This document shows, piece after piece, positions 1 through 64,000 of a stretch of DNA of 64,000 bases. Below the pieces are notes generated by a model that was not told the DNA's origin, ran no database searches, and worked only from the letters and a program-made list of their open reading frames with translations. Position numbers and translations under genes: made by a program. The stretch comes from Acetobacteraceae bacterium (lineage in GTDB: Bacteria > Pseudomonadota > Alphaproteobacteria > Acetobacterales > Acetobacteraceae), in NCBI GenBank assembly GCA_027487675.1, contig JAIYDD010000189.1, positions 21,914 to 85,913 of the forward strand. The letters run 5' to 3'. Numbering within the stretch: the stretch's first letter is position 1; each line of letters begins with the position of its first letter.

Positions 1-7
1 GGCGGGC

Positions 8-862
8 ATGCGCGGACCGGTCCTGATGCTGGCCGGGATCGGGCTGTTCGGCCTGCTCGACGCCTCCTCCAAGCTGCTCGCCGAGGGCTATTCGGTCTGG
101 CAGGTGCTGCTGGTCCGCTTCGCGACCATCCTGGCGGGCTTCGCGCTGCTGCGGCTGGCCTGGCCGGGCTGGGGCGGCAGCCTGCGCACGCGCCGGCCCG
201 GGCTGCACCTGCTGCGCAGCGTCGCCGCGCTGGGCAGCGCGGCCTTCTTCTTCCTGGCCTTCACGCACCTGCCGCTGATCGAGGGCTACCTGGTGTTCTT
301 CACCTCGCCCTTCCTGGTGCTGGCCATGTCGGCGCTGGCGCTGCGGGAGAGGCCGCCGCGCGCCGCCTGGGGGTGGGTGGCGCTGGGCTTCGGCGGCGTT
401 GCGATCGGGCTGGCGCCGGGGCTGCTGGACGGCATCGGCGGCGCGGCGGTGGGCTATCTCTGGGCCTTCCTCGGCACGCTCTGCTACGCGACGGTGTTCA
501 CGCTGAACCGCGGGCTGCGGGATGAGCCGGGCATCGCCGGCGCGCTGGTCTGGCCGGCGGTGCTGGGGCTGGCCGTGATGCTGCCGATGGGGCTGTGGCA
601 CTGGCGCGCGCCGGATGCGCTGGCACTCGCCCAGATGGTCTTCAACGGCGTCGCCGTGGGGATGGCGACGGCGGCGATCGCGGAGGCCTTCCGCCATGCC
701 TCCGCCGCGCGGCTGGCGCCCTATGGCTATACGGGCATGGTCTGGAGCCTCACCTACGACCTGCTGATCTGGGGCCATGCGCCCGGCGCGGCGATGCTGG
801 CCGGCGCGGCGGTGGTGGTGGTGGCCTGCGTGATGAGCGAGCGGCGGGCGGGGCGGGCCTGA
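8..862 (+). CDS. EamA/DMT superfamily transporter
   Basis: 284 aa, about 10 hydrophobic segments, EamA-like duplicated topology. Confidence 0.85.
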   Translation: MRGPVLMLAGIGLFGLLDASSKLLAEGYSVWQVLLVRFATILAGFALLRLAWPGWGGSLRTRRPGLHLLRSVAALGSAAFFFLAFTHLPLIEGYLVFFTSPFLVLAMSALALRERPPRAAWGWVALGFGGVAIGLAPGLLDGIGGAAVGYLWAFLGTLCYATVFTLNRGLRDEPGIAGALVWPAVLGLAVMLPMGLWHWRAPDALALAQMVFNGVAVGMATAAIAEAFRHASAARLAPYGYTGMVWSLTYDLLIWGHAPGAAMLAGAAVVVVACVMSERRAGRA

Positions 863-866
863 TCCG

Positions 867-1223
867 TCACGGGATGCCTTCGGGGAAGTCGTGCGTGCCG
901 TCCGCGCGCAGCGTCAGCCGCGTGGCCGACAGCACGGCCGAGACCGGCAGCGCGCCGTAGAGATGCGGGAACAGGCCGGGGCGGCTGCCGCCCGACGCCG
1001 GTTCGAAGCGCAGCGCCGCGCCGAGCCGCGCGACATCGGCCTCCACCAGCCACAGGTCGGGCTCGCCGCGGCGGTGCTTGGCGGCGCTGGCGCGGAGCTG
1101 CGCGGCGGTGGAGAAATGCAGGAAGCCGTCGCGCGCATCGTCGGCGCTGCCGCGGTATTCGCCGCGCGCTTCCGCGGTCCGCCAGTCGGCGCCGCGGACC
1201 AGGGTGTAGACGCTGCGTTCCAT
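867..1223 (-). CDS. DUF952 family protein
   Basis: 118 aa; YTLV...W...GxYxGSxxDxxDGFLHFSTAAQL and DLWLVEAD motifs. Confidence 0.85.
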   Translation of the reverse strand: MERSVYTLVRGADWRTAEARGEYRGSADDARDGFLHFSTAAQLRASAAKHRRGEPDLWLVEADVARLGAALRFEPASGGSRPGLFPHLYGALPVSAVLSATRLTLRADGTHDFPEGIP

Positions 1224-1250
1224 CGCCGTGCTCCTGCTGCGGCGACGGTT

Positions 1251-1697
1251 TCAGTCCAGCAGGCGGTAGAAGACAAGCCCGCCGATCTCGGCGGTGGCGA
1301 CGCGGCCGATCGCCCAGCGCGGCAGCGCATCGGCCGGGTGGTAGTGCGTGGCGCCGCCGGTCGGGTCGGGCAGCGCGCCGGCGGCGGCGCGCTGCGCCAC
1401 GCGGCGGCAGACCGCCAGCGCCGCGTCGCCCGCCGCGTCCATCTCCGCGATGGCGCGCCGGCGCGGGCTGGCGGGATGCCAGCAGCCGAACTGGAAGGGC
1501 GCGCGGCAGACGCCGGCGATGCCCTGGCCGAGGTGGCCCGGCCCCCCGGCGCCGGCGGCCAGGCGCACGCGCGTCATCACCACGCTCGCCACCGCTTCCA
1601 TCGCGCGGGCGGTGCGGAAGCCGGCCTCGCCCCAGAGGGTGAGCGCCAGGATCTCCCGCGCATCGGCGGCGCGCGGGGCGTGCAGCGCCGCGCTCAT
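1251..1697 (-). CDS. SleB-type cell wall hydrolase (phage endolysin position)
   Basis: Start MSAALHAPRA at 1697; GEAGFRTARAMEAVASVVMTRV, FQFGCW and ATHYHPADALPRWA motifs; last gene of the late cluster. Confidence 0.85.
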   Translation of the reverse strand: MSAALHAPRAADAREILALTLWGEAGFRTARAMEAVASVVMTRVRLAAGAGGPGHLGQGIAGVCRAPFQFGCWHPASPRRRAIAEMDAAGDAALAVCRRVAQRAAAGALPDPTGGATHYHPADALPRWAIGRVATAEIGGLVFYRLLD

Positions 1698-2050
1698 CGG
1701 CCGCCCTCCGCGTCGCCGCGCGGGCCGAAGCCGATATGGCGCGGCCCCAGCGCCTGGGCGGAGACGGCGGCGGCGGCGGTGGCGGCGCTGCTGACCTCGT
1801 CGAGCTTCTCCTCGATGCGGACCAGGTGCAGCGACAGGCGCTGGTCCAGGTCGCGGATCAGCGACAGCGGCACATAGGTGCGCGCCACCTCCAGCTTGAA
1901 TTCCGCCAGGTCGTCGCGCGGCGACGCGGCGGGCGGGGCCGGGCGCTGCGCCAGGTCGCGGCGCAGCAGCTGCATCATCCAGATGACGATGATGGCCAGC
2001 GGCGCATCCGCCAGCGCGGCGAGCAGTTGCGGGGGGAGTTCTGGAAGCAT
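1694..2050 (-). CDS. Holin-like small membrane protein
   Basis: MLPELPPQLLAALADAPLAIIVIWMMQLLRRD..., one TM plus coiled coil; overlaps the start of the SleB gene; T7 gp17.5-like position. ORF can extend to 2119. Confidence 0.55.
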   Translation of the reverse strand: MLPELPPQLLAALADAPLAIIVIWMMQLLRRDLAQRPAPPAASPRDDLAEFKLEVARTYVPLSLIRDLDQRLSLHLVRIEEKLDEVSSAATAAAAVSAQALGPRHIGFGPRGDAEGGR

Positions 2051-2117
2051 CGGTGACACTCCTTGAACGGGTGGCCCTGCGGCCCCCATCTGCGGCGCCG
2101 AGGACAGCGACGACCGC

Positions 2118-2333
2118 ATGTGGAACGAGCCCTATCTGGAAACCTGCTGCCGGTCGGCGCTGCACCGGCTGACGCTGGTCTGTGCCGCGGGCCGGCCCGC
2201 CGGGCTGAAGGACGGGCCTTGCCTTGAGCGCCTGGCGGCCATGGGCCTGGCGCGGCTGCGCGGCGACGGGCGCTTCGAGATCACGCCGGCCGGCGAAGCG
2301 CGGCATGGCAGCGAGATCCTGAAGCTGCCCTGA
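2118..2333 (+). CDS. Small putative winged-helix protein on the opposite strand inside the phage cluster
   Basis: 71 aa; CLERLAAMGLARLRGDGRFEITPAGEARHGSEIL resembles a wHTH. Confidence 0.5.
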   Translation: MWNEPYLETCCRSALHRLTLVCAAGRPAGLKDGPCLERLAAMGLARLRGDGRFEITPAGEARHGSEILKLP

Positions 2334-2345
2334 CCGCGCCCGCGG

Positions 2346-3782
2346 TCAGAGCCCGCGCCAGGGCAGCATGCCGGCCGGACGCGGCGGCAGCGTCGGCAGC
2401 CTGACCGGCTCGGCCAGCAGGCAGCCTGCCACCGCATCCAGCGCATCGTCGCGCAGGCCGCGCGCATCGGGGCGCCATTCCGCCATTTCCTGCGCGAAGC
2501 GCGTGCGGAAGACGCTGTCATGCGCCGAGAGGCGGCGCGCGGCGAGCACCGGATCGAGCGCGGCCAGGATGCGCTGCGCCTTGGGCACGTGGCTGGTGAT
2601 CTCCGCCACCGTGCAGCCGCTGCCGGCCTGCGACAGCGCCTGGCGCAGCAGCGCGGGCAGGAACCTGCCGAGGCCGTTGGTCTCTACGCGCACCACCGGC
2701 AGCAGCAGGTCGCGTGCGATGGCGGCGACCGTGCGGCATTGCTGGGTGGCCGGGTCCTCCTCGACGTCGTCGCGGTGGGTCAGCCAGGCCAGGCGGTGCA
2801 GGTAGTGCCGGCCCTCGGCATCGGCATAGGTGGCGGCCAGCACGCTGCCGTCGCCGGTGCCCGGGCGGCCGAAGGCCGGGTCCCACCAGCCGCCGCCGGA
2901 GACGATGCGCTTGCCCATCAGCGTCAGCACGCCGCGGCCATTCGCCTCGCGGTAGTCGGGCTCGGCGGCGTAGCGGGCGATCAGCGCGGGATCGAGCCGC
3001 GCGGCTTCCTCGGCGACGCGTTCCAGCAGCATCTGGCGGCGGAAGGCCAGCGGGCCGACGCGGGCGCGCAGCTTCTGCACCGCTTCGGGCGGGAAGCGTT
3101 CGGGCCAGGCGCCGCGGCCTTCGGCATCCAGCAGCGGGATCACCAGGCGGCGATAGCCGGCCAGGAAGGCCTCCGCGTCGTCGGCGTAGAGGCTGTCCGC
3201 GCAATGCGGGGTGCCGACATAGAGGATGCCGCCGCCGGGGACGAGGACGAATTCGGCCTCCGTCAGCCTCTCCCGCAGCTCGGCGCGCTTGGCGGGCGTG
3301 TCGCAATTGCCGGCGACCTCGACATCGTCGCAGATGACCAGGTCGGCGCGCGCGCCGGTGATGTTGCCGCCGATGCCGGCGGCCAGCATCGACGCATCGC
3401 GCAGCACCGCCTCGCGCGCGACCGTGAAGCGATCGGACGCCCAGCCGCCCTCGCCATAGTCCGGCACCAGCGCGCCGCAGAGCGGGTGGCGGCCTAGGAT
3501 GCGGCGGACATTCGCCACCATCCGCGTGGCCAGCGCATGGTCGGCGGCCAGCACCAGGATGCGCGTCTCCGGCGCGCGATACAGCCGCCAGGCGCAGTAG
3601 AGCCCGACGAGGGTGGACTTGCCGCAGCCGCGGAAGGCCATCAGCAGCAGGCGGCGATCGCCATCCTCGACGCGGCCTTCCAGCCAGCGCAGCACGCGGC
3701 GGTGCACCGCGGGTGTGGCCAGGTTCGCCTGGCGGTTCCAGATCCAGGCGAATTCCAGCAGGTCGGCGGGGCGTTCGGTCAC
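2346..3782 (-). CDS. Phage terminase large subunit
   Basis: 478 aa; Walker A FRGCGKST, Walker B ADLVICDDVE, C-terminal acidic nuclease-like motifs. Confidence 0.9.
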   Translation of the reverse strand: MTERPADLLEFAWIWNRQANLATPAVHRRVLRWLEGRVEDGDRRLLLMAFRGCGKSTLVGLYCAWRLYRAPETRILVLAADHALATRMVANVRRILGRHPLCGALVPDYGEGGWASDRFTVAREAVLRDASMLAAGIGGNITGARADLVICDDVEVAGNCDTPAKRAELRERLTEAEFVLVPGGGILYVGTPHCADSLYADDAEAFLAGYRRLVIPLLDAEGRGAWPERFPPEAVQKLRARVGPLAFRRQMLLERVAEEAARLDPALIARYAAEPDYREANGRGVLTLMGKRIVSGGGWWDPAFGRPGTGDGSVLAATYADAEGRHYLHRLAWLTHRDDVEEDPATQQCRTVAAIARDLLLPVVRVETNGLGRFLPALLRQALSQAGSGCTVAEITSHVPKAQRILAALDPVLAARRLSAHDSVFRTRFAQEMAEWRPDARGLRDDALDAVAGCLLAEPVRLPTLPPRPAGMLPWRGL

Positions 3783-4078
3783 TTGCCCTCTCCCGCCGCC
3801 ATGCGCGCGCGGCAGTCTTCCAGCACCGCGTCGGTGGTGGCCTCGATCGCCTCGGGCGTGGCTTCGCCGGCGGCGAGCGCGGCGAGGTCCACGAGATGCG
3901 CGAGCGCGGCGCGCGCGGCGGCGTAGCGGGCGGTGAAGGCCTTCGGGTCGGGCGCGTTGTCGCCGCCGGCGGCGAGGAAATCGAGGTATTCCTCCGCCAC
4001 GCGTTCCATCGCCAGCTCGATCGCCTCGCGCGGGATCGGCAGGGGGGGCGGCGGGGCCGCCCGGCGTTCGCGCTTCAT
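3779..4078 (-). CDS. Putative terminase small subunit
   Basis: 99 aa helical protein, start MKRERRAAPP at 4078, immediately upstream of TerL with overlap; assigned by position. Confidence 0.5.
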   Translation of the reverse strand: MKRERRAAPPPPLPIPREAIELAMERVAEEYLDFLAAGGDNAPDPKAFTARYAAARAALAHLVDLAALAAGEATPEAIEATTDAVLEDCRARMAAGEGK

Positions 4079-6360
4079 GCCTTCACCACGCGCACGCGCA
4101 CCGTGCCGGCGCCGAGGTCGAGCGCGGCGGTGTGGCGGTTCCAGGCGGTGACGGTGACGAGGTCCTGCGCGCCGATATTGGCCAGGAAGACGACGCCGGT
4201 GGTGGACAGCGAGAAGGCCGCCTGCACGAAGTCGCCCGGCCGCGCGCCGGGCACGGCGACGGAGGTCTGCGCGCTGGCGCCCGCATTGATCGAGGGCGGG
4301 TCCCAGGGCGCTTCCGCCACGATCTCCCGCACGCCGTGGCGCAGGTCCGGCAGGCCGTAGAGCAGGGCGGGCGCGTGGCGGGGATCGCAGCTGAGGCGCA
4401 TGGCGCGCAGCTCGTAGTCGCGGGAGAGGCGGGCGACGCCGATCACGGCGTAGCCGACGGATGCCGAAAGGCGCACGGCCTGCAGGCGCGTCAGCGTCGC
4501 GTCCTCCATGTCCGCCGCGCCCTGCCACCACTTGGCGCTGGCGTTCCAGACGACGGACTGGCCGGAGGCGAGGACGTGCTGGCCGGTGGCGTCGGTCAGC
4601 AGGTTCATCTGGTGGTCGAAGGTCATCACCATCAGCCGCGGCGCTTCGGCATCCAGCGCGATGGCGAAGTCCTTGCACTGCCGCGCATCAACCACGAAAC
4701 CGAGCGCGCGGCCGCCGGTCAGCGTCACGCCGCGATCGGTCAGCAGCAGCGCATCGAGCGCGGGGAAGCAGAATTGCTGCAGGGTGGTCGGGTCGCCCAT
4801 GACGTTGGAGGACAGCACCGCGAGCCGGTCGAAGCCGGTCTCGCTCGCGTTCCAGCGGATCGCGGCGGCGCGCAGGCTGGGGACGGAGGCGACTTCCCGC
4901 GTCGCCTCCACATGCGGCGCGGCCTGGTGCAGCGCGCGCACCACGCCGCCGAGGCGCGTGGCGGTGGCGGTGTGCTCGATCTCCACCTGGTAGGCCTGGC
5001 TGGCCCAGGCGACCTCGTAGAGATGGTCCTGCGCGCCGGCGGTGTGGCGCGCGACGGGGCCGGTGCAGCCTTCCATGCGCAGCGCTCGGCCGAGGATGGC
5101 GCGGCTGTTCACCTCGCAGAGGAAGGGGATGCCGACGATGCCGGGCTTGTCGCGCGCGTTCAGCTCGAAGTTCGGGCCGTCGAAGACGTGGCGGTTGTGC
5201 GCGACATAGGCGCCGGGGGCGGCGGAGAGACGGATGCCGAAGCGGTCCTTGGTGGGGTGCAGCGTGCTGCCCACCGCGAAGTGGCCGCCATAGTAGCGGA
5301 TCGAGGTGTTCCACGCCGCCGCGGTGGCCGCATGCACGTCGAGGCCGATGCGGTTGTTCACGATGCGGTTGAGGATCAGCGTCGTGTCCTCGAAGCCGCG
5401 GCCGTCGCCCATGGTGCGGATGCCGATGGTGAAGCCGGCGATCTCGCGCAGCTCGACCACGCTGGCGTCGAGGTTGCGGAGCAGCAGGCCGAGATCGGCC
5501 TCGTTCTCCCAGTCCGACTGGGTGGCGCGCAGCACGGTCAGGCCGGTGAGCAGCTTGCGCGCGTTGCGCGCGGTGCCGCCATCGCCGATGGTCAGCGCCG
5601 TCTGCCCCGCCGGGCCCGCATAGACGATGGCGCCGCGCATGACGAGGCCGGCAGCCGCGCCCGGCAGCGTCAGCGGCTGTGTGGTGCGGAAGCTGCCCTC
5701 GCCGATGAACAGCGTCTTGCCGGAGGCGGCGGCGGCGTTCATCGCGGCCTGCAGCGCGGGGCCGTCATCCGTGGTGGCATCGCCGCGCGCGCCGAAATCC
5801 CGCGCGGAGAGGCGCTCTGCCATCTTGTCCTCGACCGTGCGCGGCACGGCGCCGGGGAAGGGGGAGGTCAGCAGGCCGCTGTCGCGCGGGAAGGCGGTGA
5901 CGTCGCCGGCGCTGTCGAAGCCGAGCAGCCGGTTGGCGCGCACGCCGCGCGCGGGCAGCACCAGGCTGCCGCCGAGCTCGCCGGGATCCTGGCGGATGGC
6001 CGAGCCGATCTCGTCGCGCTGTTCCTGCAGCACCGCGACCAGGCGATCGAGCTCGTCGTTCAGCGTGCGCGCGCGCAGCACGCCGTTGTCCTGGAAGTCG
6101 CTGTTGCGCTCCACGCGCAGCCGCCGGCGCAGCGTGACGCGGCTGCCGGTGGCGGGGGGCGCGGAGAGGGTGACGCTGCCGCCTTCGCTCTGCCCGGCGC
6201 CGGCCACGGCGAAGCCGCCGGCGACGGTGACGCCATCGATGCGCAGCTCGATGTCCTGGGCGTCGAAGACGGGGAAGGGGAAGGGGAAGTCGGTGCGGGC
6301 GCCGTCGGCCACGTATTGCACGCGCGGCGCGACATCGCCGATGCGGATGTGCTCGGCCAT
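4075..6360 (-). CDS. Phage tail fibre/tailspike (T7 fibre-like N-terminus plus pectate-lyase beta-helix)
   Basis: MAEHIRIGDVAPRVQYVADGARTDFPFPFPVFDAQDIELRIDG; DFGARGDATTDDGPALQAAMNAA beta-helix start. Confidence 0.85.
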   Translation of the reverse strand: MAEHIRIGDVAPRVQYVADGARTDFPFPFPVFDAQDIELRIDGVTVAGGFAVAGAGQSEGGSVTLSAPPATGSRVTLRRRLRVERNSDFQDNGVLRARTLNDELDRLVAVLQEQRDEIGSAIRQDPGELGGSLVLPARGVRANRLLGFDSAGDVTAFPRDSGLLTSPFPGAVPRTVEDKMAERLSARDFGARGDATTDDGPALQAAMNAAAASGKTLFIGEGSFRTTQPLTLPGAAAGLVMRGAIVYAGPAGQTALTIGDGGTARNARKLLTGLTVLRATQSDWENEADLGLLLRNLDASVVELREIAGFTIGIRTMGDGRGFEDTTLILNRIVNNRIGLDVHAATAAAWNTSIRYYGGHFAVGSTLHPTKDRFGIRLSAAPGAYVAHNRHVFDGPNFELNARDKPGIVGIPFLCEVNSRAILGRALRMEGCTGPVARHTAGAQDHLYEVAWASQAYQVEIEHTATATRLGGVVRALHQAAPHVEATREVASVPSLRAAAIRWNASETGFDRLAVLSSNVMGDPTTLQQFCFPALDALLLTDRGVTLTGGRALGFVVDARQCKDFAIALDAEAPRLMVMTFDHQMNLLTDATGQHVLASGQSVVWNASAKWWQGAADMEDATLTRLQAVRLSASVGYAVIGVARLSRDYELRAMRLSCDPRHAPALLYGLPDLRHGVREIVAEAPWDPPSINAGASAQTSVAVPGARPGDFVQAAFSLSTTGVVFLANIGAQDLVTVTAWNRHTAALDLGAGTVRVRVVKA

Positions 6361-6458
6361 CGGGGCCTCCGGTGGGGTGGGTTTTCTGTCGAGGATGGCG
6401 CGTCGCGTGGCGATCGCGCCGGATCGGGTGCGCGGCGGCTGAAGGTGTCGCGGGGGGG

Positions 6459-6625
6459 GGCTGCCCTCCCGCACCCACCCGCCAGGGTCGGTCGCCGAGG
6501 GCGGCGGACGAGTTTCCTGGACCTTCCCAAGACATTCGGCGCAACGAAATCGGGGAGGTGCAGGAACCTCAGCTTCCTGCCGGGGTGCCCGAGGGGCAGA
6601 GCCCCTCGGACCCTCTCTTCGCTTT
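6459..6625. repeat. Intergenic hairpin repeat family A, copy 1
   Basis: Shares ctgccctcccgcacccacccgccag, tttcctggaccttccc, ggggaggtgcaggaac-tcag-ttcctgccggggtgc and cgaggggc-gagcccctcg with 43843-43995. Confidence 0.85.
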
Positions 6626-6650
6626 CGCGACGCTCCGCGACGCGCGCGGA

Positions 6651-7058
6651 TCAGTCCAGAAGGTTGCGCAGCGCGCCATCGAAGCTGCGCCCGGCGCGCA
6701 GCCAGGCGGACAGCGTGCCGTCCTGGTTCAGCAGGCTGCGGCGGCCGGCGGAAAGACGCGCGGCGAAGACCGCGTCGCTGTCCGATTGCGCGGCTTCCGC
6801 ATCGCGGCGGATGCCGCTGGCCAGCGCGGCGGCCGAGCCTTCGTCCGGCGCGACGCCGCCGGCGGCCAGCCGCGCGCGTGTGGAGGCGATGGTGCCGGCC
6901 AGCCGCGCATCGCGCGCGCGCTTCTCGGCCGCCTGCTGCACGGCCAGCTGCTGCGCGCGCGCCGCGTCCTGGGCGCGGGCGGCCGCGTTCTGCCGCTGGG
7001 AGGCGACGAGCGTCGCGCCGGTGCCGATCAGGCTGACGATGGGGGCGAGTTGGGCCAT
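6651..7058 (-). CDS. Internal virion protein gp14-like
   Basis: 135 aa Ala/Gln-rich, start MAQLAPIVSLIGTG; located after tail tubular B as in T7-like phages. Confidence 0.55.
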   Translation of the reverse strand: MAQLAPIVSLIGTGATLVASQRQNAAARAQDAARAQQLAVQQAAEKRARDARLAGTIASTRARLAAGGVAPDEGSAAALASGIRRDAEAAQSDSDAVFAARLSAGRRSLLNQDGTLSAWLRAGRSFDGALRNLLD

Positions 7059-8938
7059 CACGCGGTCGTCCTTGTGTCCGTGGTGACGGAGAGCAGCGTC
7101 AGCGGCAGCGGCACCTCGCCCTCCACGCGCCAGAGCGGCGCCATCGCGTCGCGCCGCCAGCCGAGGCCGCGCAGCATCACGTCGCCGGTGAAGGGCGCGG
7201 GCGGCGCATCGAGCAGCGCGGTGTCGAGGCGGCGGAAGGCCACCGGCTGCACGCCGCGGCCGAGATCCACCTCGAAGGCCGGCGTCGCCAGCAGGCGGAA
7301 GGTGGCGGAGACGAGGCGCAGCGGCGCCGCCAGCATGCCCTGCGCGGTGCCGAGGATGGGCGGCAGCGGCTCGATCACGTGGCGGAAGGCGAGCCCCGCC
7401 TGCACCTCGCGCGCCGGCGGATCCACCGCGATGCGGCCATCGGCGACCAGCGCCGCGGCACGCGGCGCGCCATCGGCCAGCACGCCCACCGTCTCGCCCT
7501 GCAGGTGGTCGAGCCCGGTCCAGTCGTCGCGCGGCTCGGCCGCGGTGCCGGACAGCGCGGCATCCAGGCCGAGCGTGGCGTCGAAGCGTTCCAGCCGGTG
7601 CGTGCCGTCGCGTTCCACCACGGCGAAGACGCGGCCCTCGGTCTCGGCCACGGCGCGGAAGGCGCCCTGCGTCTCCTGCCGCGTCCAGGCGATCACCTGC
7701 TCGGCGCGGTAGAGCGTCAGCGTCGCCAGCGCGCCATCCGCCATCACCACATGCAGCAGCCGCTGCACCTGGTCGTAGGCCATGGCCACGGGGGTCGCGA
7801 CCAGGTGGCGCGCGACCAGCGCTAGGTCGTTGGCCTGGTAGGCATCGGCGACGTCGGTATAGGCGAATTCGTGCACGGCGCGGCCGCTGCGCGCGACGAA
7901 GACGGTGGCGCCATCGACATCGACGGGCGGCACCATGCGGTCCACCTGGCTGCCGACGCGGGTCTGGCGGTGCAGCTGGATCGAGGCGGGCGTCAGCGGA
8001 TCGCCGGTGACCATCCATTCGGCGCCCGAGGTGAAGACCTGCAGGTGGCGGCCCGAGAAGACGGCGCGGATGGCGTTCACCTGGTCCGACATCAGCGCGA
8101 ACTCGATGCCTTCGTCGTCGAGGCCGGTGCCCGGATCGAAATCCGCGAAGTCGCCGGTGCGCGACAGCCAGAGCCGGTTCGGCAGGTCGCGCGAGCCGCC
8201 GAGCACCAGCCGGTCCTGGTGGAAGCAGGCGGAGACCGGCCAGCCGCGGGCACCGCCGAAGGCGCTCTCCTCCGGGTCCTGCACGGCGGTCGTGCCGCCC
8301 AGCGTGTCCTCGACCGTCGCGGTCGCGCTACGCGGGCCGGCCACCGCGGTGACGCGCACGCGCTTCGCGCCGAGCAGGAAGCGCGCGCCGACATGGCCCG
8401 GCACGAACAGGTCCGCGCTGGCGGAGAGCGTGATGGTGCCGGTGGTGGCGGAGGGCGTCACCGCGACGCCGCGCGCGAAGCCGTGGAAGGGTTCCCGCAG
8501 GAAGACGAAGTCCGACAGCGTCCAGTCGGCATGGCCGGTGCGCGTGACGCGCTTCGGCGCCATCTCCGGGTGGAACAGCAGCAGCGTGTCGGCGCTCTGC
8601 GTGAAGGCGATCTGCGGCAGCATCGCCGCCGTCCAGGGCGCGGCGAGCGAGGCGACCTCGGCATCGCCGAGGAAGACCTGCAGCCGGCCCGCGGTCAGCG
8701 CCAGAAGGTAGGTCTGCTCGGTGTTGAACTCGAAGGGCAGCAGGCGGGCGGGGCCGGAGAGCGTCGCGACGTGGCGCAGGCCCGGGCGGCGCGTCACGCC
8801 GCCGGTCGGCTGGATCACCACGTTGCGCAGGCGCCGCGCGCCGTTCTCGAAGGCGCGGAGGTCGATGCGGCCGTGCAGCTCCGGCGCCAGCTCGCCGGCG
8901 GCGAAGCTGGTCTTGATGCGGCGGTTCGCGACGGACAT
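7058..8938 (-). CDS. Tail tubular protein B-like (gp12-type) phage protein
   Basis: 626 aa; TSFAAGELAPELHGRIDLRAFENGARRLRNVVIQPTGGVTRRPGLRHVA signature. Confidence 0.85.
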   Translation of the reverse strand: MSVANRRIKTSFAAGELAPELHGRIDLRAFENGARRLRNVVIQPTGGVTRRPGLRHVATLSGPARLLPFEFNTEQTYLLALTAGRLQVFLGDAEVASLAAPWTAAMLPQIAFTQSADTLLLFHPEMAPKRVTRTGHADWTLSDFVFLREPFHGFARGVAVTPSATTGTITLSASADLFVPGHVGARFLLGAKRVRVTAVAGPRSATATVEDTLGGTTAVQDPEESAFGGARGWPVSACFHQDRLVLGGSRDLPNRLWLSRTGDFADFDPGTGLDDEGIEFALMSDQVNAIRAVFSGRHLQVFTSGAEWMVTGDPLTPASIQLHRQTRVGSQVDRMVPPVDVDGATVFVARSGRAVHEFAYTDVADAYQANDLALVARHLVATPVAMAYDQVQRLLHVVMADGALATLTLYRAEQVIAWTRQETQGAFRAVAETEGRVFAVVERDGTHRLERFDATLGLDAALSGTAAEPRDDWTGLDHLQGETVGVLADGAPRAAALVADGRIAVDPPAREVQAGLAFRHVIEPLPPILGTAQGMLAAPLRLVSATFRLLATPAFEVDLGRGVQPVAFRRLDTALLDAPPAPFTGDVMLRGLGWRRDAMAPLWRVEGEVPLPLTLLSVTTDTRTTA

Positions 8939-8942
8939 CGGC

Positions 8943-9512
8943 TCAGCCCCGCACGTCGACCAGCGGGAAACCTTCGAGCGCCATCGGCGTGGCCTGCTGG
9001 CTGTCGATCAGCCGGGCCTGGCGCAGCTCGGATTCGGCGAGGCGGAACAGCACCTCGGCGCGCGACGCGCTTTCGGTCAGCGGCAGGCAGAACTCCGCGG
9101 CGAGCCGCGCGACCAGGCAGGCGGCGAAGAAGGGCGGGAAGGCGCTCTCCTCCGGGCGGAAGACGTAGGTGATGGTGACGGCCTCGGCATCGGCCAGCAG
9201 GCGGCCGTCCTGGATGCGATAGGGCGTGCCGCGGCCGCGGCCCTGCGTGCCGGCCGACAGCACGCGGAGGAACCCCGGCGGCAGCTGGAAGGCATGCGCG
9301 TATTCGGCATGCGGCACGGCGGAGAGGCGCGGCAGCGCGGACTGGCCGGTGGCGAAGGTCCAGGGATGGGCGGAGAGCAGGGCGTCGCGCGTCGCGGGGT
9401 AGAGGTTGGCCGCGACCTCGGCCTCCGCGGTGCCTTCCTGCAGCGAGGCGATCGGCTGCGCGCCGATGCGCAGCAGCGCGCGCGAGCAGAGCGCAAGCGG
9501 GGTGAGGGACAT
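8943..9512 (-). CDS. Tail tubular protein A-like (gp11-type) phage protein
   Basis: 189 aa; LCSRALLRIGAQPIASLQEGTAEAEVAANLYPATRDALLSAHPW. Confidence 0.85.
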   Translation of the reverse strand: MSLTPLALCSRALLRIGAQPIASLQEGTAEAEVAANLYPATRDALLSAHPWTFATGQSALPRLSAVPHAEYAHAFQLPPGFLRVLSAGTQGRGRGTPYRIQDGRLLADAEAVTITYVFRPEESAFPPFFAACLVARLAAEFCLPLTESASRAEVLFRLAESELRQARLIDSQQATPMALEGFPLVDVRG

Positions 9513-9569
9513 GGTGGGGGGGTTCCGCTGACGGGCGACGTTGAGGGAGCGTGGGGTGGGGGAGACGCG

Positions 9570-9612
9570 AAGGCCCCCACCCCGACCCTCCCCCGCAACT
9601 GCGGGAGAGGGG
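9570..9612. repeat. Intergenic repeat family C (cccccaccccgaccctcccccgc...), copy 1
   Basis: Same core as the copies at 52990-53122. Confidence 0.7.
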
Positions 9613-9625
9613 GAAGTGGTGCGCG

Positions 9626-9799
9626 CTATTCGAATGCGCGCATCCGCACCTATTCGAAGGCGCGCATCCGCGCGCTATTCGAACGCGCGCATCCGCACGC
9701 TATTCGAACGCGCGCATGCGCAAGCTATTCGAACGCGCGCATGCGCACGCTATTCGAACGCGCGCATGCGCACGCTATTCGAACGCGCGCATGCGCACG
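9626..9799. repeat. Tandem array of seven 25-bp units (one is 24 bp), CTATTCGAACGCGCGCATGCGCACG
   Basis: Counted directly: tattcgaa at 9627, 9651, 9676, 9701, 9726, 9751, 9776; last copy overlaps the capsid stop codon. Confidence 0.97.
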
Positions 9800-10614
9800 A
9801 CGCCGGTGTCGTCCACCAGCACCGCGCCCTGGCTCATCATGTTCGCGACGAAATGCGCCGCGCGGTCGCCGTGCCAGGTGACGTCGGTCTCCACCTCCGC
9901 CGCCGCGGCGTGGCCGATCGCGGTGCGGTGGTAGAAGTAGCAGAAGCGCAGGTTGCCGGTCTTGGTCAGGCCGGAATGCGGCATCCACAGCGCGCCGAGC
10001 CAGCGCTTCGCCTGCGTGCCCTTCCAGGGCAGCTCGTCGGAGCCGACATAGTCGCTGTTGGCGAACTCGTCGATCGCCAGCAGGTCGCTCCACTGCTTCC
10101 AGCCGACGACGGCGAAGCGGTTGCCGTCATCCGGCACGTCGGCGGCGCCCATCATCTCGAAGGCGAGCAGCACCTTGGCCTTGGTCAGGCGGTCGCTGTC
10201 CGTGGTGCCGGCCGCCGTGCCCAGCGCTTCCCGCGTCGCGGTGTCGAGGGCGGCGATGATCAGCTCATCGGTCTTGCGGCCCAGCGCATAGGCGCCGGCA
10301 TTGGCGACGACCTGGCGCTCGTCGAGGCTCGCCTTCAGCTCGTCGAGCCGGTCGATCCAGTCGCCGGCATAGTAGTCCTGCAGCACGCATTCCACCTGCG
10401 CGTGCTCGAGGTTCATCACGGGGACGGAGCCGTGGCGGCTCTTCGCCGCGGCCATGCCCTTGCCGACCTTGGGGAAGAAGGTGCTGCTGCCGGCGACGCC
10501 GGTCTTGCTGCGCACCGTCGGGCGCAGCTTGGAGCCCTGGCGCTGGTAGGCCTCGTGCACCTCGGCCTGGAACTGCTTGACGAAGACGGCATCGATCTGG
10601 GTGCTGGCGGGCAT
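9775..10614 (-). CDS. Major capsid protein
   Basis: 279 aa, MPASTQIDAVFVKQFQAEVHEAYQRQGSKLRPTV...; between scaffold and tail tubular genes. Confidence 0.85.
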   Translation of the reverse strand: MPASTQIDAVFVKQFQAEVHEAYQRQGSKLRPTVRSKTGVAGSSTFFPKVGKGMAAAKSRHGSVPVMNLEHAQVECVLQDYYAGDWIDRLDELKASLDERQVVANAGAYALGRKTDELIIAALDTATREALGTAAGTTDSDRLTKAKVLLAFEMMGAADVPDDGNRFAVVGWKQWSDLLAIDEFANSDYVGSDELPWKGTQAKRWLGALWMPHSGLTKTGNLRFCYFYHRTAIGHAAAAEVETDVTWHGDRAAHFVANMMSQGAVLVDDTGVVRMRAFE

Positions 10615-10753
10615 CGTGGCCCTCCTCTCTGTGGTGTCGGGTTGCGTCGGGATGGCCGCCGCATCCGGTTGCCCCTCGGGGGCCGGTGCGGGCGGGCGGC
10701 CGCGCGGGCCCGGGGCGTGCGGGTTGCCGGCGGCGATCGGTGGAAAGGGGGGG

Positions 10754-10884
10754 GCGGGGCGGGTGGGGGCCGCATGCGCGGCCTGCGCCACCCGCCCCGC
10801 ATCCGCCGCGCGCGGGGGAGGAGGCGCGCGGCGGGGCCGGCCGGGCGCCGCGGCGGGGCCGAAGCCCCGGGGCAGCCCGGCCGG
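10754..10884. other. Three consecutive strong hairpins between scaffold and capsid genes
   Basis: Perfect stems 10754-10766/10788-10800 (13 bp), 10803-10813/10824-10834 (11 bp), 10837-10846/10875-10884 (10 bp). Confidence 0.8.
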
Positions 10885-10893
10885 TGTCTCGGG

Positions 10894-11628
10894 TCAGCCG
10901 CCGACGAGGCGCCGGAAACCCTCGGTCACGCGGCGGACGAATTCGGGCTCCCGCGCGCGCCAGTAGCGCGGGTCGCGCATCATCCGGCGCAGCTCCGCCT
11001 CGTCCGGCGTGCCGTCCTGCTCGGCGTCGCGGGCGATGGCGGGCTCCTTCGCCTCCATCATCCGGTGCATGGCGAGCACGCCCTCGGCGGTGGTCGACAG
11101 CGCGGCGAACACCGCGTCCGGCAGACTGGCGCGGCCCCAGGCGGAGAGCTGCTGCGCGATGCGGCGGTAGCGGTCGGGGCCGCCGAAATGCTGCGCCAGC
11201 TTCTCGCGCTGGCGGTCCGCCTCGAACTCGGCGGCGGCTTCCGCGACCAGCGGCAGCAGGCGCTCGGCCGCCAAGTCGTAGACCAGCTGCGCCTGGCGCG
11301 GCGTGAAGCCGGCCTCGTGCAGGCGCTGGTTCACCTCCGGGTCGGGCGCGCACATCTCGTGCTTCGGGCAGATCTCGTAGCCGTCGGGGCCGTCGGGGAT
11401 GCCGAGCATGCGGCGCCAGCGCTGGCGATCCTCCTCCGGCGCGTCCTCGGCCGGCGGCGCGGCGCGGCGCGAGAGGGCGCGTTCCAGCTCCAGGTAGGAT
11501 TTCAGCAGCGCGTCGACGCGCAGCGCATTCGTCGCCGGGTCCCAGAATTTTTCGGGGACATGCGGCGGGCGGGTCGCGGTCGCGGGGGTGATCGCGTCGG
11601 TGTCGGGGGCGAGAAGATCCTCGGGCAT
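10894..11628 (-). CDS. Phage scaffold/capsid assembly protein
   Basis: Start MPEDLLAPDTDAITP at 11628; acidic, helical, between portal and capsid. Confidence 0.7.
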   Translation of the reverse strand: MPEDLLAPDTDAITPATATRPPHVPEKFWDPATNALRVDALLKSYLELERALSRRAAPPAEDAPEEDRQRWRRMLGIPDGPDGYEICPKHEMCAPDPEVNQRLHEAGFTPRQAQLVYDLAAERLLPLVAEAAAEFEADRQREKLAQHFGGPDRYRRIAQQLSAWGRASLPDAVFAALSTTAEGVLAMHRMMEAKEPAIARDAEQDGTPDEAELRRMMRDPRYWRAREPEFVRRVTEGFRRLVGG

Positions 11629-11636
11629 GCCGAAGC

Positions 11637-13049
11637 TCACTCCTGGTTCGGGGTTGTCGTGAGGGGGCGCAGGATCTCGGGCGGCGCGCCCAGCGTGCGG
11701 GCCAGCCAGCGCGCGGCCGCGCCGGCATCCAGTGTCGCCGCCGCCTCTCCGCCCAGGCTGCCGGCCGCCTGCAGGAACAGCAGCGTGTCGGCGGCATCCG
11801 CGCGCGCCTGCACGCGCGCCAGCGGCGAGGCGTAGACCAGCCGCGCCTCCCGCCCATCCAGCACCAGCGGCGGGATCTCGCCGCGCCGGCGCAGGATGGA
11901 CAGGCACCGCGCGACCAGCGGCGTCAGCAGCTCGGCCTGCAGCCGGCCATAGGCGGCGCCGAGCAGCCGGGCGGCGGCGGCGCTGCGTTCCAGCACCTCG
12001 GTCGCCGTCATCGCCGCCTTGTCGGACGCGGCGATGCGGTCAGCCAGCAGCGCGCCGCGGATGCGCGCGCGCAAATCCTGCAGCACGATCTGCGAGACGT
12101 CGAAATTCCCCGGCGCCGCCAGCGGCGTGAGGCCGGAGGAGCCGGCGGCCTTCGGGATGATCGCACCCGGCACCAGGCGGATGGTCGCCGGGTTCAGCAC
12201 GCCGTCATCCTCGGCCTGCCAGATCCCCGTCGCGGCGATGGAGGCGTTCTTCAGGATCAGCTCGACCACCTTGTTGGCGGTGCGGATGTCCGGCAGGGCC
12301 TTCTGGACGGGGCTGCGGCCATAGGTCTCGCCGGGCAGCTTCAGCCAGCGGAAGGCGACGAAGGGGTTCTCGGCGAAGACGCCGGAGGAGAGCAGCTCGG
12401 GCGCGGCGCCCTCGCCGTCCAGCACGGCGGCGTGGCGGTGGCCGGCGCGGCGGTCGGGCCAGGCGGCCTCCACCACCCGCAGGCGCCGCGTCTCGTCCTG
12501 CCCCTTGGGCACAGGCGCGCCGGGCCAGCGGGCGCGCAGCTCCGCCGGCGTCGGGCGCAGGACGCGGAAGACGGTGTCGAGCCGGCCGGTCGCACCTTCC
12601 TCCAGCACCGCCTCGCGCAGCGGGATGGCGCGGAAGGTGAGCGCGGAGGGCTCGCCCGCCGGCGCTTCCTCCACCAGCAGCACGCCGGTGCCGGCGACCA
12701 CCAGGTCCAGGAAGGCCTGGTGCAGTTCCAGGGTGAAGTTGCTGCGGTCCAGGTGGCCCTGCAGGGTCTCGGCGGCGTCGTCCAGCGCGCGGACCAGCGC
12801 CTCGGCCTCCGCGCCCTCGGCGGCGGCGCGGGTGGGGGCCAGGCCGAACCAGCGCGACCAGGGCGGCGCCAGCTCCGCCAGCAGGGAAGCGGCGAGCTGT
12901 TCGGCCGCGTCCGCCGCGGTGGCGTCGAACAGCGGCGCGGCATGCGGCGCGGGCAGGGCGTGGTCGTAGCAATCCTGCCAGGTGGCCTCCAGCGGCCGGC
13001 GGCGTTCGGCGGCGCGGGCCTGGCGGGCCAGGATTTCCTCGGGGGTCAT
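11637..13049 (-). CDS. Head-tail connector/portal protein (T7 gp8-like)
   Basis: 471 codons; RRRPLEATWQDCYDHALP...ETYGRSPVQKALPDIRTANKVVELILKNASIAATGIW...ASDKAAMTATEVLER. Confidence 0.9.
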   Translation of the reverse strand: MTPEEILARQARAAERRRPLEATWQDCYDHALPAPHAAPLFDATAADAAEQLAASLLAELAPPWSRWFGLAPTRAAAEGAEAEALVRALDDAAETLQGHLDRSNFTLELHQAFLDLVVAGTGVLLVEEAPAGEPSALTFRAIPLREAVLEEGATGRLDTVFRVLRPTPAELRARWPGAPVPKGQDETRRLRVVEAAWPDRRAGHRHAAVLDGEGAAPELLSSGVFAENPFVAFRWLKLPGETYGRSPVQKALPDIRTANKVVELILKNASIAATGIWQAEDDGVLNPATIRLVPGAIIPKAAGSSGLTPLAAPGNFDVSQIVLQDLRARIRGALLADRIAASDKAAMTATEVLERSAAAARLLGAAYGRLQAELLTPLVARCLSILRRRGEIPPLVLDGREARLVYASPLARVQARADAADTLLFLQAAGSLGGEAAATLDAGAAARWLARTLGAPPEILRPLTTTPNQE

Positions 13050-13057
13050 CGCGCCTG

Positions 13058-13270
13058 TCACTCCCCGAGCAGCGTCTTGCGCAGCGCGAAGCCCGGCACC
13101 GGGTCCAGCACGCCGCGCGCCTGGGTGGCGATGGTGCCGGAGAGCCCCCGCCGCGCGCGGTCGAGCGCGCGCTGGCGGGCGGCTTCCTCCGCCGCCTGCG
13201 GCGCGGCGGCAGGCGTGGCGGGCGGGGCCACGACCGGGTCCGGCTTCGGCGCCGAGAACAGGCCACCCAT
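13058..13270 (-). CDS. Small phage structural-cluster protein
   Basis: 70 aa MGGLFSAPKPDPVVAPP...; just upstream of portal. Confidence 0.6.
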   Translation of the reverse strand: MGGLFSAPKPDPVVAPPATPAAAPQAAEEAARQRALDRARRGLSGTIATQARGVLDPVPGFALRKTLLGE

Positions 13271-13427
13271 GCAGGCTCCTCCCAGGGCTTTGCGTGCCGC
13301 GGCCGGCATGGCGCGGGGCAGGCGATCGGAACGGGGTGCCTCCCGCTGGGCCGGCGATCGACGCCCTTCGTCGTGCCCGCCTTCGGCGTGCACACTCGGG
13401 ACGATCGCGGGCCAGGCCCGGAAAAGG

Positions 13428-13463
13428 CGAAGGCCCGCCCGGGGGGATCCGGGCGGGCCTTCG
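13428..13463 (-). terminator. Rho-independent terminator-like hairpin inside the late operon
   Basis: 15-bp perfect stem cgaaggcccgcccgg/ccgggcgggccttcg, 6-nt loop; minus strand followed by CCTTTTCC. Confidence 0.7.
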
Positions 13464-13532
13464 AGTTGGGCCGGGGAGGGAGACAACCGCGGGGCGCACC
13501 TCGCCCCGTGGCAGGGGTTTGATAGCCGGGGC

Positions 13533-13982
13533 TCAGCGCCGAGTCAAGAACATTTTCCTAAATTCACCACGATTGTCGTCCGCCCCGCCGCCCAGCGCGC
13601 GGAAAAGTCCATGCGGCGTGACGGCGAAGGGCGCATCCGGGCCGAGCAGGGCGCGGCAGAAGGCGACGCAGGTGAAGGGCGACAGCGGCGGCAACCAGCG
13701 CGCGGCCGGCGCGCCGGGGACGAAGGGGCCGAGCACGGCGATGCCGGCGCGCGCCCAGAAACCCGGCAGGTCGAAGCCCGCCGGCACCGGCAGGCGCACC
13801 ACCAGCAGCCGGCCGGAGAGCGGTTCCAGCACCGTCCAGCCGGCCTCGTCGCGCAGCGCCGCCAGGCAATGGCGGAAGCCCGGGCGGAGCAGGCGCAGCC
13901 AGGGCTGGTCCGCCTCTCCCCCGAAGCCGAGCCATAGCAGCTGGCCGGCGGCGTCGGCCGCGCGGCGATGGGCCGGGCGCAT
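13533..13982 (-). CDS. Hypothetical protein of the phage cluster
   Basis: 149 aa, start MRPAHRRAADAAG; overlaps the end of the upstream ORF. Confidence 0.65.
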   Translation of the reverse strand: MRPAHRRAADAAGQLLWLGFGGEADQPWLRLLRPGFRHCLAALRDEAGWTVLEPLSGRLLVVRLPVPAGFDLPGFWARAGIAVLGPFVPGAPAARWLPPLSPFTCVAFCRALLGPDAPFAVTPHGLFRALGGGADDNRGEFRKMFLTRR

Positions 13983-14416
13983 CACGGGCGGGCGCCCGGG
14001 AAGGCCAGCACCTCCGCGCCCTCGGGCGGCAGGGTCATGCCGCGCGGCGGGCCGGCGACGATGCCCTTGGCGCGCAACGGGAAATCCAGGCGGTCCATCG
14101 CTTCGCGCCACAGCCGCAGGTCGCCGCGCTCGGCGGGGATCTTCGGGCTGGGGGCGGTGGCGCGCTCGCCCCAGATGCGCAGGATGCGGGCATGGGCGAG
14201 CTCGATCCGGCGCTGGCGATAGAGGCGATCGAGCACCTTGACCACGTCGTCGGGCTCGCAGGGGCGGATGGCGCCGCCGCGGGCGGCGGCAAGGCGCGCG
14301 CCGTCGCGGCGGGCGGTCAGCGCGGCCATGGTCCAGAACCAGGCGTCCTCGGCGCAGGAGAACGGCTCGGCCTTGGCGAGGCTGGCGAGGATGGCGGGGG
14401 CGCGGGCGGTGGGCAT
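13982..14416 (-). CDS. Hypothetical protein, first gene of the phage operon
   Basis: 144 aa, start MPTARAPAILASLAKAE; directly downstream of the GAAC-N7-GAAC box. Confidence 0.65.
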   Translation of the reverse strand: MPTARAPAILASLAKAEPFSCAEDAWFWTMAALTARRDGARLAAARGGAIRPCEPDDVVKVLDRLYRQRRIELAHARILRIWGERATAPSPKIPAERGDLRLWREAMDRLDFPLRAKGIVAGPPRGMTLPPEGAEVLAFPGARP

Positions 14417-14445
14417 GGGGGTTCGGTCCTTCCTCCTCCGTTCCC

Positions 14446-14460
14446 GAACAAAACAGGAAC
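14446..14460. promoter_or_regulatory. LexA-type SOS box (GAAC-AAAACAG-GAAC)
   Basis: Matches the alphaproteobacterial LexA consensus GTTCN7GTTC; in the divergent intergenic region. Confidence 0.8.
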
Positions 14461-14597
14461 ATCCTAATAGAACCACTCTCCACCCCAGGTTGCAAGGGTT
14501 ATGTTCCTATTGCATCGCGACTCGAAACCTAGGATGTCATGCCCAGGCAAATGCGCTACAGGACGGCCGATTCGGGGCCCGGCAGAGGACCAGACCC

Positions 14598-15242
14598 ATG
14601 CGGCACGAGGATGTGTGGCGGGCGATCGACGCGCTGGCGGCGGAGCACGGGCTGTCGCCCTCCGGGCTGGCGCGGCGGGCGGGGCTGGACGCGACCGCCT
14701 TCAACCCTTCCAAGCGGACCGGGCCGGATGGGCGGGCGCGCTGGCCTTCGACGGAAAGCGTGGCGAAGGTGCTGACCGCGACGGGCACGGCGATCGATGC
14801 CTTCGCGGCCCTGGTCAGCGGCCAGCCGGCCTTGCCGCGGGGCCGCGCGCAGGTGGCGCGGCGCATCCCGCTGATCGGCCTGGCGCAGGCGGGCGGCGAG
14901 GGGTTCTTCGATGATGGCGGCTACCCGGTGGGCGGCGGCTGGGACGAGATCTCGGTGCCCGACGTGCCGGACCCGCATGCCTATGGGCTGGAGATCAGCG
15001 GCGATTCGATGGAGCCGGTGTTCCGCGACGGGGACCTGGTGATCGTCTCGCCTTCCGCCCCCGTCCGCCGCGGCGACCGCGTGGTGGTGCGGACCCGGCG
15101 CGGGGAGGTGATGGCGAAGCAGCTGATGCGGCAATCGGCGCGGCGGGTGGAGCTGGCGAGCCTGAACCCGGCGCATCCGAACTACAGTTTTGGGTTGGAC
15201 GAGCTGGCCTTCATGCACAGGATCGTCTGGGCGAGCCAGTGA
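14598..15242 (+). CDS. HTH / S24 peptidase repressor (LexA/CI-like)
   Basis: 214 aa; N-terminal HTH, AQAG candidate cleavage site, GDSMEP Ser motif and C-terminal Lys region. Confidence 0.9.
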   Translation: MRHEDVWRAIDALAAEHGLSPSGLARRAGLDATAFNPSKRTGPDGRARWPSTESVAKVLTATGTAIDAFAALVSGQPALPRGRAQVARRIPLIGLAQAGGEGFFDDGGYPVGGGWDEISVPDVPDPHAYGLEISGDSMEPVFRDGDLVIVSPSAPVRRGDRVVVRTRRGEVMAKQLMRQSARRVELASLNPAHPNYSFGLDELAFMHRIVWASQ

Positions 15243-15320
15243 GGGTGGGCGGAGTTCCATGTCCGGACGACCGCCGGCCGGTCGCGCGGGCCATGCGCTG
15301 ACCGGCTTTGCATCAGCCAT

Positions 15321-17105
15321 TCACCGGCGCTTCCGGGAGCCGCGCGCCTTCACGGAGTTCGCAAGCGGCAATTCTGCCTGAGAGACGGGGGTGGGCGGCG
15401 GTGCCTTGGCGGCAAGCCGGCCGGGAAATCCCGGGCCTGGTCCCCATTCGACCTTCGGCCCACGGGTCTGTGCTGAGATCCGCTGAACGAGACCCCTGGC
15501 GGACAGGTCGGAGAGGATGTCGCGTGCCTTGAACACGCCGACGTCGAACATGTTCTGCAGCGTCCTGTTGGTGATGCGGCCGTATTCGCGCAGATGCGCG
15601 ATGACCTTCCGGTCGGTCTCGTCCTCGGTCCGGCGGTTGTAGGCGACCGCGGCGCCAAGGCGCTGCAGCGTGCCGCCGCGCAGGCGGAAGGCTGGGCTGG
15701 CCCTTGCCGCGGTGGAGCGCGTGGGCTCCAGCAATCCCACCGCATCGCCGGCCAGCCGCCGCAGGATGAGTGCGGCCTCGCGGACCGGCTTCTGCAGCAG
15801 CGGTGCGGCCTGCTCCGCCGTTAGCGTCCGCGCGGTGCAGAAGCGGTGCAGCAGCAGCATGGTGTCGGTGTCCTCCTGCTCCTCCGCCGGCAGCTGGGCG
15901 ACGAAGCGCGCGATGCTGGTGTCGGGGGCGCCACCTGCGAAGGCAACCCGGACGGCGTCGAAATGGCCCTCGATGCCAGGCACCTGCTTCCCGCTGCGGA
16001 TCGCGGAGCGGTACATGCGGTCGACGCCGCGTCCGGTCTCCTCGGCGAGGCCGAGCAGCCGCGCCGCCTTCGCCAGCGCCGGGTTCCGCGGATGGGACGT
16101 GATGGTCAGGATGTTCTCCGGCGTGACGCCGGCGACAAGCGGGCCGGGCGACACGACGGAGAGGATCTCCGGCGCATGGTCGACCGTGATGACGCCCGCG
16201 ACGCGCCAGTCGCGATGGCAGATGGCATTCGACAGCGCCTCCCGCACCGCATCCTGCGGGAAGTCCTCGATAACGATCTGCTGGCCGCTGGGCAGGGTGA
16301 GCGGGGTGGTGTTCTGGCGTGCGGCGACCAGGTCGAGGGTCCGCTGCACGGCGCTGACCAGGGGAAAGCCGGGACGCTGGGTCGTCCGCGGCTCGCCGCC
16401 CGGTTTCTGGCGATACTGGTAGAGCATCGCGTCGGGCGCTGCCCCGGGCGCCGAGCAGAACAGCAGCTCTCCGGCCCGCGTCAGCGCGTCGCGCCCGATG
16501 AGGACGCCGAGCGCCGATAGCATGTCCTCGTCGCTCAGCTCGGCCAGGCGCTGCCGTTCGTCGCGCTGGTTGCGCAGCAGGGCGCGCGCCGCGGCGAAGG
16601 CATCGGGCGGGATGTCGGCGATGTTGCGCGAGGACGCCTCCGCCGACCAGTCGTAGCCGCGGCGCTCATCGGCGAGCCTTGCCACCTCGGGCGGCGTGAG
16701 CGGCTTGCAGTCCCGGTTGACCCTCTGCCAGGAGCGACCGCTGCGGTCGGCGTGAACGGTTGCGCTGGGGCGGATTGTCACGAGCAGCAGCCTGGCGGGC
16801 GTCGTCCGGGTCTCGACCTCGACCAGCAGGCGGGGATCCGTCCGTTCGTGGATACGCTGCCGGACCGCCTCGGCATCCAGCTTCGTTCCGGTGAAGGCGG
16901 CCGGGCCGCCGAGCTTGTCGCAGACCCCGACCACCACGGTGCCGCCCGCCGCATTCGCGAAGCAGACCGCCGCCCTGACCAGCGCGTCCTCGAGTTCCGA
17001 TGCGTTGCCCCGGTCCTCCTTGAAGTCGAGGACCCCACTTTCGCAATCGGCCGCAATCCCTCCCTGGAGAATGCGGGCAAGCGCGGCGTCGATGGTCCTG
17101 TCCAT
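15321..17105 (-). CDS. AlbA_2/Schlafen-like ATP-binding transcriptional regulator
   Basis: 594 aa; ESGVLDFKEDRGN, GGTVVVGVCD, FPQDAVREALSNAICHRDW; C-terminal winged helix. Confidence 0.8.
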   Translation of the reverse strand: MDRTIDAALARILQGGIAADCESGVLDFKEDRGNASELEDALVRAAVCFANAAGGTVVVGVCDKLGGPAAFTGTKLDAEAVRQRIHERTDPRLLVEVETRTTPARLLLVTIRPSATVHADRSGRSWQRVNRDCKPLTPPEVARLADERRGYDWSAEASSRNIADIPPDAFAAARALLRNQRDERQRLAELSDEDMLSALGVLIGRDALTRAGELLFCSAPGAAPDAMLYQYRQKPGGEPRTTQRPGFPLVSAVQRTLDLVAARQNTTPLTLPSGQQIVIEDFPQDAVREALSNAICHRDWRVAGVITVDHAPEILSVVSPGPLVAGVTPENILTITSHPRNPALAKAARLLGLAEETGRGVDRMYRSAIRSGKQVPGIEGHFDAVRVAFAGGAPDTSIARFVAQLPAEEQEDTDTMLLLHRFCTARTLTAEQAAPLLQKPVREAALILRRLAGDAVGLLEPTRSTAARASPAFRLRGGTLQRLGAAVAYNRRTEDETDRKVIAHLREYGRITNRTLQNMFDVGVFKARDILSDLSARGLVQRISAQTRGPKVEWGPGPGFPGRLAAKAPPPTPVSQAELPLANSVKARGSRKRR

Positions 17106-17111
17106 GGCAGC

Positions 17112-17173
17112 AGTTTGAGCCGAGTTTGACCCCAAACTCAAGTTTGTGGTCAAGATCAAACTCGCCTCAAACC
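17112..17173. promoter_or_regulatory. Operator-like inverted repeat built of AGTTTGA half-sites
   Basis: 19-bp arms gtttgagccgagtttgacc (17113-17131) and its complement at 17154-17172, 17/19 matched, with caaactcaagtttg at 17133-17146. Confidence 0.85.
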
Positions 17174-17186
17174 CGGAGCGGACGCC

Positions 17187-19184
17187 CTATCCCCGCGCCT
17201 CCGCCCTGGTCCCCGCCGCCACCTGCGGCGGCAGCAGCGGCAGCAGCCGTTCCAGGTCCTTCTCCGCCCGGCAGGCCAGGTAGCGCGGCGGCTCCTCCGG
17301 TCCCGCCGCGCCCAGCGGGAAGGCGATCAGCCCGATGTCGCCATAGACCCGCAGCAGCCCGTCCCCGATCCCCCAGAAGGCCGGGTCCACGCCCTCGCGC
17401 TCGCAGATGTCGCGGAAGCGCCAGATGGCGGAGACGCGGTCCCGCTCCTCCCCGCCCGGATCGCCGAGGCCGAGCCAGACGCCGTCGCGCCGGATGAAGG
17501 CGAAGCCCGCCTTGCCGCCCTCCCCGAACACCGCGCCGTCCGCCGCCTCCGGCGCCGCGGCGCCCAGCGCGCGCAGCCGGGCGCGGACCTCCGGCCCCCA
17601 GGGCTCGGGCCGGAGGCGCGCCGGGCGCAGCAGGCGCAGCATGCCCGCCAGCAGGAACACCGCCGCCAGGCCCACCGCGAAGCGCAGGCTGTCCGGGGCG
17701 AGGGGGGAGAAGACCACCTCGTACCACCCTTCCTCCGCCACCCGCCCGCCATAGGAGACCATCGCCAGCAGCAGCCCGCAGGCGCCCACCACCGCCAGCG
17801 GCACCAGCGTCTGCGGCGCCAGCGGTTCGCGCATCAGCCGCGCGTCGCGGTAGAAGGCGCGGCGCATCGCCGCCAGCAGCAGCGCCACCAGCAGGAACAG
17901 CCCGGTCAGCCACCAGGGGTCGCCGCGCAGCCCGCAGATCACCGCGCCGTTCAGCAGCAGCAGGATCCCCATTCCCCAGGCGAGCGTCAGCCGCCGCATC
18001 AGCCCATAGGCCATCACCAGCAGCAGCGAGCCGACGATGGAGGCCGCGAAGGCCGAAGCGACCGCCGCCTCGTACCCCGCCCAGTCCGGCAGGGTGCTGC
18101 TGCGCAGCGGCAGCGCGCCGAGGAACAGCAGCACCGTGCCGCCCAGCCCGACCAGCCCGGCGATCGCCGGCACTTCCAGCGCATCCGCCACCCCCTGCTC
18201 GGCGCGGAAGCGCCCCGCGGCGCGGCGGCGCTGCGCGATCTCGAAGCCGGCGAACAGCATGCCGGCCAGGAACAGCGGCACGATGTAGTAGTAGAGGCGG
18301 AACAGCAGCAGCGCGCCCACCACCTCGGCCGCCGGTAGCCAGGGCTGCAGCCCGATCAGGATCGCGGTGTCGAACACGCCGATGCCGCCGGGCAGGCTGG
18401 CGGCGATGCCGGCGACATAGGCCGCGATGTAGATGCCGAGGAAATGCAGGAAGGTCAGCCCCTCGGCCGGCGGCAGCAGCGCGTAGAAGATCGCCGCCGT
18501 CACCGCGACATCGACGCTGGCCAGCGCCGTCTGCGCCAGCGCCATGCGGAAGCCCGGCAGGTCGATGTGGTGGCCGAACAGCACGACGTGGCTGCGGATG
18601 CGCGACATGGTGATGTAGGCGATCACCAGCGCCCACATGAGGAGACCGATGCCGCGCATCAGCCAGTGCGGCACGTGGTTGCCGAGGCCGGGGATCACTT
18701 CCGGCTCCACCACCAGCACCAGGCCGCCGAGCGCCAGGCCGCCCAGCCCGAAGGTCAGGCTGGTGAAGGCCACCACCTTGGCGATCGCCAGCGGCGGCAG
18801 CCCCCAGGCGGCGTAGAAGCGGTAGCGCACCGCCGCGCCCGAGACCGCCGCGAAGCCCAAATTGTGCGCCAGCGTATAGGCGCAGAAGGACGCCAGCGAG
18901 GTGCGCGCATAGCTGACCGGATGGCCCGCATAGACGCTGCCCAGCCGGTCGTAGATGGTCAGCACGCCATAGGCGAGCAGCGTCCAGCCCGCCGCCATCC
19001 ACAGCGCGGAAGACGGGATCTCGGCCATCGCGCGCTGGATGTCGGCCAGCGACAGGCCGCGGAATTCGCGGAACACCACGAAGACGGCGGCGACCAGCAG
19101 CAGCAGGCCGAACACCGTCATGCCGTGCCTGCGCAGCAGCGGCCAGAGACGCTGGCGCAGCGACGGGGGGGCGTCGCCGCTCAC
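17187..19184 (-). CDS. MprF-like lysylphosphatidylglycerol synthase/flippase, short C-terminal domain
   Basis: 665 aa; polytopic N-terminus, partial DUF2156 (SAIWRFRDICEREGVDPAFWGIGDGLLRVYGDIGL). Confidence 0.8.
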   Translation of the reverse strand: MSGDAPPSLRQRLWPLLRRHGMTVFGLLLLVAAVFVVFREFRGLSLADIQRAMAEIPSSALWMAAGWTLLAYGVLTIYDRLGSVYAGHPVSYARTSLASFCAYTLAHNLGFAAVSGAAVRYRFYAAWGLPPLAIAKVVAFTSLTFGLGGLALGGLVLVVEPEVIPGLGNHVPHWLMRGIGLLMWALVIAYITMSRIRSHVVLFGHHIDLPGFRMALAQTALASVDVAVTAAIFYALLPPAEGLTFLHFLGIYIAAYVAGIAASLPGGIGVFDTAILIGLQPWLPAAEVVGALLLFRLYYYIVPLFLAGMLFAGFEIAQRRRAAGRFRAEQGVADALEVPAIAGLVGLGGTVLLFLGALPLRSSTLPDWAGYEAAVASAFAASIVGSLLLVMAYGLMRRLTLAWGMGILLLLNGAVICGLRGDPWWLTGLFLLVALLLAAMRRAFYRDARLMREPLAPQTLVPLAVVGACGLLLAMVSYGGRVAEEGWYEVVFSPLAPDSLRFAVGLAAVFLLAGMLRLLRPARLRPEPWGPEVRARLRALGAAAPEAADGAVFGEGGKAGFAFIRRDGVWLGLGDPGGEERDRVSAIWRFRDICEREGVDPAFWGIGDGLLRVYGDIGLIAFPLGAAGPEEPPRYLACRAEKDLERLLPLLPPQVAAGTRAEARG

Positions 19185-19248
19185 GCGCGGCCGCTCATGC
19201 CGGCGGACGCCTTCTTCGGCCGCGGCTCGCTCCGCCAGCGCGGCGCCA

Positions 19249-20961
19249 TCATGCGGCGGCGTCGCGCGCCAGCGCGCCCTCGATCAGCGCGATCGTGCCG
19301 GCGATGCCGTAGAGGGCCACGAAGCCGCCGAAGCGCGGGCCTTCCGGCTGGCCGAGCAGCACCTGGTAGAGCGCATCGAACCAGGCGCGCGACACGCCGG
19401 GGCGGCCGCCATCCTTGGCCGGCGTCAGGAAGGGCTCGCGCCGCCCGGCATCGTAGACCAGGTCCTGGATGGCGCGGGCGCGGGCTTCCGCCGGCATCGC
19501 TTCCAGGTCCTGCAGGCGCTCGCGCAGCGACGCGGCCAGCGCGAGCATCGCCTCGGCCTCGGCCGGCGTCGCGGCGCGGTGCTGCTTCTGCGGCAGCACG
19601 CGGTCGCGGTAGTAGGCCACCGCATGGTCCACCAGGCGGGCCAGCATCGGGTGGCTCTCGGCCGTCAGGCCCGGCGCGTAGCGGTGCAGGAAGCCCCACA
19701 GCATCTGCGCGTTGTCCGCGTTGATCACGCTGGCCAGGTTCTGCAGCATGGTGAAGGACACCGGCGAGCCCGGGTCGTGCGTGGCGTCGCCCAGGATGTG
19801 CCAGGCCGGGTTCTCCGCCATGGCGCGCCGCACCTCGTCCGCCGCGTGGAACGTCTCGCGGTGCTCGTCGCTGGTGATGTCGCCGTCGTGGCCCGCGGCG
19901 AACCGCGCGAGATGGCCGCGGTGGCGGTTGAGCCGGTCGAGGTTCTGGAGGAAGTCGTCCACCGCGCGCGGGATCACGTCGAAGAACAGCCGCTTCGCCC
20001 GCCCCGGCTGGTTGTACATGAACTGGGAGAGCGATTCCGGCGGGCCGTAGTGCAGCCATTCCTCGATGGTCATGCCGTTGCCCTTGGACTTGCTGATCTT
20101 GCCGCCGTCCTCGTCCAGGAAGTGCTCGTAGGTGAAGCCCACCGGCGGCTCCCCGCCCAGCACGCGGCAGATCTGCGAGGACAGCCGCACGCTGTCGATC
20201 AGGTCCTTGCCCGACATCTCGTAGTCCACGCCGAGCGCATACCAGCGCAGCGCCCAGTCGGCCTTCCACTGCGCCTTGCAATGGCCGCCGGTGATGCGCG
20301 TGCCGAAGCGTTCCCCGGTCGCGGGATCGACCCACACCAGCAGGTCGTCCGCCGGCCGCACCTCCTCCATCGGCACCTGCATGACGACGCCGGTCTTCGG
20401 GTGGATCGGCAGGAAGGGGGAATAGGTGGCGCGGCGGTCGGGGCCCAGCGTCGGCAGGATCACCGCCTTCACCTCCTCGTGCCGCTCCGCCATGCGCAGC
20501 AGCGCGGCGTCGAACCTGCCCGACCGGTAGTGGTCGGAAGCGGAGGCGAATTCGTAGTCGAAGCCGAAGCGGTCCAGGAAGGCGCGCAGCCTTGCGTTGT
20601 TGTGGTGCCCGAAGCTCTCATGCGTGCCGAAGGGGTCGGGGATGGCGGTGACCGGCTTGCCGAGATGCGTCGCCAGCATCTCCCGGTTGGGCAGGTTGTC
20701 GGGCACCTTGCGCAGCCCGTCCATGTCGTCGCTGAAGGCGATGAGGCGGGAGGGCAGGCCGGTCAGCTTCGTGAAGGCGTTGCGCACCCAGGTCGTGCGC
20801 GCGACCTCGCCGAAGGTTCCGATGTGCGGAAGGCCGGAGGGGCCATAGCCCGTCTCGAACAGCGCCGTGCCCTTGCCGGAGGCCGCGACCCGGGCGGCCA
20901 CCTTGCGGGCCTCCTCGAAGGGCCAGGCCCGGACGGCGGCGAAATCGGCGGGGTCGGACAT
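19249..20961 (-). CDS. lysK: Class I lysyl-tRNA synthetase
   Basis: [19 protein letters not shown] (HIGH-like) and KISKSKGN motifs. Confidence 0.93.
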
Positions 20962-21143
20962 GGCGCGGGTCTGCTGCCTCTCTGCCGGGCGGATGGGGTG
21001 GACCGGCCTTATAGGTGTGCGGCCGGCCCGGCGCGACCCCGCCCGGCGGCCCGGGCGGGGCTGGCCCCCCGCCCGCGCATTTGGCCCGCGCGCCCGGTTT
21101 GCGCTATGGGCGAGGCTGGCCTGCAACATGGGAGCAGCCTCAG

Positions 21144-22154
21144 ATGCGTGTCGGCGTGATCGGCGCCACCGGTGCGGTGGGGAAGGAGCTGGTGGAGGTC
21201 CTCGGGAAGCGTCGCTTCCCGATGACGAAACTCCGCCTCTTCGCCTCGGGCCGCAGCGCGGGCACGCGCCTGCCGACACCTTTCGGCGAGACGGCGGTCG
21301 AGGAGTTCACGCCCGAGAAGGTGCGGGACCTGGACCTGGCGCTGCTCGCCGTCTCCGGCGATTTCGCCAAGGCGCATGCGCCGGGGATGGTCGCGGCCGG
21401 CGTGACGGTGGTGGACAATTCCTCCGCCTTCCGGCTGGACGCCGACGTGCCGCTGGTGGTGCCGGAGGTGAACGCCCATGCGCTCGGCACGTCGCGGCTG
21501 ATCGCCAACCCGAACTGCACGACGGCGATCCTGGTCGTGGCCCTCGCCCCGCTGCATGCCGCCTTCGGGCTGAAGCGCGTCATCGTCTCCACCTATCAGG
21601 CGACCAGCGGCGCCGGCGCCGAGGGCATGGCGGAGCTGGAGCGGGAGACGCGGCGCGTGCTGGTCGAGGGCGAGCCCGCCCGGGCCGAGGTCTTCGCCCA
21701 CCCGATCGCCTTCAACCTGATCCCGCACATCGATAGCTTCCAGCCCAACGGCTACACGCGGGAGGAAATGAAGGTCGTGTGGGAAACCCGGAAGATCATG
21801 GGCCTGCCCGACCTTCCCGTCTCCTGCACCGCCGTCCGCATCCCGACCATGCGCGTGCACGCGGAAGCCGTGACGATCGAGACCGAGCGCCCGGTCACGC
21901 CGGAAGCCGCGCGGGCGGTGCTGGCGCGCGCCGCGGGCATCCGCGTGGTGGATAACCCTGCGCAAAAACTCTACCCGATGCCGCTGACGGCGACCGGCCA
22001 GGATGATTGCGAGGTCGGCCGCATCCGCCAGAGCCTGGTCTTCGGCGACCATGGCCTGGACCTGTTCGTCTGTGGCGACCAGCTGCTGAAGGGCGCGGCG
22101 CTGAACGCGGTGCAGATCGCGGAGCGGGTGCCGGCGCTGAAGGCGGCCGCCTGA
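21144..22154 (+). CDS. asd: Aspartate-semialdehyde dehydrogenase
   Basis: [35 protein letters not shown] motifs. Confidence 0.95.
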
Positions 22155-22233
22155 CCTGCCGCGGCCTCCTGCCCCGGTCGGGGGAGGAGGCCGCGCTTGC
22201 CTTCGCGGCCCGCCGCGCGCCACGCTGCAGGGC

Positions 22234-22638
22234 ATGACCCTCGCCTCCGCCATCCGGGATGACGGCGCGCGCCTCGCCGCGGCCTGCACGGCCTGCGGCG
22301 CCTGTGCCGCCGCCTGCCCGTCGCCGCCCTTCCTGGGCCGCCCCGTGACCGACCCGGTCGCCGCCGCCACCGGCCTCCGCGCCACCCTGCGCGGCGAGGC
22401 GCCGACGGCCGAGGGCATCGCCTGGATCGCCGACTGCACCCGCAGCGGGCAATGCGCCGCCGCCTGCCCGGAAGCGCTCGACGTGCCCTACATGATGCGC
22501 CTCGCGGGCATGCGCCTGCGCGGCGCGCTGGGCGAGGCGCCCGCCATCGCCGGCTCCGCCGACACCGGCTGGGCCGCGCGGGTCAAGGCTTTCGGCCGCC
22601 TGACCATGACCGAGGAGGAGCAGGCGCGATGGCTGTGA
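22234..22638 (+). CDS. HdrC-like 4Fe-4S ferredoxin-type protein
   Basis: CTACGACAAACP and CTRSGQCAAACP. Confidence 0.75.
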   Translation: MTLASAIRDDGARLAAACTACGACAAACPSPPFLGRPVTDPVAAATGLRATLRGEAPTAEGIAWIADCTRSGQCAAACPEALDVPYMMRLAGMRLRGALGEAPAIAGSADTGWAARVKAFGRLTMTEEEQARWL

Positions 22639-23456
22639 CCTTCTGGTACGGCTGCAACATGACCCGCCATGGCGAGGTCATCCGCGCGACGCTGCGCCTG
22701 ATGCAGGCCGTTGGCATCACGGCGGAGGCCACCGGGGGGCCCGCCAGCTGCTGCGGCGCGCCCAAGGAACCGGATGCCCGCATCGCCGGTGCGATGGGCG
22801 CGCGCACCGTCGCGCAGTTCAACGCCAGCGGCACCGGCCATGTCGTGACCTGGTGCCCCACCTGCCACATGAACATGCAGGACGTGATGGCGCCCGCCAC
22901 GCCCACGAATTTCGAGACGCTGCACGTGACGGAGCTGCTGCACGCAAGCCGCGACGCGCTGCGCCCGCTGCTGACGCGCCACGTCCCGGCGCGGGTGCTG
23001 CTGCACCGGCACCTGGGCTTCGACGGCCGCGTGCCCGTCAACCGGCTGGTCGCCGACCTGCTGGCGCTGGTGCCGGGGCTGGAACTGGTGGAGCACGAGC
23101 TCGACCTGCCGGGCCATATGTGCTCCGCGCTGGCCGCGGTGCCGGGCGGGCTGGCGCAGGCGCAGCGCGCGACGCTGGCGGCGATGGCGGAGAGCGGCGC
23201 CGACACGCTCTGCACCATCTTCCACAGCTGCCACCGGGAGCTGGTCGGGCTGGAACAGGGCCGCGCCTTCCGCGTGGCGAACTGGGTCCATTTGCTGGCC
23301 GAGGCCGCCGGGTGGGACATCGCCGACGACTACAAGGCCTGGCGCAACGCCCCGGACCCGCGCGCCGCGGTTGGCGCCGACGGCCTGGCCTCGGTGGGGG
23401 AGGCGGTGTTCGACCGCCTGGTGGCGCCGGAGCTGCGCCGCCCGCGGCCGGTGTAG
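22629..23456 (+). CDS. HdrB-like CCG-domain protein
   Basis: WYGCNM...SCCGAPKE...WCPTCHMNM...CTIFHSCHREL; overlaps upstream gene. Confidence 0.8.
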   Translation: MAVTFWYGCNMTRHGEVIRATLRLMQAVGITAEATGGPASCCGAPKEPDARIAGAMGARTVAQFNASGTGHVVTWCPTCHMNMQDVMAPATPTNFETLHVTELLHASRDALRPLLTRHVPARVLLHRHLGFDGRVPVNRLVADLLALVPGLELVEHELDLPGHMCSALAAVPGGLAQAQRATLAAMAESGADTLCTIFHSCHRELVGLEQGRAFRVANWVHLLAEAAGWDIADDYKAWRNAPDPRAAVGADGLASVGEAVFDRLVAPELRRPRPV

Positions 23457-23671
23457 CCTCCCGCCTCTGCGGCTCGTCCGGCCGGCGCTCAAGCCGTTCA
23501 CCGGCAACGCCTTGCCCCCGGCAAGGCGATGGCGGCCGCCATCTGTGGCGGAAGCCCGTCCGGACAGGGCCTTGGCCCGGATCGTCGCTGCTCGCCCCGA
23601 TCCCCCTTTGTCGGCGCGCGCCGCCGGGGCCAGATTGTCGCCATGACCCGCACCCGCCCCGGCGCCGCGCG

Positions 23672-26524
23672 ATGACCGGCTCCCGTGCCGACGGCAGCAA
23701 CCCGCGCGCGCTCGGCACCAACCCCAGGGCGCAGCGCGCCCGGCCGGCCGGCGCCCAGCCTGCCCCGCCACGCCTGCTGCTGCCCGAGGCCCCGGCGCTG
23801 GTCGCCGGCTTCGGCCGCGGCGCGCTGCTGACCCCCGATGGCGAGCTGCTGACCCTGCCCGCCGCCGAGATCGCCCGCCGCCTGCGCGACCTGCCGCCGC
23901 CGATGCTGGTCCACGCGCCGGCCACCTTCCGGCGGCTCGACATCGCCCCCGTCCCGGCCTGCGACCTGCTGGAACTGCTGGCCTTCTGCCTGCCCGCCCG
24001 CCCCGCCGCGCCCACGCCGCGCGGCCTCGCGCTGGCGCTCGACCTCGACATGCCGGCGGGCGACGAGGCCGCGGCCGCGCTGCTGCCGGAACTCGCCACC
24101 TCCATCCTGCGGCTGCTCGCCGCCCGCCGTGCCGATCCGCGCCACCGCGACGCCGCGGGGCTGGCCGCCAGGCTTGGCGCCGACCTGCACTGGCCCTGGG
24201 CGCAATCCGTCCTCGCGGCGCTGGGCGAGCCGGAGGCCCGGCCGACGAACGACGCGCTGCGCGTCTGGAAGCGCCTGCCGGAATGGGAGGAGGAAGCACC
24301 CCCCCCGCCGGCCGCCCACCAGCCCATCACCGCCGCCGAGGCCCGAAGGCGCCTGGCCGACATCCTGGGCGAAGGCGCCGAGCAGCGCCCGCAGCAGGCC
24401 GACTACGCCTCCGCCGCCGCCGCCGCCTTCCAGGCCCGCACCACCGAAGGCGCGCCCAACCTGGTGCTGGCCGAGGCCGGCACCGGCACCGGCAAGACGC
24501 TCGGCTATGTCGCGCCCGCCAGCCTCTGGGCGGAACGCAACGGCGCGCCGGTCTGGATCGCCACCTTCACCCGCAACCTCCAGCGCCAGATCGACCAGGA
24601 GACGGCGCGCCTCTACCCCGACCCGGAGGAGCGCCGCCGCCGCGTCGTCGTCCGCAAGGGGCGGGAGAACTACCTCTGCCTGCTGAACATGGAGGAGGCG
24701 ACGGGTGCCGCCGGCCATCCCGGCGCGCTGCTGTCGCTGGCGCTGGTGGCGCGCTGGGCGCTGTTCACCCGCGACGGCGACCTCCAGGGCGGCGATTTTC
24801 CGGGATGGCTGTCGGAGCTGTTCGGCCCGGCCGCGGTGCTGCCGCTGGCCGACCGGCGCGGCGAATGCATCCACTCCGCCTGCAAGCATTATCGCAGCTG
24901 CTTCGTGGAGCATTCCATCCGCCGCGCGCGTTCCGCGACGCTGGTGGTGGCGAACCATGCGCTGGTGATGGTGCAGGCGGCGCTGGGCGGCGGCGAGGAT
25001 GGCCGCCCGCTGCGCCTGGTCTTCGACGAGGGCCACCACCTGTTCGACGCGGCGGATGCCGCCTTCTCCGCCGATCTCTGCGGGGGAGAGGCGGCGGAGC
25101 TGCGCCGCTGGCTGCTCGGCGCGGAAGGCGGCAGGTCCCGCGCCCGCGGCCTGGCGCGCCGGCTGGAGGAGCTGGTCGGCGACCGCCCCGATTTGCTGAT
25201 GCCGCTTGAGGAAGCCCTGCAGGCCGCCCGGGCGCTCCCCGGCCCCGGCTGGCCCTCGCGGCTCGCCGATGGCGATGGCCGCGGCGCGACGGAGGCATTC
25301 CTGGCCGCGATCCGCGCCCAGGTCCTGGCCCGCAGCGCGGCCGATGCCGCCGGCTATGGCGCGGAATGCGACCTGCACCCGCTCAACCCCGGCGTCGCCG
25401 ACGCGGCCGCCGCGCTGGAGGATGCGCTCGCCCGCCTGCACGAGCCGCTGCAGCGGCTCCGCGACCGCCTCGCCGCGCGGCTGGACGACGAGGCGGAGGA
25501 CCTCGACCTCGGCGAGCGCATCCGCATCGAGGCCGCCTGCCGGGGCCTGGAACGCCGCGCCCTGATGCCGCTCGCCGCCTGGGGCGCCATGCTGAAGACG
25601 GTGCGCGAACCCCCGCGCGCCCCAGGCGAGCGCCCCATCCATGTGGACTGGTTCGCGCTGGAACGGCGCGAGGGGCGGGAGGTGGATGCCGGCCTCCATC
25701 GCCACGCCCTCGACCCGACCGAACCGTTCGCGATGGCCGTTGCCGCGCCGGCGCATGGCGTGCTGATCACCTCCGCCACGCTGCGCGACGCCGCCGACCT
25801 GGCGGAGGACGAACCCGAGGCCGCCTGGCGCGCGGCGGAGGCCCGCACCGGCGCGATCCACCTGCCCAACCCCGCGATCCGCGCCGCCGTCGCCTCCCCC
25901 TTCGACTATGGCGCGCGCACCCGCGCCTTCGTGGTGACCGATGTCGCGAAGGACGACGCGGCGCAGATGGCGGCGGCCTATCGCGCGCTGTTCCTGGCCT
26001 CCGGCGGCGGCGGGCTCGGCCTGTTCACCGCGGTGCGCCGGCTGCGGGAAGTGCATGGCCGCATCGCCGCGCCGCTGGCCGAGGCCGGCATCCCGCTCTA
26101 CGCCCAGCACATCGACGCGATGGACAACGCCACGCTGGTGGATGTCTTCCGCGCCGAGGAAGCCTCCTGCCTGCTGGGCACGGATGCGATGCGGGATGGC
26201 GTGGACGTGCCGGGGCGGTCGCTGCGCCTGCTGGTCTTCGACCGCGTGCCCTGGCCGCGCCCGACCATCCTGCACCGCGAACGCCGGCTGCACCTGAGCG
26301 AAGGCCGGCCGAAATCGCATGACGACGCCATCGCCCGCCACCGCCTGCGCCAGGCCTTCGGCCGGCTGATCCGGCGGGCCGACGACAAGGGCGTCTTCGT
26401 GCTGCTCGACCGCTCCTGCCCCTCGCGCCTGCTGGCCGGGCTGCCGGACGGCGTGCTGATCCGCCGCCTCGGGCTGCGCGACGCCATCGAGGCGACGCGC
26501 GGCTTCCTGGCCGAGGCGGATTGA
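23672..26524 (+). CDS. DinG/XPD-like ATP-dependent DNA helicase with Fe-S cysteines
   Basis: AEAGTGTGKTLGY, FDEGHHL, YLCLL...CIHSACKHYRSC; C-terminal helicase motifs. Confidence 0.85.
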   Translation: MTGSRADGSNPRALGTNPRAQRARPAGAQPAPPRLLLPEAPALVAGFGRGALLTPDGELLTLPAAEIARRLRDLPPPMLVHAPATFRRLDIAPVPACDLLELLAFCLPARPAAPTPRGLALALDLDMPAGDEAAAALLPELATSILRLLAARRADPRHRDAAGLAARLGADLHWPWAQSVLAALGEPEARPTNDALRVWKRLPEWEEEAPPPPAAHQPITAAEARRRLADILGEGAEQRPQQADYASAAAAAFQARTTEGAPNLVLAEAGTGTGKTLGYVAPASLWAERNGAPVWIATFTRNLQRQIDQETARLYPDPEERRRRVVVRKGRENYLCLLNMEEATGAAGHPGALLSLALVARWALFTRDGDLQGGDFPGWLSELFGPAAVLPLADRRGECIHSACKHYRSCFVEHSIRRARSATLVVANHALVMVQAALGGGEDGRPLRLVFDEGHHLFDAADAAFSADLCGGEAAELRRWLLGAEGGRSRARGLARRLEELVGDRPDLLMPLEEALQAARALPGPGWPSRLADGDGRGATEAFLAAIRAQVLARSAADAAGYGAECDLHPLNPGVADAAAALEDALARLHEPLQRLRDRLAARLDDEAEDLDLGERIRIEAACRGLERRALMPLAAWGAMLKTVREPPRAPGERPIHVDWFALERREGREVDAGLHRHALDPTEPFAMAVAAPAHGVLITSATLRDAADLAEDEPEAAWRAAEARTGAIHLPNPAIRAAVASPFDYGARTRAFVVTDVAKDDAAQMAAAYRALFLASGGGGLGLFTAVRRLREVHGRIAAPLAEAGIPLYAQHIDAMDNATLVDVFRAEEASCLLGTDAMRDGVDVPGRSLRLLVFDRVPWPRPTILHRERRLHLSEGRPKSHDDAIARHRLRQAFGRLIRRADDKGVFVLLDRSCPSRLLAGLPDGVLIRRLGLRDAIEATRGFLAEAD

Positions 26525-26719
26525 AGCCGGGGCCGAAGCGGGCTGGCACCGCACGGCGTGCGCGACGCGATGCGCGGGGTTGCCGCGACATCGCGCCCCG
26601 TCGCGGTGCAGGGCTGCGCTGCACGCTGCGCCGGGGGCGGCCGGCCCTGGACCCTGGCCGAAGGCAGCCGCCCCGGATGCCGGGCGGCGTGGATGGGTCG
26701 GCCTGGACGCCGCCCGGGA

Positions 26720-29700
26720 TCAGCCCGCCGGCGGCGGCCGCCGCAATGCGCGCGCCCGCCGCGGGGCCTCCGCCGCCGGCTTGCGCGTGCGCCCCGTCCG
26801 CGCCTGCACCCAATGCTCGCCCTTCAGCTTGTAGGCGGCGCCGCAATGGAACGCGACGTGCCGCCGCAGCACGGACCGGTGCAGGATCGTGACGCCCGCC
26901 AGCCACTCCGCCGGCGGCAGCGGGGCGGCGGCGAGTTCCGCCACGAAGGCGCGGGAGAACATGCCCGGACCGGTGGCCAGCCAGATCCCGTCCGGATCGC
27001 GGCGGAGCATCGCCGACGACGCCATGTCGAAGGCGCGCCGCAGCAGCGGATGGCCCGGCGCGCAGCCGAGGAAGTTGTTGCCGAGGCTGCCGAGATCCTC
27101 GTGGAAGCCGACGAAGCCGGTGCCGGTGCGCGCGAAGCCGTCCAGCGGCGCCAGGCAGCGGTCGTCGGCATCGGCATAGAAGCCGCCGCGGCTGAGCAGC
27201 AGCACGGTGCGGAAGACGTCGGCGCGCTGCGCCGGGACGCGGATGCGGGCGAAGCGGTCGGCCAGCGGCGCGCCGAATTCCTCGCGGATCAGCGCCAGCG
27301 CGCTTTCGTCGTCATGCACGGTGTGGACATAGCCGGGGTTCATCTCCGCCCATGTCCGGGTCAGGGCGGCGACGTCGGGCGGCAGATCCTTCGTGTTCCA
27401 GTATTGCGCGATGGTGCGCGGGATGGTGGCGTCGTCGGGGCGCGGCGGCGGCGGTTCGCGCGTGGCGATCAGCCCGGCGCGCGCCAGCGCCAGCAGGGTG
27501 GTCACCGCCGCGGCGGTGGAATCGGGGAAGCGCCGGGCGATGTCGAGCAGCGGCGCCACCGCCGCCGCTTGCGGCGTGCCGCGCAGCGCCCGCAACTCGG
27601 CCAGCGCCGCGGCGTCCAGCTCGAAATCGTCCAGGATCGGGCCGTAGAAGCCCTGCGAGTAATGCGGGGAGGCGCCACGCAGCAGCGCCGCCGCCGCGTC
27701 GCGCCGGTGCGCGTCCTTCAGCAGCTGCCGCGCCTCCCGCGTCTCCAGCCGCAGCATCTGCAGCTGCGCCAGCTGCAGCCGCGCGCCGTTGTCGGCGGGA
27801 TGGATCGAGATCGCCTCCCGGCAGGCGGGGGCCGCCTCGTCCAGCCGCCAATCCTCGGCGGCCAGCAGCGCGCGGCACAGCGCGACATGCCCCGCTTCCG
27901 CGTCGTTCACCGGCCGCGCGGCATCGAGGCAGGCCTCCGCCTCGGCGATGTTGCCCAGCAGCAGCTCCAGGCGGAAGCGCAGCGACCAGACCCAGAACTG
28001 CTCCGGCGCCTCCGCCAGGTGGCGCCGGGCGAGCGCCAGCGCCTCGGGCAGCAGGCCGGCGCGGCGCAGCAGGTCGATGCGGCGGACGCGCGTTTCGGCG
28101 GTGGAGACATGCGCGGCCTCCCACCCGTCCACCACGGCCAGCGCCGCCTCCAGATCCCCCGCCTCGCCGAGCAGCTGGGCGAGCTCCATGGCGACGACCT
28201 GGTCATGCGGATGCGCCTCGGCGGCCTCGCGCAGCAGGCGCAGCGCCTCGTCGCCATCGGCGGCCAGGCGGGCCTGCAGCGCCAGTTGCAGCAAAGCGGG
28301 GGCGAAGCGCGGACGATGCTCCAGCGCCTGCCGGAACAGCCGCGCAGCCTCCCCGGGGCGCGCGGCGTTGCGCGTCTCGATGCCGAGCTCGACCAGGGTG
28401 GCGGGGTCGTTCGGCGCCAGCTCCACGGCGCGGCGGAAGGCCTGCAGCGACGCCTCCGGCCGGCTGGCGGCGCGTTCGGTCAGGCCGATGCTGGCCCAGG
28501 CGCGCGCTTCCTCCGCCCCCGGGCGCAGCAGCGGCGCCAGCACCTCGGCCGCGCGCGCATGGGCGCTGACCTGGCGGAACGCCGCCGCCGCCTGCAGCAG
28601 CCAGGCGGCATCGCCGGTCGCGGCCGCGCGCTCGAACCAGTCGAGCGCCGCCGCGCGGTCGGAGCGCGCCCGGGCGCAGAGGCCGAGGCCGATCATGCAG
28701 CCGGCGCTGCGCGGGTCCTGTTCGAGCCCGGCGCGGAACTCGACCTCCGCCTCCGCCACCCGGCCGAGCAGCCGCAGCTCCGTCCCCAGCTCGAAGCGCA
28801 GCCGGGGATTGGCGGGGGTGGCGGCGACGGCGCGGCGGAACCACTCGGCCGCGCCGCCCGAGTTGCCGCGCGCCCGCGCGCAATGGCCGAGGCCGGCCAG
28901 CGCCGCCGGATTGGCGGGCTCCAGCGCCAGGGCGCGGCCGAAGGCCGCTTCCGCCTCGTCCAGCCGGCCGAGCATCCGCAGCTCCGTGCCCAGCTGCATC
29001 TGCGCGCCGGCATGGCGCGGCGCGGCGCGGCACACCGCCTCGAAGGCCGCCAGCGCGGCCGCGCTGTCGCCCCGCGCGCGCGCGACGAGGCCCAGGCCGA
29101 TGCACGCGCCGGGATTGCCCGGATCGGTCGCCAGCACCCGGCGATAGGCCTCCTCCGCCTCCTCGTTCCGGCCGGCGCCGCGCAGCTCCGTGCCCAGCTC
29201 GATCAGCGTGCCGAGATGCCAGGGCGCGGCCTCGGCGGCCTGGCGGAAGCGGGCGATCGCCATGCCGCTGTCGCCGGCCGCCCGGGCACAGAGGGCAAGG
29301 CCGATGATCGCCGGGTGGTAGTCCGCATCGACCATCAGGGCGCGGCGGAAGGCCGCCTCGGCCTGGGGCAGCCGGCGGACATTGCGCAGCTCCGTGCCGA
29401 ATTCGACCTGCAGCGCGGGCTGGCGTGGCGCGGCGTCGGCGGCGCGCCGGAACCAGCCGAGCGCGACCGCGCCCTCGCCTCGCGCGCGGGCGCAATGGCC
29501 GAGCCCCGCCAGCACCGTCGGGTTCTCTTCCTCCAGGCGCAGGGCGCGGCGGTAGGCGGCCTCGGCCTCCGCGAAGCGGCCATCGGCGCGCAGCTCGTTG
29601 GCCAGCTCGACCTGGTGGGGCAGCTGGCCGGGCGCGGTGTCCGCCGCCTGCTTCAGCCAGCGCAGCGCGACGGCGCGTTCCCCGCGCAGCCTTGCAGCAA

Positions 29701-29983
29701 GGCCGAGGCCGTGCATCGCCCCGGCATGGCCGGGATCGGCGGCGAGCACGCGCAGCCAGAAGGGCTCCGCGGCGGCGTGGTTGCCGGCGGCCTGCAGCGC
29801 CGTGGCGCGCTGGATGTCGGCCGCGAGCGCCACCGGGTCCGGCGGCGGCGGCGGGGCAGGGGTGGCGGCACCCGGCCATGCCGGCTTCGCCGGCGCCTGC
29901 CGCGGCTGCGCCGGCGCGCCGGGCGCGGCCGATGCCGGGCCGGGCGGTGCTTTCGGCGGCGGGTTGCGCGGCGGCGCGGCCAT
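26720..29983 (-). CDS. TPR-repeat protein with C-terminal DXD glycosyltransferase domain
   Basis: Many 34-aa TPRs then PRTIAQYWNTKDLPPDV...FYADADDRCLAPLDGF. Confidence 0.8.
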   Translation of the reverse strand: MAAPPRNPPPKAPPGPASAAPGAPAQPRQAPAKPAWPGAATPAPPPPPDPVALAADIQRATALQAAGNHAAAEPFWLRVLAADPGHAGAMHGLGLAARLRGERAVALRWLKQAADTAPGQLPHQVELANELRADGRFAEAEAAYRRALRLEEENPTVLAGLGHCARARGEGAVALGWFRRAADAAPRQPALQVEFGTELRNVRRLPQAEAAFRRALMVDADYHPAIIGLALCARAAGDSGMAIARFRQAAEAAPWHLGTLIELGTELRGAGRNEEAEEAYRRVLATDPGNPGACIGLGLVARARGDSAAALAAFEAVCRAAPRHAGAQMQLGTELRMLGRLDEAEAAFGRALALEPANPAALAGLGHCARARGNSGGAAEWFRRAVAATPANPRLRFELGTELRLLGRVAEAEVEFRAGLEQDPRSAGCMIGLGLCARARSDRAAALDWFERAAATGDAAWLLQAAAAFRQVSAHARAAEVLAPLLRPGAEEARAWASIGLTERAASRPEASLQAFRRAVELAPNDPATLVELGIETRNAARPGEAARLFRQALEHRPRFAPALLQLALQARLAADGDEALRLLREAAEAHPHDQVVAMELAQLLGEAGDLEAALAVVDGWEAAHVSTAETRVRRIDLLRRAGLLPEALALARRHLAEAPEQFWVWSLRFRLELLLGNIAEAEACLDAARPVNDAEAGHVALCRALLAAEDWRLDEAAPACREAISIHPADNGARLQLAQLQMLRLETREARQLLKDAHRRDAAAALLRGASPHYSQGFYGPILDDFELDAAALAELRALRGTPQAAAVAPLLDIARRFPDSTAAAVTTLLALARAGLIATREPPPPRPDDATIPRTIAQYWNTKDLPPDVAALTRTWAEMNPGYVHTVHDDESALALIREEFGAPLADRFARIRVPAQRADVFRTVLLLSRGGFYADADDRCLAPLDGFARTGTGFVGFHEDLGSLGNNFLGCAPGHPLLRRAFDMASSAMLRRDPDGIWLATGPGMFSRAFVAELAAAPLPPAEWLAGVTILHRSVLRRHVAFHCGAAYKLKGEHWVQARTGRTRKPAAEAPRRARALRRPPPAG

Positions 29984-30126
29984 GGGCTCCTCTGCGGCAA
30001 GCGGCGTGCGGGCGCGTCCTGGCCTGTCCGGCAGGAAAGGGCGGCGCGCCGACGGAATCAAGGGGCGGTTGGCGCGGCGCCCGGGCGTCTCGCCCGTCGG
30101 TGGAGTGTCCTGTGCGCCGCGACCGG

Positions 30127-30627
30127 CTACCCGGCCGCGATCACCTCCAGCAGGCCGGGCACCGCCAGCGCGGCGAAGGTGCGGGCGGCCTGGATGTCGG
30201 CTTCCCCGTAGAAGCCGGCTTCGTGCAGCAGGTTGATGGTGCCCAGGCTGCGGCCGTTCCAGCGCACCGGCACGTTCAGCACGCTTTCGCAGCCCAGGCT
30301 GCGGATCAACTCGTGGTCGAAGAAGACATCGCTGATGTCGGCATAGGTCCGGCCGATGTAGCACTCGCCCTCGTCCAGCACGCGGCGGAACCAGTGGGTC
30401 GGGTTGATCGGCTTGCGGCCGCCGACCGGATAGGCCTCCGGCATGTTGGAGTAGTAGCGCTGGCTCTCGGCCGCGCCCGGATGGATCACCAGGATGGTGA
30501 ACAGCCTGTGCCCGATGGCGGCGGCCATCGCCCCGTCCAGCGCGGCGAACAGCGCCGCGGGCTGGCCCGGCAGCGCGGCGGCGGCGGCGACGGCGGCGAT
30601 CTGCGGGGCGGGGTCGGGGCGGGTCAT
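30127..30627 (-). CDS. GAF domain protein
   Basis: 166 aa; YYSNMPEAYPVGGRKPINPTHWFRRVLDEGECYIGRTYADIS... ESVLNVPVRWNGRSLGTINLLH. Confidence 0.75.
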   Translation of the reverse strand: MTRPDPAPQIAAVAAAAALPGQPAALFAALDGAMAAAIGHRLFTILVIHPGAAESQRYYSNMPEAYPVGGRKPINPTHWFRRVLDEGECYIGRTYADISDVFFDHELIRSLGCESVLNVPVRWNGRSLGTINLLHEAGFYGEADIQAARTFAALAVPGLLEVIAAG

Positions 30628-31538
30628 GGCGTGGCCTTCGGGGCGTGGAGCGTGCGGGTGCGTTCGGGGATCAGCCCCTGCGGCCGGAGCCGCAGCAGCA
30701 GGATGAGCGAGAGGGCGATGATCCCCTCCCGCAGCGCCGCCTTCTGCACCGGCGAGACGCCGGGCACCGCGGCGGCCAGGAAGCGCGTGCCTTCCAGCAG
30801 CACCAGCACCAGCACCGCGCCGAGCACCGCCCCGCGCATCGAGCCCACCCCGCCCGCGGTCAGCGCGAGCACGACGTAGATCGTCAGCAGCGGCGCGAAG
30901 CCGTCGGGCGCGATGTAGGCGTTGTAGTGGGCGTAGAGCGCGCCCGACAGGCCGACGATCGCCGCACCCAGGCAGAAGGCGCGCACCTTGAACCACAGCA
31001 CGGGCTTGCCGGCCACCGCGGCCACGTCCTCGTCCTCCCGCACCGCGCGCAGCACGCGGCCGAAGGGGGAATGCGACAGCCGCGCGAGCAGCAGGAAGCC
31101 GATGGCGACCGCGGTCCAGACGATCGCCAGGAAGACCAGGTTGAATTCCTGCGGCGTGACCGCGCCGCGCCAGGGCCCGGGGATGCCGCTGATGCCGTCC
31201 GTGCCGTTGGTCAGCCAGATCTCGTTGCTGGCCACCAGGCGGATCACCTCGGCGAAGCCGAGCGTGACGATGGCGAGGTAGTCGCCGCGCAGCCGCGCCA
31301 CGATCACCGCCATCGCCGCCCCCGCCGCCGCCGCCAGCGCGGCACCCGCCGCCCAGCCGAGCGGCATCGGCCACATCAGCTTCGTGGTCAGCAGCGCCGA
31401 GGCATAGGCGCCGACGGCGAAGAAGCCGACCAGCCCCAGGTTCACCATGCCGGCGAGGCCCCAGATGACGTTCAGCCCCAGCGCCATCAGCGCGTAGAAG
31501 CCGGCGAAGACCAGCATCGCGACGAGATAGGCTTCCAT
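30624..31538 (-). CDS. livM: Branched-chain amino acid ABC transporter permease (LivM)
   Basis: GLNVIWGLAGMVNLGLVGFFAVGAYASAL. Confidence 0.88.
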   Translation of the reverse strand: MEAYLVAMLVFAGFYALMALGLNVIWGLAGMVNLGLVGFFAVGAYASALLTTKLMWPMPLGWAAGAALAAAAGAAMAVIVARLRGDYLAIVTLGFAEVIRLVASNEIWLTNGTDGISGIPGPWRGAVTPQEFNLVFLAIVWTAVAIGFLLLARLSHSPFGRVLRAVREDEDVAAVAGKPVLWFKVRAFCLGAAIVGLSGALYAHYNAYIAPDGFAPLLTIYVVLALTAGGVGSMRGAVLGAVLVLVLLEGTRFLAAAVPGVSPVQKAALREGIIALSLILLLRLRPQGLIPERTRTLHAPKATP

Positions 31539-32410
31539 CAGCCGCGCGCCCCGAGCAGCCCCTGCGGGCGCAGCATCAGCACCAGCAGGATCGCCAGGAA
31601 GGCGGTGACGGTGCGGTAGGCGGGTTCGAGCAGCACCGACGACATCTCCTCGCCGATGCCGACCACCATGGCACCCAGCGCGGCGCCGGGGATCGACCCC
31701 AGCCCGCCCACCACCGCGGCCGCGAAGACCGACAGCACGACGCGGAAGCCGGTCAGCGGATCGATCGAGGTGTCGAGCCCGATCAGCATCCCCCCGAAGC
31801 CCGCGAGCCCGGCGCCGATGAAGACCGCGACGCGCGCGATGCGGTCGGGATCCACGCCCTTGATGTCGGCGAGGGTGGGGTTGTCGGCCACCGCGCGCAT
31901 GGCGCGGCCGAGCCGCGTGAAGGCCAGCAGCAGGAACAGCGCGCCGGCGGTGGCCAGCGCATAGAGCGTGTTGGCCAGCTGCTGCGGGCCGATGCGGATG
32001 CCGTCGAAGCGCCAGTCGCGCAGCACCGGCAGGTCGTAGCCGCGCAGCTCGTTGCCGAAGAAGAAGCGCACGACATTCTCGAGCAGCAGGGTCAGCGCGA
32101 CGGAGGCGATGGCGACCGTCAGCGGGCCGGCGGGGCGCAGCGGCTTCAGCGCGGCCTCCTCGGCCAGCAGCCCCGCCGCGCCGGCGACGAGGAAGGCCGC
32201 CATCAGCGCGACGCCGGCCGGCAGGCCCCATTGCGCATTGGCGACCCAGCCGGCGAAGGCGCCGATGGTGGCGAAGCCGGCCACCGCGAAGTTCGGGTAG
32301 CGCAGCACGGCGAAGATGCAGTTGAAGCCGATGGCGGGCAGCATCAGCAGGCTGCCCGCCATCACGCCGTTCAGCAGGATCTGCACGACGTCGCGCCAGT
32401 CTTGGATCAC
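31538..32410 (-). CDS. livH: Branched-chain amino acid ABC transporter permease (LivH)
   Basis: 290 aa LivH-type permease. Confidence 0.88.
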   Translation of the reverse strand: MIQDWRDVVQILLNGVMAGSLLMLPAIGFNCIFAVLRYPNFAVAGFATIGAFAGWVANAQWGLPAGVALMAAFLVAGAAGLLAEEAALKPLRPAGPLTVAIASVALTLLLENVVRFFFGNELRGYDLPVLRDWRFDGIRIGPQQLANTLYALATAGALFLLLAFTRLGRAMRAVADNPTLADIKGVDPDRIARVAVFIGAGLAGFGGMLIGLDTSIDPLTGFRVVLSVFAAAVVGGLGSIPGAALGAMVVGIGEEMSSVLLEPAYRTVTAFLAILLVLMLRPQGLLGARG

Positions 32411-32552
32411 TTTTTCTGTGCCCTCAGGCGCCGGGCGGCCGCTCCGCGGCCTTGGCTCGCCGCATAAGCGGCGGCGGCCGTTCGGCCGCTCGGCCCGCAG
32501 TGCGGGCCGCCAGCCCCAGCCTGGCGGATGGCGCTGCGTCGGGCGAGCGGGC

Positions 32553-33773
32553 TCACGTCAGCTCCATCAGCTCGAAGCGCCCGCCGGCGGCGCGCTCGTA
32601 GCGGAACTTCGTGCCGCGGATGTCGCCGCGCTCGTCGAAATCCACGGGGCCGGAGGCGCCGTCGAAATTCACCGCGCGCCCGGCCGCGATGGCCCGCAGC
32701 CCGTCCGTCACGTTGTCCACCACCGCGCCGTCGCCGGCGGCGATGCGGCGGACGTTGTCGCGGATCGCGATGCCCGTCGCATCGCCCGCCTGCGCCGCGG
32801 CCAGGATCGCCAGCGTCGCATGGTCATGCGTCTGCGCGCTGTAGGGATCCACCTCGACATTGCCGAAGCGCGTCTGCAGGCGGCGGAAGGCGCCGGACTG
32901 CACGTCCGGGCTCGGCTGCCAGGTCATGACGCCGTTGGTCACCTCGTTCGGCAGCGTCTCGAAGCTGCGCTGCGTCAGGGCATAGGCCGGCGTGAAGCGC
33001 CGCCCGTCGAAGCCGGCGCGGAACAGCTCGCGCAGCAGGATCGTGACATCGGGCAGGTAGCCGTTGAGGAACACCGTGTCGGCGCGCGAGCGCATGATCT
33101 GGTCCACCTCCGTGCGGAAGGCGGTCTTGTCGCGCTCATAGACGATGTAGCCGGCGACAGCGCCGCCCGAGACGCCGCGCATCTTCTCGACCAGCACGTC
33201 CTGGCTCGATTGCGCGAAGGGCGATTGCGCGGCCAGGTGGAAGATGCGCCGCGCGCCCTGGCGGATCAGGAAGTCCGCCCCCGTCGCGATCTGCAGCCGG
33301 CTGTTGGGCTGGGTGCGGAAGATGTAGCCCTGGTGCGGCAGCAGCGTGATGGAATCCGCGCCCGAGACGGTGAACAGCGGCAGCCGGTTCTCCCAGCACA
33401 GCGGCGCGACGGCGGTGGTCACGCTGCTCGCCCAGGTGCCCATGATGGCGGAGACGCGGTCCACGTCGATCAGCTTGCGCGCGCCGCGCACGCCGGCGTC
33501 CGGGTTGGTCTGGTCGTCTTCCGCCACCACGCGGATCTGCCGGCCCCCCTGGCGCGTCGGTATGCCGCCGGCGGCGTTCGCCTCGTCCACCACCTGCTGG
33601 ATGGCGCGCAGCATCGCCGGGCCATAGGGCCCGCCCGCGCCGGTCAGCGGCGGCAGCGCGCCGAACACCACCGGCGCGCCTTGCCCGAAAGCCTTGCCGC
33701 CGATGGCGAAGCTGCCCACGGCACCCGCGGCGCCGAGCAGGGCGCCGCGGCGCCCGATCATGGTCCTGGTCAT
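32553..33773 (-). CDS. ABC transporter substrate-binding protein (branched-chain amino acid type)
   Basis: Tat-like signal, periplasmic-binding fold, in liv cluster. Confidence 0.88.
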   Translation of the reverse strand: MTRTMIGRRGALLGAAGAVGSFAIGGKAFGQGAPVVFGALPPLTGAGGPYGPAMLRAIQQVVDEANAAGGIPTRQGGRQIRVVAEDDQTNPDAGVRGARKLIDVDRVSAIMGTWASSVTTAVAPLCWENRLPLFTVSGADSITLLPHQGYIFRTQPNSRLQIATGADFLIRQGARRIFHLAAQSPFAQSSQDVLVEKMRGVSGGAVAGYIVYERDKTAFRTEVDQIMRSRADTVFLNGYLPDVTILLRELFRAGFDGRRFTPAYALTQRSFETLPNEVTNGVMTWQPSPDVQSGAFRRLQTRFGNVEVDPYSAQTHDHATLAILAAAQAGDATGIAIRDNVRRIAAGDGAVVDNVTDGLRAIAAGRAVNFDGASGPVDFDERGDIRGTKFRYERAAGGRFELMELT

Positions 33774-33822
33774 CCGATGCTCTCCCCCGAGACCTTTCCG
33801 GTCCCCGAAACTCTATCCCCGC

Positions 33823-34542
33823 TCAGCCGCCGAGGAACAGCCGCCGCACCTCGGCATCCCCCGCCAGCTCCGCCGCGGCGCCGGTGCGGGCGACGCGGCC
33901 ATCCACCAGCACGATGCCTTCCTCGGCGATGGAAAGCGCTTCCAGCGCGTTCTGCTCGACCATCAGGATCGCGGTGCCCTCGGCATGGATGGCGGCGATG
34001 CCGTCGAACAGCGCCTCGGCGGCCTTGGGCGACAGGCCGGCCGAGGGCTCGTCCAGCAGCAGCAGCCGCGGCTCCACCATCAGCGCCATCGCCATGGCCA
34101 GGATCTGCCGCTGCCCGCCCGAGAGCGTGCGCGCCGCGCGCCGGCGCTTCTCCGCCAGCACCGGGAAGCGGGCCATCAGCGCCTCCACCTTCGCCACCAC
34201 GCGCGGGCGGGGTTCCAGGTAGCCGCCCATCTCCAGGTTCTCGCGCACGGTCAGGGAGGGGAAGATGTTCGCCTCCTGCGGCACGAAGGCTACGCCGCGC
34301 GCGGCAATGGCCCGCGGCGGCAGGCCGGTCAGCGGCGCACCCTCCAGCAGGATGCGGCCTGCCTTGGGCTTGAGGAGGCCGGCGATGGCCTTCAGCAGCG
34401 TGGACTTGCCCGCGCCGTTCGGCCCGACGATCGCGGCCATGCGGCCCGGCATCAGCGTCGCCGAGATGCCCTTCAGGATCTCGTCGGCCGCGCCATAGCC
34501 GCCGACCACGCCCTCCACCTGAAGCAGCGGGGCGTCAGGCAT
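33823..34542 (-). CDS. livF: ABC transporter ATP-binding protein (LivF)
   Basis: GPNGAGKST, LSGGQRQ, LLLLDEPSAGL. Confidence 0.9.
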   Translation of the reverse strand: MPDAPLLQVEGVVGGYGAADEILKGISATLMPGRMAAIVGPNGAGKSTLLKAIAGLLKPKAGRILLEGAPLTGLPPRAIAARGVAFVPQEANIFPSLTVRENLEMGGYLEPRPRVVAKVEALMARFPVLAEKRRRAARTLSGGQRQILAMAMALMVEPRLLLLDEPSAGLSPKAAEALFDGIAAIHAEGTAILMVEQNALEALSIAEEGIVLVDGRVARTGAAAELAGDAEVRRLFLGG

Positions 34543-35308
34543 GCGCGCGCCGGCCCATATAGGCTTCCTGCACGCGCGCATCGCCGGCGATGGCGCGGAA
34601 ATCGCCTTCCGCCAGGTGCCTGCCCTCCGCCATGACGATGACGGGATCGCAGAGCGACGCCACGAAATCCATGTGGTGCTCCACCACCAGCACCGTCATG
34701 CCCTCGTCGCGCAGATGCGCGATGTGGCCGGCGATCTCGGCGGCCAGCGTCGGGTTCACGCCGGCCACCGGCTCGTCCAGCAGCAGCAGCCGCGGCTCGG
34801 CCATCAGCGCGCGGCCGATCTCCAGCAGCTTCTTCTGCCCGCCCGACAGCGCGGCGGCCTGGTTGTCCAGCACGCGCGCCAGGTTCAGCCGCGCGGCGAC
34901 CGCGACGGCGCGTTCGCGCAGCGCGCCTTCCCGCCGGCGCGTCGCGGCGGGGGAGAAGATCGCGCCCAGCACCGCCTCGCCCGGCTGGTGCTGGCCGTAG
35001 AGCAGCAGGTTCTCCAGCACAGTCAGGCGCGGGATCCCGCGCGCGATCTGGAAGCTGCGCACCAGCCCCGCCGCGGTGATGCGGTCCGGCCGCGCGCCGG
35101 TGATGTCCTGGCCGTCCAGCAGGACCTTCCCGGCATCGGGGCGGATGACGCCGGAGATGCACTGGAAGGCGGTGGACTTGCCGGCGCCGTTGGGCCCGAT
35201 CAGCGCGGTGACGGTGCCGCGCCGGACCACCAGGTCCAGCCCGTCCAGCGCCACGACGCCGCCGAAACGGCGGGTCAGGCCGCGCAGCTCGAGAATCGGG
35301 GCGGTCAT
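34535..35308 (-). CDS. livG: ABC transporter ATP-binding protein (LivG)
   Basis: GPNGAGKST, LSGGQKK, LLLLDEPVAGVNP. Confidence 0.9.
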   Translation of the reverse strand: MTAPILELRGLTRRFGGVVALDGLDLVVRRGTVTALIGPNGAGKSTAFQCISGVIRPDAGKVLLDGQDITGARPDRITAAGLVRSFQIARGIPRLTVLENLLLYGQHQPGEAVLGAIFSPAATRRREGALRERAVAVAARLNLARVLDNQAAALSGGQKKLLEIGRALMAEPRLLLLDEPVAGVNPTLAAEIAGHIAHLRDEGMTVLVVEHHMDFVASLCDPVIVMAEGRHLAEGDFRAIAGDARVQEAYMGRRAHA

Positions 35309-35384
35309 TGGGGAGAGAGGCTACGCGGGGGGGCGATGGGCAGGAAGCCCCGAGTGGCCCGGGAGGGATTCCACCCCTTCCGTA

Positions 35385-35505
35385 CCCTCCCCGCCAAGGG
35401 CCGAAAGGCCCTTGGCACCCTGGTTTTTCGTTCCTGAGGCCGGTCCAGGGCGGCAGCCCTGGTGGTGGGGGTACGGGGGAGGCGACGCCTCCCCCGGGCC
35501 ACCCG
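35385..35505. repeat. Intergenic hairpin repeat family B, copy 1
   Basis: Three hairpins; cggtccagggcggcagccctggtggtggg shared, inverted, with about 47748-47778. Confidence 0.8.
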
Positions 35506-35507
35506 CG

Positions 35508-36761
35508 CTACACCCCTTCCGGCCGCCCGGCGATCGCCACCGACAAGGCATCCGCCGACAGCAGCCGCCGCGCCACCGCCGCCGTGCGGTCCGGCGTCAG
35601 CGCCGCCAGGCGCGCGGCGCGCTCGTTCAGCCATTCGCGCGGCCTGCCGTTGCGCCGCAGCGCCAGCAGCGTGCCCGCGATGCGCCGGCTGTCGGTGAAT
35701 TGCAGCGGCAGGTTGCCGGTCAGGAAGGCCACCGCATCCGCCAGCTCCTCCGCCCTCGGCCCGCGCTCGGCCATGGCCGCCCATTCGGCGCGCGTCACCG
35801 CCAGGGTCTCCGCCACGCGCGCATTGTCGGTGGAGGAGGACCCGACCACCACCCCCTGCCCGAACAGCGTGTCGAGCCCGGCGCCGATCCCATAGGTCAG
35901 CCCGCGCTGCACCCGCACCGCCTCCATCAGGCGCGAGGAGAAGCCGCCCCCGCCGAGCACCCGCAGCACCACCTGGAAGGCTTCCCAATCCGGGTCGGTC
36001 ACCGCCAGGCCCGGCTGGCCGAACAGGATGGCCGATTGCGGGCCCGGCATCTCCACCACCCGCTGTCCGAAGCGGGCGAAGCCGGGCAGGGCGGGGGGTG
36101 CGGGCGGCGCGCCGGCGGGCAGGCCCGCCAGCAGGGCCGGCAGCAGCGCTGCCAGCTCGGCCGCCGAGATCGCGCCGGACGCGGCCACCAGCACGCCCTC
36201 GGCCCGCAGCTGGCGCGCCAGGGCGGCGGTGATCGCGGCCTCGGGCAGGGCGGTCAGCGTCTCCACCGTGCCGCCGGTCGGCCGCCCGGCCGGGTGGCCG
36301 GGGAAGGCGGCGGCCCAGAAGGCGCGGCCGGCCTGAACGCGCGGCGATTCCAGCGCGCCGCGGGCGCCCGCAAGGGCACGGGCGCGCACCCGCGCGACGG
36401 CGGCGGGATCAAGTTGCGGTCGCGCCATCGCCAGGTTGGCCAGGCGGATCGCTTCCGGCAGGGCAGGGCGCAGGGCGCGCAGGCTGCCTTCGAAGCCGTC
36501 GCGCTGCGTGTCGAAGGAGATGCCGATCGCCTCGTCGCGCAGCGCATCCGCGAAGGCCACGCTGTCGAGGTCGCCCGCGCCTTCCGTCAGCAGCGCCGCG
36601 CCGAGCGAGAGCGCGCCCGCATGCTCCGCAGGATCGAGCGCCGCGCCGCCGCCCCAGGCCCATGCCAGCGAGACGACGGGCACCGAATGGTCCTCGATCA
36701 GCCAGGCGCTGACGCCGCCGGCCGAGACTTCCTGGATATCCAGCCGGAAGGGGGCGGTCAC
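35508..36761 (-). CDS. M16 family peptidase-like protein
   Basis: M16 fold; no HxxEH zinc motif seen, consistent with the inactive partner. Confidence 0.85.
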   Translation of the reverse strand: MTAPFRLDIQEVSAGGVSAWLIEDHSVPVVSLAWAWGGGAALDPAEHAGALSLGAALLTEGAGDLDSVAFADALRDEAIGISFDTQRDGFEGSLRALRPALPEAIRLANLAMARPQLDPAAVARVRARALAGARGALESPRVQAGRAFWAAAFPGHPAGRPTGGTVETLTALPEAAITAALARQLRAEGVLVAASGAISAAELAALLPALLAGLPAGAPPAPPALPGFARFGQRVVEMPGPQSAILFGQPGLAVTDPDWEAFQVVLRVLGGGGFSSRLMEAVRVQRGLTYGIGAGLDTLFGQGVVVGSSSTDNARVAETLAVTRAEWAAMAERGPRAEELADAVAFLTGNLPLQFTDSRRIAGTLLALRRNGRPREWLNERAARLAALTPDRTAAVARRLLSADALSVAIAGRPEGV

Positions 36762-38194
36762 AGCCGCACCTCCGCCGGTGCCGCGACGCCTTCGGGCAGC
36801 AGCCAGCCGCTGGCCGAGGGCATGCGGCCCAGCACCGCCTCCGCCGCCGCCGCCACCTGGTCGCGCGTCACGGCGCGCAGGCGGCGCGGCCAGTGTTCGA
36901 CCGCCTCGATCGGCAGGCCCACGGACAGCGCCTGGCCGATCATCCGCGGCGCGGCGCCCAGCCCGTCCAGCGCCAGCAGCGCGCCGGCCGTCATCTGGCG
37001 GATCGAGCGCCGCACCTCGGCCTCGGTCGGCCCGCCCTCGTCCAGCAGGCGCCTCACCACGGCGGCCGTCGTCTCCTCCACCCGCGCCGGCGGCACGTCG
37101 CGCCGCGGCGTGGCGGAGACGTCGAAATCCGTCCAGGACGCGGTGTCGCCGTCATAGGAGGCACTCGCCCCGACCGCGAGGCCGCTTTCCACCAGCGCCC
37201 GGTGCAGCCGCGACCCCTGGCCGCCGCCCAGCACGTGCCGCAGCACCTCCAGCGGCTCGGCGTGCTCGCGCGCGCCGGCGGTGGCGGAGGGCGCCTGCCA
37301 GGACCGCACGAAGGTCGCCTCCCCGCGCAGCCGGGGATCGTTGCGGCTGTGGCGCGGCTCCGCGATGGCGGCGGGCGGCGGCGCGCGGTCGCGCGGCACG
37401 GCGGGCCCGGCCGGCACCGCGCCCCATTCGGCTTCCGCCACGCGCCAGAATTCGTCGGCCGGGACGGCGCCGGCCACCACCAGCACCGTGTTCGCCGGCG
37501 CGTAGCGGGCCCGGTAAAAGGCCGCCATGTCGTCGCGGGAGATCGCGCGGATCTCCTCCTCCCAGCCGATGATCGGGCGGCCGCGCCAATGCTGCGGGCC
37601 CCACATCGCGGCATCGAAGCTTTCGAAGAACAGCGCGCGGGGGGAGGAGCCGGTGCGCTGGGCGCGTTCCTCCAGCACCACCTGGCGCTCCGCCTCCACC
37701 TCGGCGGCGGGGATGGCCGCGCCGGCGAAGCGGTCGGCCTCCATCATCGCCACCAGGGGCAGGCGGGACGCCTCGACATGCTGGAAATAGGCGGTGACGT
37801 CGCGGGAGGTGAAGGCGTTGTCCACGCCGCCTTCGCGCGCCACGCGGCGGGAGAACTCGCCCGAGGCGACGCGCGGGCTGCCCTTGAACATCATGTGTTC
37901 CAGGAAATGCGCGATCCCCGACAGCCCGGGCGGATCCTCCCCCGCCCCGGCGGCGACGAAGGCGTAGTGCGCGACCACCGGCGCGCGGCGCTGTTCCACA
38001 TGCGCCACGCGCAGCCCGTTGGGCAGGGTGCGCAGCGTGGCGCCGAACAGCGGGCGGTCTTCCAGGGGCGGCGATGCCGGGCGGCTGTCCTGGGCGGCGG
38101 AGGCCGCCTGCGCGAGGGCTTTGGCGGGCAGGCCGCCCGCGGCCGCGACGGCGGCGGCGGCCTGGATGGCGGTGCGGCGGGTCAGGATGGGCAT
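36758..38194 (-). CDS. M16 family zinc peptidase
   Basis: GIAHFLEHMMFKGSP (HxxEH) motif; signal sequence. Confidence 0.9.
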   Translation of the reverse strand: MPILTRRTAIQAAAAVAAAGGLPAKALAQAASAAQDSRPASPPLEDRPLFGATLRTLPNGLRVAHVEQRRAPVVAHYAFVAAGAGEDPPGLSGIAHFLEHMMFKGSPRVASGEFSRRVAREGGVDNAFTSRDVTAYFQHVEASRLPLVAMMEADRFAGAAIPAAEVEAERQVVLEERAQRTGSSPRALFFESFDAAMWGPQHWRGRPIIGWEEEIRAISRDDMAAFYRARYAPANTVLVVAGAVPADEFWRVAEAEWGAVPAGPAVPRDRAPPPAAIAEPRHSRNDPRLRGEATFVRSWQAPSATAGAREHAEPLEVLRHVLGGGQGSRLHRALVESGLAVGASASYDGDTASWTDFDVSATPRRDVPPARVEETTAAVVRRLLDEGGPTEAEVRRSIRQMTAGALLALDGLGAAPRMIGQALSVGLPIEAVEHWPRRLRAVTRDQVAAAAEAVLGRMPSASGWLLPEGVAAPAEVRL

Positions 38195-38389
38195 GTCCCG
38201 GAAGATAAGGCGCCGCGCGCCTGGGCCAAGCGGGGCATCGGCACGCGATGCGCGCCAGCCCCGCCGCGGGGCGGCCGGCGCTGCCCGCCAGGGGGCGGGA
38301 AAGGCCCGGGCCGGCGCTTCGATGCCCACCCGCCTGCGCGGCATGCCGCGACCGGGCTTTGCCCGGCCCCGGCCCCCTGCCGCGGGGTC

Positions 38390-40093
38390 TCAGGCCGCGC
38401 GCAGCCTTGCGGCGAGGCCCGAGACCTCGGCCCGCAGTGCCGCGCCCTGGCTGCCCACCTCGGTGCCGGTGCGGCGCAGCGTGTCGATGCCGCCGGCGCT
38501 GGCCGCGACTTCCCCGGTCAGGGTGTGGATATCCTCCGCCGCCTCCTGCGTGCCGGCGGCGGCGGCGGCGGCGTTGCGCGCGATCTCCTGCGTCGCCGCG
38601 CCCTGCTGCTCGACGGCGGCGGCGATGGCGGCGGTGACTTCCTCCATCCGGCCGACCGCCTCGGCGATCCCGCGCACCGCGACCACCGCCTGGTCGGTCG
38701 CGCCGCGCATCGCGCCGATCTGCGCGCCGATCTCCTCGGTCGCCTTGGCGGTCTGCGCGGCGAGCGACTTCACCTCCCCGGCCACCACGGCGAAGCCCTT
38801 GCCGGCCTCGCCGGCCCGCGCCGCCTCGATCGTCGCGTTCAGCGCCAGCAGGTTGGTCTGGCCGGCGATGTCGCTGATCAGCCGCACCACCTCGCCGATC
38901 CGCCCGGCGGCTTCCGAAAGGCTGGTGACGGTGGCGTCGGAGGCGCGGGCGGCCTCCACGGCATCCTGCGCGCGGCGGGCGCTTTCGCCGACCTGGCGGG
39001 TGATCTCGCTGACCGAGGCGGCGAGTTCCTCCGCCGCCGCGGCGACGGCCTGAACGTTGCCGGTCGCCTGGCCGATGCGCCCAGCGCTGCCTTCGGCGCG
39101 CGCCGTGGTGCGGCGGCCGGCCTCGCCCACCGCATCGGCGGCGCGGGTCAGCTCCTCCGCGGAGCTGGCGAGGCGCGCGGCGATCCCGCCGATTGCTTCC
39201 TCCAGCTGCTCGGCGGTGGCGCGGCGGGCGGCGTCGCGGGCCTGCCGGGCTTCGGCACGCTCGCGCTCCGCCGCGTCCTGCGCGGCACGCGCCGCCCGCG
39301 TCGTGTCGCGCAGCGCGGCCACGGCGCGGCCGATGTCGCCGAGCTCGTCGCGGCGGTCCGTGCAGGGCACCGCCGCGTCCAGCCGGCCCGCGCCGATCTC
39401 GCCCAGCGCATGCGCGAGGCCCGACAGCGGCCGCAGCAGGGTCCGCAGCAGCGACCACAGGAGGAGGCCCGCCACCACCAGCAGCGCGCCGCCGGCCAGC
39501 AGCCCTTCCTGCGCCCGGGCCCAGGCGGCGGCGTCCACGCGGGCCAGGTCCACGCCCACGAACAGGATGCCCACCTGGCGGCCGGTCGCGTCGCGCAGCG
39601 GCTGGTAGACGGTCAGGTGCTCGCGGTCCAGGATGGTCGCCGGGCCGCGATACGTCTCGCCGCGGCGCAGCGCCTCCCGCGCCGGGCCGGGGCCGAGCAC
39701 GGTGCCCACCGCCCGCGTGCCGTCCGGGCGCTGGATGTTGGTGGCCACCCGCGTCTCGCCGGCGAAGATGGTGGCGACGCCGCCGCCGATGGCGCGGATG
39801 CGGTCGGGCAGCTCGTTGAAGTCGTTCAGCGCCAGGCTGCCGAGGAAGAGCTTGCCGCCCTCCTCCAGCCGCCACCCGCGACCATAGTCGTCGAGCAGCG
39901 TCGTCATCAGCAGCAGGTTGCGATCCAGCTGCTCCATCGCGCGCTCCCGCTCCGCCTCGCGCGCCGAGAAGGTCTGGAGGGCGGTCGCGGCGCCGAGGGC
40001 CAGCACCAGCGCGCCGAGCGCCGCGGCCAGGATGCGCGCGCGCACGCCGATGCCGGTGGACAGCGACGCGAGGCGTCGGACGAGCGTGGCCAT
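38390..40093 (-). CDS. Methyl-accepting chemotaxis protein
   Basis: Cache-like sensor, [36 protein letters not shown] signature. Confidence 0.93.
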
Positions 40094-40385
40094 GGGGCGT
40101 CCCGGAAGCGTTGCGGCCGCCAGCTATGCAGCGGTGCGATTAACGCGGCGTGAAGCGGCCGGACCGGGGATCAGCGCGCGCGGTCCGTGCGGCGACGGTG
40201 CCTGGAAGCCGCGGCGCCCTCCCGGTCCGCGACCCGCAGGCGGGCATCGGCGTCGACGCGCCACGAGAGCCCGGCGATGCCGGAAGCCGCCTGGGCCTGG
40301 CGCGCCGAGAGCAGCCGCGACGGCCGAGGCCGGTCCTCGATCTTCCCGCGGGGGAGAACGACCGGCCGTCATCCGCGCCCGTCGC

Positions 40386-41315
40386 TCATCCCGCCCCCAG
40401 CGCCCACAGCAGCACGCCCTTCTGCGCGTGCAGCCGGTTCTCCGCCTCGTCGAACACCACCGATTGCGGGCCGTCCATCACCTCGTCGGTGATCTCCTCC
40501 CCGCGATGCGCCGGCAGGCAGTGCATGACGATGGCGTCCGGCGCGGCCTGGCGCAGCAGCGCCGCGTTCAGCTGGTAGGGCGCCAGCATGTTGTGCCGGT
40601 TGACGGTCGCCGCGTCCGGCTTCTCGTCCGACATGCTGACCCAGGTGTCGGTGACCACGCAGCGCGCGCCGCGCACCGCCTCGGCCGGGTCGGCGGTCAG
40701 CGTGATGTCGGCGCCCTCGCGCCGCGCCCAGTCCACAAGCTGCGCGGGCGGGGCGAGCTCGGGCGGCGTCGCGAGCCGCAGCCGGAAGCCGAAGCGCGCC
40801 GCGGCCTGGAGGAAGCTCTGCGCGACGTTGTTGCCATCGCCGGTCCAGGCCACCGCCTGGCCCGCGATCGGGCCGCGATGCTCCTCGAAGGTCATGACGT
40901 CGGCCATGATCTGGCAGGGATGCGACACGTCGGTCAGGCCGTTGATCACCGGCACCGTCGCATGCGCCGCCAGCTCCCGGATCTTCGCCACGCTGTCGGT
41001 GCGCAGCATGATCGCGTCCACGTAGCGGCTGAGCACCCGCGCCGTGTCGGCCGGCGTCTCGCCGCGGCCGAGCTGCATGTCGCGCGACGACAGCACAACG
41101 ACGTCGCCGCCCAGCTGGCGGATGCCCACCTCGAAGGAGACGCGGGTGCGGGTGGAGGGCTTCTCGAAGATCAGCGCCACGGTCCTGCCCGCCAGCGGCC
41201 GGCCGGGGATGGCGCCGCGCTTGGCCGCGGCGCCGAGGTCCAGCATCCGCCGCAGCGTCGCCGCGTCGTGGTCCATGATCTCCAGGAAGTGGCGCGGGGC
41301 CGGGCGGTCGCGCAT
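40386..41315 (-). CDS. argF: Ornithine carbamoyltransferase
   Basis: [14 protein letters not shown] and [11 protein letters not shown] motifs. Confidence 0.95.
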
Positions 41316-41346
41316 CCGCCTCAGCCCCCCGCCCGGCCGGCCAGCC

Positions 41347-42546
41347 TCACTTCGCCGCGACCTGCGCAGGCGGCGCCATGCGGCGGCAGGCGCGGTCCAG
41401 CAGCTCCACCGCCTCCTCCACCTCGGCCTCGCCGATGATCAGCGGCGGCGCCAGGCGCAGCACGTTCTGACCGGCGGCGACCGTCAGCAGGCCCTCCTTC
41501 ACCGCGGCCTCCTGCATCTCGGTGTTGGCCAGGCCCTCGCGGAGCTTGAGGCCGAGCAGCAGGCCGGCGCCGCGGACATCCTCGATCACCGCGGGGTGGC
41601 GCGCCGCGAGGTCCAGCAGCCTGCGCCACAGGCTGCGCGCCACGCGGTCGACGCCATCGAGGAAGCCCGGCGCCAGCACCACGTCCAGCACGGCGTTGCC
41701 CGCCGCGCAGGCCAGCGGGTTGCCGCCATAGGTCGTGCCATGGGTGCCGGGCTTCAGGTGCTTCGCCACCTTCTCCTTCGCGAAGACGGCGCCGAGCGGG
41801 AAGCCGCCGCCGATGCCCTTGGCGGAGGACATCACGTCCGGCTCGATCCCCGCCCATTCATGCGCCCAGAGCTTGCCGGACCGGCCCATGCCGATCTGCA
41901 CCTCGTCGAGCGCCAGCAGCAGGCCGTATTCGTCGCAGGCGGCGCGCAGGTCGCGCAGGAACTGCAGGGTCGCCGGGCGCACGCCGCCCTCGCCCTGCAC
42001 GGGCTCGATCAGAATGCCGGCGGTCTCCGCCGTGATGGCGTCGCGCACCGCGTTCATGTTGCCGAACGGCAGGTGCTCGAAGCCCTCGACCGGCGGGCCG
42101 AAGCCGGCGAGGTACTTGGCATTGCCGGTCGCCGCGATCATCGCCAGCGTGCGGCCGTGGAAGGCGCCTTCGAAGCACAGCATGCGGAAGCGCTCCGGGT
42201 GCCCGGTCTCGGCATGGTACTTGCGCACCGCCTTCACCATGCCCTCGTTGGCCTCGGCGCCCGAATTGCAGAAGAACACGCTGTCCGCGAAGGAATGGGC
42301 GACATGGCGCGCCGCCAGCTCCTCGGCCTGCGGCACGCGGTAGAGGTTCGACACGTGCATGACGCGCGCCGCCTGCTCCGCGATCGCCTTCACCAGGTGC
42401 GGGTGGCCGTGCCCGAGGCTGCTGGTGGCGATGCCGGCGCCGAAATCCAGAAATCGTCGCCCGTCCACCGTCCACAGGCGCGCAGCCTCGCCCCGCTCGA
42501 AGGCGAGGTCGGCACGGGCGTAGTTCGGCATCAGGGCGGGGATCAC
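41347..42546 (-). CDS. argD: Acetylornithine aminotransferase
   Basis: Class III aminotransferase; next to argF. Confidence 0.93.
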
Positions 42547-42751
42547 GGGTTCCTCCTTCCCGCCGACAGCGATGGGCGGGCCTGATAGTTAGGCCGAAGC
42601 GGCGGCCACGGTCAAAGACCGCCTTGCCCGCCGCGGGCGGCGCAGCCTTGCGAAACAACCGTGACAAGAGCCTCGGGCGCCGCCTCGGCGGTTGGCCGGC
42701 GGCCGCGGCGGCGATATGCGCGGCCGGCACCATCGGACAAGGAAGCGCCCC

Positions 42752-43396
42752 ATGCCCCGTCCCGCCGCGGCCATGCGACACCGGCTGCTGGGCGGCCTGG
42801 CAGCCCTCTGGGCAGCCCTCGGGGCAGCCCTCGGGGCCGCCGCCTGCCTGCCCCTGGCCGCCGCCGCCCAGACGGCGCCTGCCGCGCCTGCCGCCAACCC
42901 GGCCGCGAGCGCCATGGCCGCGGTGCACATCCTGATGGATGGCTGCGCGCCCCTGCTCGGCGATCCCGCGGCGATGGAAGCCTGGGCTCGCCGCAACGGC
43001 TTCGTCGCCGCCCCCCCCGAGCTCGCGCGGATGTTCACCACCGAGGAGGGCGCCCTGGTCTGGATCGCCGACCTGCCGGGGACCAACCTCGCAATGACCC
43101 ATGCGCGCGACGGCCGCGAATGCCATGTCATCGCCCAGGAGGTCGACCAGGCCGCCGCGCGGCGACACTTCCTGGCGGTGCTGGCGGCCATCGGGTCCGC
43201 CGCCGTGCAGGTGGAGGTCGAGGCGGAGCAGGAGGAGGTGCAGAACGGCGCCCCCGTCGCGGTGCTGGCGGCGCGGATCCAGCGCACGCAGCGCAGGCCC
43301 GGCGAGGCCGCCCGGAGCGCCGCGCTGCGCATGCCGCGTTCCGGTGTCACCGCCTTCGACCTGATCGGCACCGCGATGATCGTGCCGGCCCGCTGA
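42752..43396 (+). CDS. Hypothetical secreted protein
   Basis: 214 aa with signal peptide; own start ATG at 42752. Confidence 0.65.
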   Translation: MPRPAAAMRHRLLGGLAALWAALGAALGAAACLPLAAAAQTAPAAPAANPAASAMAAVHILMDGCAPLLGDPAAMEAWARRNGFVAAPPELARMFTTEEGALVWIADLPGTNLAMTHARDGRECHVIAQEVDQAAARRHFLAVLAAIGSAAVQVEVEAEQEEVQNGAPVAVLAARIQRTQRRPGEAARSAALRMPRSGVTAFDLIGTAMIVPAR

Positions 43397-43683
43397 GACC
43401 ATGGCCCTGGCGCGGCGAAGCCCGGCCTGCGCCGGCGCCCGCGGAGGGGGGGAGCGTCTGGACACCTCCGCCGCGGGGAGCATCCGTCGCCGCCGGCACG
43501 CCCGAGCCGCCCGGGACGCAACGACGAACGGGGGCCGCTGACGATCGCCGTCCCGGTCGGCGCGCGAGGCACGGCCTGGCACCCGGCCGCCTCTCCGCCG
43601 TCCCGTCCCCTGCCGCTTCCGTTCGCCGGCCGGGCTGGCGCATGGCAGGGACAGGCCGGCCACTGGACACGCAAGCGAGCGGC

Positions 43684-43790
43684 CCGGGCGCGAAGTCCCT
43701 CGGCTTCGCGCCCGGACCACCAGCCTTTGGCTCCGGTGGCCTGCTGCCCGCTTGGTTCGTCGGCAAGGCCGACGAGCCAAGGGGGCAGGA
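43684..43790. other. Two strong intergenic hairpins
   Basis: ccgggcgcgaag/cttcgcgcccgg (12 bp) and ctgcccgcttggttcgtcggc-aag-gccgacgagccaagggggcag. Confidence 0.75.
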
Positions 43791-43842
43791 CACTCTAGCA
43801 GGCTGCGGAAATTCGCCGGTTGAAGAAGGCAGCGGGAGGGCG

Positions 43843-43995
43843 CTGCCCTCCCGCACCCACCCGCCAGGAAACTGAATTTCCTGGACCTTCCCGAAATTTA
43901 ACGAGATATATCAATAATTAAGGGGAGGTGCAGGAACATCAGGTTCCTGCCGGGGTGCTCGAGGGGCGGAGCCCCTCGACCTTTCCCTTTGCTTC
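43843..43995. repeat. Intergenic hairpin repeat family A, copy 2
   Basis: See copy 1 at 6459-6625; AT-rich centre gaaatttaacgagatatatcaataattaa. Confidence 0.85.
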
Positions 43996-44018
43996 CCGAG
44001 GCGGAACTCCGCAGCCTT

Positions 44019-44381
44019 CTAGCGCTGCGGCACGCCCCCGCTGTTCGACGGGTAGGCGCCCGAGGTGTTCGACCCCGTTGCCCGGTCATAGGCGCGTTCC
44101 GCCGCAGTGCCTGGCGGGTTGGCGCGCGTGCCGTCGCTCTGCGAGGGGTAGGCGCCGGAGGTGTTGCTGCCCGCCGCGCGGTCCAGCGCGCGCCCGGCCG
44201 CCGTGCCGGTCGGGTTGTTGCCGGTGCCGTCCGCGCTGGTCGGCGGGCTGCCCGTGGCGCGGTCATAGGCGCGCTGCGTCGCGGTGGAGGGCGGATCGCC
44301 CGGCCGGCCGTCGGTGCCCGGGCTGGAACAGGCGGCGAGCGGCAAGGCCGCGACGGCGAGGGCGATGAGGAGGGTGCGCAT
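44019..44381 (-). CDS. Repeat-containing lipoprotein
   Basis: MRTLLIALAVAALPLAACSS lipobox; repeated GTAAxRAxDxATGSNTSGAYPS. Confidence 0.75.
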   Translation of the reverse strand: MRTLLIALAVAALPLAACSSPGTDGRPGDPPSTATQRAYDRATGSPPTSADGTGNNPTGTAAGRALDRAAGSNTSGAYPSQSDGTRANPPGTAAERAYDRATGSNTSGAYPSNSGGVPQR

Positions 44382-44449
44382 CCTGGGTGTCCTGCTGCGG
44401 CACGGAGGCGGCCGGAGAGCCGCCAACTGCGCCGGATTGTGGGAGGGGG

Positions 44450-45352
44450 TCAGCCGCGACGTTCGCGGTCGGCGTATTCGAAGGCCGGCAGGCTTTGCAG
44501 GCTGTCGCGCGTCGCGCCCTGGAGCATCCAGCGATCACGATCGGAATTATACTGTAGCCGATCATACGGTACCGCGACAAGCCTCGCGCCGATGCCGAGG
44601 AAGCCGCCCACCGAGACGATCGCCACCGGCGCCCCGCCCGCCTGCGGCACGATCAGGTCGTCGACCGAGCCCACGCTCTCGTTCTGCTCGTTGTAGACGG
44701 TCGAGCCGATGACGCGGCTGGCGCGGCGGCCTTCGCGCAGGCGGGCGCTGTCCACGGCGGCAGCGCCGCCGGTGGAACCGGTCGCCGCGCCGCCGGTCGC
44801 CGCGGTGCCGCCGGCGGCGTTGTCCAGCGCGCGGCCGGCGGCGGTGCCAGGCGGGTTGTTGCCGGTGCCGTCGGCATCGGTGCGGTTGCCCGTCACGCCG
44901 TCGGCCGCGCGCTGCGTCGCGGTGGAGGGCGGGTTGCCCGGCGCGCCGTCGCGCGGCGCCCCGCCACCCTGTGCCGTCACGCCGCCCCGCGCGTCATTGC
45001 CGGTGGCCTGGCCGCCGGCGCCGGGCATGCCCGGCACGCCGGAAGCCGCGCCGCGGCCGCCATCGCCCGGCTGCGCCGGGCCGGTCGCGGCGCCGGATGG
45101 GTTCGGGGCGCGCCCCGGCGAGCCGCCCGGGGTCCCGCTGGCCTGGCCTGCGGGGGCGGAGCCGCCGACGTCGCGCCCGGTGGTCGCCGAGTCGCGCGCG
45201 GCCGGCAGGCCGCCGGTGGCGCCTTGCTGCGGCGTGGTCTGGGTGGTGCCCTGCATCTGGCTGCTGCCGCCGGTGTTCTGCTGCGCCAAGCCGGGCGCCG
45301 CCAGCAGCGCCAGGGCGGCGGTGGCCGTCAACAGCTTCGTTCGCGTGTGCAT
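44450..45352 (-). CDS. Secreted PRC-barrel domain protein with low-complexity linker
   Basis: Signal peptide; ASRVIGSTVYNEQNESVGSVDDLIVPQAG...VAIVSVGGFLGIGARLVAVPYD. Confidence 0.85.
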   Translation of the reverse strand: MHTRTKLLTATAALALLAAPGLAQQNTGGSSQMQGTTQTTPQQGATGGLPAARDSATTGRDVGGSAPAGQASGTPGGSPGRAPNPSGAATGPAQPGDGGRGAASGVPGMPGAGGQATGNDARGGVTAQGGGAPRDGAPGNPPSTATQRAADGVTGNRTDADGTGNNPPGTAAGRALDNAAGGTAATGGAATGSTGGAAAVDSARLREGRRASRVIGSTVYNEQNESVGSVDDLIVPQAGGAPVAIVSVGGFLGIGARLVAVPYDRLQYNSDRDRWMLQGATRDSLQSLPAFEYADRERRG

Positions 45353-45460
45353 CTGCGCTGGTCCTCCGGTTTCCTTCTCCGGCCGGGACAACGCAGGTCG
45401 CGACGGGCGGGTTGCCCGCGGCGCCGATGCCGTTCGCGTTGCAGGGACGCGCGGGGGCGC

Positions 45461-45510
45461 GGGCCAGACCGTGATCGGCGAGGCGTGAAGCGCCGATCAT
45501 GGTCTGGCCC
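45461..45510. other. 20-bp inverted repeat (one wobble), 10-nt loop
   Basis: gggccagaccgtgatcggcg-aggcgtgaag-cgccgatcatggtctggccc. Confidence 0.85.
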
Positions 45511-45564
45511 GTTGTTCTGCCGCGTGATTCACGCCATCAGCCGGTCCGCCCTTTGGCGATCACG

Positions 45565-46521
45565 CTAGGCGCGCAGGCGCCACCCCTGCCGCAGCCGCGC
45601 CAGCGCCAGCCACCACAGCCCGGCCGTCACCGCGGCCAGCGCCAGCAGGCCGAGCGCGGTCCGGCCCTCGGCATGGCCCGCCAGGCCGGCGCGGAAGCCG
45701 TCGATCATCCAGAACAGCGGGTCGGCATGGGCGATGCCGCGGAAGGGCTCGGGCAGGCGTTCCACCGCGTAGAAGGTGCCCGACAGGAAGGCGAGCGGCG
45801 TCACCACGAAGTTCGTCACCGTCGCCAGCTGGTCGAATTTCTGCGCCCACAGCCCGGCCAGCACGCCAAGGATCGCCATCAGCGCCGCGCCCAGCGTGGC
45901 GAAGGCCAGCGCCGTCAGCGGGGCGGGGACGGGGAAGCCGACAATCGGCCACATCGCCGCCAGCACCACCGCCGCCACCGCCAGCCCGCGCAGCACGCCG
46001 CCCGCGACCAGCCCGCCGAGCAGCGCCCAGGCGGGCAGGGGAGCCATCAGCAGATCCACGATGTTGCCCTGGACCTTCATGATGACGAGGGAGGAGGCGG
46101 TGTTGGCGAAGGCGTTCTGGGCGAGCGCCATCATCACCAGCCCGGCGCCGAGGAACTGCAGGTAGGGGATGCCGCCCACCTCCTGCTTCGCGTCGCCGAG
46201 CGCGAGCACGAAGACCGCCAGGAAGAGCAGCGTGGTCACCACCGGCGCGCCGAGCGTCTGCGCCCAGACCTTGAGGAAGCGCCGGCTTTCCCGCCCGGCC
46301 AGCGCCATGGCGCCGCGCCAGGCGAGCCTGCGGGCGGAGGCTTCGTCGCCGGCGGGGCGCGGGCCGAGGCCCGGCGGATGCGCAGGCCCCGCCGCGGCCA
46401 GGTCGCGCGGGCCCGGGCCGGGAATCGACGGGCCCGGTGCGGGGCGCGCCTGCCCTTCCTGCGCGCCCGGGGCGTGGGAGGGCGGCTCCTGCGGGCCGGG
46501 GCGGGCGTCGGCCGGGGTCAT
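45565..46521 (-). CDS. ABC-2 type transporter permease
   Basis: Start MTPADARPG (uncertain); six hydrophobic segments, ABC-2 signature region. Confidence 0.82.
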   Translation of the reverse strand: MTPADARPGPQEPPSHAPGAQEGQARPAPGPSIPGPGPRDLAAAGPAHPPGLGPRPAGDEASARRLAWRGAMALAGRESRRFLKVWAQTLGAPVVTTLLFLAVFVLALGDAKQEVGGIPYLQFLGAGLVMMALAQNAFANTASSLVIMKVQGNIVDLLMAPLPAWALLGGLVAGGVLRGLAVAAVVLAAMWPIVGFPVPAPLTALAFATLGAALMAILGVLAGLWAQKFDQLATVTNFVVTPLAFLSGTFYAVERLPEPFRGIAHADPLFWMIDGFRAGLAGHAEGRTALGLLALAAVTAGLWWLALARLRQGWRLRA

Positions 46522-46631
46522 GCCGGGCTGCCGGCGCATCGCGCGGCCGGTCGCGGCGGGGCGTGCCGCCGGCCGATGCGCGCGCCGGGCACGAGGCCAT
46601 CCCGGCGCGCATCGCGCACGACATGGTCGTC

Positions 46632-46739
46632 GCGCGTGCCGCGCGCGGGGCCATCGGCGCGCGTGCCGCGCGCGGGGCCATCGGTGCGCGTGCTGCGCGC
46701 GGGGCGATCGAGGCGCGCGCCGCGCGCATGGCCGGTGGC
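46632..46739. repeat. Four tandem 27-bp repeats
   Basis: gcgcgtgcc-type unit starts at 46632, 46659, 46686, 46713. Confidence 0.85.
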
Positions 46740-46798
46740 CGGCGGCGGCAAGAGGCGGAGGGTCGTCATGCGGGGCCGGACCATGGCAGGTTGGCACG

Positions 46799-47416
46799 AT
46801 GGCACAAGAGAGGCGCAAGCCCGCCCCGCGCCCCGCCGGCCCCCCGCCCGACGCCGCCCGGCTCGAGGCGGCCGCGCTCGCGCATCTCGCCCGCTTCGCG
46901 GCGACCGAGGTTGGGCTGCGGCGCGTGCTCGCGCGCCGGGTCGATCGCTGGGCCCGCGCCGCGACGGCCGAGGCCCCTGCCGATGCCGAGACGCGGGAGG
47001 CGATTGCCGCCGCCGCCGCCGCCGCCCGCGCCGCCGCGGCCGAGGTGGCGCGGCGGATGGTCGCGCGCGGCGCAGTGGACGATGCCGCCTTCGCCGAGAG
47101 CCGCGCCCGCCGGCTGCTCCGCACCGGCCGGTCCCGTCGCGCCGCGCTGGCGCATCTCGCCGCGAAGGGCGTTGCCGCCGAGACCGCCGGCGCCGCCCTG
47201 CCCGAGGAGGAGGGGGCGGAACTCGCCGCCGCGCTGGCCTTCTGCCGGCGCCGGCGGATCGGGCCGTTCGCCGCGGCCGAGCCCGACCCGGCGGCCCGGC
47301 AGAAGGCGCTGGCCGCGCTGGCCCGCGGCGGCTTTCCCCGCGCCGTCGCCTCCGCCGCGCTGGCCATGGACCCCGATGAGGCGGAGACGCGGCTGGTCGC
47401 CGCGCGGCGCGGCTGA
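46799..47416 (+). CDS. recX: Regulatory protein RecX-like
   Basis: 205 aa; LAHLARFAATEVGLRRVLARRV...ARRMVARGAVDDAAFAESRARRLLRTGRSRRAALAHLAAKGV. Confidence 0.8.
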   Translation: MAQERRKPAPRPAGPPPDAARLEAAALAHLARFAATEVGLRRVLARRVDRWARAATAEAPADAETREAIAAAAAAARAAAAEVARRMVARGAVDDAAFAESRARRLLRTGRSRRAALAHLAAKGVAAETAGAALPEEEGAELAAALAFCRRRRIGPFAAAEPDPAARQKALAALARGGFPRAVASAALAMDPDEAETRLVAARRG

Positions 47417-47689
47417 TGGGCGCGGCGAATGTCCCTGCGGGCCGTGCCGCGTCGTGGCCGCCCCGCCTCCGCCCCGGCCGGGACGACCGGGACGGCAAGC
47501 GGCTGTCATGCCGAGGGCCGCTTCCCCCGACCCGTCGGCATGCGTTCCCGGCCCCCCGGGCGGCGGGCGCGGCCCCCGGCCGCTTGGCTCGCCGCACCGG
47601 CGGCGGGGGGCCGGTATCGGGGGAAGCTGCCCCTGACCGGGGCGCCGGGGCAGCGCCCCATGGGCGCCGACGTATCGCCCAACGGTGGG

Positions 47690-47875
47690 CGAGGTGGCCC
47701 GGGTGGAGGCACCGCCTGCCCCAACAAGCGCCTTCGGCGTTCGCCCCACCCACCACCAGGGCAGCCGCCCTGGACCGACATCGGCAGCAAGAGCAAGCAA
47801 ATGAAGGGGGTTCCAAGGGGCCGCTGCCCCTTGGCGGGGTCCAGAGGCAGGGCCCCTGGCGGAGCGCGAGGCGGA
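47690..47875. repeat. Intergenic hairpin repeat family B, copy 2 (inverted relative to copy 1)
   Basis: caccaccagggcagccgccctggaccg and ccaaggggccgctgccccttgg hairpins. Confidence 0.8.
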
Positions 47876-48038
47876 GCCTCGCACCTGCCACCGGCGCTCT
47901 GCCCCAGGGTCGCCGAGCCAGACCTGGCGCCCATGGCGCAGCGCCCCGGCCGGAGCCTCGCGTCCCCCGCTCCCCGGGCCTCCGCCTCCGCGGCGCCGGG
48001 CCCGCCGCGGACCGGGCGGCCGGGCGCGGCCCCGGCTG

Positions 48039-48839
48039 ATGGAAGGCCCCGCCCCGCACGCGCCCGACCGGCGCGTGATCTTCACCCGCGCCGGCATCCT
48101 GCGCGGCGCGCGGGACACGCTGCCGCTCTGGCTCGGCATGCTGCCCTTCGGCCTGGTGGTCGGCATCATCGCCGATGCCAAGGGGCTCACCTTCCTCGAG
48201 ACGGTGCTGATGAGCGCCATCGTCTATGCCGGCGCGGCGCAGCTGCTGGCGCTCGAGCTCTGGACCGATCCCGCCCCGATCGGCGCCGCGGCGCTGGCGG
48301 CGCTGGTGGTGAACATCCGCATGGCGCCGATGGGCGCGGCGCTGGCCGGCTGGCTGGACCGGCTGCGCGGCTGGCGGCTGTGGGGGACGCTGGCCACCAT
48401 GGTGGACCATTCCTTCGCCATGGCGGTGCGGGAACAGCGCGCCGGCGGGCGCGATGCCGGCTACCTGCTGGGGGTGGGGCTTGGGCTCTGGGTGGCCTGG
48501 CTGCTGTGCACCGCCATCGGGCACCTGGCGGGCAGCGCGGTGCGGGTGCCGCCGGGGCATCCGCTGTACTTCGCCTCTGTCGCGGCCTTCCTGTCGATCA
48601 TGGTGGGGCTGTGGCGGGGGCCGAGGGTCGATCTCGGGCCCTGGGTGGTGGCGGGGCTGCTGGCGGTGGCGGCGCACCGGGCGGGGCTGCCGGCGCCGGT
48701 GCCGCTGCTGGGGGGCACGCTGGCCGGGGCGGCGCTCGGCGCCTGGATCGAGCTGCGCGACCAGGCGCGGCGCCCGCCACCGGCGGCCGGGAGCGCCGCT
48801 TCGGCACCGCAGGGCCCGGCACCAGGGGATCGCGGCTGA
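48039..48839 (+). CDS. AzlC family branched-chain amino acid exporter subunit
   Basis: DTLPLWLGMLPFGLVVGIIADAKGLTFLETVLMSAIVYAGAAQLLALELW. Confidence 0.9.
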   Translation: MEGPAPHAPDRRVIFTRAGILRGARDTLPLWLGMLPFGLVVGIIADAKGLTFLETVLMSAIVYAGAAQLLALELWTDPAPIGAAALAALVVNIRMAPMGAALAGWLDRLRGWRLWGTLATMVDHSFAMAVREQRAGGRDAGYLLGVGLGLWVAWLLCTAIGHLAGSAVRVPPGHPLYFASVAAFLSIMVGLWRGPRVDLGPWVVAGLLAVAAHRAGLPAPVPLLGGTLAGAALGAWIELRDQARRPPPAAGSAASAPQGPAPGDRG

Positions 48840-49144
48840 TGGAACTCCGCCTCGACGTGCTGCTGGCCATCCTGGCGATGACGGTGGTGACATATGCCTG
48901 CCGGGCCGGGGGCTATGCCGTGCTGCGGGCGGTGCGCCCGCCGCCCTTCGTGGACGCCATGCTGCGCCACCTGCCGGGCGCGCTGTTCGCCGCCTATGTG
49001 GCGCCGCCGCTGGTGGCGGGGTCCTGGCCGGCCTGGATCGGCGCGCTGGCTGTGGTGGGGGTGCAGCTCGGCACGCGCAACCTCGGGGTTGCGATCTGCG
49101 CCGGGGTGGCGGCGGTGTGGGGGGCGCAGGCGCTGGCCGGCTGA
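48839..49144 (+). CDS. AzlD family protein
   Basis: 101 aa; TYACRAGGYAVLR...MLRHLPGALFAAYVAP; coupled to AzlC. Confidence 0.88.
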   Translation: MELRLDVLLAILAMTVVTYACRAGGYAVLRAVRPPPFVDAMLRHLPGALFAAYVAPPLVAGSWPAWIGALAVVGVQLGTRNLGVAICAGVAAVWGAQALAG

Positions 49145-49163
49145 TCCGTGCTATGCTGCGCGC

Positions 49164-49508
49164 ATGGGCGCGACCTATCCCGACTGGGCGACCATCAACG
49201 CCCGCCACGTCGCCGCGCACCGCGCGCAGGCGGTGAAGGCCGCGCGTGCCGCCGCTGCCGCCGCGGCGCCCTTCGGGGTGCGGGTGATCGTGTTCGGCTC
49301 GCTGGCGACGGGGCGGTTCCACCGGCGGTCGGACCTGGACCTGGCGCTGGAGGGGCCGGCGGAGGTGCTTTTCCCGGCCGCCGGCGCGGTGTTCGGCGCC
49401 GCGGCCGGAGAGGGCTTCGAACCGGATATCGTGTGGCTCGGCAGCGCCCCGCCGCGCCTCCAGCAACGCATTCGGGAGACTGGCCGTGACCCCGCCGAGC
49501 TGGACTGA
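49164..49508 (+). CDS. MNT-type nucleotidyltransferase (antitoxin-like)
   Basis: FGSLATGRFHRRSDLDLAL motif. Confidence 0.85.
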   Translation: MGATYPDWATINARHVAAHRAQAVKAARAAAAAAAPFGVRVIVFGSLATGRFHRRSDLDLALEGPAEVLFPAAGAVFGAAAGEGFEPDIVWLGSAPPRLQQRIRETGRDPAELD

Positions 49509-49962
49509 CGTCGTCGCGGACCTCGACATGGCGCAGCGCCAGTCGGAACGAGCTTTCGCCGGCGCCGCCTTGCTGGACGCCCGGTCCGGCCTGGACCGGG
49601 AGGCGCATGAACTCGCGATCGGCAAGCACCTGCACGACGCCTACTGCGCCGCGGAGCGCGCTCTGGAGCGCGTGGTGGACATGGTGGATGGGAGCCTGCC
49701 CGTCGGGCGGAGCTACCACCGTGACCTGCTGCGCCGCGCCGCCCGGCCCGTCGAAGGGTTGCGGCCGGCCATCATCGGCGCCGAGACCGAGGTCGCGCTG
49801 GAAGCCCTGCTCGGCTTCCGCCACGTGTTCCGGCACGTCTACGAAGAGTTCGACTACGGGAAGGCGGCCCCCAACCTCGCCCTCGCCGCCACCGCCATCC
49901 CGCGCCTGCGCGCCGAGATCACGGCCTTCGCCGCCACCCTCGGCCTCGCGCCGCGCGCTTGA
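49486..49962 (+). CDS. HEPN-like domain protein (toxin-like)
   Basis: GFRHVFRHVYEEFD (Rx4-6H-type) motif; overlaps MNT gene. Confidence 0.8.
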   Translation: MTPPSWTDVVADLDMAQRQSERAFAGAALLDARSGLDREAHELAIGKHLHDAYCAAERALERVVDMVDGSLPVGRSYHRDLLRRAARPVEGLRPAIIGAETEVALEALLGFRHVFRHVYEEFDYGKAAPNLALAATAIPRLRAEITAFAATLGLAPRA

Positions 49963-50120
49963 CACCCGCCCGCCCGGCTGCCCATGACGACGCCATGCGC
50001 GGGCGCATCCTCGGCCACCGAATTATCCGCCCGGCCCTCCCCTGAGGGCCGGGACCGGGTTTTCGCGCCGACGCCATCCTCCCCGCCCCGCCAGGGGCCG
50101 GGCCGCCAGAGACAGCACCC

Positions 50121-52973
50121 ATGAACGACACCCCCCTTGGGGCCCCCGAAGCGCCCGCCGCCCGCGACTACCGCGGCACCGTCATCCTGCCGAAGACCGA
50201 CTTCCCGATGCGCGGCGACCTGCCGAAGCGCGAGCCCGCCTGGCTGGCGCGGTGGGAGGCGATGGACCTGCAGGGCAAGCTGCGCGCGAAGTCGGCCGGC
50301 CGGCCGAAATTCGTCCTGCATGACGGCCCGCCCTATGCCAACGGCCCGCTGCACATCGGCACGGCGCTGAACAAGATCCTGAAGGACGTGCTGAACCGCG
50401 CCGCGCAGATGGCAGGGTTCGACGCCGACTACGTCCCCGGCTGGGACTGCCACGGCCTGCCGATCGAGTGGAAGATCGAGGAACAGTACCGCGCCAAGGG
50501 CCGCGACAAGGACGCCGTCCCCATCCTGGATTTCCGCGCCGAGTGCCGCGCCTATGCGGAACACTGGCTCGGCGTGCAGCGCGAGGAATTCAAGCGCCTC
50601 GGCGTGCTCGGCGACTGGGCCGGCCGCTATGCGACGATGGACTTCCCTTCCGAAGCCGTGATCGCCGAGGAGATCGGGCGCTTCCTGATGAACGGCTCGC
50701 TCTACCGCGGCCTGCGCCCCGTCATGTGGAGCCCGGTCGAAAAGACGGCGCTGGCGGAAGCCGAGATCGAGTACCACGATCATGTCTCGGCCACGCTGTG
50801 GGCGCGGTTCCGGATTTTCACCGTTTCGGGCGAAGACGTCGACGCCAAGTCCGACCTTCTTCGCGCGAGTGTGGTAATCTGGACCACGACGCCTTGGACC
50901 ATCCCCGGCAACCGCGCGGTCGCCTTTGGCGAGGAGATCGACTACGCGCTGGTGTATGTGGAGGGCGTCGCCGAAGGCAGCCATCTCGCGGTAGGCGAGT
51001 TCCTGCTCGTTGCGCTGCCGCTGCTACCGCAGTTCGAGAAGGATGCCGGCCTCGGCGCGCACACTATCAAGCGCGTCCTCAAGGGCGAAGAACTCCTCGG
51101 CGCGCTTGCGCGACACCCCCTCGCCGGCTGGGCCGACGCAAAGGGCCACTACGACTTCCCCGTCCCCCTGCTGCCCGGCGACTTCGTCACCACCGAGGCC
51201 GGCACCGGCTTCGTCCACATCGCCCCTGGCCATGGCGAGGACGACTTCAATCTCGGCCGCGCGCATGGCCTGCCGATCCCCGAGACGGTGGGCGACGACG
51301 GCACCTTCACCATCCACGCGCCCGGCTTCACCGGCCTGCACGTCTTCAAGGCGCATGACGCCGTCTACGCCGCCTGCGAGGCCGCCGGCACGCTGGTGGC
51401 GAAGTCGAAGCTCACCCACAGCTACCCGCACAGCTGGCGGTCCAAGAAGCCGGTGATCTTCCGCGCGACGCCGCAATGGTTCATCGCGATGGATGACGAG
51501 CGGAACATCCGAGGCAAGGCGCTCGATGCCATCGCGAAGACGCACTTCGTCCCCGACATGGGCCGCAACCGCATCGGCAGCATGATCGCCGCGCGCCCCG
51601 ACTGGTGCATCAGCCGCCAGCGCGCCTGGGGCGTGCCGATCCCGGTCTTCGTCAGCAAGCAGTCGGGCGAGCCGCTGCGCGACCAGGCCATCATCGACCG
51701 CGTGGTGGACGCCTTCCGCACCGAGGGGGCGGATGCCTGGTACAAGCCGGGCGCCGCGCAGCGCTTCCTCGGCGCGGACCGCAACGCCGAGGACTACGAG
51801 CAGGTGATGGACATCGTCGATGTCTGGTTCGAATCCGGCTCCACCCACGCCTTCGTCCTCGGCGAGACCGGCGGCCGCGGCCTGCCCTATCCGGCCGATC
51901 TCTACCTGGAAGGCTCCGACCAGCATCGCGGCTGGTTTCATTCCTCGCTGCTGGAATCGGTCGGCACGCGCGGCGTGGCACCCTTCAAGGCGATCCTGAC
52001 GCATGGCTTCGTGCTCGACGAGCAGGGCCGGAAGATGTCGAAGTCGCTCGGCAACGTCACGGCGCCGCAGGACGTGGTGGGCAAGACCGGCGCCGACATC
52101 CTGCGGCTCTGGGTGATGAACACCGACGTCACCGAGGACCAGCGGATCGGCAAGAACATCCTCGACCAGCAGGCCGAGCTCTACCGCCGCATCCGCAACA
52201 CGCTGCGCTGGCTGCTCGGCAACCTCGACGGCTTCGACGCGGCGACGGAGATCGTGCCCTACGCGGAGCTGCCGGAACTCGAACGCTGGGTGCTGCATCG
52301 CCTGGCGGAGCTGGATGCCAAGCTGCGCCACGCGCAGCGCAGGCATGACTGGACCGGCGTCTATCCCGAGATCCACGCCTTCTGCTCGGCGGACCTCTCG
52401 GCCTTCTACTTCGACATCCGCAAGGACAGCCTCTACTGCGACGCGGTCGGCTCGCACCGCCGCCGCAGCGCGCGCACGGTGATCGACCAGCTGCACCGCT
52501 GCCTGACCGCCTGGCTCGCCCCGGTGCTGCCCTTCACGGCCGAGGAAGCCTGGCTCGCCCGCTTCCCCGGCGAGGACGAGAGCATCCATCTGCAGGACTG
52601 GCCGGTGCTGCCCGACCAGTGGCGGGACGAGGCGCTGGCCCAAAGATGGGCCGCCATCCGCGACGCCCGCGGCATCGCGACGGCGGAGCTGGAAGTGGCG
52701 CGCCGCAACGGCCTGATCGGCGCCTCGCTGCAGGCCCGCGTCACGCTGCGCGGCCAGGGCTTCGAGGCGCTGGACCCGGCGCTGTGGGAGGAGGTGCTGA
52801 TCGCCTCCCAGGTGACGACGGAGGCCGCCGCCGAGCCCGGCGCGACGATCGAGCCCGCCCCCGGCACCAAATGCGACCGCTGCTGGCGCGTCCTGCCAGA
52901 GGTCGGCCAGTCGGCCGCCCACCCCACCCTCTGCCGCCGCTGCGAGGCGGTGGTCGAAGGCCAGGCCGCCTGA
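50121..52973 (+). CDS. ileS: Isoleucyl-tRNA synthetase
   Basis: [22 protein letters not shown] and KMSKSLGN motifs; C-terminal Zn cysteines. Confidence 0.97.
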
Positions 52974-52984
52974 TGCCGCACGCC

Positions 52985-53122
52985 CCGGCCGTCTCCCTCC
53001 CCCGTTCACGGGGGAGGGCCGGGGTGGGGGCCGCCGGCCCGGCGCGCCCGCGCCCCCTCGCCCCCACCAGATCTTCCCCCGCCCCCACCCCAACCCTCCC
53101 CCGCGCGCGGGGGAGGGGGTCT
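52985..53122. repeat. Intergenic repeat family C, inverted pair
   Basis: ctcccccgttcacgggggagggccggggtggggg and cccccaccccaaccctcccccgcgcgcgggggaggg. Confidence 0.75.
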
Positions 53123-53126
53123 GACG

Positions 53127-53636
53127 GTGCCGCCTGACATGCTCCGCCTCGGCCTCGCCCTGGCCGCCGCCATCCTCGTCGCGGACCAGGCGTCCAAGCA
53201 CTACATGCTGTTCGTGCTGGACCTCCCCACGGTCCGCCACATCCCGCTCCTCTCCCTCGGCCCCTTCGGCTTCGACCTGACCATGGTCTGGAACCGCGGC
53301 GTCACCTTCGGGATGCTGGCGGGCGACGAACCCTGGACCCAGGCGGTCCTCGGCGGCCTCGCGCTGGTGATCGCCGCCGTGCTGCTCCGCTGGATGGCGC
53401 GCGCCGAGAACCGCGCCACCGCGCTGGCGCTGGGCTCGGTGGTCGGCGGCGCGGTCGGCAACGTGATCGACCGCGCCCGCTTCGGCGCGGTCGCGGATTT
53501 CTTCGACGCCCATGCCTGGGGCTGGCACTGGTACGTGTTCAACGTCGCCGACGCCGCCATCGTGCTCGGGGTCGTCGCGCTGGTGGCCGATGCCTTGTTC
53601 CGGCCATCGCCCAAGGCTAAGGCTTCCGGGTCATGA
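53127..53636 (+). CDS. lspA: Lipoprotein signal peptidase (prolipoprotein signal peptidase)
   Basis: VADQASKHYM, WNRGVTFGML, GGAVGNVIDRARFGAVADFFD, FNVADAAI. Confidence 0.95.
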   Translation: MPPDMLRLGLALAAAILVADQASKHYMLFVLDLPTVRHIPLLSLGPFGFDLTMVWNRGVTFGMLAGDEPWTQAVLGGLALVIAAVLLRWMARAENRATALALGSVVGGAVGNVIDRARFGAVADFFDAHAWGWHWYVFNVADAAIVLGVVALVADALFRPSPKAKASGS

Positions 53637-54181
53637 CCACGCCGCGCCCCGCCCTGCTCGCCATCCCGCTGCTGCTCGCGCTGGCCGGCTGCGGCCAGGA
53701 CACCGCCCGCACGCTCGGCTTCACCCGCGACCCGCCGGACGAGTTCCAGGTGACCACCCGCGCGCCGCTCTCCGTCCCGCCGCGCCTCGGGGACCTGCCG
53801 CCGCCCACGCCCGGCGCCCCGCGCCCGCAGGAAGCGCGCGCCGCGGCCAATGTGCTCGGCGCCGCCCCCGCCGGCACCGCTGCCCCCAGCGCCGCGGAAC
53901 GCGCCCTGGTCGCGGCCGCCGGCGCCCGCGCCGAAGGCGACATCCGCCGCCGGGTGGACGCGGAGAGCCTGCGCCTCGACCGCCCCGACCGCGGCGTGGT
54001 GGACCGGCTGATGTTCTGGCGCGACACGCCCGCGCCGCAGCCCGGCATCGCCGTCGACCCGCAGCGCGAGACCCAGCGCCTGCGGGAGAACGCGGCGCTC
54101 GGCCGCGACCCGACCGAGGGCGATACACCGATCGTCCAGCCGGAGCAGGGCGGCTTCCTCGGGCGTCTCTTCGGCCGCTGA
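53633..54181 (+). CDS. DUF3035-type lipoprotein
   Basis: LALAGCGQD lipobox; RDPPDEFQVTTRAPLSVPPRLGDLPPPTPGAPRPQE. Confidence 0.8.
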   Translation: MTTPRPALLAIPLLLALAGCGQDTARTLGFTRDPPDEFQVTTRAPLSVPPRLGDLPPPTPGAPRPQEARAAANVLGAAPAGTAAPSAAERALVAAAGARAEGDIRRRVDAESLRLDRPDRGVVDRLMFWRDTPAPQPGIAVDPQRETQRLRENAALGRDPTEGDTPIVQPEQGGFLGRLFGR

Positions 54182-54381
54182 GCCACCGGCCGGACGGTCG
54201 CTTCCGGCGCCCGCCCGACACGCCGGCGCCCGCTGCCTTTGCGCTGCCAGCCGCCCGCGCAGCCCAGGCGTCCCGCGCCATGGGCGGGCCCGGGCGCGGT
54301 GCTTCCGCGTCCCGCAACCCCGCCACGACCCGGCGCGTTCGCAACCCCGCCACGCACGCCGCCACCGGGGGACCCGACGCC

Positions 54382-54729
54382 ATGCCCGACCCGACGCCCA
54401 GCAAGGCGGCAGACGCCCGCCAGCAGGAAGAGGTCATCGAGACCTTTCCCGCCAGCGACCCCCTCGCCAGCGCCGCTGGCACCGGGGCCCGCGCCGTGCC
54501 GCCAGCCGCGATGCAAGGCAGCCCGCCGGAGCCGCTGCCCGGCGCCGTGACGCTGCGCCGCGACTTCGCCGACGCCGAGGCCGCCAAGCTCGCCCTCGAG
54601 GGCCTGGTCCGCGACGGCCCGGTGGACCGCCGCGCGGCCGAGATCGGCGGCGAGGCCGCCGGCACGCTCCGCCTGCGGGTGCCGCCCGCCGATGCCGAGC
54701 GGATCGAGGCGCTGCTGGCCCGCGCCTAG
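54382..54729 (+). CDS. Hypothetical protein
   Basis: 115 aa; QQEEVIETFPASDPLASA motif. Confidence 0.6.
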   Translation: MPDPTPSKAADARQQEEVIETFPASDPLASAAGTGARAVPPAAMQGSPPEPLPGAVTLRRDFADAEAAKLALEGLVRDGPVDRRAAEIGGEAAGTLRLRVPPADAERIEALLARA

Positions 54730-55102
54730 CCGGGAACCGGGCGGCAGGTGCGGGGCCCTGCCGGGGACGATGATGATCCGCGAACCCCTCCGCTCGTCGC
54801 ATGCCCGGCGGTCGGGCGGTCCGGGCAGCGGCTGACATCTTCGGCGGGGATGCTGCCCCGCGCCCGGCAGGGCCGGGCACCTCCCCACAGGCGCGGCACG
54901 CAGCGACCCGCGACGGGACCGCCAGCGAGCTGCGGAAGGCCGGCGCCGCATGCGCCCGGGGCGCGGAGAAGCCAGCCGCGTGCCCGGCCCAGGCCTTCGC
55001 GACCGCTCCCCGCGCCCGCCCCCCCGGCGCCCGCCCGCTGCGGCGCCGGCCGGCGATCCGCTCCGGGCGGCCGGCAAGGCCGGCTGGAACCGTCTGGATA
55101 AT

Positions 55103-55117
55103 GTTCCTATTTTGTTC
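55103..55117. promoter_or_regulatory. LexA-type SOS box (GTTC-CTATTTT-GTTC)
   Basis: 14/15 identical to the reverse complement of 14446-14460; followed by TTGCTT-N17-ATAGCT. Confidence 0.8.
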
Positions 55118-55176
55118 TTGCTTTTAGTCCTGTCCCCGGCATAGCTTCACAGCCCCGTGACAGGGGAACGAAGCCC

Positions 55177-56850
55177 ATGCCGACCACCCTCCGCCCCGCC
55201 CCGCCCCGGGCCAGGCCCCCCGCCAGAGCCGGCGCCGCCGCACTGCCGCTGCTCCTCCTCGCCACCCCCGCCGCCGCCGAGAGCCAGGCCGCCGGCCCCG
55301 CGCTCGCCGCCGGCGCCGTCGTGCTGCTGGTGCTGCTGGTCTTCCTGGGCGGCGCCTGGCTGCTGCTGCGGCGCCTGGCCGCCGCCCAGCCATCCGACCA
55401 GCCCCTCGGCGTGCCGGAAGGCTCGGTGCGGGCGCTGCTCTCGGCCTTCATCGTCGTCTTCGGCTTCCTGCTGCTGGCGCTCCAGGCGCCGCTCGGCCTG
55501 CAGGCCGGGGAGGCGCTGACCGGCTTCGTCGGCGCCGTCATCAGCTTCTACTTCGCCGCCCGCGGCGCGGAGCAGTCGCGCCGCCTGGTCGAAGGCGCGG
55601 CCGAGGCGCTCCGCGGCGCGGCCGAGGCCACCCGCGCCGCCACCGCCCCGGCCACCGCCCTGCCCGCCGCCCCGCCGCCGCCCGACCTCGCCCCGCTGCG
55701 CGACGCCGCCGGCCGGCTCGGCGCGCTGCGGGCCCTGTTCGCCGCGGCCGGCGGGCTGGCGCGCGGGGCCGGGCCGCTGGCGGGCGCGGCGGAGGCGCTG
55801 GCGCGGATCGATGGCCTGCTCGGCCGCCTCTCCCCCGTGCTGGAAGGCCGCGCCGATGCCGCCGCGATCGGCGCGCTGGCCGAGGAGGCCGGCGCCGCGC
55901 TGCGGGAGTTCGAGGGCCTCGGCCCGGTCGGCGCCGCGCTGGCCGAGGCCGCGGCCAGCTTCGGCCGCGCCGCCGGCGAAAGCGCCCCGATCGGCCGCGC
56001 CCTGTCCGGCCTGCTGGGCTCCGGCCTGCTGGGCGCCGGCGGCGCGGCGCTGGCCGGCCCGGCGGGTATCGTCGCCGCGCTGGTCTCCGGCGGCCTCGCC
56101 CTGGCGCAGGAGAGGGAGCGCTTCGACCGCTGGAAGGCCGCGCTGCTGGCCCGCCCGCTCGACCTCGGCCTGCTGCCCGCCGCACCCGATGGCGCGCTGG
56201 CCGCGACGGCGCTGTTGGGCGTGCCGCTGCTCGCCCAGCGCCTGGCGCCCGAAGGCCGGATCGAGCCCGCTCTGGCGCTGGCGGTGTGGGAGGCCGCCGC
56301 CCCCGATCCCGCCGCGCCCGCCGAGCCTTCCGCCACCCGTGCCGCCCGCCTGCTGTCCGCCGCGCCGGGCGCCGGCGCCGAGGCGCTGCGCGCCGCCTTC
56401 GCCGGCCACCCGGAGGCGCTGGCCGAGGCGATCGCCGCGCTGCGTGCCGCCATGGCCGCGCTGGTCGCCCTGCAGGGCCTGGACCTGCCCCCTGCCGCCC
56501 GCCGCGCCGCGGAGGCCGCGCAGGCGCTGCGCGAGGATCCCCGCGCCGCGGCGGCGATCGAGACGGTCGTGCAGATCGTCGAGGCTGCCGCCGGGGCCGG
56601 CCCCGCCACCGCCCTGCTGGCCGACCCTGCCGCCGCCATCCCGGCCGCGCTCTCCGCCGCCATCCTGGCAGCTCCCCCCGCCGCCAGCCCGGCACCTCCC
56701 GCCGCGGCCATCCCGGCAGCTCCCCCCGCGGCCATCCTGGCAACTTCCCCCGCGGCCATCCTGGCAGCTCCTCCCGCGGCCATCCTGGCAGCTCCTCCCG
56801 CGGCCATCCTGGCCGACCCCGCGCGCCGCCGCGCCGCCACGGGGGCCTGA
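55177..56850 (+). CDS. Membrane protein with helical body and repetitive C-terminus; candidate pore/holin-like component
   Basis: N-terminal signal/TM, RALLSAFIVVFGFLLLALQAPLG...FVGAVISFYFAARGAEQSRRLVEGAAEAL; C-terminal PAAILAAP repeats. Confidence 0.65.
   Translation: MPTTLRPAPPRARPPARAGAAALPLLLLATPAAAESQAAGPALAAGAVVLLVLLVFLGGAWLLLRRLAAAQPSDQPLGVPEGSVRALLSAFIVVFGFLLLALQAPLGLQAGEALTGFVGAVISFYFAARGAEQSRRLVEGAAEALRGAAEATRAATAPATALPAAPPPPDLAPLRDAAGRLGALRALFAAAGGLARGAGPLAGAAEALARIDGLLGRLSPVLEGRADAAAIGALAEEAGAALREFEGLGPVGAALAEAAASFGRAAGESAPIGRALSGLLGSGLLGAGGAALAGPAGIVAALVSGGLALAQERERFDRWKAALLARPLDLGLLPAAPDGALAATALLGVPLLAQRLAPEGRIEPALALAVWEAAAPDPAAPAEPSATRAARLLSAAPGAGAEALRAAFAGHPEALAEAIAALRAAMAALVALQGLDLPPAARRAAEAAQALREDPRAAAAIETVVQIVEAAAGAGPATALLADPAAAIPAALSAAILAAPPAASPAPPAAAIPAAPPAAILATSPAAILAAPPAAILAAPPAAILADPARRRAATGA
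56635..56826 (+). repeat. Eight 24-bp tandem repeats coding PAAILAAP-type octapeptides
   Basis: gcca-type unit starts at 56635, 56659, 56683, 56707, 56731, 56755, 56779, 56803. Confidence 0.9.
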
Positions 56851-56853
56851 GGC

Positions 56854-57780
56854 ATGCGCACCCCAGCCACCGCTCCCCGCGCCGCCGCGCGACCGGTCCC
56901 GCCGCCCGTGCCGCGGCCCTTCCCCCCGCCGGCCGCCAAGGCCGGCCAGGGCCAGCGCGCCGCCGGACCGGCACCCGACCGCCCCGGCATGACCGGAACG
57001 ACGACGGCGGCATCGGCGGGCGCGGCTCCCCGCGGCCTTCTCCCCGCGCGGGCTCGGGGCCCGGCACGACCCGCCGCCCCGGCAGCTTCCGGCCCGCCGC
57101 GGCGGCGCCTCGCCGCGGTGCTGCCGGCGGTGCTGCTGCTGGCCCTCGCCGGCTGCGCCCAGCCCTCCCGCCAGGCGGTGGAGCTCGCCGGCGCGATGCG
57201 CGGCGCGCCGCCCGGCGCCGCCGCGGACCGCCTGGCCGACCAGCCGCCCGATTGCACGCTGCGCGACCTGGCCTGCGCCACGCTCTGGCTGCACCGCGGC
57301 GCGGCCTGCGCGCGGCTGGCCGAGCGCGACCCGGCCGCGGCGCCGGCCCGCCGCGACTGCGCGGTCGCCGCCTTCGCCCGAGCCCTCGACCTCACCCCCG
57401 CCGAGGCCCCGCCGGAGGAGCGGCTGGAGGCCGCGCTGCGCCTGGCCGATGCGCTGGAACGCCGGCGCGACCGCGCCATCGGCGCCGCCCGCCGCGCCGA
57501 CGATGCCGCGATCCTCGGCGTCGCCGCGAGCTTGCGCGGCCTGACCGCCGGCGCGCCCTTCGCCGCCCACCACGCCGCCGGCGTCGTGCTGGTGCGCGCC
57601 CTCGCCGGCGACATCCCCGCCGCCGCGCGCTGCGCCGCCCTGGCCGAGGCCGCCGCCGGCTTCGACGCCGCGCCCGTCCCGGACCCGGCCGCCATCGCCG
57701 TGCCCGCGGCGGCGCTGCTCCCCCGCATCGCCGCCCGCCGCGCCGCCCTCGCCGCCGCCCGCCAGGATTGCCCGCCATGA
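56854..57780 (+). CDS. Helical lipoprotein of the SOS-boxed operon
   Basis: RRRLAAVLPAVLLLALAGCAQPS lipobox; start codon uncertain. Confidence 0.65.
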   Translation: MRTPATAPRAAARPVPPPVPRPFPPPAAKAGQGQRAAGPAPDRPGMTGTTTAASAGAAPRGLLPARARGPARPAAPAASGPPRRRLAAVLPAVLLLALAGCAQPSRQAVELAGAMRGAPPGAAADRLADQPPDCTLRDLACATLWLHRGAACARLAERDPAAAPARRDCAVAAFARALDLTPAEAPPEERLEAALRLADALERRRDRAIGAARRADDAAILGVAASLRGLTAGAPFAAHHAAGVVLVRALAGDIPAAARCAALAEAAAGFDAAPVPDPAAIAVPAAALLPRIAARRAALAAARQDCPP

Positions 57781-58769
57781 CCGCCGCCATCCCCGGCTTC
57801 GCGCCGCTCGAGGCCAGCTACTGGCTCGCCCGCCCGATGATGCGCGGCGAGCAGGTCTGGCAGGCGCAGCTTCTGCTCAATGCCCGCGCCGGCGCGGGCC
57901 TCGCCGCCGATGGCCTCTATGGCGCGGCCACGGCGGCGGCGCTGCGCGGCTTCCAGCGCCGCCGCGGCCTGGTCGAGGACGGCGTGCTCGGCCCGGTCAG
58001 CTGGGCGGCGCTGCATGGCGTGCCCCTGGCCCAGGCCGGCCTGCCGCGCGGGCTGGAGGCGATCCTGGACGCGCCGGCGCTGGCCGCGCTGCGCCGCCCG
58101 CATGCCCGCTACCCCGATGCCGCGCCCTGGTGGCTGGCGGAAGACGGCATCGCCCAGCAGGGCCGCGACCACCGCCCCGACGCCGCCGAGGCGCGGCTCG
58201 CGGCCACGCTGCTCGCCCGCCACGCCGAGGCGATCGCCACCGCCGCCACGCGCTTCCCCGTGCCGGTCGAGCTGGTGCTGGCCACCATCGGCACCGAATC
58301 GGCCGGCGATGCCCGCGCCTTCCGCGCCGAGCCCGGCTGCGACGCCGCCGACCCGGCGCGCACGCCGCACCGCGTCTCGGCGGGGCTGATGCAGACCCTG
58401 CTCTCCACCGCGCGGGAGGCGCTGGGCGATCCCGCCATCACGCTGGATGCGCTGTGCAACCCGAGCCTTTCGATCCGTGCCGGCATGGCGGTGATCTGGC
58501 GCCAGGCGCCGGCGACGCGGCTCGACCCGCCGCTGGTCGCCTGCGCCTACAATGCCGGCTCGCTGCGCTATGAGGCCTCGGCGGGCAATGCCTGGCGGCT
58601 GGTGCAGTATCCGCTCGGCACCGGCCGGCACGCCGACCGCTTCTGCCGGGCGCTCGCCGCGGCGCTGGAGGCGGTGCGCCGCGCCGGCCCCGCCGCGCTG
58701 CCGCCCGGCACGCCGAGCCTGGTCGCGCTGCTGGCGGCCGCCGCCCCGTCGGCCGCTCCATCGGCGTGA
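57777..58769 (+). CDS. PG_binding_1 plus SLT lytic transglycosylase, no signal peptide (endolysin-like)
   Basis: VWQAQLLLNARAGAGLAADGLYGAATAAALRGFQRRRGL; IGTESAGDARAF, SAGLMQT, ACAYNAGS motifs. Confidence 0.85.
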   Translation: MTAAIPGFAPLEASYWLARPMMRGEQVWQAQLLLNARAGAGLAADGLYGAATAAALRGFQRRRGLVEDGVLGPVSWAALHGVPLAQAGLPRGLEAILDAPALAALRRPHARYPDAAPWWLAEDGIAQQGRDHRPDAAEARLAATLLARHAEAIATAATRFPVPVELVLATIGTESAGDARAFRAEPGCDAADPARTPHRVSAGLMQTLLSTAREALGDPAITLDALCNPSLSIRAGMAVIWRQAPATRLDPPLVACAYNAGSLRYEASAGNAWRLVQYPLGTGRHADRFCRALAAALEAVRRAGPAALPPGTPSLVALLAAAAPSAAPSA

Positions 58770-58861
58770 GCGGGGCGGGCGGTGCCGGGCCGCGCATGGC
58801 GGCGCCCGGCACCCGCCCATCCGCTGCCCGCCGCGGCGGGCAGCGGATGGCCCGGGCCGCG

Positions 58862-59722
58862 CTACCAGCGCAGCCCGCGCAGCGCCGCGACCGGCGCGAC
58901 GCCTTCCGCCCGCGCCGCCTCGGCCAGCAGCGCCGGGTCGGGCGCCGCGCCATGCGCCTCGGCCGCCAGGCCGGTCAGCGCCCAGACCGCGTCGATCCCG
59001 GCGGCCTGCGCGCCGGCCAGGTCGGTGCGCGGGCTGTCGCCGATGGCGACCACCCGGCCGCGGTCGGCGATGCCAAGCGCCTCCAGCACCGGGGCGTAGA
59101 CGGCGGGATCGGGCTTGCCGACCTCGATGGCGCGCGGGCCGCCGAGTTCCAGGTACACATCGGCCAGCGCGCCGGCACACAGGATGCGCTGGTCGCCCAC
59201 CATCACGTGCCGGTCGGGGTTGGCGCAGAGCATCGGCAGGCCGCGCGCCGCGCAATCCGCCAGCAGGGCGCGATAGGGCTCGATGCTGTCGCGGCCGCGC
59301 ACCGGCTCGGGGCCGGTGTTGAGCACGAAGTCGGCCTGCGCCGGGTCGTCCACCAGCACGATGTCGCGCTGCTCGATGACGTTGAGGTCGCGGTCGGCGA
59401 GGCCGATGAACACCGCCCGCCGTCCGCCGAGCCCGGCCGCTTCCGGCGCCGCCAGCATCCGCCAGGCGAGTTCCCCGCTGGTGACGGTGGCGTGCCACAG
59501 CCCGCGGTCGAGGCCCATGCCCGCCAGCATGTCGTCCACCACGCGCGACCGGCGCGGCGCGTTGGAGAGGAACACCACGCGCCGCCCGCGTGCCTTCAGC
59601 GCCGCCAGCGCCTCCGCCACGCCCGGATAGGGGCGCTTGCCGTCATGCACCACGCCCCAGAGGTCGAGGACGAAGCCCTCGTAGCGCTCCGCGAGCCCGG
59701 CGATGCTGTCCAGGATCCTCAT
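58862..59722 (-). CDS. HAD superfamily hydrolase, TIGR01459-like
   Basis: FVLDLWGVVHDGKRPYPG, FLSNAPRRSRVV, GKPDPAVYAPVL. Confidence 0.88.
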   Translation of the reverse strand: MRILDSIAGLAERYEGFVLDLWGVVHDGKRPYPGVAEALAALKARGRRVVFLSNAPRRSRVVDDMLAGMGLDRGLWHATVTSGELAWRMLAAPEAAGLGGRRAVFIGLADRDLNVIEQRDIVLVDDPAQADFVLNTGPEPVRGRDSIEPYRALLADCAARGLPMLCANPDRHVMVGDQRILCAGALADVYLELGGPRAIEVGKPDPAVYAPVLEALGIADRGRVVAIGDSPRTDLAGAQAAGIDAVWALTGLAAEAHGAAPDPALLAEAARAEGVAPVAALRGLRW

Positions 59723-60783
59723 CGCGCATCCACCCCGACGATCTCCGCCACGTTCCGCACGCCGTCGCGCCGCAGCAGCGCGGCGAGTTCGCGCTTGATG
59801 CGCGGCACCAGCGCCGGGCCTTCATAGGCGAAGGCGGCGTAGAGCTGCACCAGCGCGGCGCCGGCGCGCAGCTTCTCATGCGCGTCCGCGCCCGAGCCGA
59901 CGCCGCCGCAGCCGATCAGCGTGAGCCCCCGCCCGTGCGCCAGCACGGCGACGCGCCTCAGCATCTCGGTGGACGCCGCGCGCAGCGGCGGGCCCGAAAG
60001 ACCACCGGCCTGGGCCCGATGGGCGGAACGCAGCCCGGGCCGCGCAATGGTGGTGTTGGAGACGATCAGCCCTTCCAGCCCGTTCTCCGCCACCGCCTGC
60101 ACGATGGGCTCGAGCGCCGCCGGCGACAGGTCGGGCGCGATCTTCACCAGCACCGGCGGGCGGGGCCCCGGCAGCGCGGCGCGCGTGGCGGCGAGTGCCG
60201 CCAGGATCTCCCGCAGGTGGCGTTCGCCCTGCAGGTCGCGCAGCCCCGGCGTGTTGGGGGAGGAGACGTTGATCGCGACGTAATCCGCCAGCGGCGCCAC
60301 CGCGGCGTAGAGCGACGGGTAGTCCTTCAGCGGATCGGCGCGTTCCTTGTTGATGGCGATGTTGGCGCCGAGCACGGCCGGCCGCGGCTGCGGAAGCTTC
60401 GCCAGCCGTGCGCGGAAGACCTCGATGCCGCCATTGTTCATCCCCATCCGGTTGATGACGGCGCGGTCCTCCACCAGGCGGAACAGCCGCGGCTTCGGGT
60501 TGCCGATCTGCGGCCGCGGCGTGACGGACCCCGCCTCCACGAAGCCGAAGCCGAGGCGCATCAGCGCGCCGACCGCGACGGCCGATTTGTCGAAGCCGGC
60601 GGCCAGCCCGACCGGGTTGCGGAACGCCAGGCCGAGCGCGGCGGTCGCCAGGATCGGGTCGTCCGGGCTGCGGTCGGCGCCGGCCAGGCCGAAGCGCAGC
60701 GCGCGCAGCGCGACGTCATGCGCGCGTTCGGGGTCCATGCCGCGCATCAGCGGCATGAGGACGGAGGCGAGTCTGGGGGTCAT
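59719..60783 (-). CDS. pyrD: Dihydroorotate dehydrogenase (quinone)
   Basis: GLAAGFDKSA, NRMGMNNGG, VNVSSPNTPGLR-type motifs. Confidence 0.95.
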   Translation of the reverse strand: MTPRLASVLMPLMRGMDPERAHDVALRALRFGLAGADRSPDDPILATAALGLAFRNPVGLAAGFDKSAVAVGALMRLGFGFVEAGSVTPRPQIGNPKPRLFRLVEDRAVINRMGMNNGGIEVFRARLAKLPQPRPAVLGANIAINKERADPLKDYPSLYAAVAPLADYVAINVSSPNTPGLRDLQGERHLREILAALAATRAALPGPRPPVLVKIAPDLSPAALEPIVQAVAENGLEGLIVSNTTIARPGLRSAHRAQAGGLSGPPLRAASTEMLRRVAVLAHGRGLTLIGCGGVGSGADAHEKLRAGAALVQLYAAFAYEGPALVPRIKRELAALLRRDGVRNVAEIVGVDAR

Positions 60784-60982
60784 GCGGGCTGGCTTGTGCC
60801 CCGTCCGGGCCGGGCTGGGAAGCCGCCCCGCGCGTGGCGCGTGCGGGGCAGGGCTGCTGCGCGCGCCGGTTTCGGCGCGGCGCGGCCTCACGCGCTTCTC
60901 AGCGCGCACACGGGCTTGTCGGTCTCGCGCGGCGGGGCCCGCCCATAGGGTCCGGCGCACCCCCCCGCCGGAGAGCAGCGAG

Positions 60983-61951
60983 ATGGCAGCCCAAGATCGC
61001 GCCGTCGCGACCATGCCGCGCCTGGACGACCATATCCGCATCGCGCGGCCCGACCACTGGGTCAAGAACGTCTTCATGCTGCCGGGCGCGGCGGTGGCGA
61101 TGGCGCTCAGCGGGCGGGCCGATGCGGGCACGATCGGCATGGTCGCGGCGGCGCTGGTCGCGCTGTGCCTCATCGCCAGCGCGAACTACACGATCAACGA
61201 ATATCTCGATGCGCGCTTCGACCGGCACCATCCGCTGAAGCAGTCGCGGCCGGGCGCGCAGGGGCGGCTGCAGGCGCGCTGGGTGCTGCTGCAGTATTTC
61301 GTGCTGGCGGCCGCCGGGCTCGGCATCGCGCAGCTGCTCGGCGCGCCCTTCGCGCTGACGGCGGCGGCGCTGCTGGCGATGGGCGTCGCCTACAACGTGC
61401 CGCCCGTGCGCACCAAGGACCGCGCCTATCTCGACGTGCTGTCGGAGAGCATCAACAACCCGCTGCGCCTGCTGATGGGCTGGTTCGTGGTGCTGCCGGA
61501 GGCGCTGCCGCCGGCCTCCCTGCTGATGGCCTACTGGATGGGCGGCGCCTTCCTGATGGCGATGAAGCGCTACAGCGAATTCCGCCGCATCGGCGATCCG
61601 GCCCGCGCCGGGCTCTACCGCCGCAGCTTCCGCCACTACACGGAGGAGACGCTGCTGCTGTCGTCGTTCTTCTATGCGCTGCTGGCGAGCTTCCTGCTCG
61701 GCGTCTTCCTGGTGAAGTACCGCATCGAATACCTGCTGAGCCTGCCGCTGTTCGCCGCGCTGTTCACCTGGTACCTGGCGATCGCCCTGCGCGCCGACAG
61801 CGCGGCGCAGGCACCGGAGAAGCTGCACAGGGAAGGCCGCTTCATGGCCTTCGTCGGCGTGCTGTCGGTGGCGGTCGCGGTGCTGACCTTCCTCGACCTG
61901 CCGGTGCTGCACGTGCTGATGGAGCCCTGGCTGATCGGCATCGGGCGGTAG
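60983..61951 (+). CDS. UbiA-family prenyltransferase
   Basis: RPDHWVKNVFML, NYTINEYLDARFDRHHPLK. Confidence 0.88.
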   Translation: MAAQDRAVATMPRLDDHIRIARPDHWVKNVFMLPGAAVAMALSGRADAGTIGMVAAALVALCLIASANYTINEYLDARFDRHHPLKQSRPGAQGRLQARWVLLQYFVLAAAGLGIAQLLGAPFALTAAALLAMGVAYNVPPVRTKDRAYLDVLSESINNPLRLLMGWFVVLPEALPPASLLMAYWMGGAFLMAMKRYSEFRRIGDPARAGLYRRSFRHYTEETLLLSSFFYALLASFLLGVFLVKYRIEYLLSLPLFAALFTWYLAIALRADSAAQAPEKLHREGRFMAFVGVLSVAVAVLTFLDLPVLHVLMEPWLIGIGR

Positions 61952-61952
61952 C

Positions 61953-62666
61953 GTGGGCGTGGCGACGGGGATGCAGGCGGCGGTCTTCGACCTGGACGGC
62001 ACGCTGACGCGGCAGGACATGTTCCGGGCCTTCCTGCGCGCGGCGCTGCGCGCGCATGGGCCGGGGCGGCCCTGGCGGGTGGCGGGGCTGCCGCTGCTGG
62101 CCGCGCGCCTGGCCGCCGGGGGCGCCGGGCGCGGCGAGGTGAAGGCCGCGCTCTGCGCCGTGGTGCTGGGCGGGCGCAGCCGCGTGACGCTGGAGCGGCT
62201 GGCAGAGGACTTCTCCGCCACCGCGCTGGCGACGCAGGTCAAGCCGGCCGCGCTGGCCGCCATCGCCGCGCATCGCGCGCGCGGCGACGTGCTGCTGCTC
62301 GCCTCGGCCAGCCTCGACCTCTATGTCGCGCCCATCGCACGCGGCCTCGGCTTCCACGGCTTCGTCGCGACGCGGCTGGCCTGGACCGCCGAGGGGCGGG
62401 TGGACGGCCGGCTCGACGGGCCGAACCTCAAGGGTGCGGCGAAGCTCGCCGCGGTGCACGCCTGGCTCGTCGCGCGCGGGCCCGGCCTGCCGCCGCCGAT
62501 CATCGCCTATTCCGACCATGAGAGCGACGCGCCGCTGCTGGAAGCCGCCCGGCGCGCCGTCGCGGTGGACCCGACGCCGGCGCTGGCGCGGCTGGCGGCC
62601 GCGCGCGGCTGGCCGGTGGAACGCTGGCAGGACGAGGCCGCCGCGCCAGCCGGGCGCGCCGCGTGA
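61953..62666 (+). CDS. HAD-IB family hydrolase
   Basis: VFDLDGTLTRQD, LASASLDLY, YSDHESDAPLLE. Confidence 0.87.
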   Translation: MGVATGMQAAVFDLDGTLTRQDMFRAFLRAALRAHGPGRPWRVAGLPLLAARLAAGGAGRGEVKAALCAVVLGGRSRVTLERLAEDFSATALATQVKPAALAAIAAHRARGDVLLLASASLDLYVAPIARGLGFHGFVATRLAWTAEGRVDGRLDGPNLKGAAKLAAVHAWLVARGPGLPPPIIAYSDHESDAPLLEAARRAVAVDPTPALARLAAARGWPVERWQDEAAAPAGRAA

Positions 62667-64000
62667 CGCTGGCGGAGCCGCCTGCCCGGCTGCGCGCGCA
62701 GGCCGCGCCGCGCAGCGGGTTCGCCTGGGCCGTGCCGGCCTTCGCGCTGGCCGTGGTGCTGCTGCCCTTCCTGGCGAGCGGCAGCTTCCCCAGCCAGGAC
62801 GGGCCGGCGCATCTGCACACGGCGGGGCTGCTGGCCGGCCTGCGCGACGGCACCGCGCCGGTCGCGGCGGTGTTCCTGGAGGAGGTCTCGCCGGGGCCCA
62901 CCAACCTCGCCGCCTATTGGCTGCTGTCGCGGCTGATGGAGGCCTTGGCGCCGGCGCGCGCCGAATGGGCGATGGCGCTGCTGCTGTCCCTGCTGCTGCT
63001 GGCATCGCTGGCCGGCGCGGTGCGGCTGGCCGGCGGCGGCGCGGCTTCGCTGCTGCCGGCGCTGCCGCTGGCCGCGCCGATCATGCTCCACATGGGCTCC
63101 TTCGCGCTGGTGCTGGCGATGGCGCCGGCCTTCCTGGCGCTGGGCTGCGCGGCGCGCTGGCTGCGCGGCGGCGGCGGCGGCGGCGCGGCGCTGGCGGGGT
63201 TCGGGGCGCTCGGCCTGCTGGCCTGCGCGCTGCAGATCCAGGTGGCGGTGCCGCTGCTGGCCGCGGTCGGCGGCGGTGCGCTGGCGGGCTGGGGCTGGCG
63301 CGGCTTGGCGGGGGCGGGGTGGTGGCCGCCGGGGCGGCTGGTCGGGCTGTGCCTGGCGGCGCTGCCGGTGGCGGCGGCGGCGCTGGCCTATGGGCTGCTG
63401 ATGCCGCCCGGCCATGCCGGGCAGTCGCCGCGCTGGGAGCCGCTGCGCCAGGCGGCGCTGCTCGGGCTGCGCGGCGAGGTCGCCTGGTTCTCGCTGGCCG
63501 ATCCGGCGGTGCTGGCGCTGGCCGGGCTGGTGCTGGCGCTCGCCGCGCTCGCCTGGGCCTGGCGGGGGCCGCGCGCGGCGGGCGGCGCGGCGGGGGATCT
63601 GGCGCCGCCCGTGCTGCTCGGCGGCGCCGCCGCCATCGCCGCCGCGGCGCTGGTGCTGCCGCTGGAGACGGCGGCGGTGCCGCAGGTGCCGCAGCGGCTG
63701 CTGCCCTTCGCGCAGCTGCTGCTGGCGCTGTGGTTCGCCGCGACCCCGCTGCCGGCGGGATGGCGGCGCGCCGTGCTGGCCTGCGCCGCGGCCGCCGCGC
63801 TGGTCACCACCCTGTCGCGCGCCGCCGCGCATGTCGCGGTGGCGGACCGGCTGGGCGCGGCGCTCGCGGCGGCGGAGGCGCGGATCGCGCCGGGCAGCGT
63901 GGTCGCCTATCTGCGCCTGCCCTCGGTGCTCGACGAGAAATATCCGGCGCAGCGCTTCGGCGGGCTGATGCTGCGCTTCGACCCGACGACGCATCTCGGC
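62663..64000 (+). CDS. Polytopic membrane protein, runs off window
   Basis: GTG start at 62663 (GTGA overlap with upstream stop); VTLAEPPARLRAQAAPRSGFAWAVPAFALAVVLLPFLASGSFPSQDGPAHLHTAGLL..., open to the window end. Confidence 0.7.
   Translation, partial: MTLAEPPARLRAQAAPRSGFAWAVPAFALAVVLLPFLASGSFPSQDGPAHLHTAGLLAGLRDGTAPVAAVFLEEVSPGPTNLAAYWLLSRLMEALAPARAEWAMALLLSLLLLASLAGAVRLAGGGAASLLPALPLAAPIMLHMGSFALVLAMAPAFLALGCAARWLRGGGGGGAALAGFGALGLLACALQIQVAVPLLAAVGGGALAGWGWRGLAGAGWWPPGRLVGLCLAALPVAAAALAYGLLMPPGHAGQSPRWEPLRQAALLGLRGEVAWFSLADPAVLALAGLVLALAALAWAWRGPRAAGGAAGDLAPPVLLGGAAAIAAAALVLPLETAAVPQVPQRLLPFAQLLLALWFAATPLPAGWRRAVLACAAAAALVTTLSRAAAHVAVADRLGAALAAAEARIAPGSVVAYLRLPSVLDEKYPAQRFGGLMLRFDPTTHLG

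Follow-up and report, generated by a model that had tools for sequence, protein, structure and literature searches.

A vertically inherited T7-like structural and packaging cluster as a candidate gene transfer agent of Alphaproteobacteria

Can a compact run of podovirus late genes in a bacterial chromosome serve as a gene transfer agent (GTA)? To our knowledge, GTAs are known from few independent captures. The locus considered here belongs to an Acetobacteraceae bacterium (GTDB lineage Bacteria; Pseudomonadota; Alphaproteobacteria; Acetobacterales; Acetobacteraceae). The DNA analysed, hereafter the window, is a stretch of 64,000 nt from assembly GCA_027487675.1 (contig JAIYDD010000189.1, positions 21,914-85,913 of the forward strand).

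Portal, scaffold, capsid, tail tubes A and B, tail spike, T7-type large terminase (TerL), holin-like protein and lysin are encoded on the minus strand between window positions 1251 and 14416 (Table 1). The main genes form a single run in which frames overlap or stand close together. A preliminary description had recognized this podovirus structural and packaging run, and matches to Pfam, PHROG and NCBIfam confirm all of its main genes; the NCBIfam TerL model NF033889 has a cut-off of 150 bits. The Walker A, Walker B and nuclease-type motifs attributed to TerL are conserved in 68-69 of 69 TerLs (the last as nuclease aspartates), and the structural and packaging genes are intact, in keeping with the claim that no frame is visibly broken. 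The proposed T7 late order applies to the structural run, which is similar, but the holin and lysin genes come after TerL, unlike in T7. Likewise, the genes do lie within 1251-14416, but the unit continues beyond it to a LexA box and a divergent S24 repressor gene. The small terminase candidate is placed by its position and a weak PHROG match, its identity being uncertain. The 138-aa protein at 6651-7067 has no family match in Pfam or PHROG, and its designation as gp14-like was abandoned.

Table 1. Features of the cluster and its borders, in window coordinates
Feature	Position	Strand	Evidence or remark
DUF952 gene, host flank	867..1223	-	PF06108 3.5e-25; directly adjoins S24 gene in cluster-less genomes
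SleB-type cell wall hydrolase (endolysin)	1251..1706	-	PF07486, phrog_938
Holin-like small protein (candidate)	1694..2119	-	phrog_29007 (no assigned function); adjoins lysin
Large terminase TerL, T7 type	2346..3782	-	phrog_38 1.5e-79; NF033889 403 bits
Small terminase candidate, poorly conserved	3779..4081	-	Position between fibre and TerL; weak phrog_31793, E 0.005
Tail spike: T7 fibre N-terminal domain and beta-helix (pectate-lyase-like) domain	4075..6372	-	PF03906, PF12708
138-aa protein	6651..7067	-	Conserved in most relatives
Tail tubular protein B (nozzle)	7058..8938	-	phrog_376 1.7e-147; solved nozzle 8ck1 1.4e-62
Tail tubular protein A	8943..9512	-	phrog_394 6.4e-45
Major capsid protein	9775..10614	-	PF19821 1.2e-80, phrog_3437
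Capsid assembly (scaffold) protein	10894..11637	-	PF05396 1.2e-16
Portal (head-tail connector)	11637..13055	-	PF12236 7.4e-116
Small protein adjoining portal	13058..13336	-	phrog_831 1.7e-06
orfX, part of cluster	13533..13937	-	RHC...TCVE motif; conserved across class
orfY, small all-helical protein, first gene of operon	13982..14416	-	Beside S24 even without structural genes
LexA (SOS) box GAACAAAACAGGAAC	14446..14460	+	GAAC-N7-GAAC motif
TTCCTA, putative S24-repressor half-site	14504..14509	+	Enriched near S24
Divergent LexA/CI-like repressor (HTH and S24 autopeptidase)	14598..15242	+	PF00717 5.5e-21

With the whole span from the S24 gene to the DUF952 gene accounted for, no replication or integration gene was found between the host flanks, as had been proposed, and the claim that the module cannot replicate itself is upheld by the same absence. 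Judged by a single-subunit RNA polymerase and replication genes, neither of which occurs between the flanks, the cluster falls outside the Autographiviridae. The 64-kb window is devoid of any tRNA, including the attachment-site tRNA said to be missing. The preliminary description had also raised the possibility of phage replication or integrase genes just left of position 1; no phage gene was found there, the eight genes tested in that 21.9 kb being host metabolic genes.

A mobile phage or phage satellite could nevertheless keep its replication genes elsewhere in the genome or borrow them from a helper, and T7-like podoviruses with related portals do exist. Members of the Autographiviridae, Pelagibacter phage Hodr and Methylophilales phage MEP301 share homologues of portal, scaffold, capsid, tail tubes, spike and TerL in similar order. 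The cluster differs from them in lacking RNA polymerase, replication genes and large internal virion proteins, and in its vertical descent and fixed site. In the portal tree, the isolated phages sit on long branches outside the carriers. A single clade of the 33 carriers was not rejected (AU p 0.16), although the tree does not show one, since an unverified fecal contig of 5 kb and two diverged carriers fall inside. No phage genome fell within the carrier clade in the collections searched, and searches of phage records and plasmids returned no close relative; the relatives in IMG/VR are pieces of 4-26 kb, which favours the GTA reading. Moreover, no integrase or att site was seen for the cluster, which occupies one orthologous site as one main copy per genome, follows the host tree and in some lineages has its genes scattered. 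Satellites typically lack most structural genes; the cluster has all of them. Such a mobile element is therefore very unlikely.

The distribution of the cluster is broad. All 15 species of the genus have it, as do about 80 of 300 species across the Acetobacteraceae; among 386 other Alphaproteobacteria it occurs in about 55, at portal identities of 44-62%, and gene order is preserved across more than 10 families. Carriers have it at the same site, between the S24 repressor gene and the DUF952 gene; in 9 of 20 genomes that lack it, these two genes are neighbours separated by 138-230 bp. Distances between clusters correlate with RpoB distances at 0.946, a value reached by none of 2000 permutations (maximum 0.42). 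The cluster tree shares 26 of 32 well-supported RpoB splits and recovers all 11 multi-species genera as monophyletic; seven supported cluster splits conflict with the species tree, itself drawn from the single gene RpoB, and count against the GTA reading. Taken together, class-wide presence, one main copy, RpoB congruence and a shared chromosomal site indicate vertical descent, the outcome sought by the tree-congruence check that the preliminary description had suggested. Its dN/dS check likewise gave low values. Purifying selection acts on the cluster genes (dN/dS 0.06-0.15), which are thus maintained, with median values of 0.06 for capsid and portal and 0.10 for TerL, compared with 0.07-0.12 for the flanking host genes.

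Could these be ordinary defective prophage remnants, conserved by chance? Viral contig collections do list them as prophage pieces, and decayed copies, named beforehand as possible counterevidence, occur in genus g45 and in genome G088. However, these are sporadic losses beside many intact copies, a pattern also seen in RcGTA, and core genes are full-length throughout in 47 of 58 loci. Purifying selection on every gene is unexpected of decay, as are RpoB congruence across families, a fixed site and a conserved SOS box. This already disfavoured explanation is scarcely credible. Domestication of the module, the earlier proposal, is by comparison strongly supported by sequence evidence: descent, selection, fixed site and a left flank free of phage genes.

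A promoter motif links the cluster to the SOS response. The promoter region carries the GAAC-N7-GAAC motif of the LexA regulon, and the same motif stands 105 bp upstream of lexA in the same genome. A LexA box precedes the cluster in 42 of 57 Acetobacteraceae loci (0.4 expected); it is absent from about a quarter of the loci in this family and from more than half of the others, which weighs against the GTA reading. Of 146 loci, 90 have TTCCTA/TAGGAA no more than 120 bp from the S24 gene (8 expected), and the S24 repressor retains its cleavage site and Ser/Lys dyad. In Caulobacter, the activators of CcGTA are held by RogA, a 213-aa LexA-like repressor reported to lack catalytic residues (PMC9632790). 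RogA and the S24 protein are alike in length and domains only, the latter having kept its catalytic residues, and the 64-kb window contains no GGAA-N4-TTCC, the RogA motif. Here, unlike in CcGTA, the repressor adjoins the structural genes and a LexA box is present.

These observations suggest how the cluster could work. LexA, bound at the box before orfY, would normally keep the operon off, probably together with the S24 repressor encoded next to it. Upon DNA damage, LexA would be released and the S24 protein is expected to cleave itself, switching on expression of the late operon in a fraction of cells. Portal, scaffold and capsid would form small procapsids, which TerL and a weak or non-specific small terminase may fill by the headful with any chromosomal DNA available. 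Tail tubes A and B and the spike would complete a short tail, after which holin and lysin would lyse the cell. Judging from its gene content, the cluster can probably build particles and fill them with DNA. The module, inherited with the chromosome, would be retained since transfer of genes or repair templates would benefit kin. It appears unable to spread alone, as it has no replication, integration or excision genes and is scattered in some lineages; portal and tail tube are there 56-135 kb apart with frames still open, and packaging of the whole locus is argued to be impossible in such genomes.

Vertical descent and selection would equally be expected of a PBSX-like domesticated killer, whose heads are filled with host DNA and which kills neighbours but delivers no genes. 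PBSX packages host DNA too, yet kills rather than transfers (PMC12946183). The cluster has no counterpart of the large T7 internal core proteins gp15 and gp16 (compare phage MEP301; the gap between tail tube B and fibre is about 490 bp), and poor DNA delivery without such ejection proteins would fit a killer, as would the beta-helix domain of the spike. In contrast, constraint is among the strongest on the catalytic residues of TerL, the portal and the capsid, although a killer needs no packaging motor, and the cluster contains no recognised immunity gene. A killer is thus an unlikely reading. Least probable of all is a domesticated particle with a non-transfer role, for instance delivering proteins or disposing of DNA during the SOS response. 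It draws on the conservation of orfX and orfY, which have no assigned function or fold: despite confident models (pLDDT 83.6 for orfX), neither gave a fold match, nor a sequence match to solved structures. Nothing beyond these two genes points to such a role, and the packaging genes are strongly constrained.

A domesticated T7-like podovirus module working as a GTA is quite probably the correct description. In the viriform sense (PMC9662315), the cluster has the capsid, portal, terminase and tail genes of a tailed-phage derivative, lacks autonomous replication and integration genes and evolves with the cellular genome. It shares with the RcGTA family (Rhodogtaviriformidae, including CcGTA) a domesticated tailed-phage structural cluster, an alphaproteobacterial host, vertical descent and the absence of replication genes, but RcGTA resembles siphoviruses and has a different gene set. 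The RcGTA marker PF13547 is absent from the genome studied here, which sets the cluster apart from RcGTA-like elements, and among 387 genomes the 55 strong cluster carriers and 36 PF13547 genomes do not overlap. A published survey counts no RcGTA-like cluster in the Acetobacterales, Azospirillales or Rhodospirillales (PMC6821227). BaGTA (Bartogtaviriformidae) is likewise a domesticated GTA of an alphaproteobacterium, a function that we infer from the genes in the present case. Known from Bartonella, it has an HK97-type capsid and requires a phage-derived replication origin (PMC9662315). The cluster, set apart from it by descriptions, has a PF19821 capsid, a T7-type TerL and no recognised origin or replication genes; by these family assignments it lacks the HK97-type capsid and BaGTA TerL homologues of BaGTA-like elements. 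FpGTA of Faecalibacterium is a structural operon of about 10 kb (PMC12946183, January 2026); compared by description, it belongs to one genus of Gram-positive hosts, whereas the cluster spans many alphaproteobacterial families. The phiGT1 study concerns other podovirus lineages, LUZ24- and Mx8-like (PMC10386132). No such element in Alphaproteobacteria is mentioned in the literature searched, outside which most subscription journals lie. Class-wide spread, orthologous site, SOS box, LexA-like repressor and non-overlap with RcGTA had no place in the preliminary description.

Vertical inheritance at the same spot in many, mostly RcGTA-less families makes the cluster a strong candidate for a kind of GTA that has gone unrecognised. 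On balance it is likely an ancient, SOS-linked podovirus-type GTA, independent of the RcGTA, BaGTA and BhGTA lineages, captured once early in Alphaproteobacteria between the S24 and DUF952 genes and serving lineages without RcGTA, very small genomes among them (Acetobacterales, Azospirillales, Rhodospirillales and others). Mitomycin-induced particles with random host DNA of ~10 kb were described for Azospirillum lipoferum and strain B510 by Boyer 2008, as related in PMC3899980, where their tentative assignment to other prophage regions is also given. Azospirillum species carry the cluster and its SOS box fits mitomycin induction, so that a link may hypothetically be drawn.

If this reading is true, the cluster would be a second class-wide alphaproteobacterial GTA, built from another virus type, and capture of particle genes would be both repeated and long-lasting. 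Pieces of it are listed as viruses in viral databases, thereby inflating virus counts. Two non-overlapping GTAs would become comparable within one class, and the SOS box makes testable the old question of whether particles are retained for DNA repair. For acetic acid bacteria, Azospirillum and magnetotactic bacteria, the cluster would be a source of gene exchange.

The portal-to-lysin set reported in the preliminary description is present as a single run on one strand, with all frames intact in this copy, and is preceded by three small conserved genes. The large terminase (TerL) is of the T7 type and the lysin of the SleB type; the ATPase and nuclease residues of TerL, described as kept, are retained in 68-69 of 69 homologues. 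The "gp14-like" label of the 138-aa protein is unsupported, while that of the small terminase is backed by position and a weak match and stays a candidate. Between the flanking genes, no replication, transcription or integration genes are found, as initially stated. Phage genes were also sought left of position 1, and the clear coding genes in the 21.9 kb outside the window, checked singly, are host genes (cyclase, oxidoreductase, ABC transporter and similar). The 25-bp repeat extends into the 3′ end of the capsid gene.

Features of the cluster and its surroundings (window coordinates)
Feature	Position	Strand	Content or location
Podovirus late-gene run	1251-14416	-	portal, scaffold, capsid, tail tubes A and B, 138-aa protein, spike, terS candidate, TerL, holin-like, lysin
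25-bp unit tandem repeat, 7 copies	9624-9799		between capsid and tail tube A genes
LexA-type box GAACAAAACAGGAAC	14446-14460		between S24 and first cluster gene
S24 repressor	14598-15242	divergent	right of cluster
AlbA/Schlafen-type gene	15321-17159	-	adjoins S24 repressor
Further LexA-type box GAACAAAATAGGAAC	55103-55117

In one genus, 56 kb separate the portal and tail tube B genes of one species and 135 kb those of a second; in another genome the gap is 65 kb, and the frames are open. This argues against a mobile phage, since gene sets scattered over 56-135 kb cannot travel as one virus genome in such lineages. The genomes with cluster genes scattered over these distances or onto separate contigs, with open frames, are G421, G524, G356 and G322; the portal gene of G356 is also split by ~17 kb, and thus not every copy is intact. 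The best 106 IMG/VR matches measure 4-26 kb and mostly consist of the cluster alone; that database enters these pieces as viral genomes (viral contigs L031-L056, L307-L386). In the portal tree, the isolated phages whose portals are related (Hodr, MEP301, Greip, YeP4, J2) sit on long branches outside the carriers, and the AU test does not reject a single carrier clade (p 0.16). MEP301 bears ~5 kb of internal virion protein genes between tail tube B and fibre, whereas the cluster has ~0.5 kb there. One human fecal sequence, an unverified "Bacteriophage sp." record of 5 kb (MT838907, locus L418), groups with the carriers and probably represents a fragment of this cluster from an alphaproteobacterium of the gut.

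Domestication, as first proposed, is well supported by independent lines and appears nearly certain. The suggested checks of tree congruence and dN/dS both came out in favor of vertical descent. Distances from six concatenated cluster proteins correlate at 0.946 with those of RpoB, a value reached in 0 of 2000 permutations (highest 0.42). The cluster tree shares 26 of 32 well-supported RpoB splits and recovers all 11 multi-species genera as monophyletic; seven supported cluster splits conflict with the single-gene RpoB tree. Capsid and portal have a median dN/dS of 0.06 and the other structural proteins 0.09-0.15; the host genes on the flanks give 0.07-0.12. In genus g45 some copies are decaying or partly deleted (L091, L113, L114, L112), and TerL is broken in genome G088.

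TerL is found in ~80 of 300 Acetobacteraceae species (single main copy each, 56-82% identity), and all 15 species of the source genus have the portal. Class-wide, ~55 of 386 sampled genomes, some as small as 0.9-1.4 Mb, carry the cluster at 44-62% identity, and gene order is identical over more than 10 families. Named carriers, from a search matching at least 522 stretches, include Azospirillum, Magnetospirillum, Caenispirillum, Defluviicoccus, Terasakiella and Micavibrio. In one genus with 0.9-Mb genomes, all three sampled species (G665, with locus L153; G374; G494) have diverged genes for portal and tail tube B. A distant T7-type TerL (30-36% identity), typically a single copy in each genome, occurs at L461:8195-9571 and in ~45 other Acetobacteraceae genomes; several genera that lack the cluster have it in every species sampled, and it is possibly another inherited element.

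In carriers from Acetobacteraceae and families f28, f50 and f129, the cluster sits between S24 and the host gene DUF952, with a median distance of 13.2 kb over 43 loci. Of 20 genomes with S24 but without the cluster, nine have S24 and DUF952 as immediate, divergently oriented neighbors, 138-230 bp apart; seven of these nine are among the 12 tested genomes that carry the RcGTA marker PF13547. Cluster-negative Acetobacteraceae retain S24 with adjacent orfY, the first operon gene, in 16 of 20 cases (L452-L471), which is consistent with the structural part having been lost within this family; orfY may form a regulatory pair with S24.

GAAC-N7-GAAC, the alphaproteobacterial LexA site, also occurs 105 bp upstream of lexA in the source genome, where it is enriched (79 sites vs 22 for the reversed pattern). 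Among Acetobacteraceae, 42 of 57 cluster loci are preceded by such a box, against an expectation of 0.4; for the other loci of the class the count is 6 of 16 (expected 0.24), and for the named loci 31 of 73 (expected 0.4). In 90 of 146 loci, against 8 expected, a second motif, TTCCTA/TAGGAA, is found no more than 120 bp from the start of S24; it also occurs near S24 in cluster-negative genomes, and is thus probably the repressor's own operator. In length and domains, the S24 protein resembles RogA, a LexA-like repressor of Caulobacter GTA activators (PMC9632790). The AlbA/Schlafen-type gene gives weak PADLOC matches only; it is present in none of the relatives' loci searched, and is therefore probably a recent insertion.

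PF13547 marks 36 of 387 genomes in the class sample and none of the 55 carriers among them, a lack of overlap (Fisher p 0.005; 5e-6 among S24-positive genomes) whose statistics ignore relatedness. A published survey counts no RcGTA-like cluster in Acetobacterales, Azospirillales or Rhodospirillales (PMC6821227). The cluster is neither an RcGTA nor a BaGTA, the latter set apart by protein family assignments.

DNA damage would relieve LexA and probably also the S24 repressor, which retains its cleavage site and Ser/Lys dyad. The operon would then be expressed; heads would form, TerL would load them with chromosomal DNA, and a short tail would be attached before host cell lysis. RcGTA DNA enters through the recipient's uptake machinery, and the missing internal core proteins suggest the same route here. 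The main rival is a PBSX-like killer particle. Judged by anatomy, function as a GTA is the best reading and a fairly probable one. In Azospirillum lipoferum and strain B510, mitomycin C induces the release of particles that carry ~10 kb pieces of random host DNA (Boyer 2008, as cited in PMC3899980); the authors of that study provisionally attributed them to other prophage regions, and the cluster is a new candidate source. If it is a GTA, it would represent a further independent GTA lineage.
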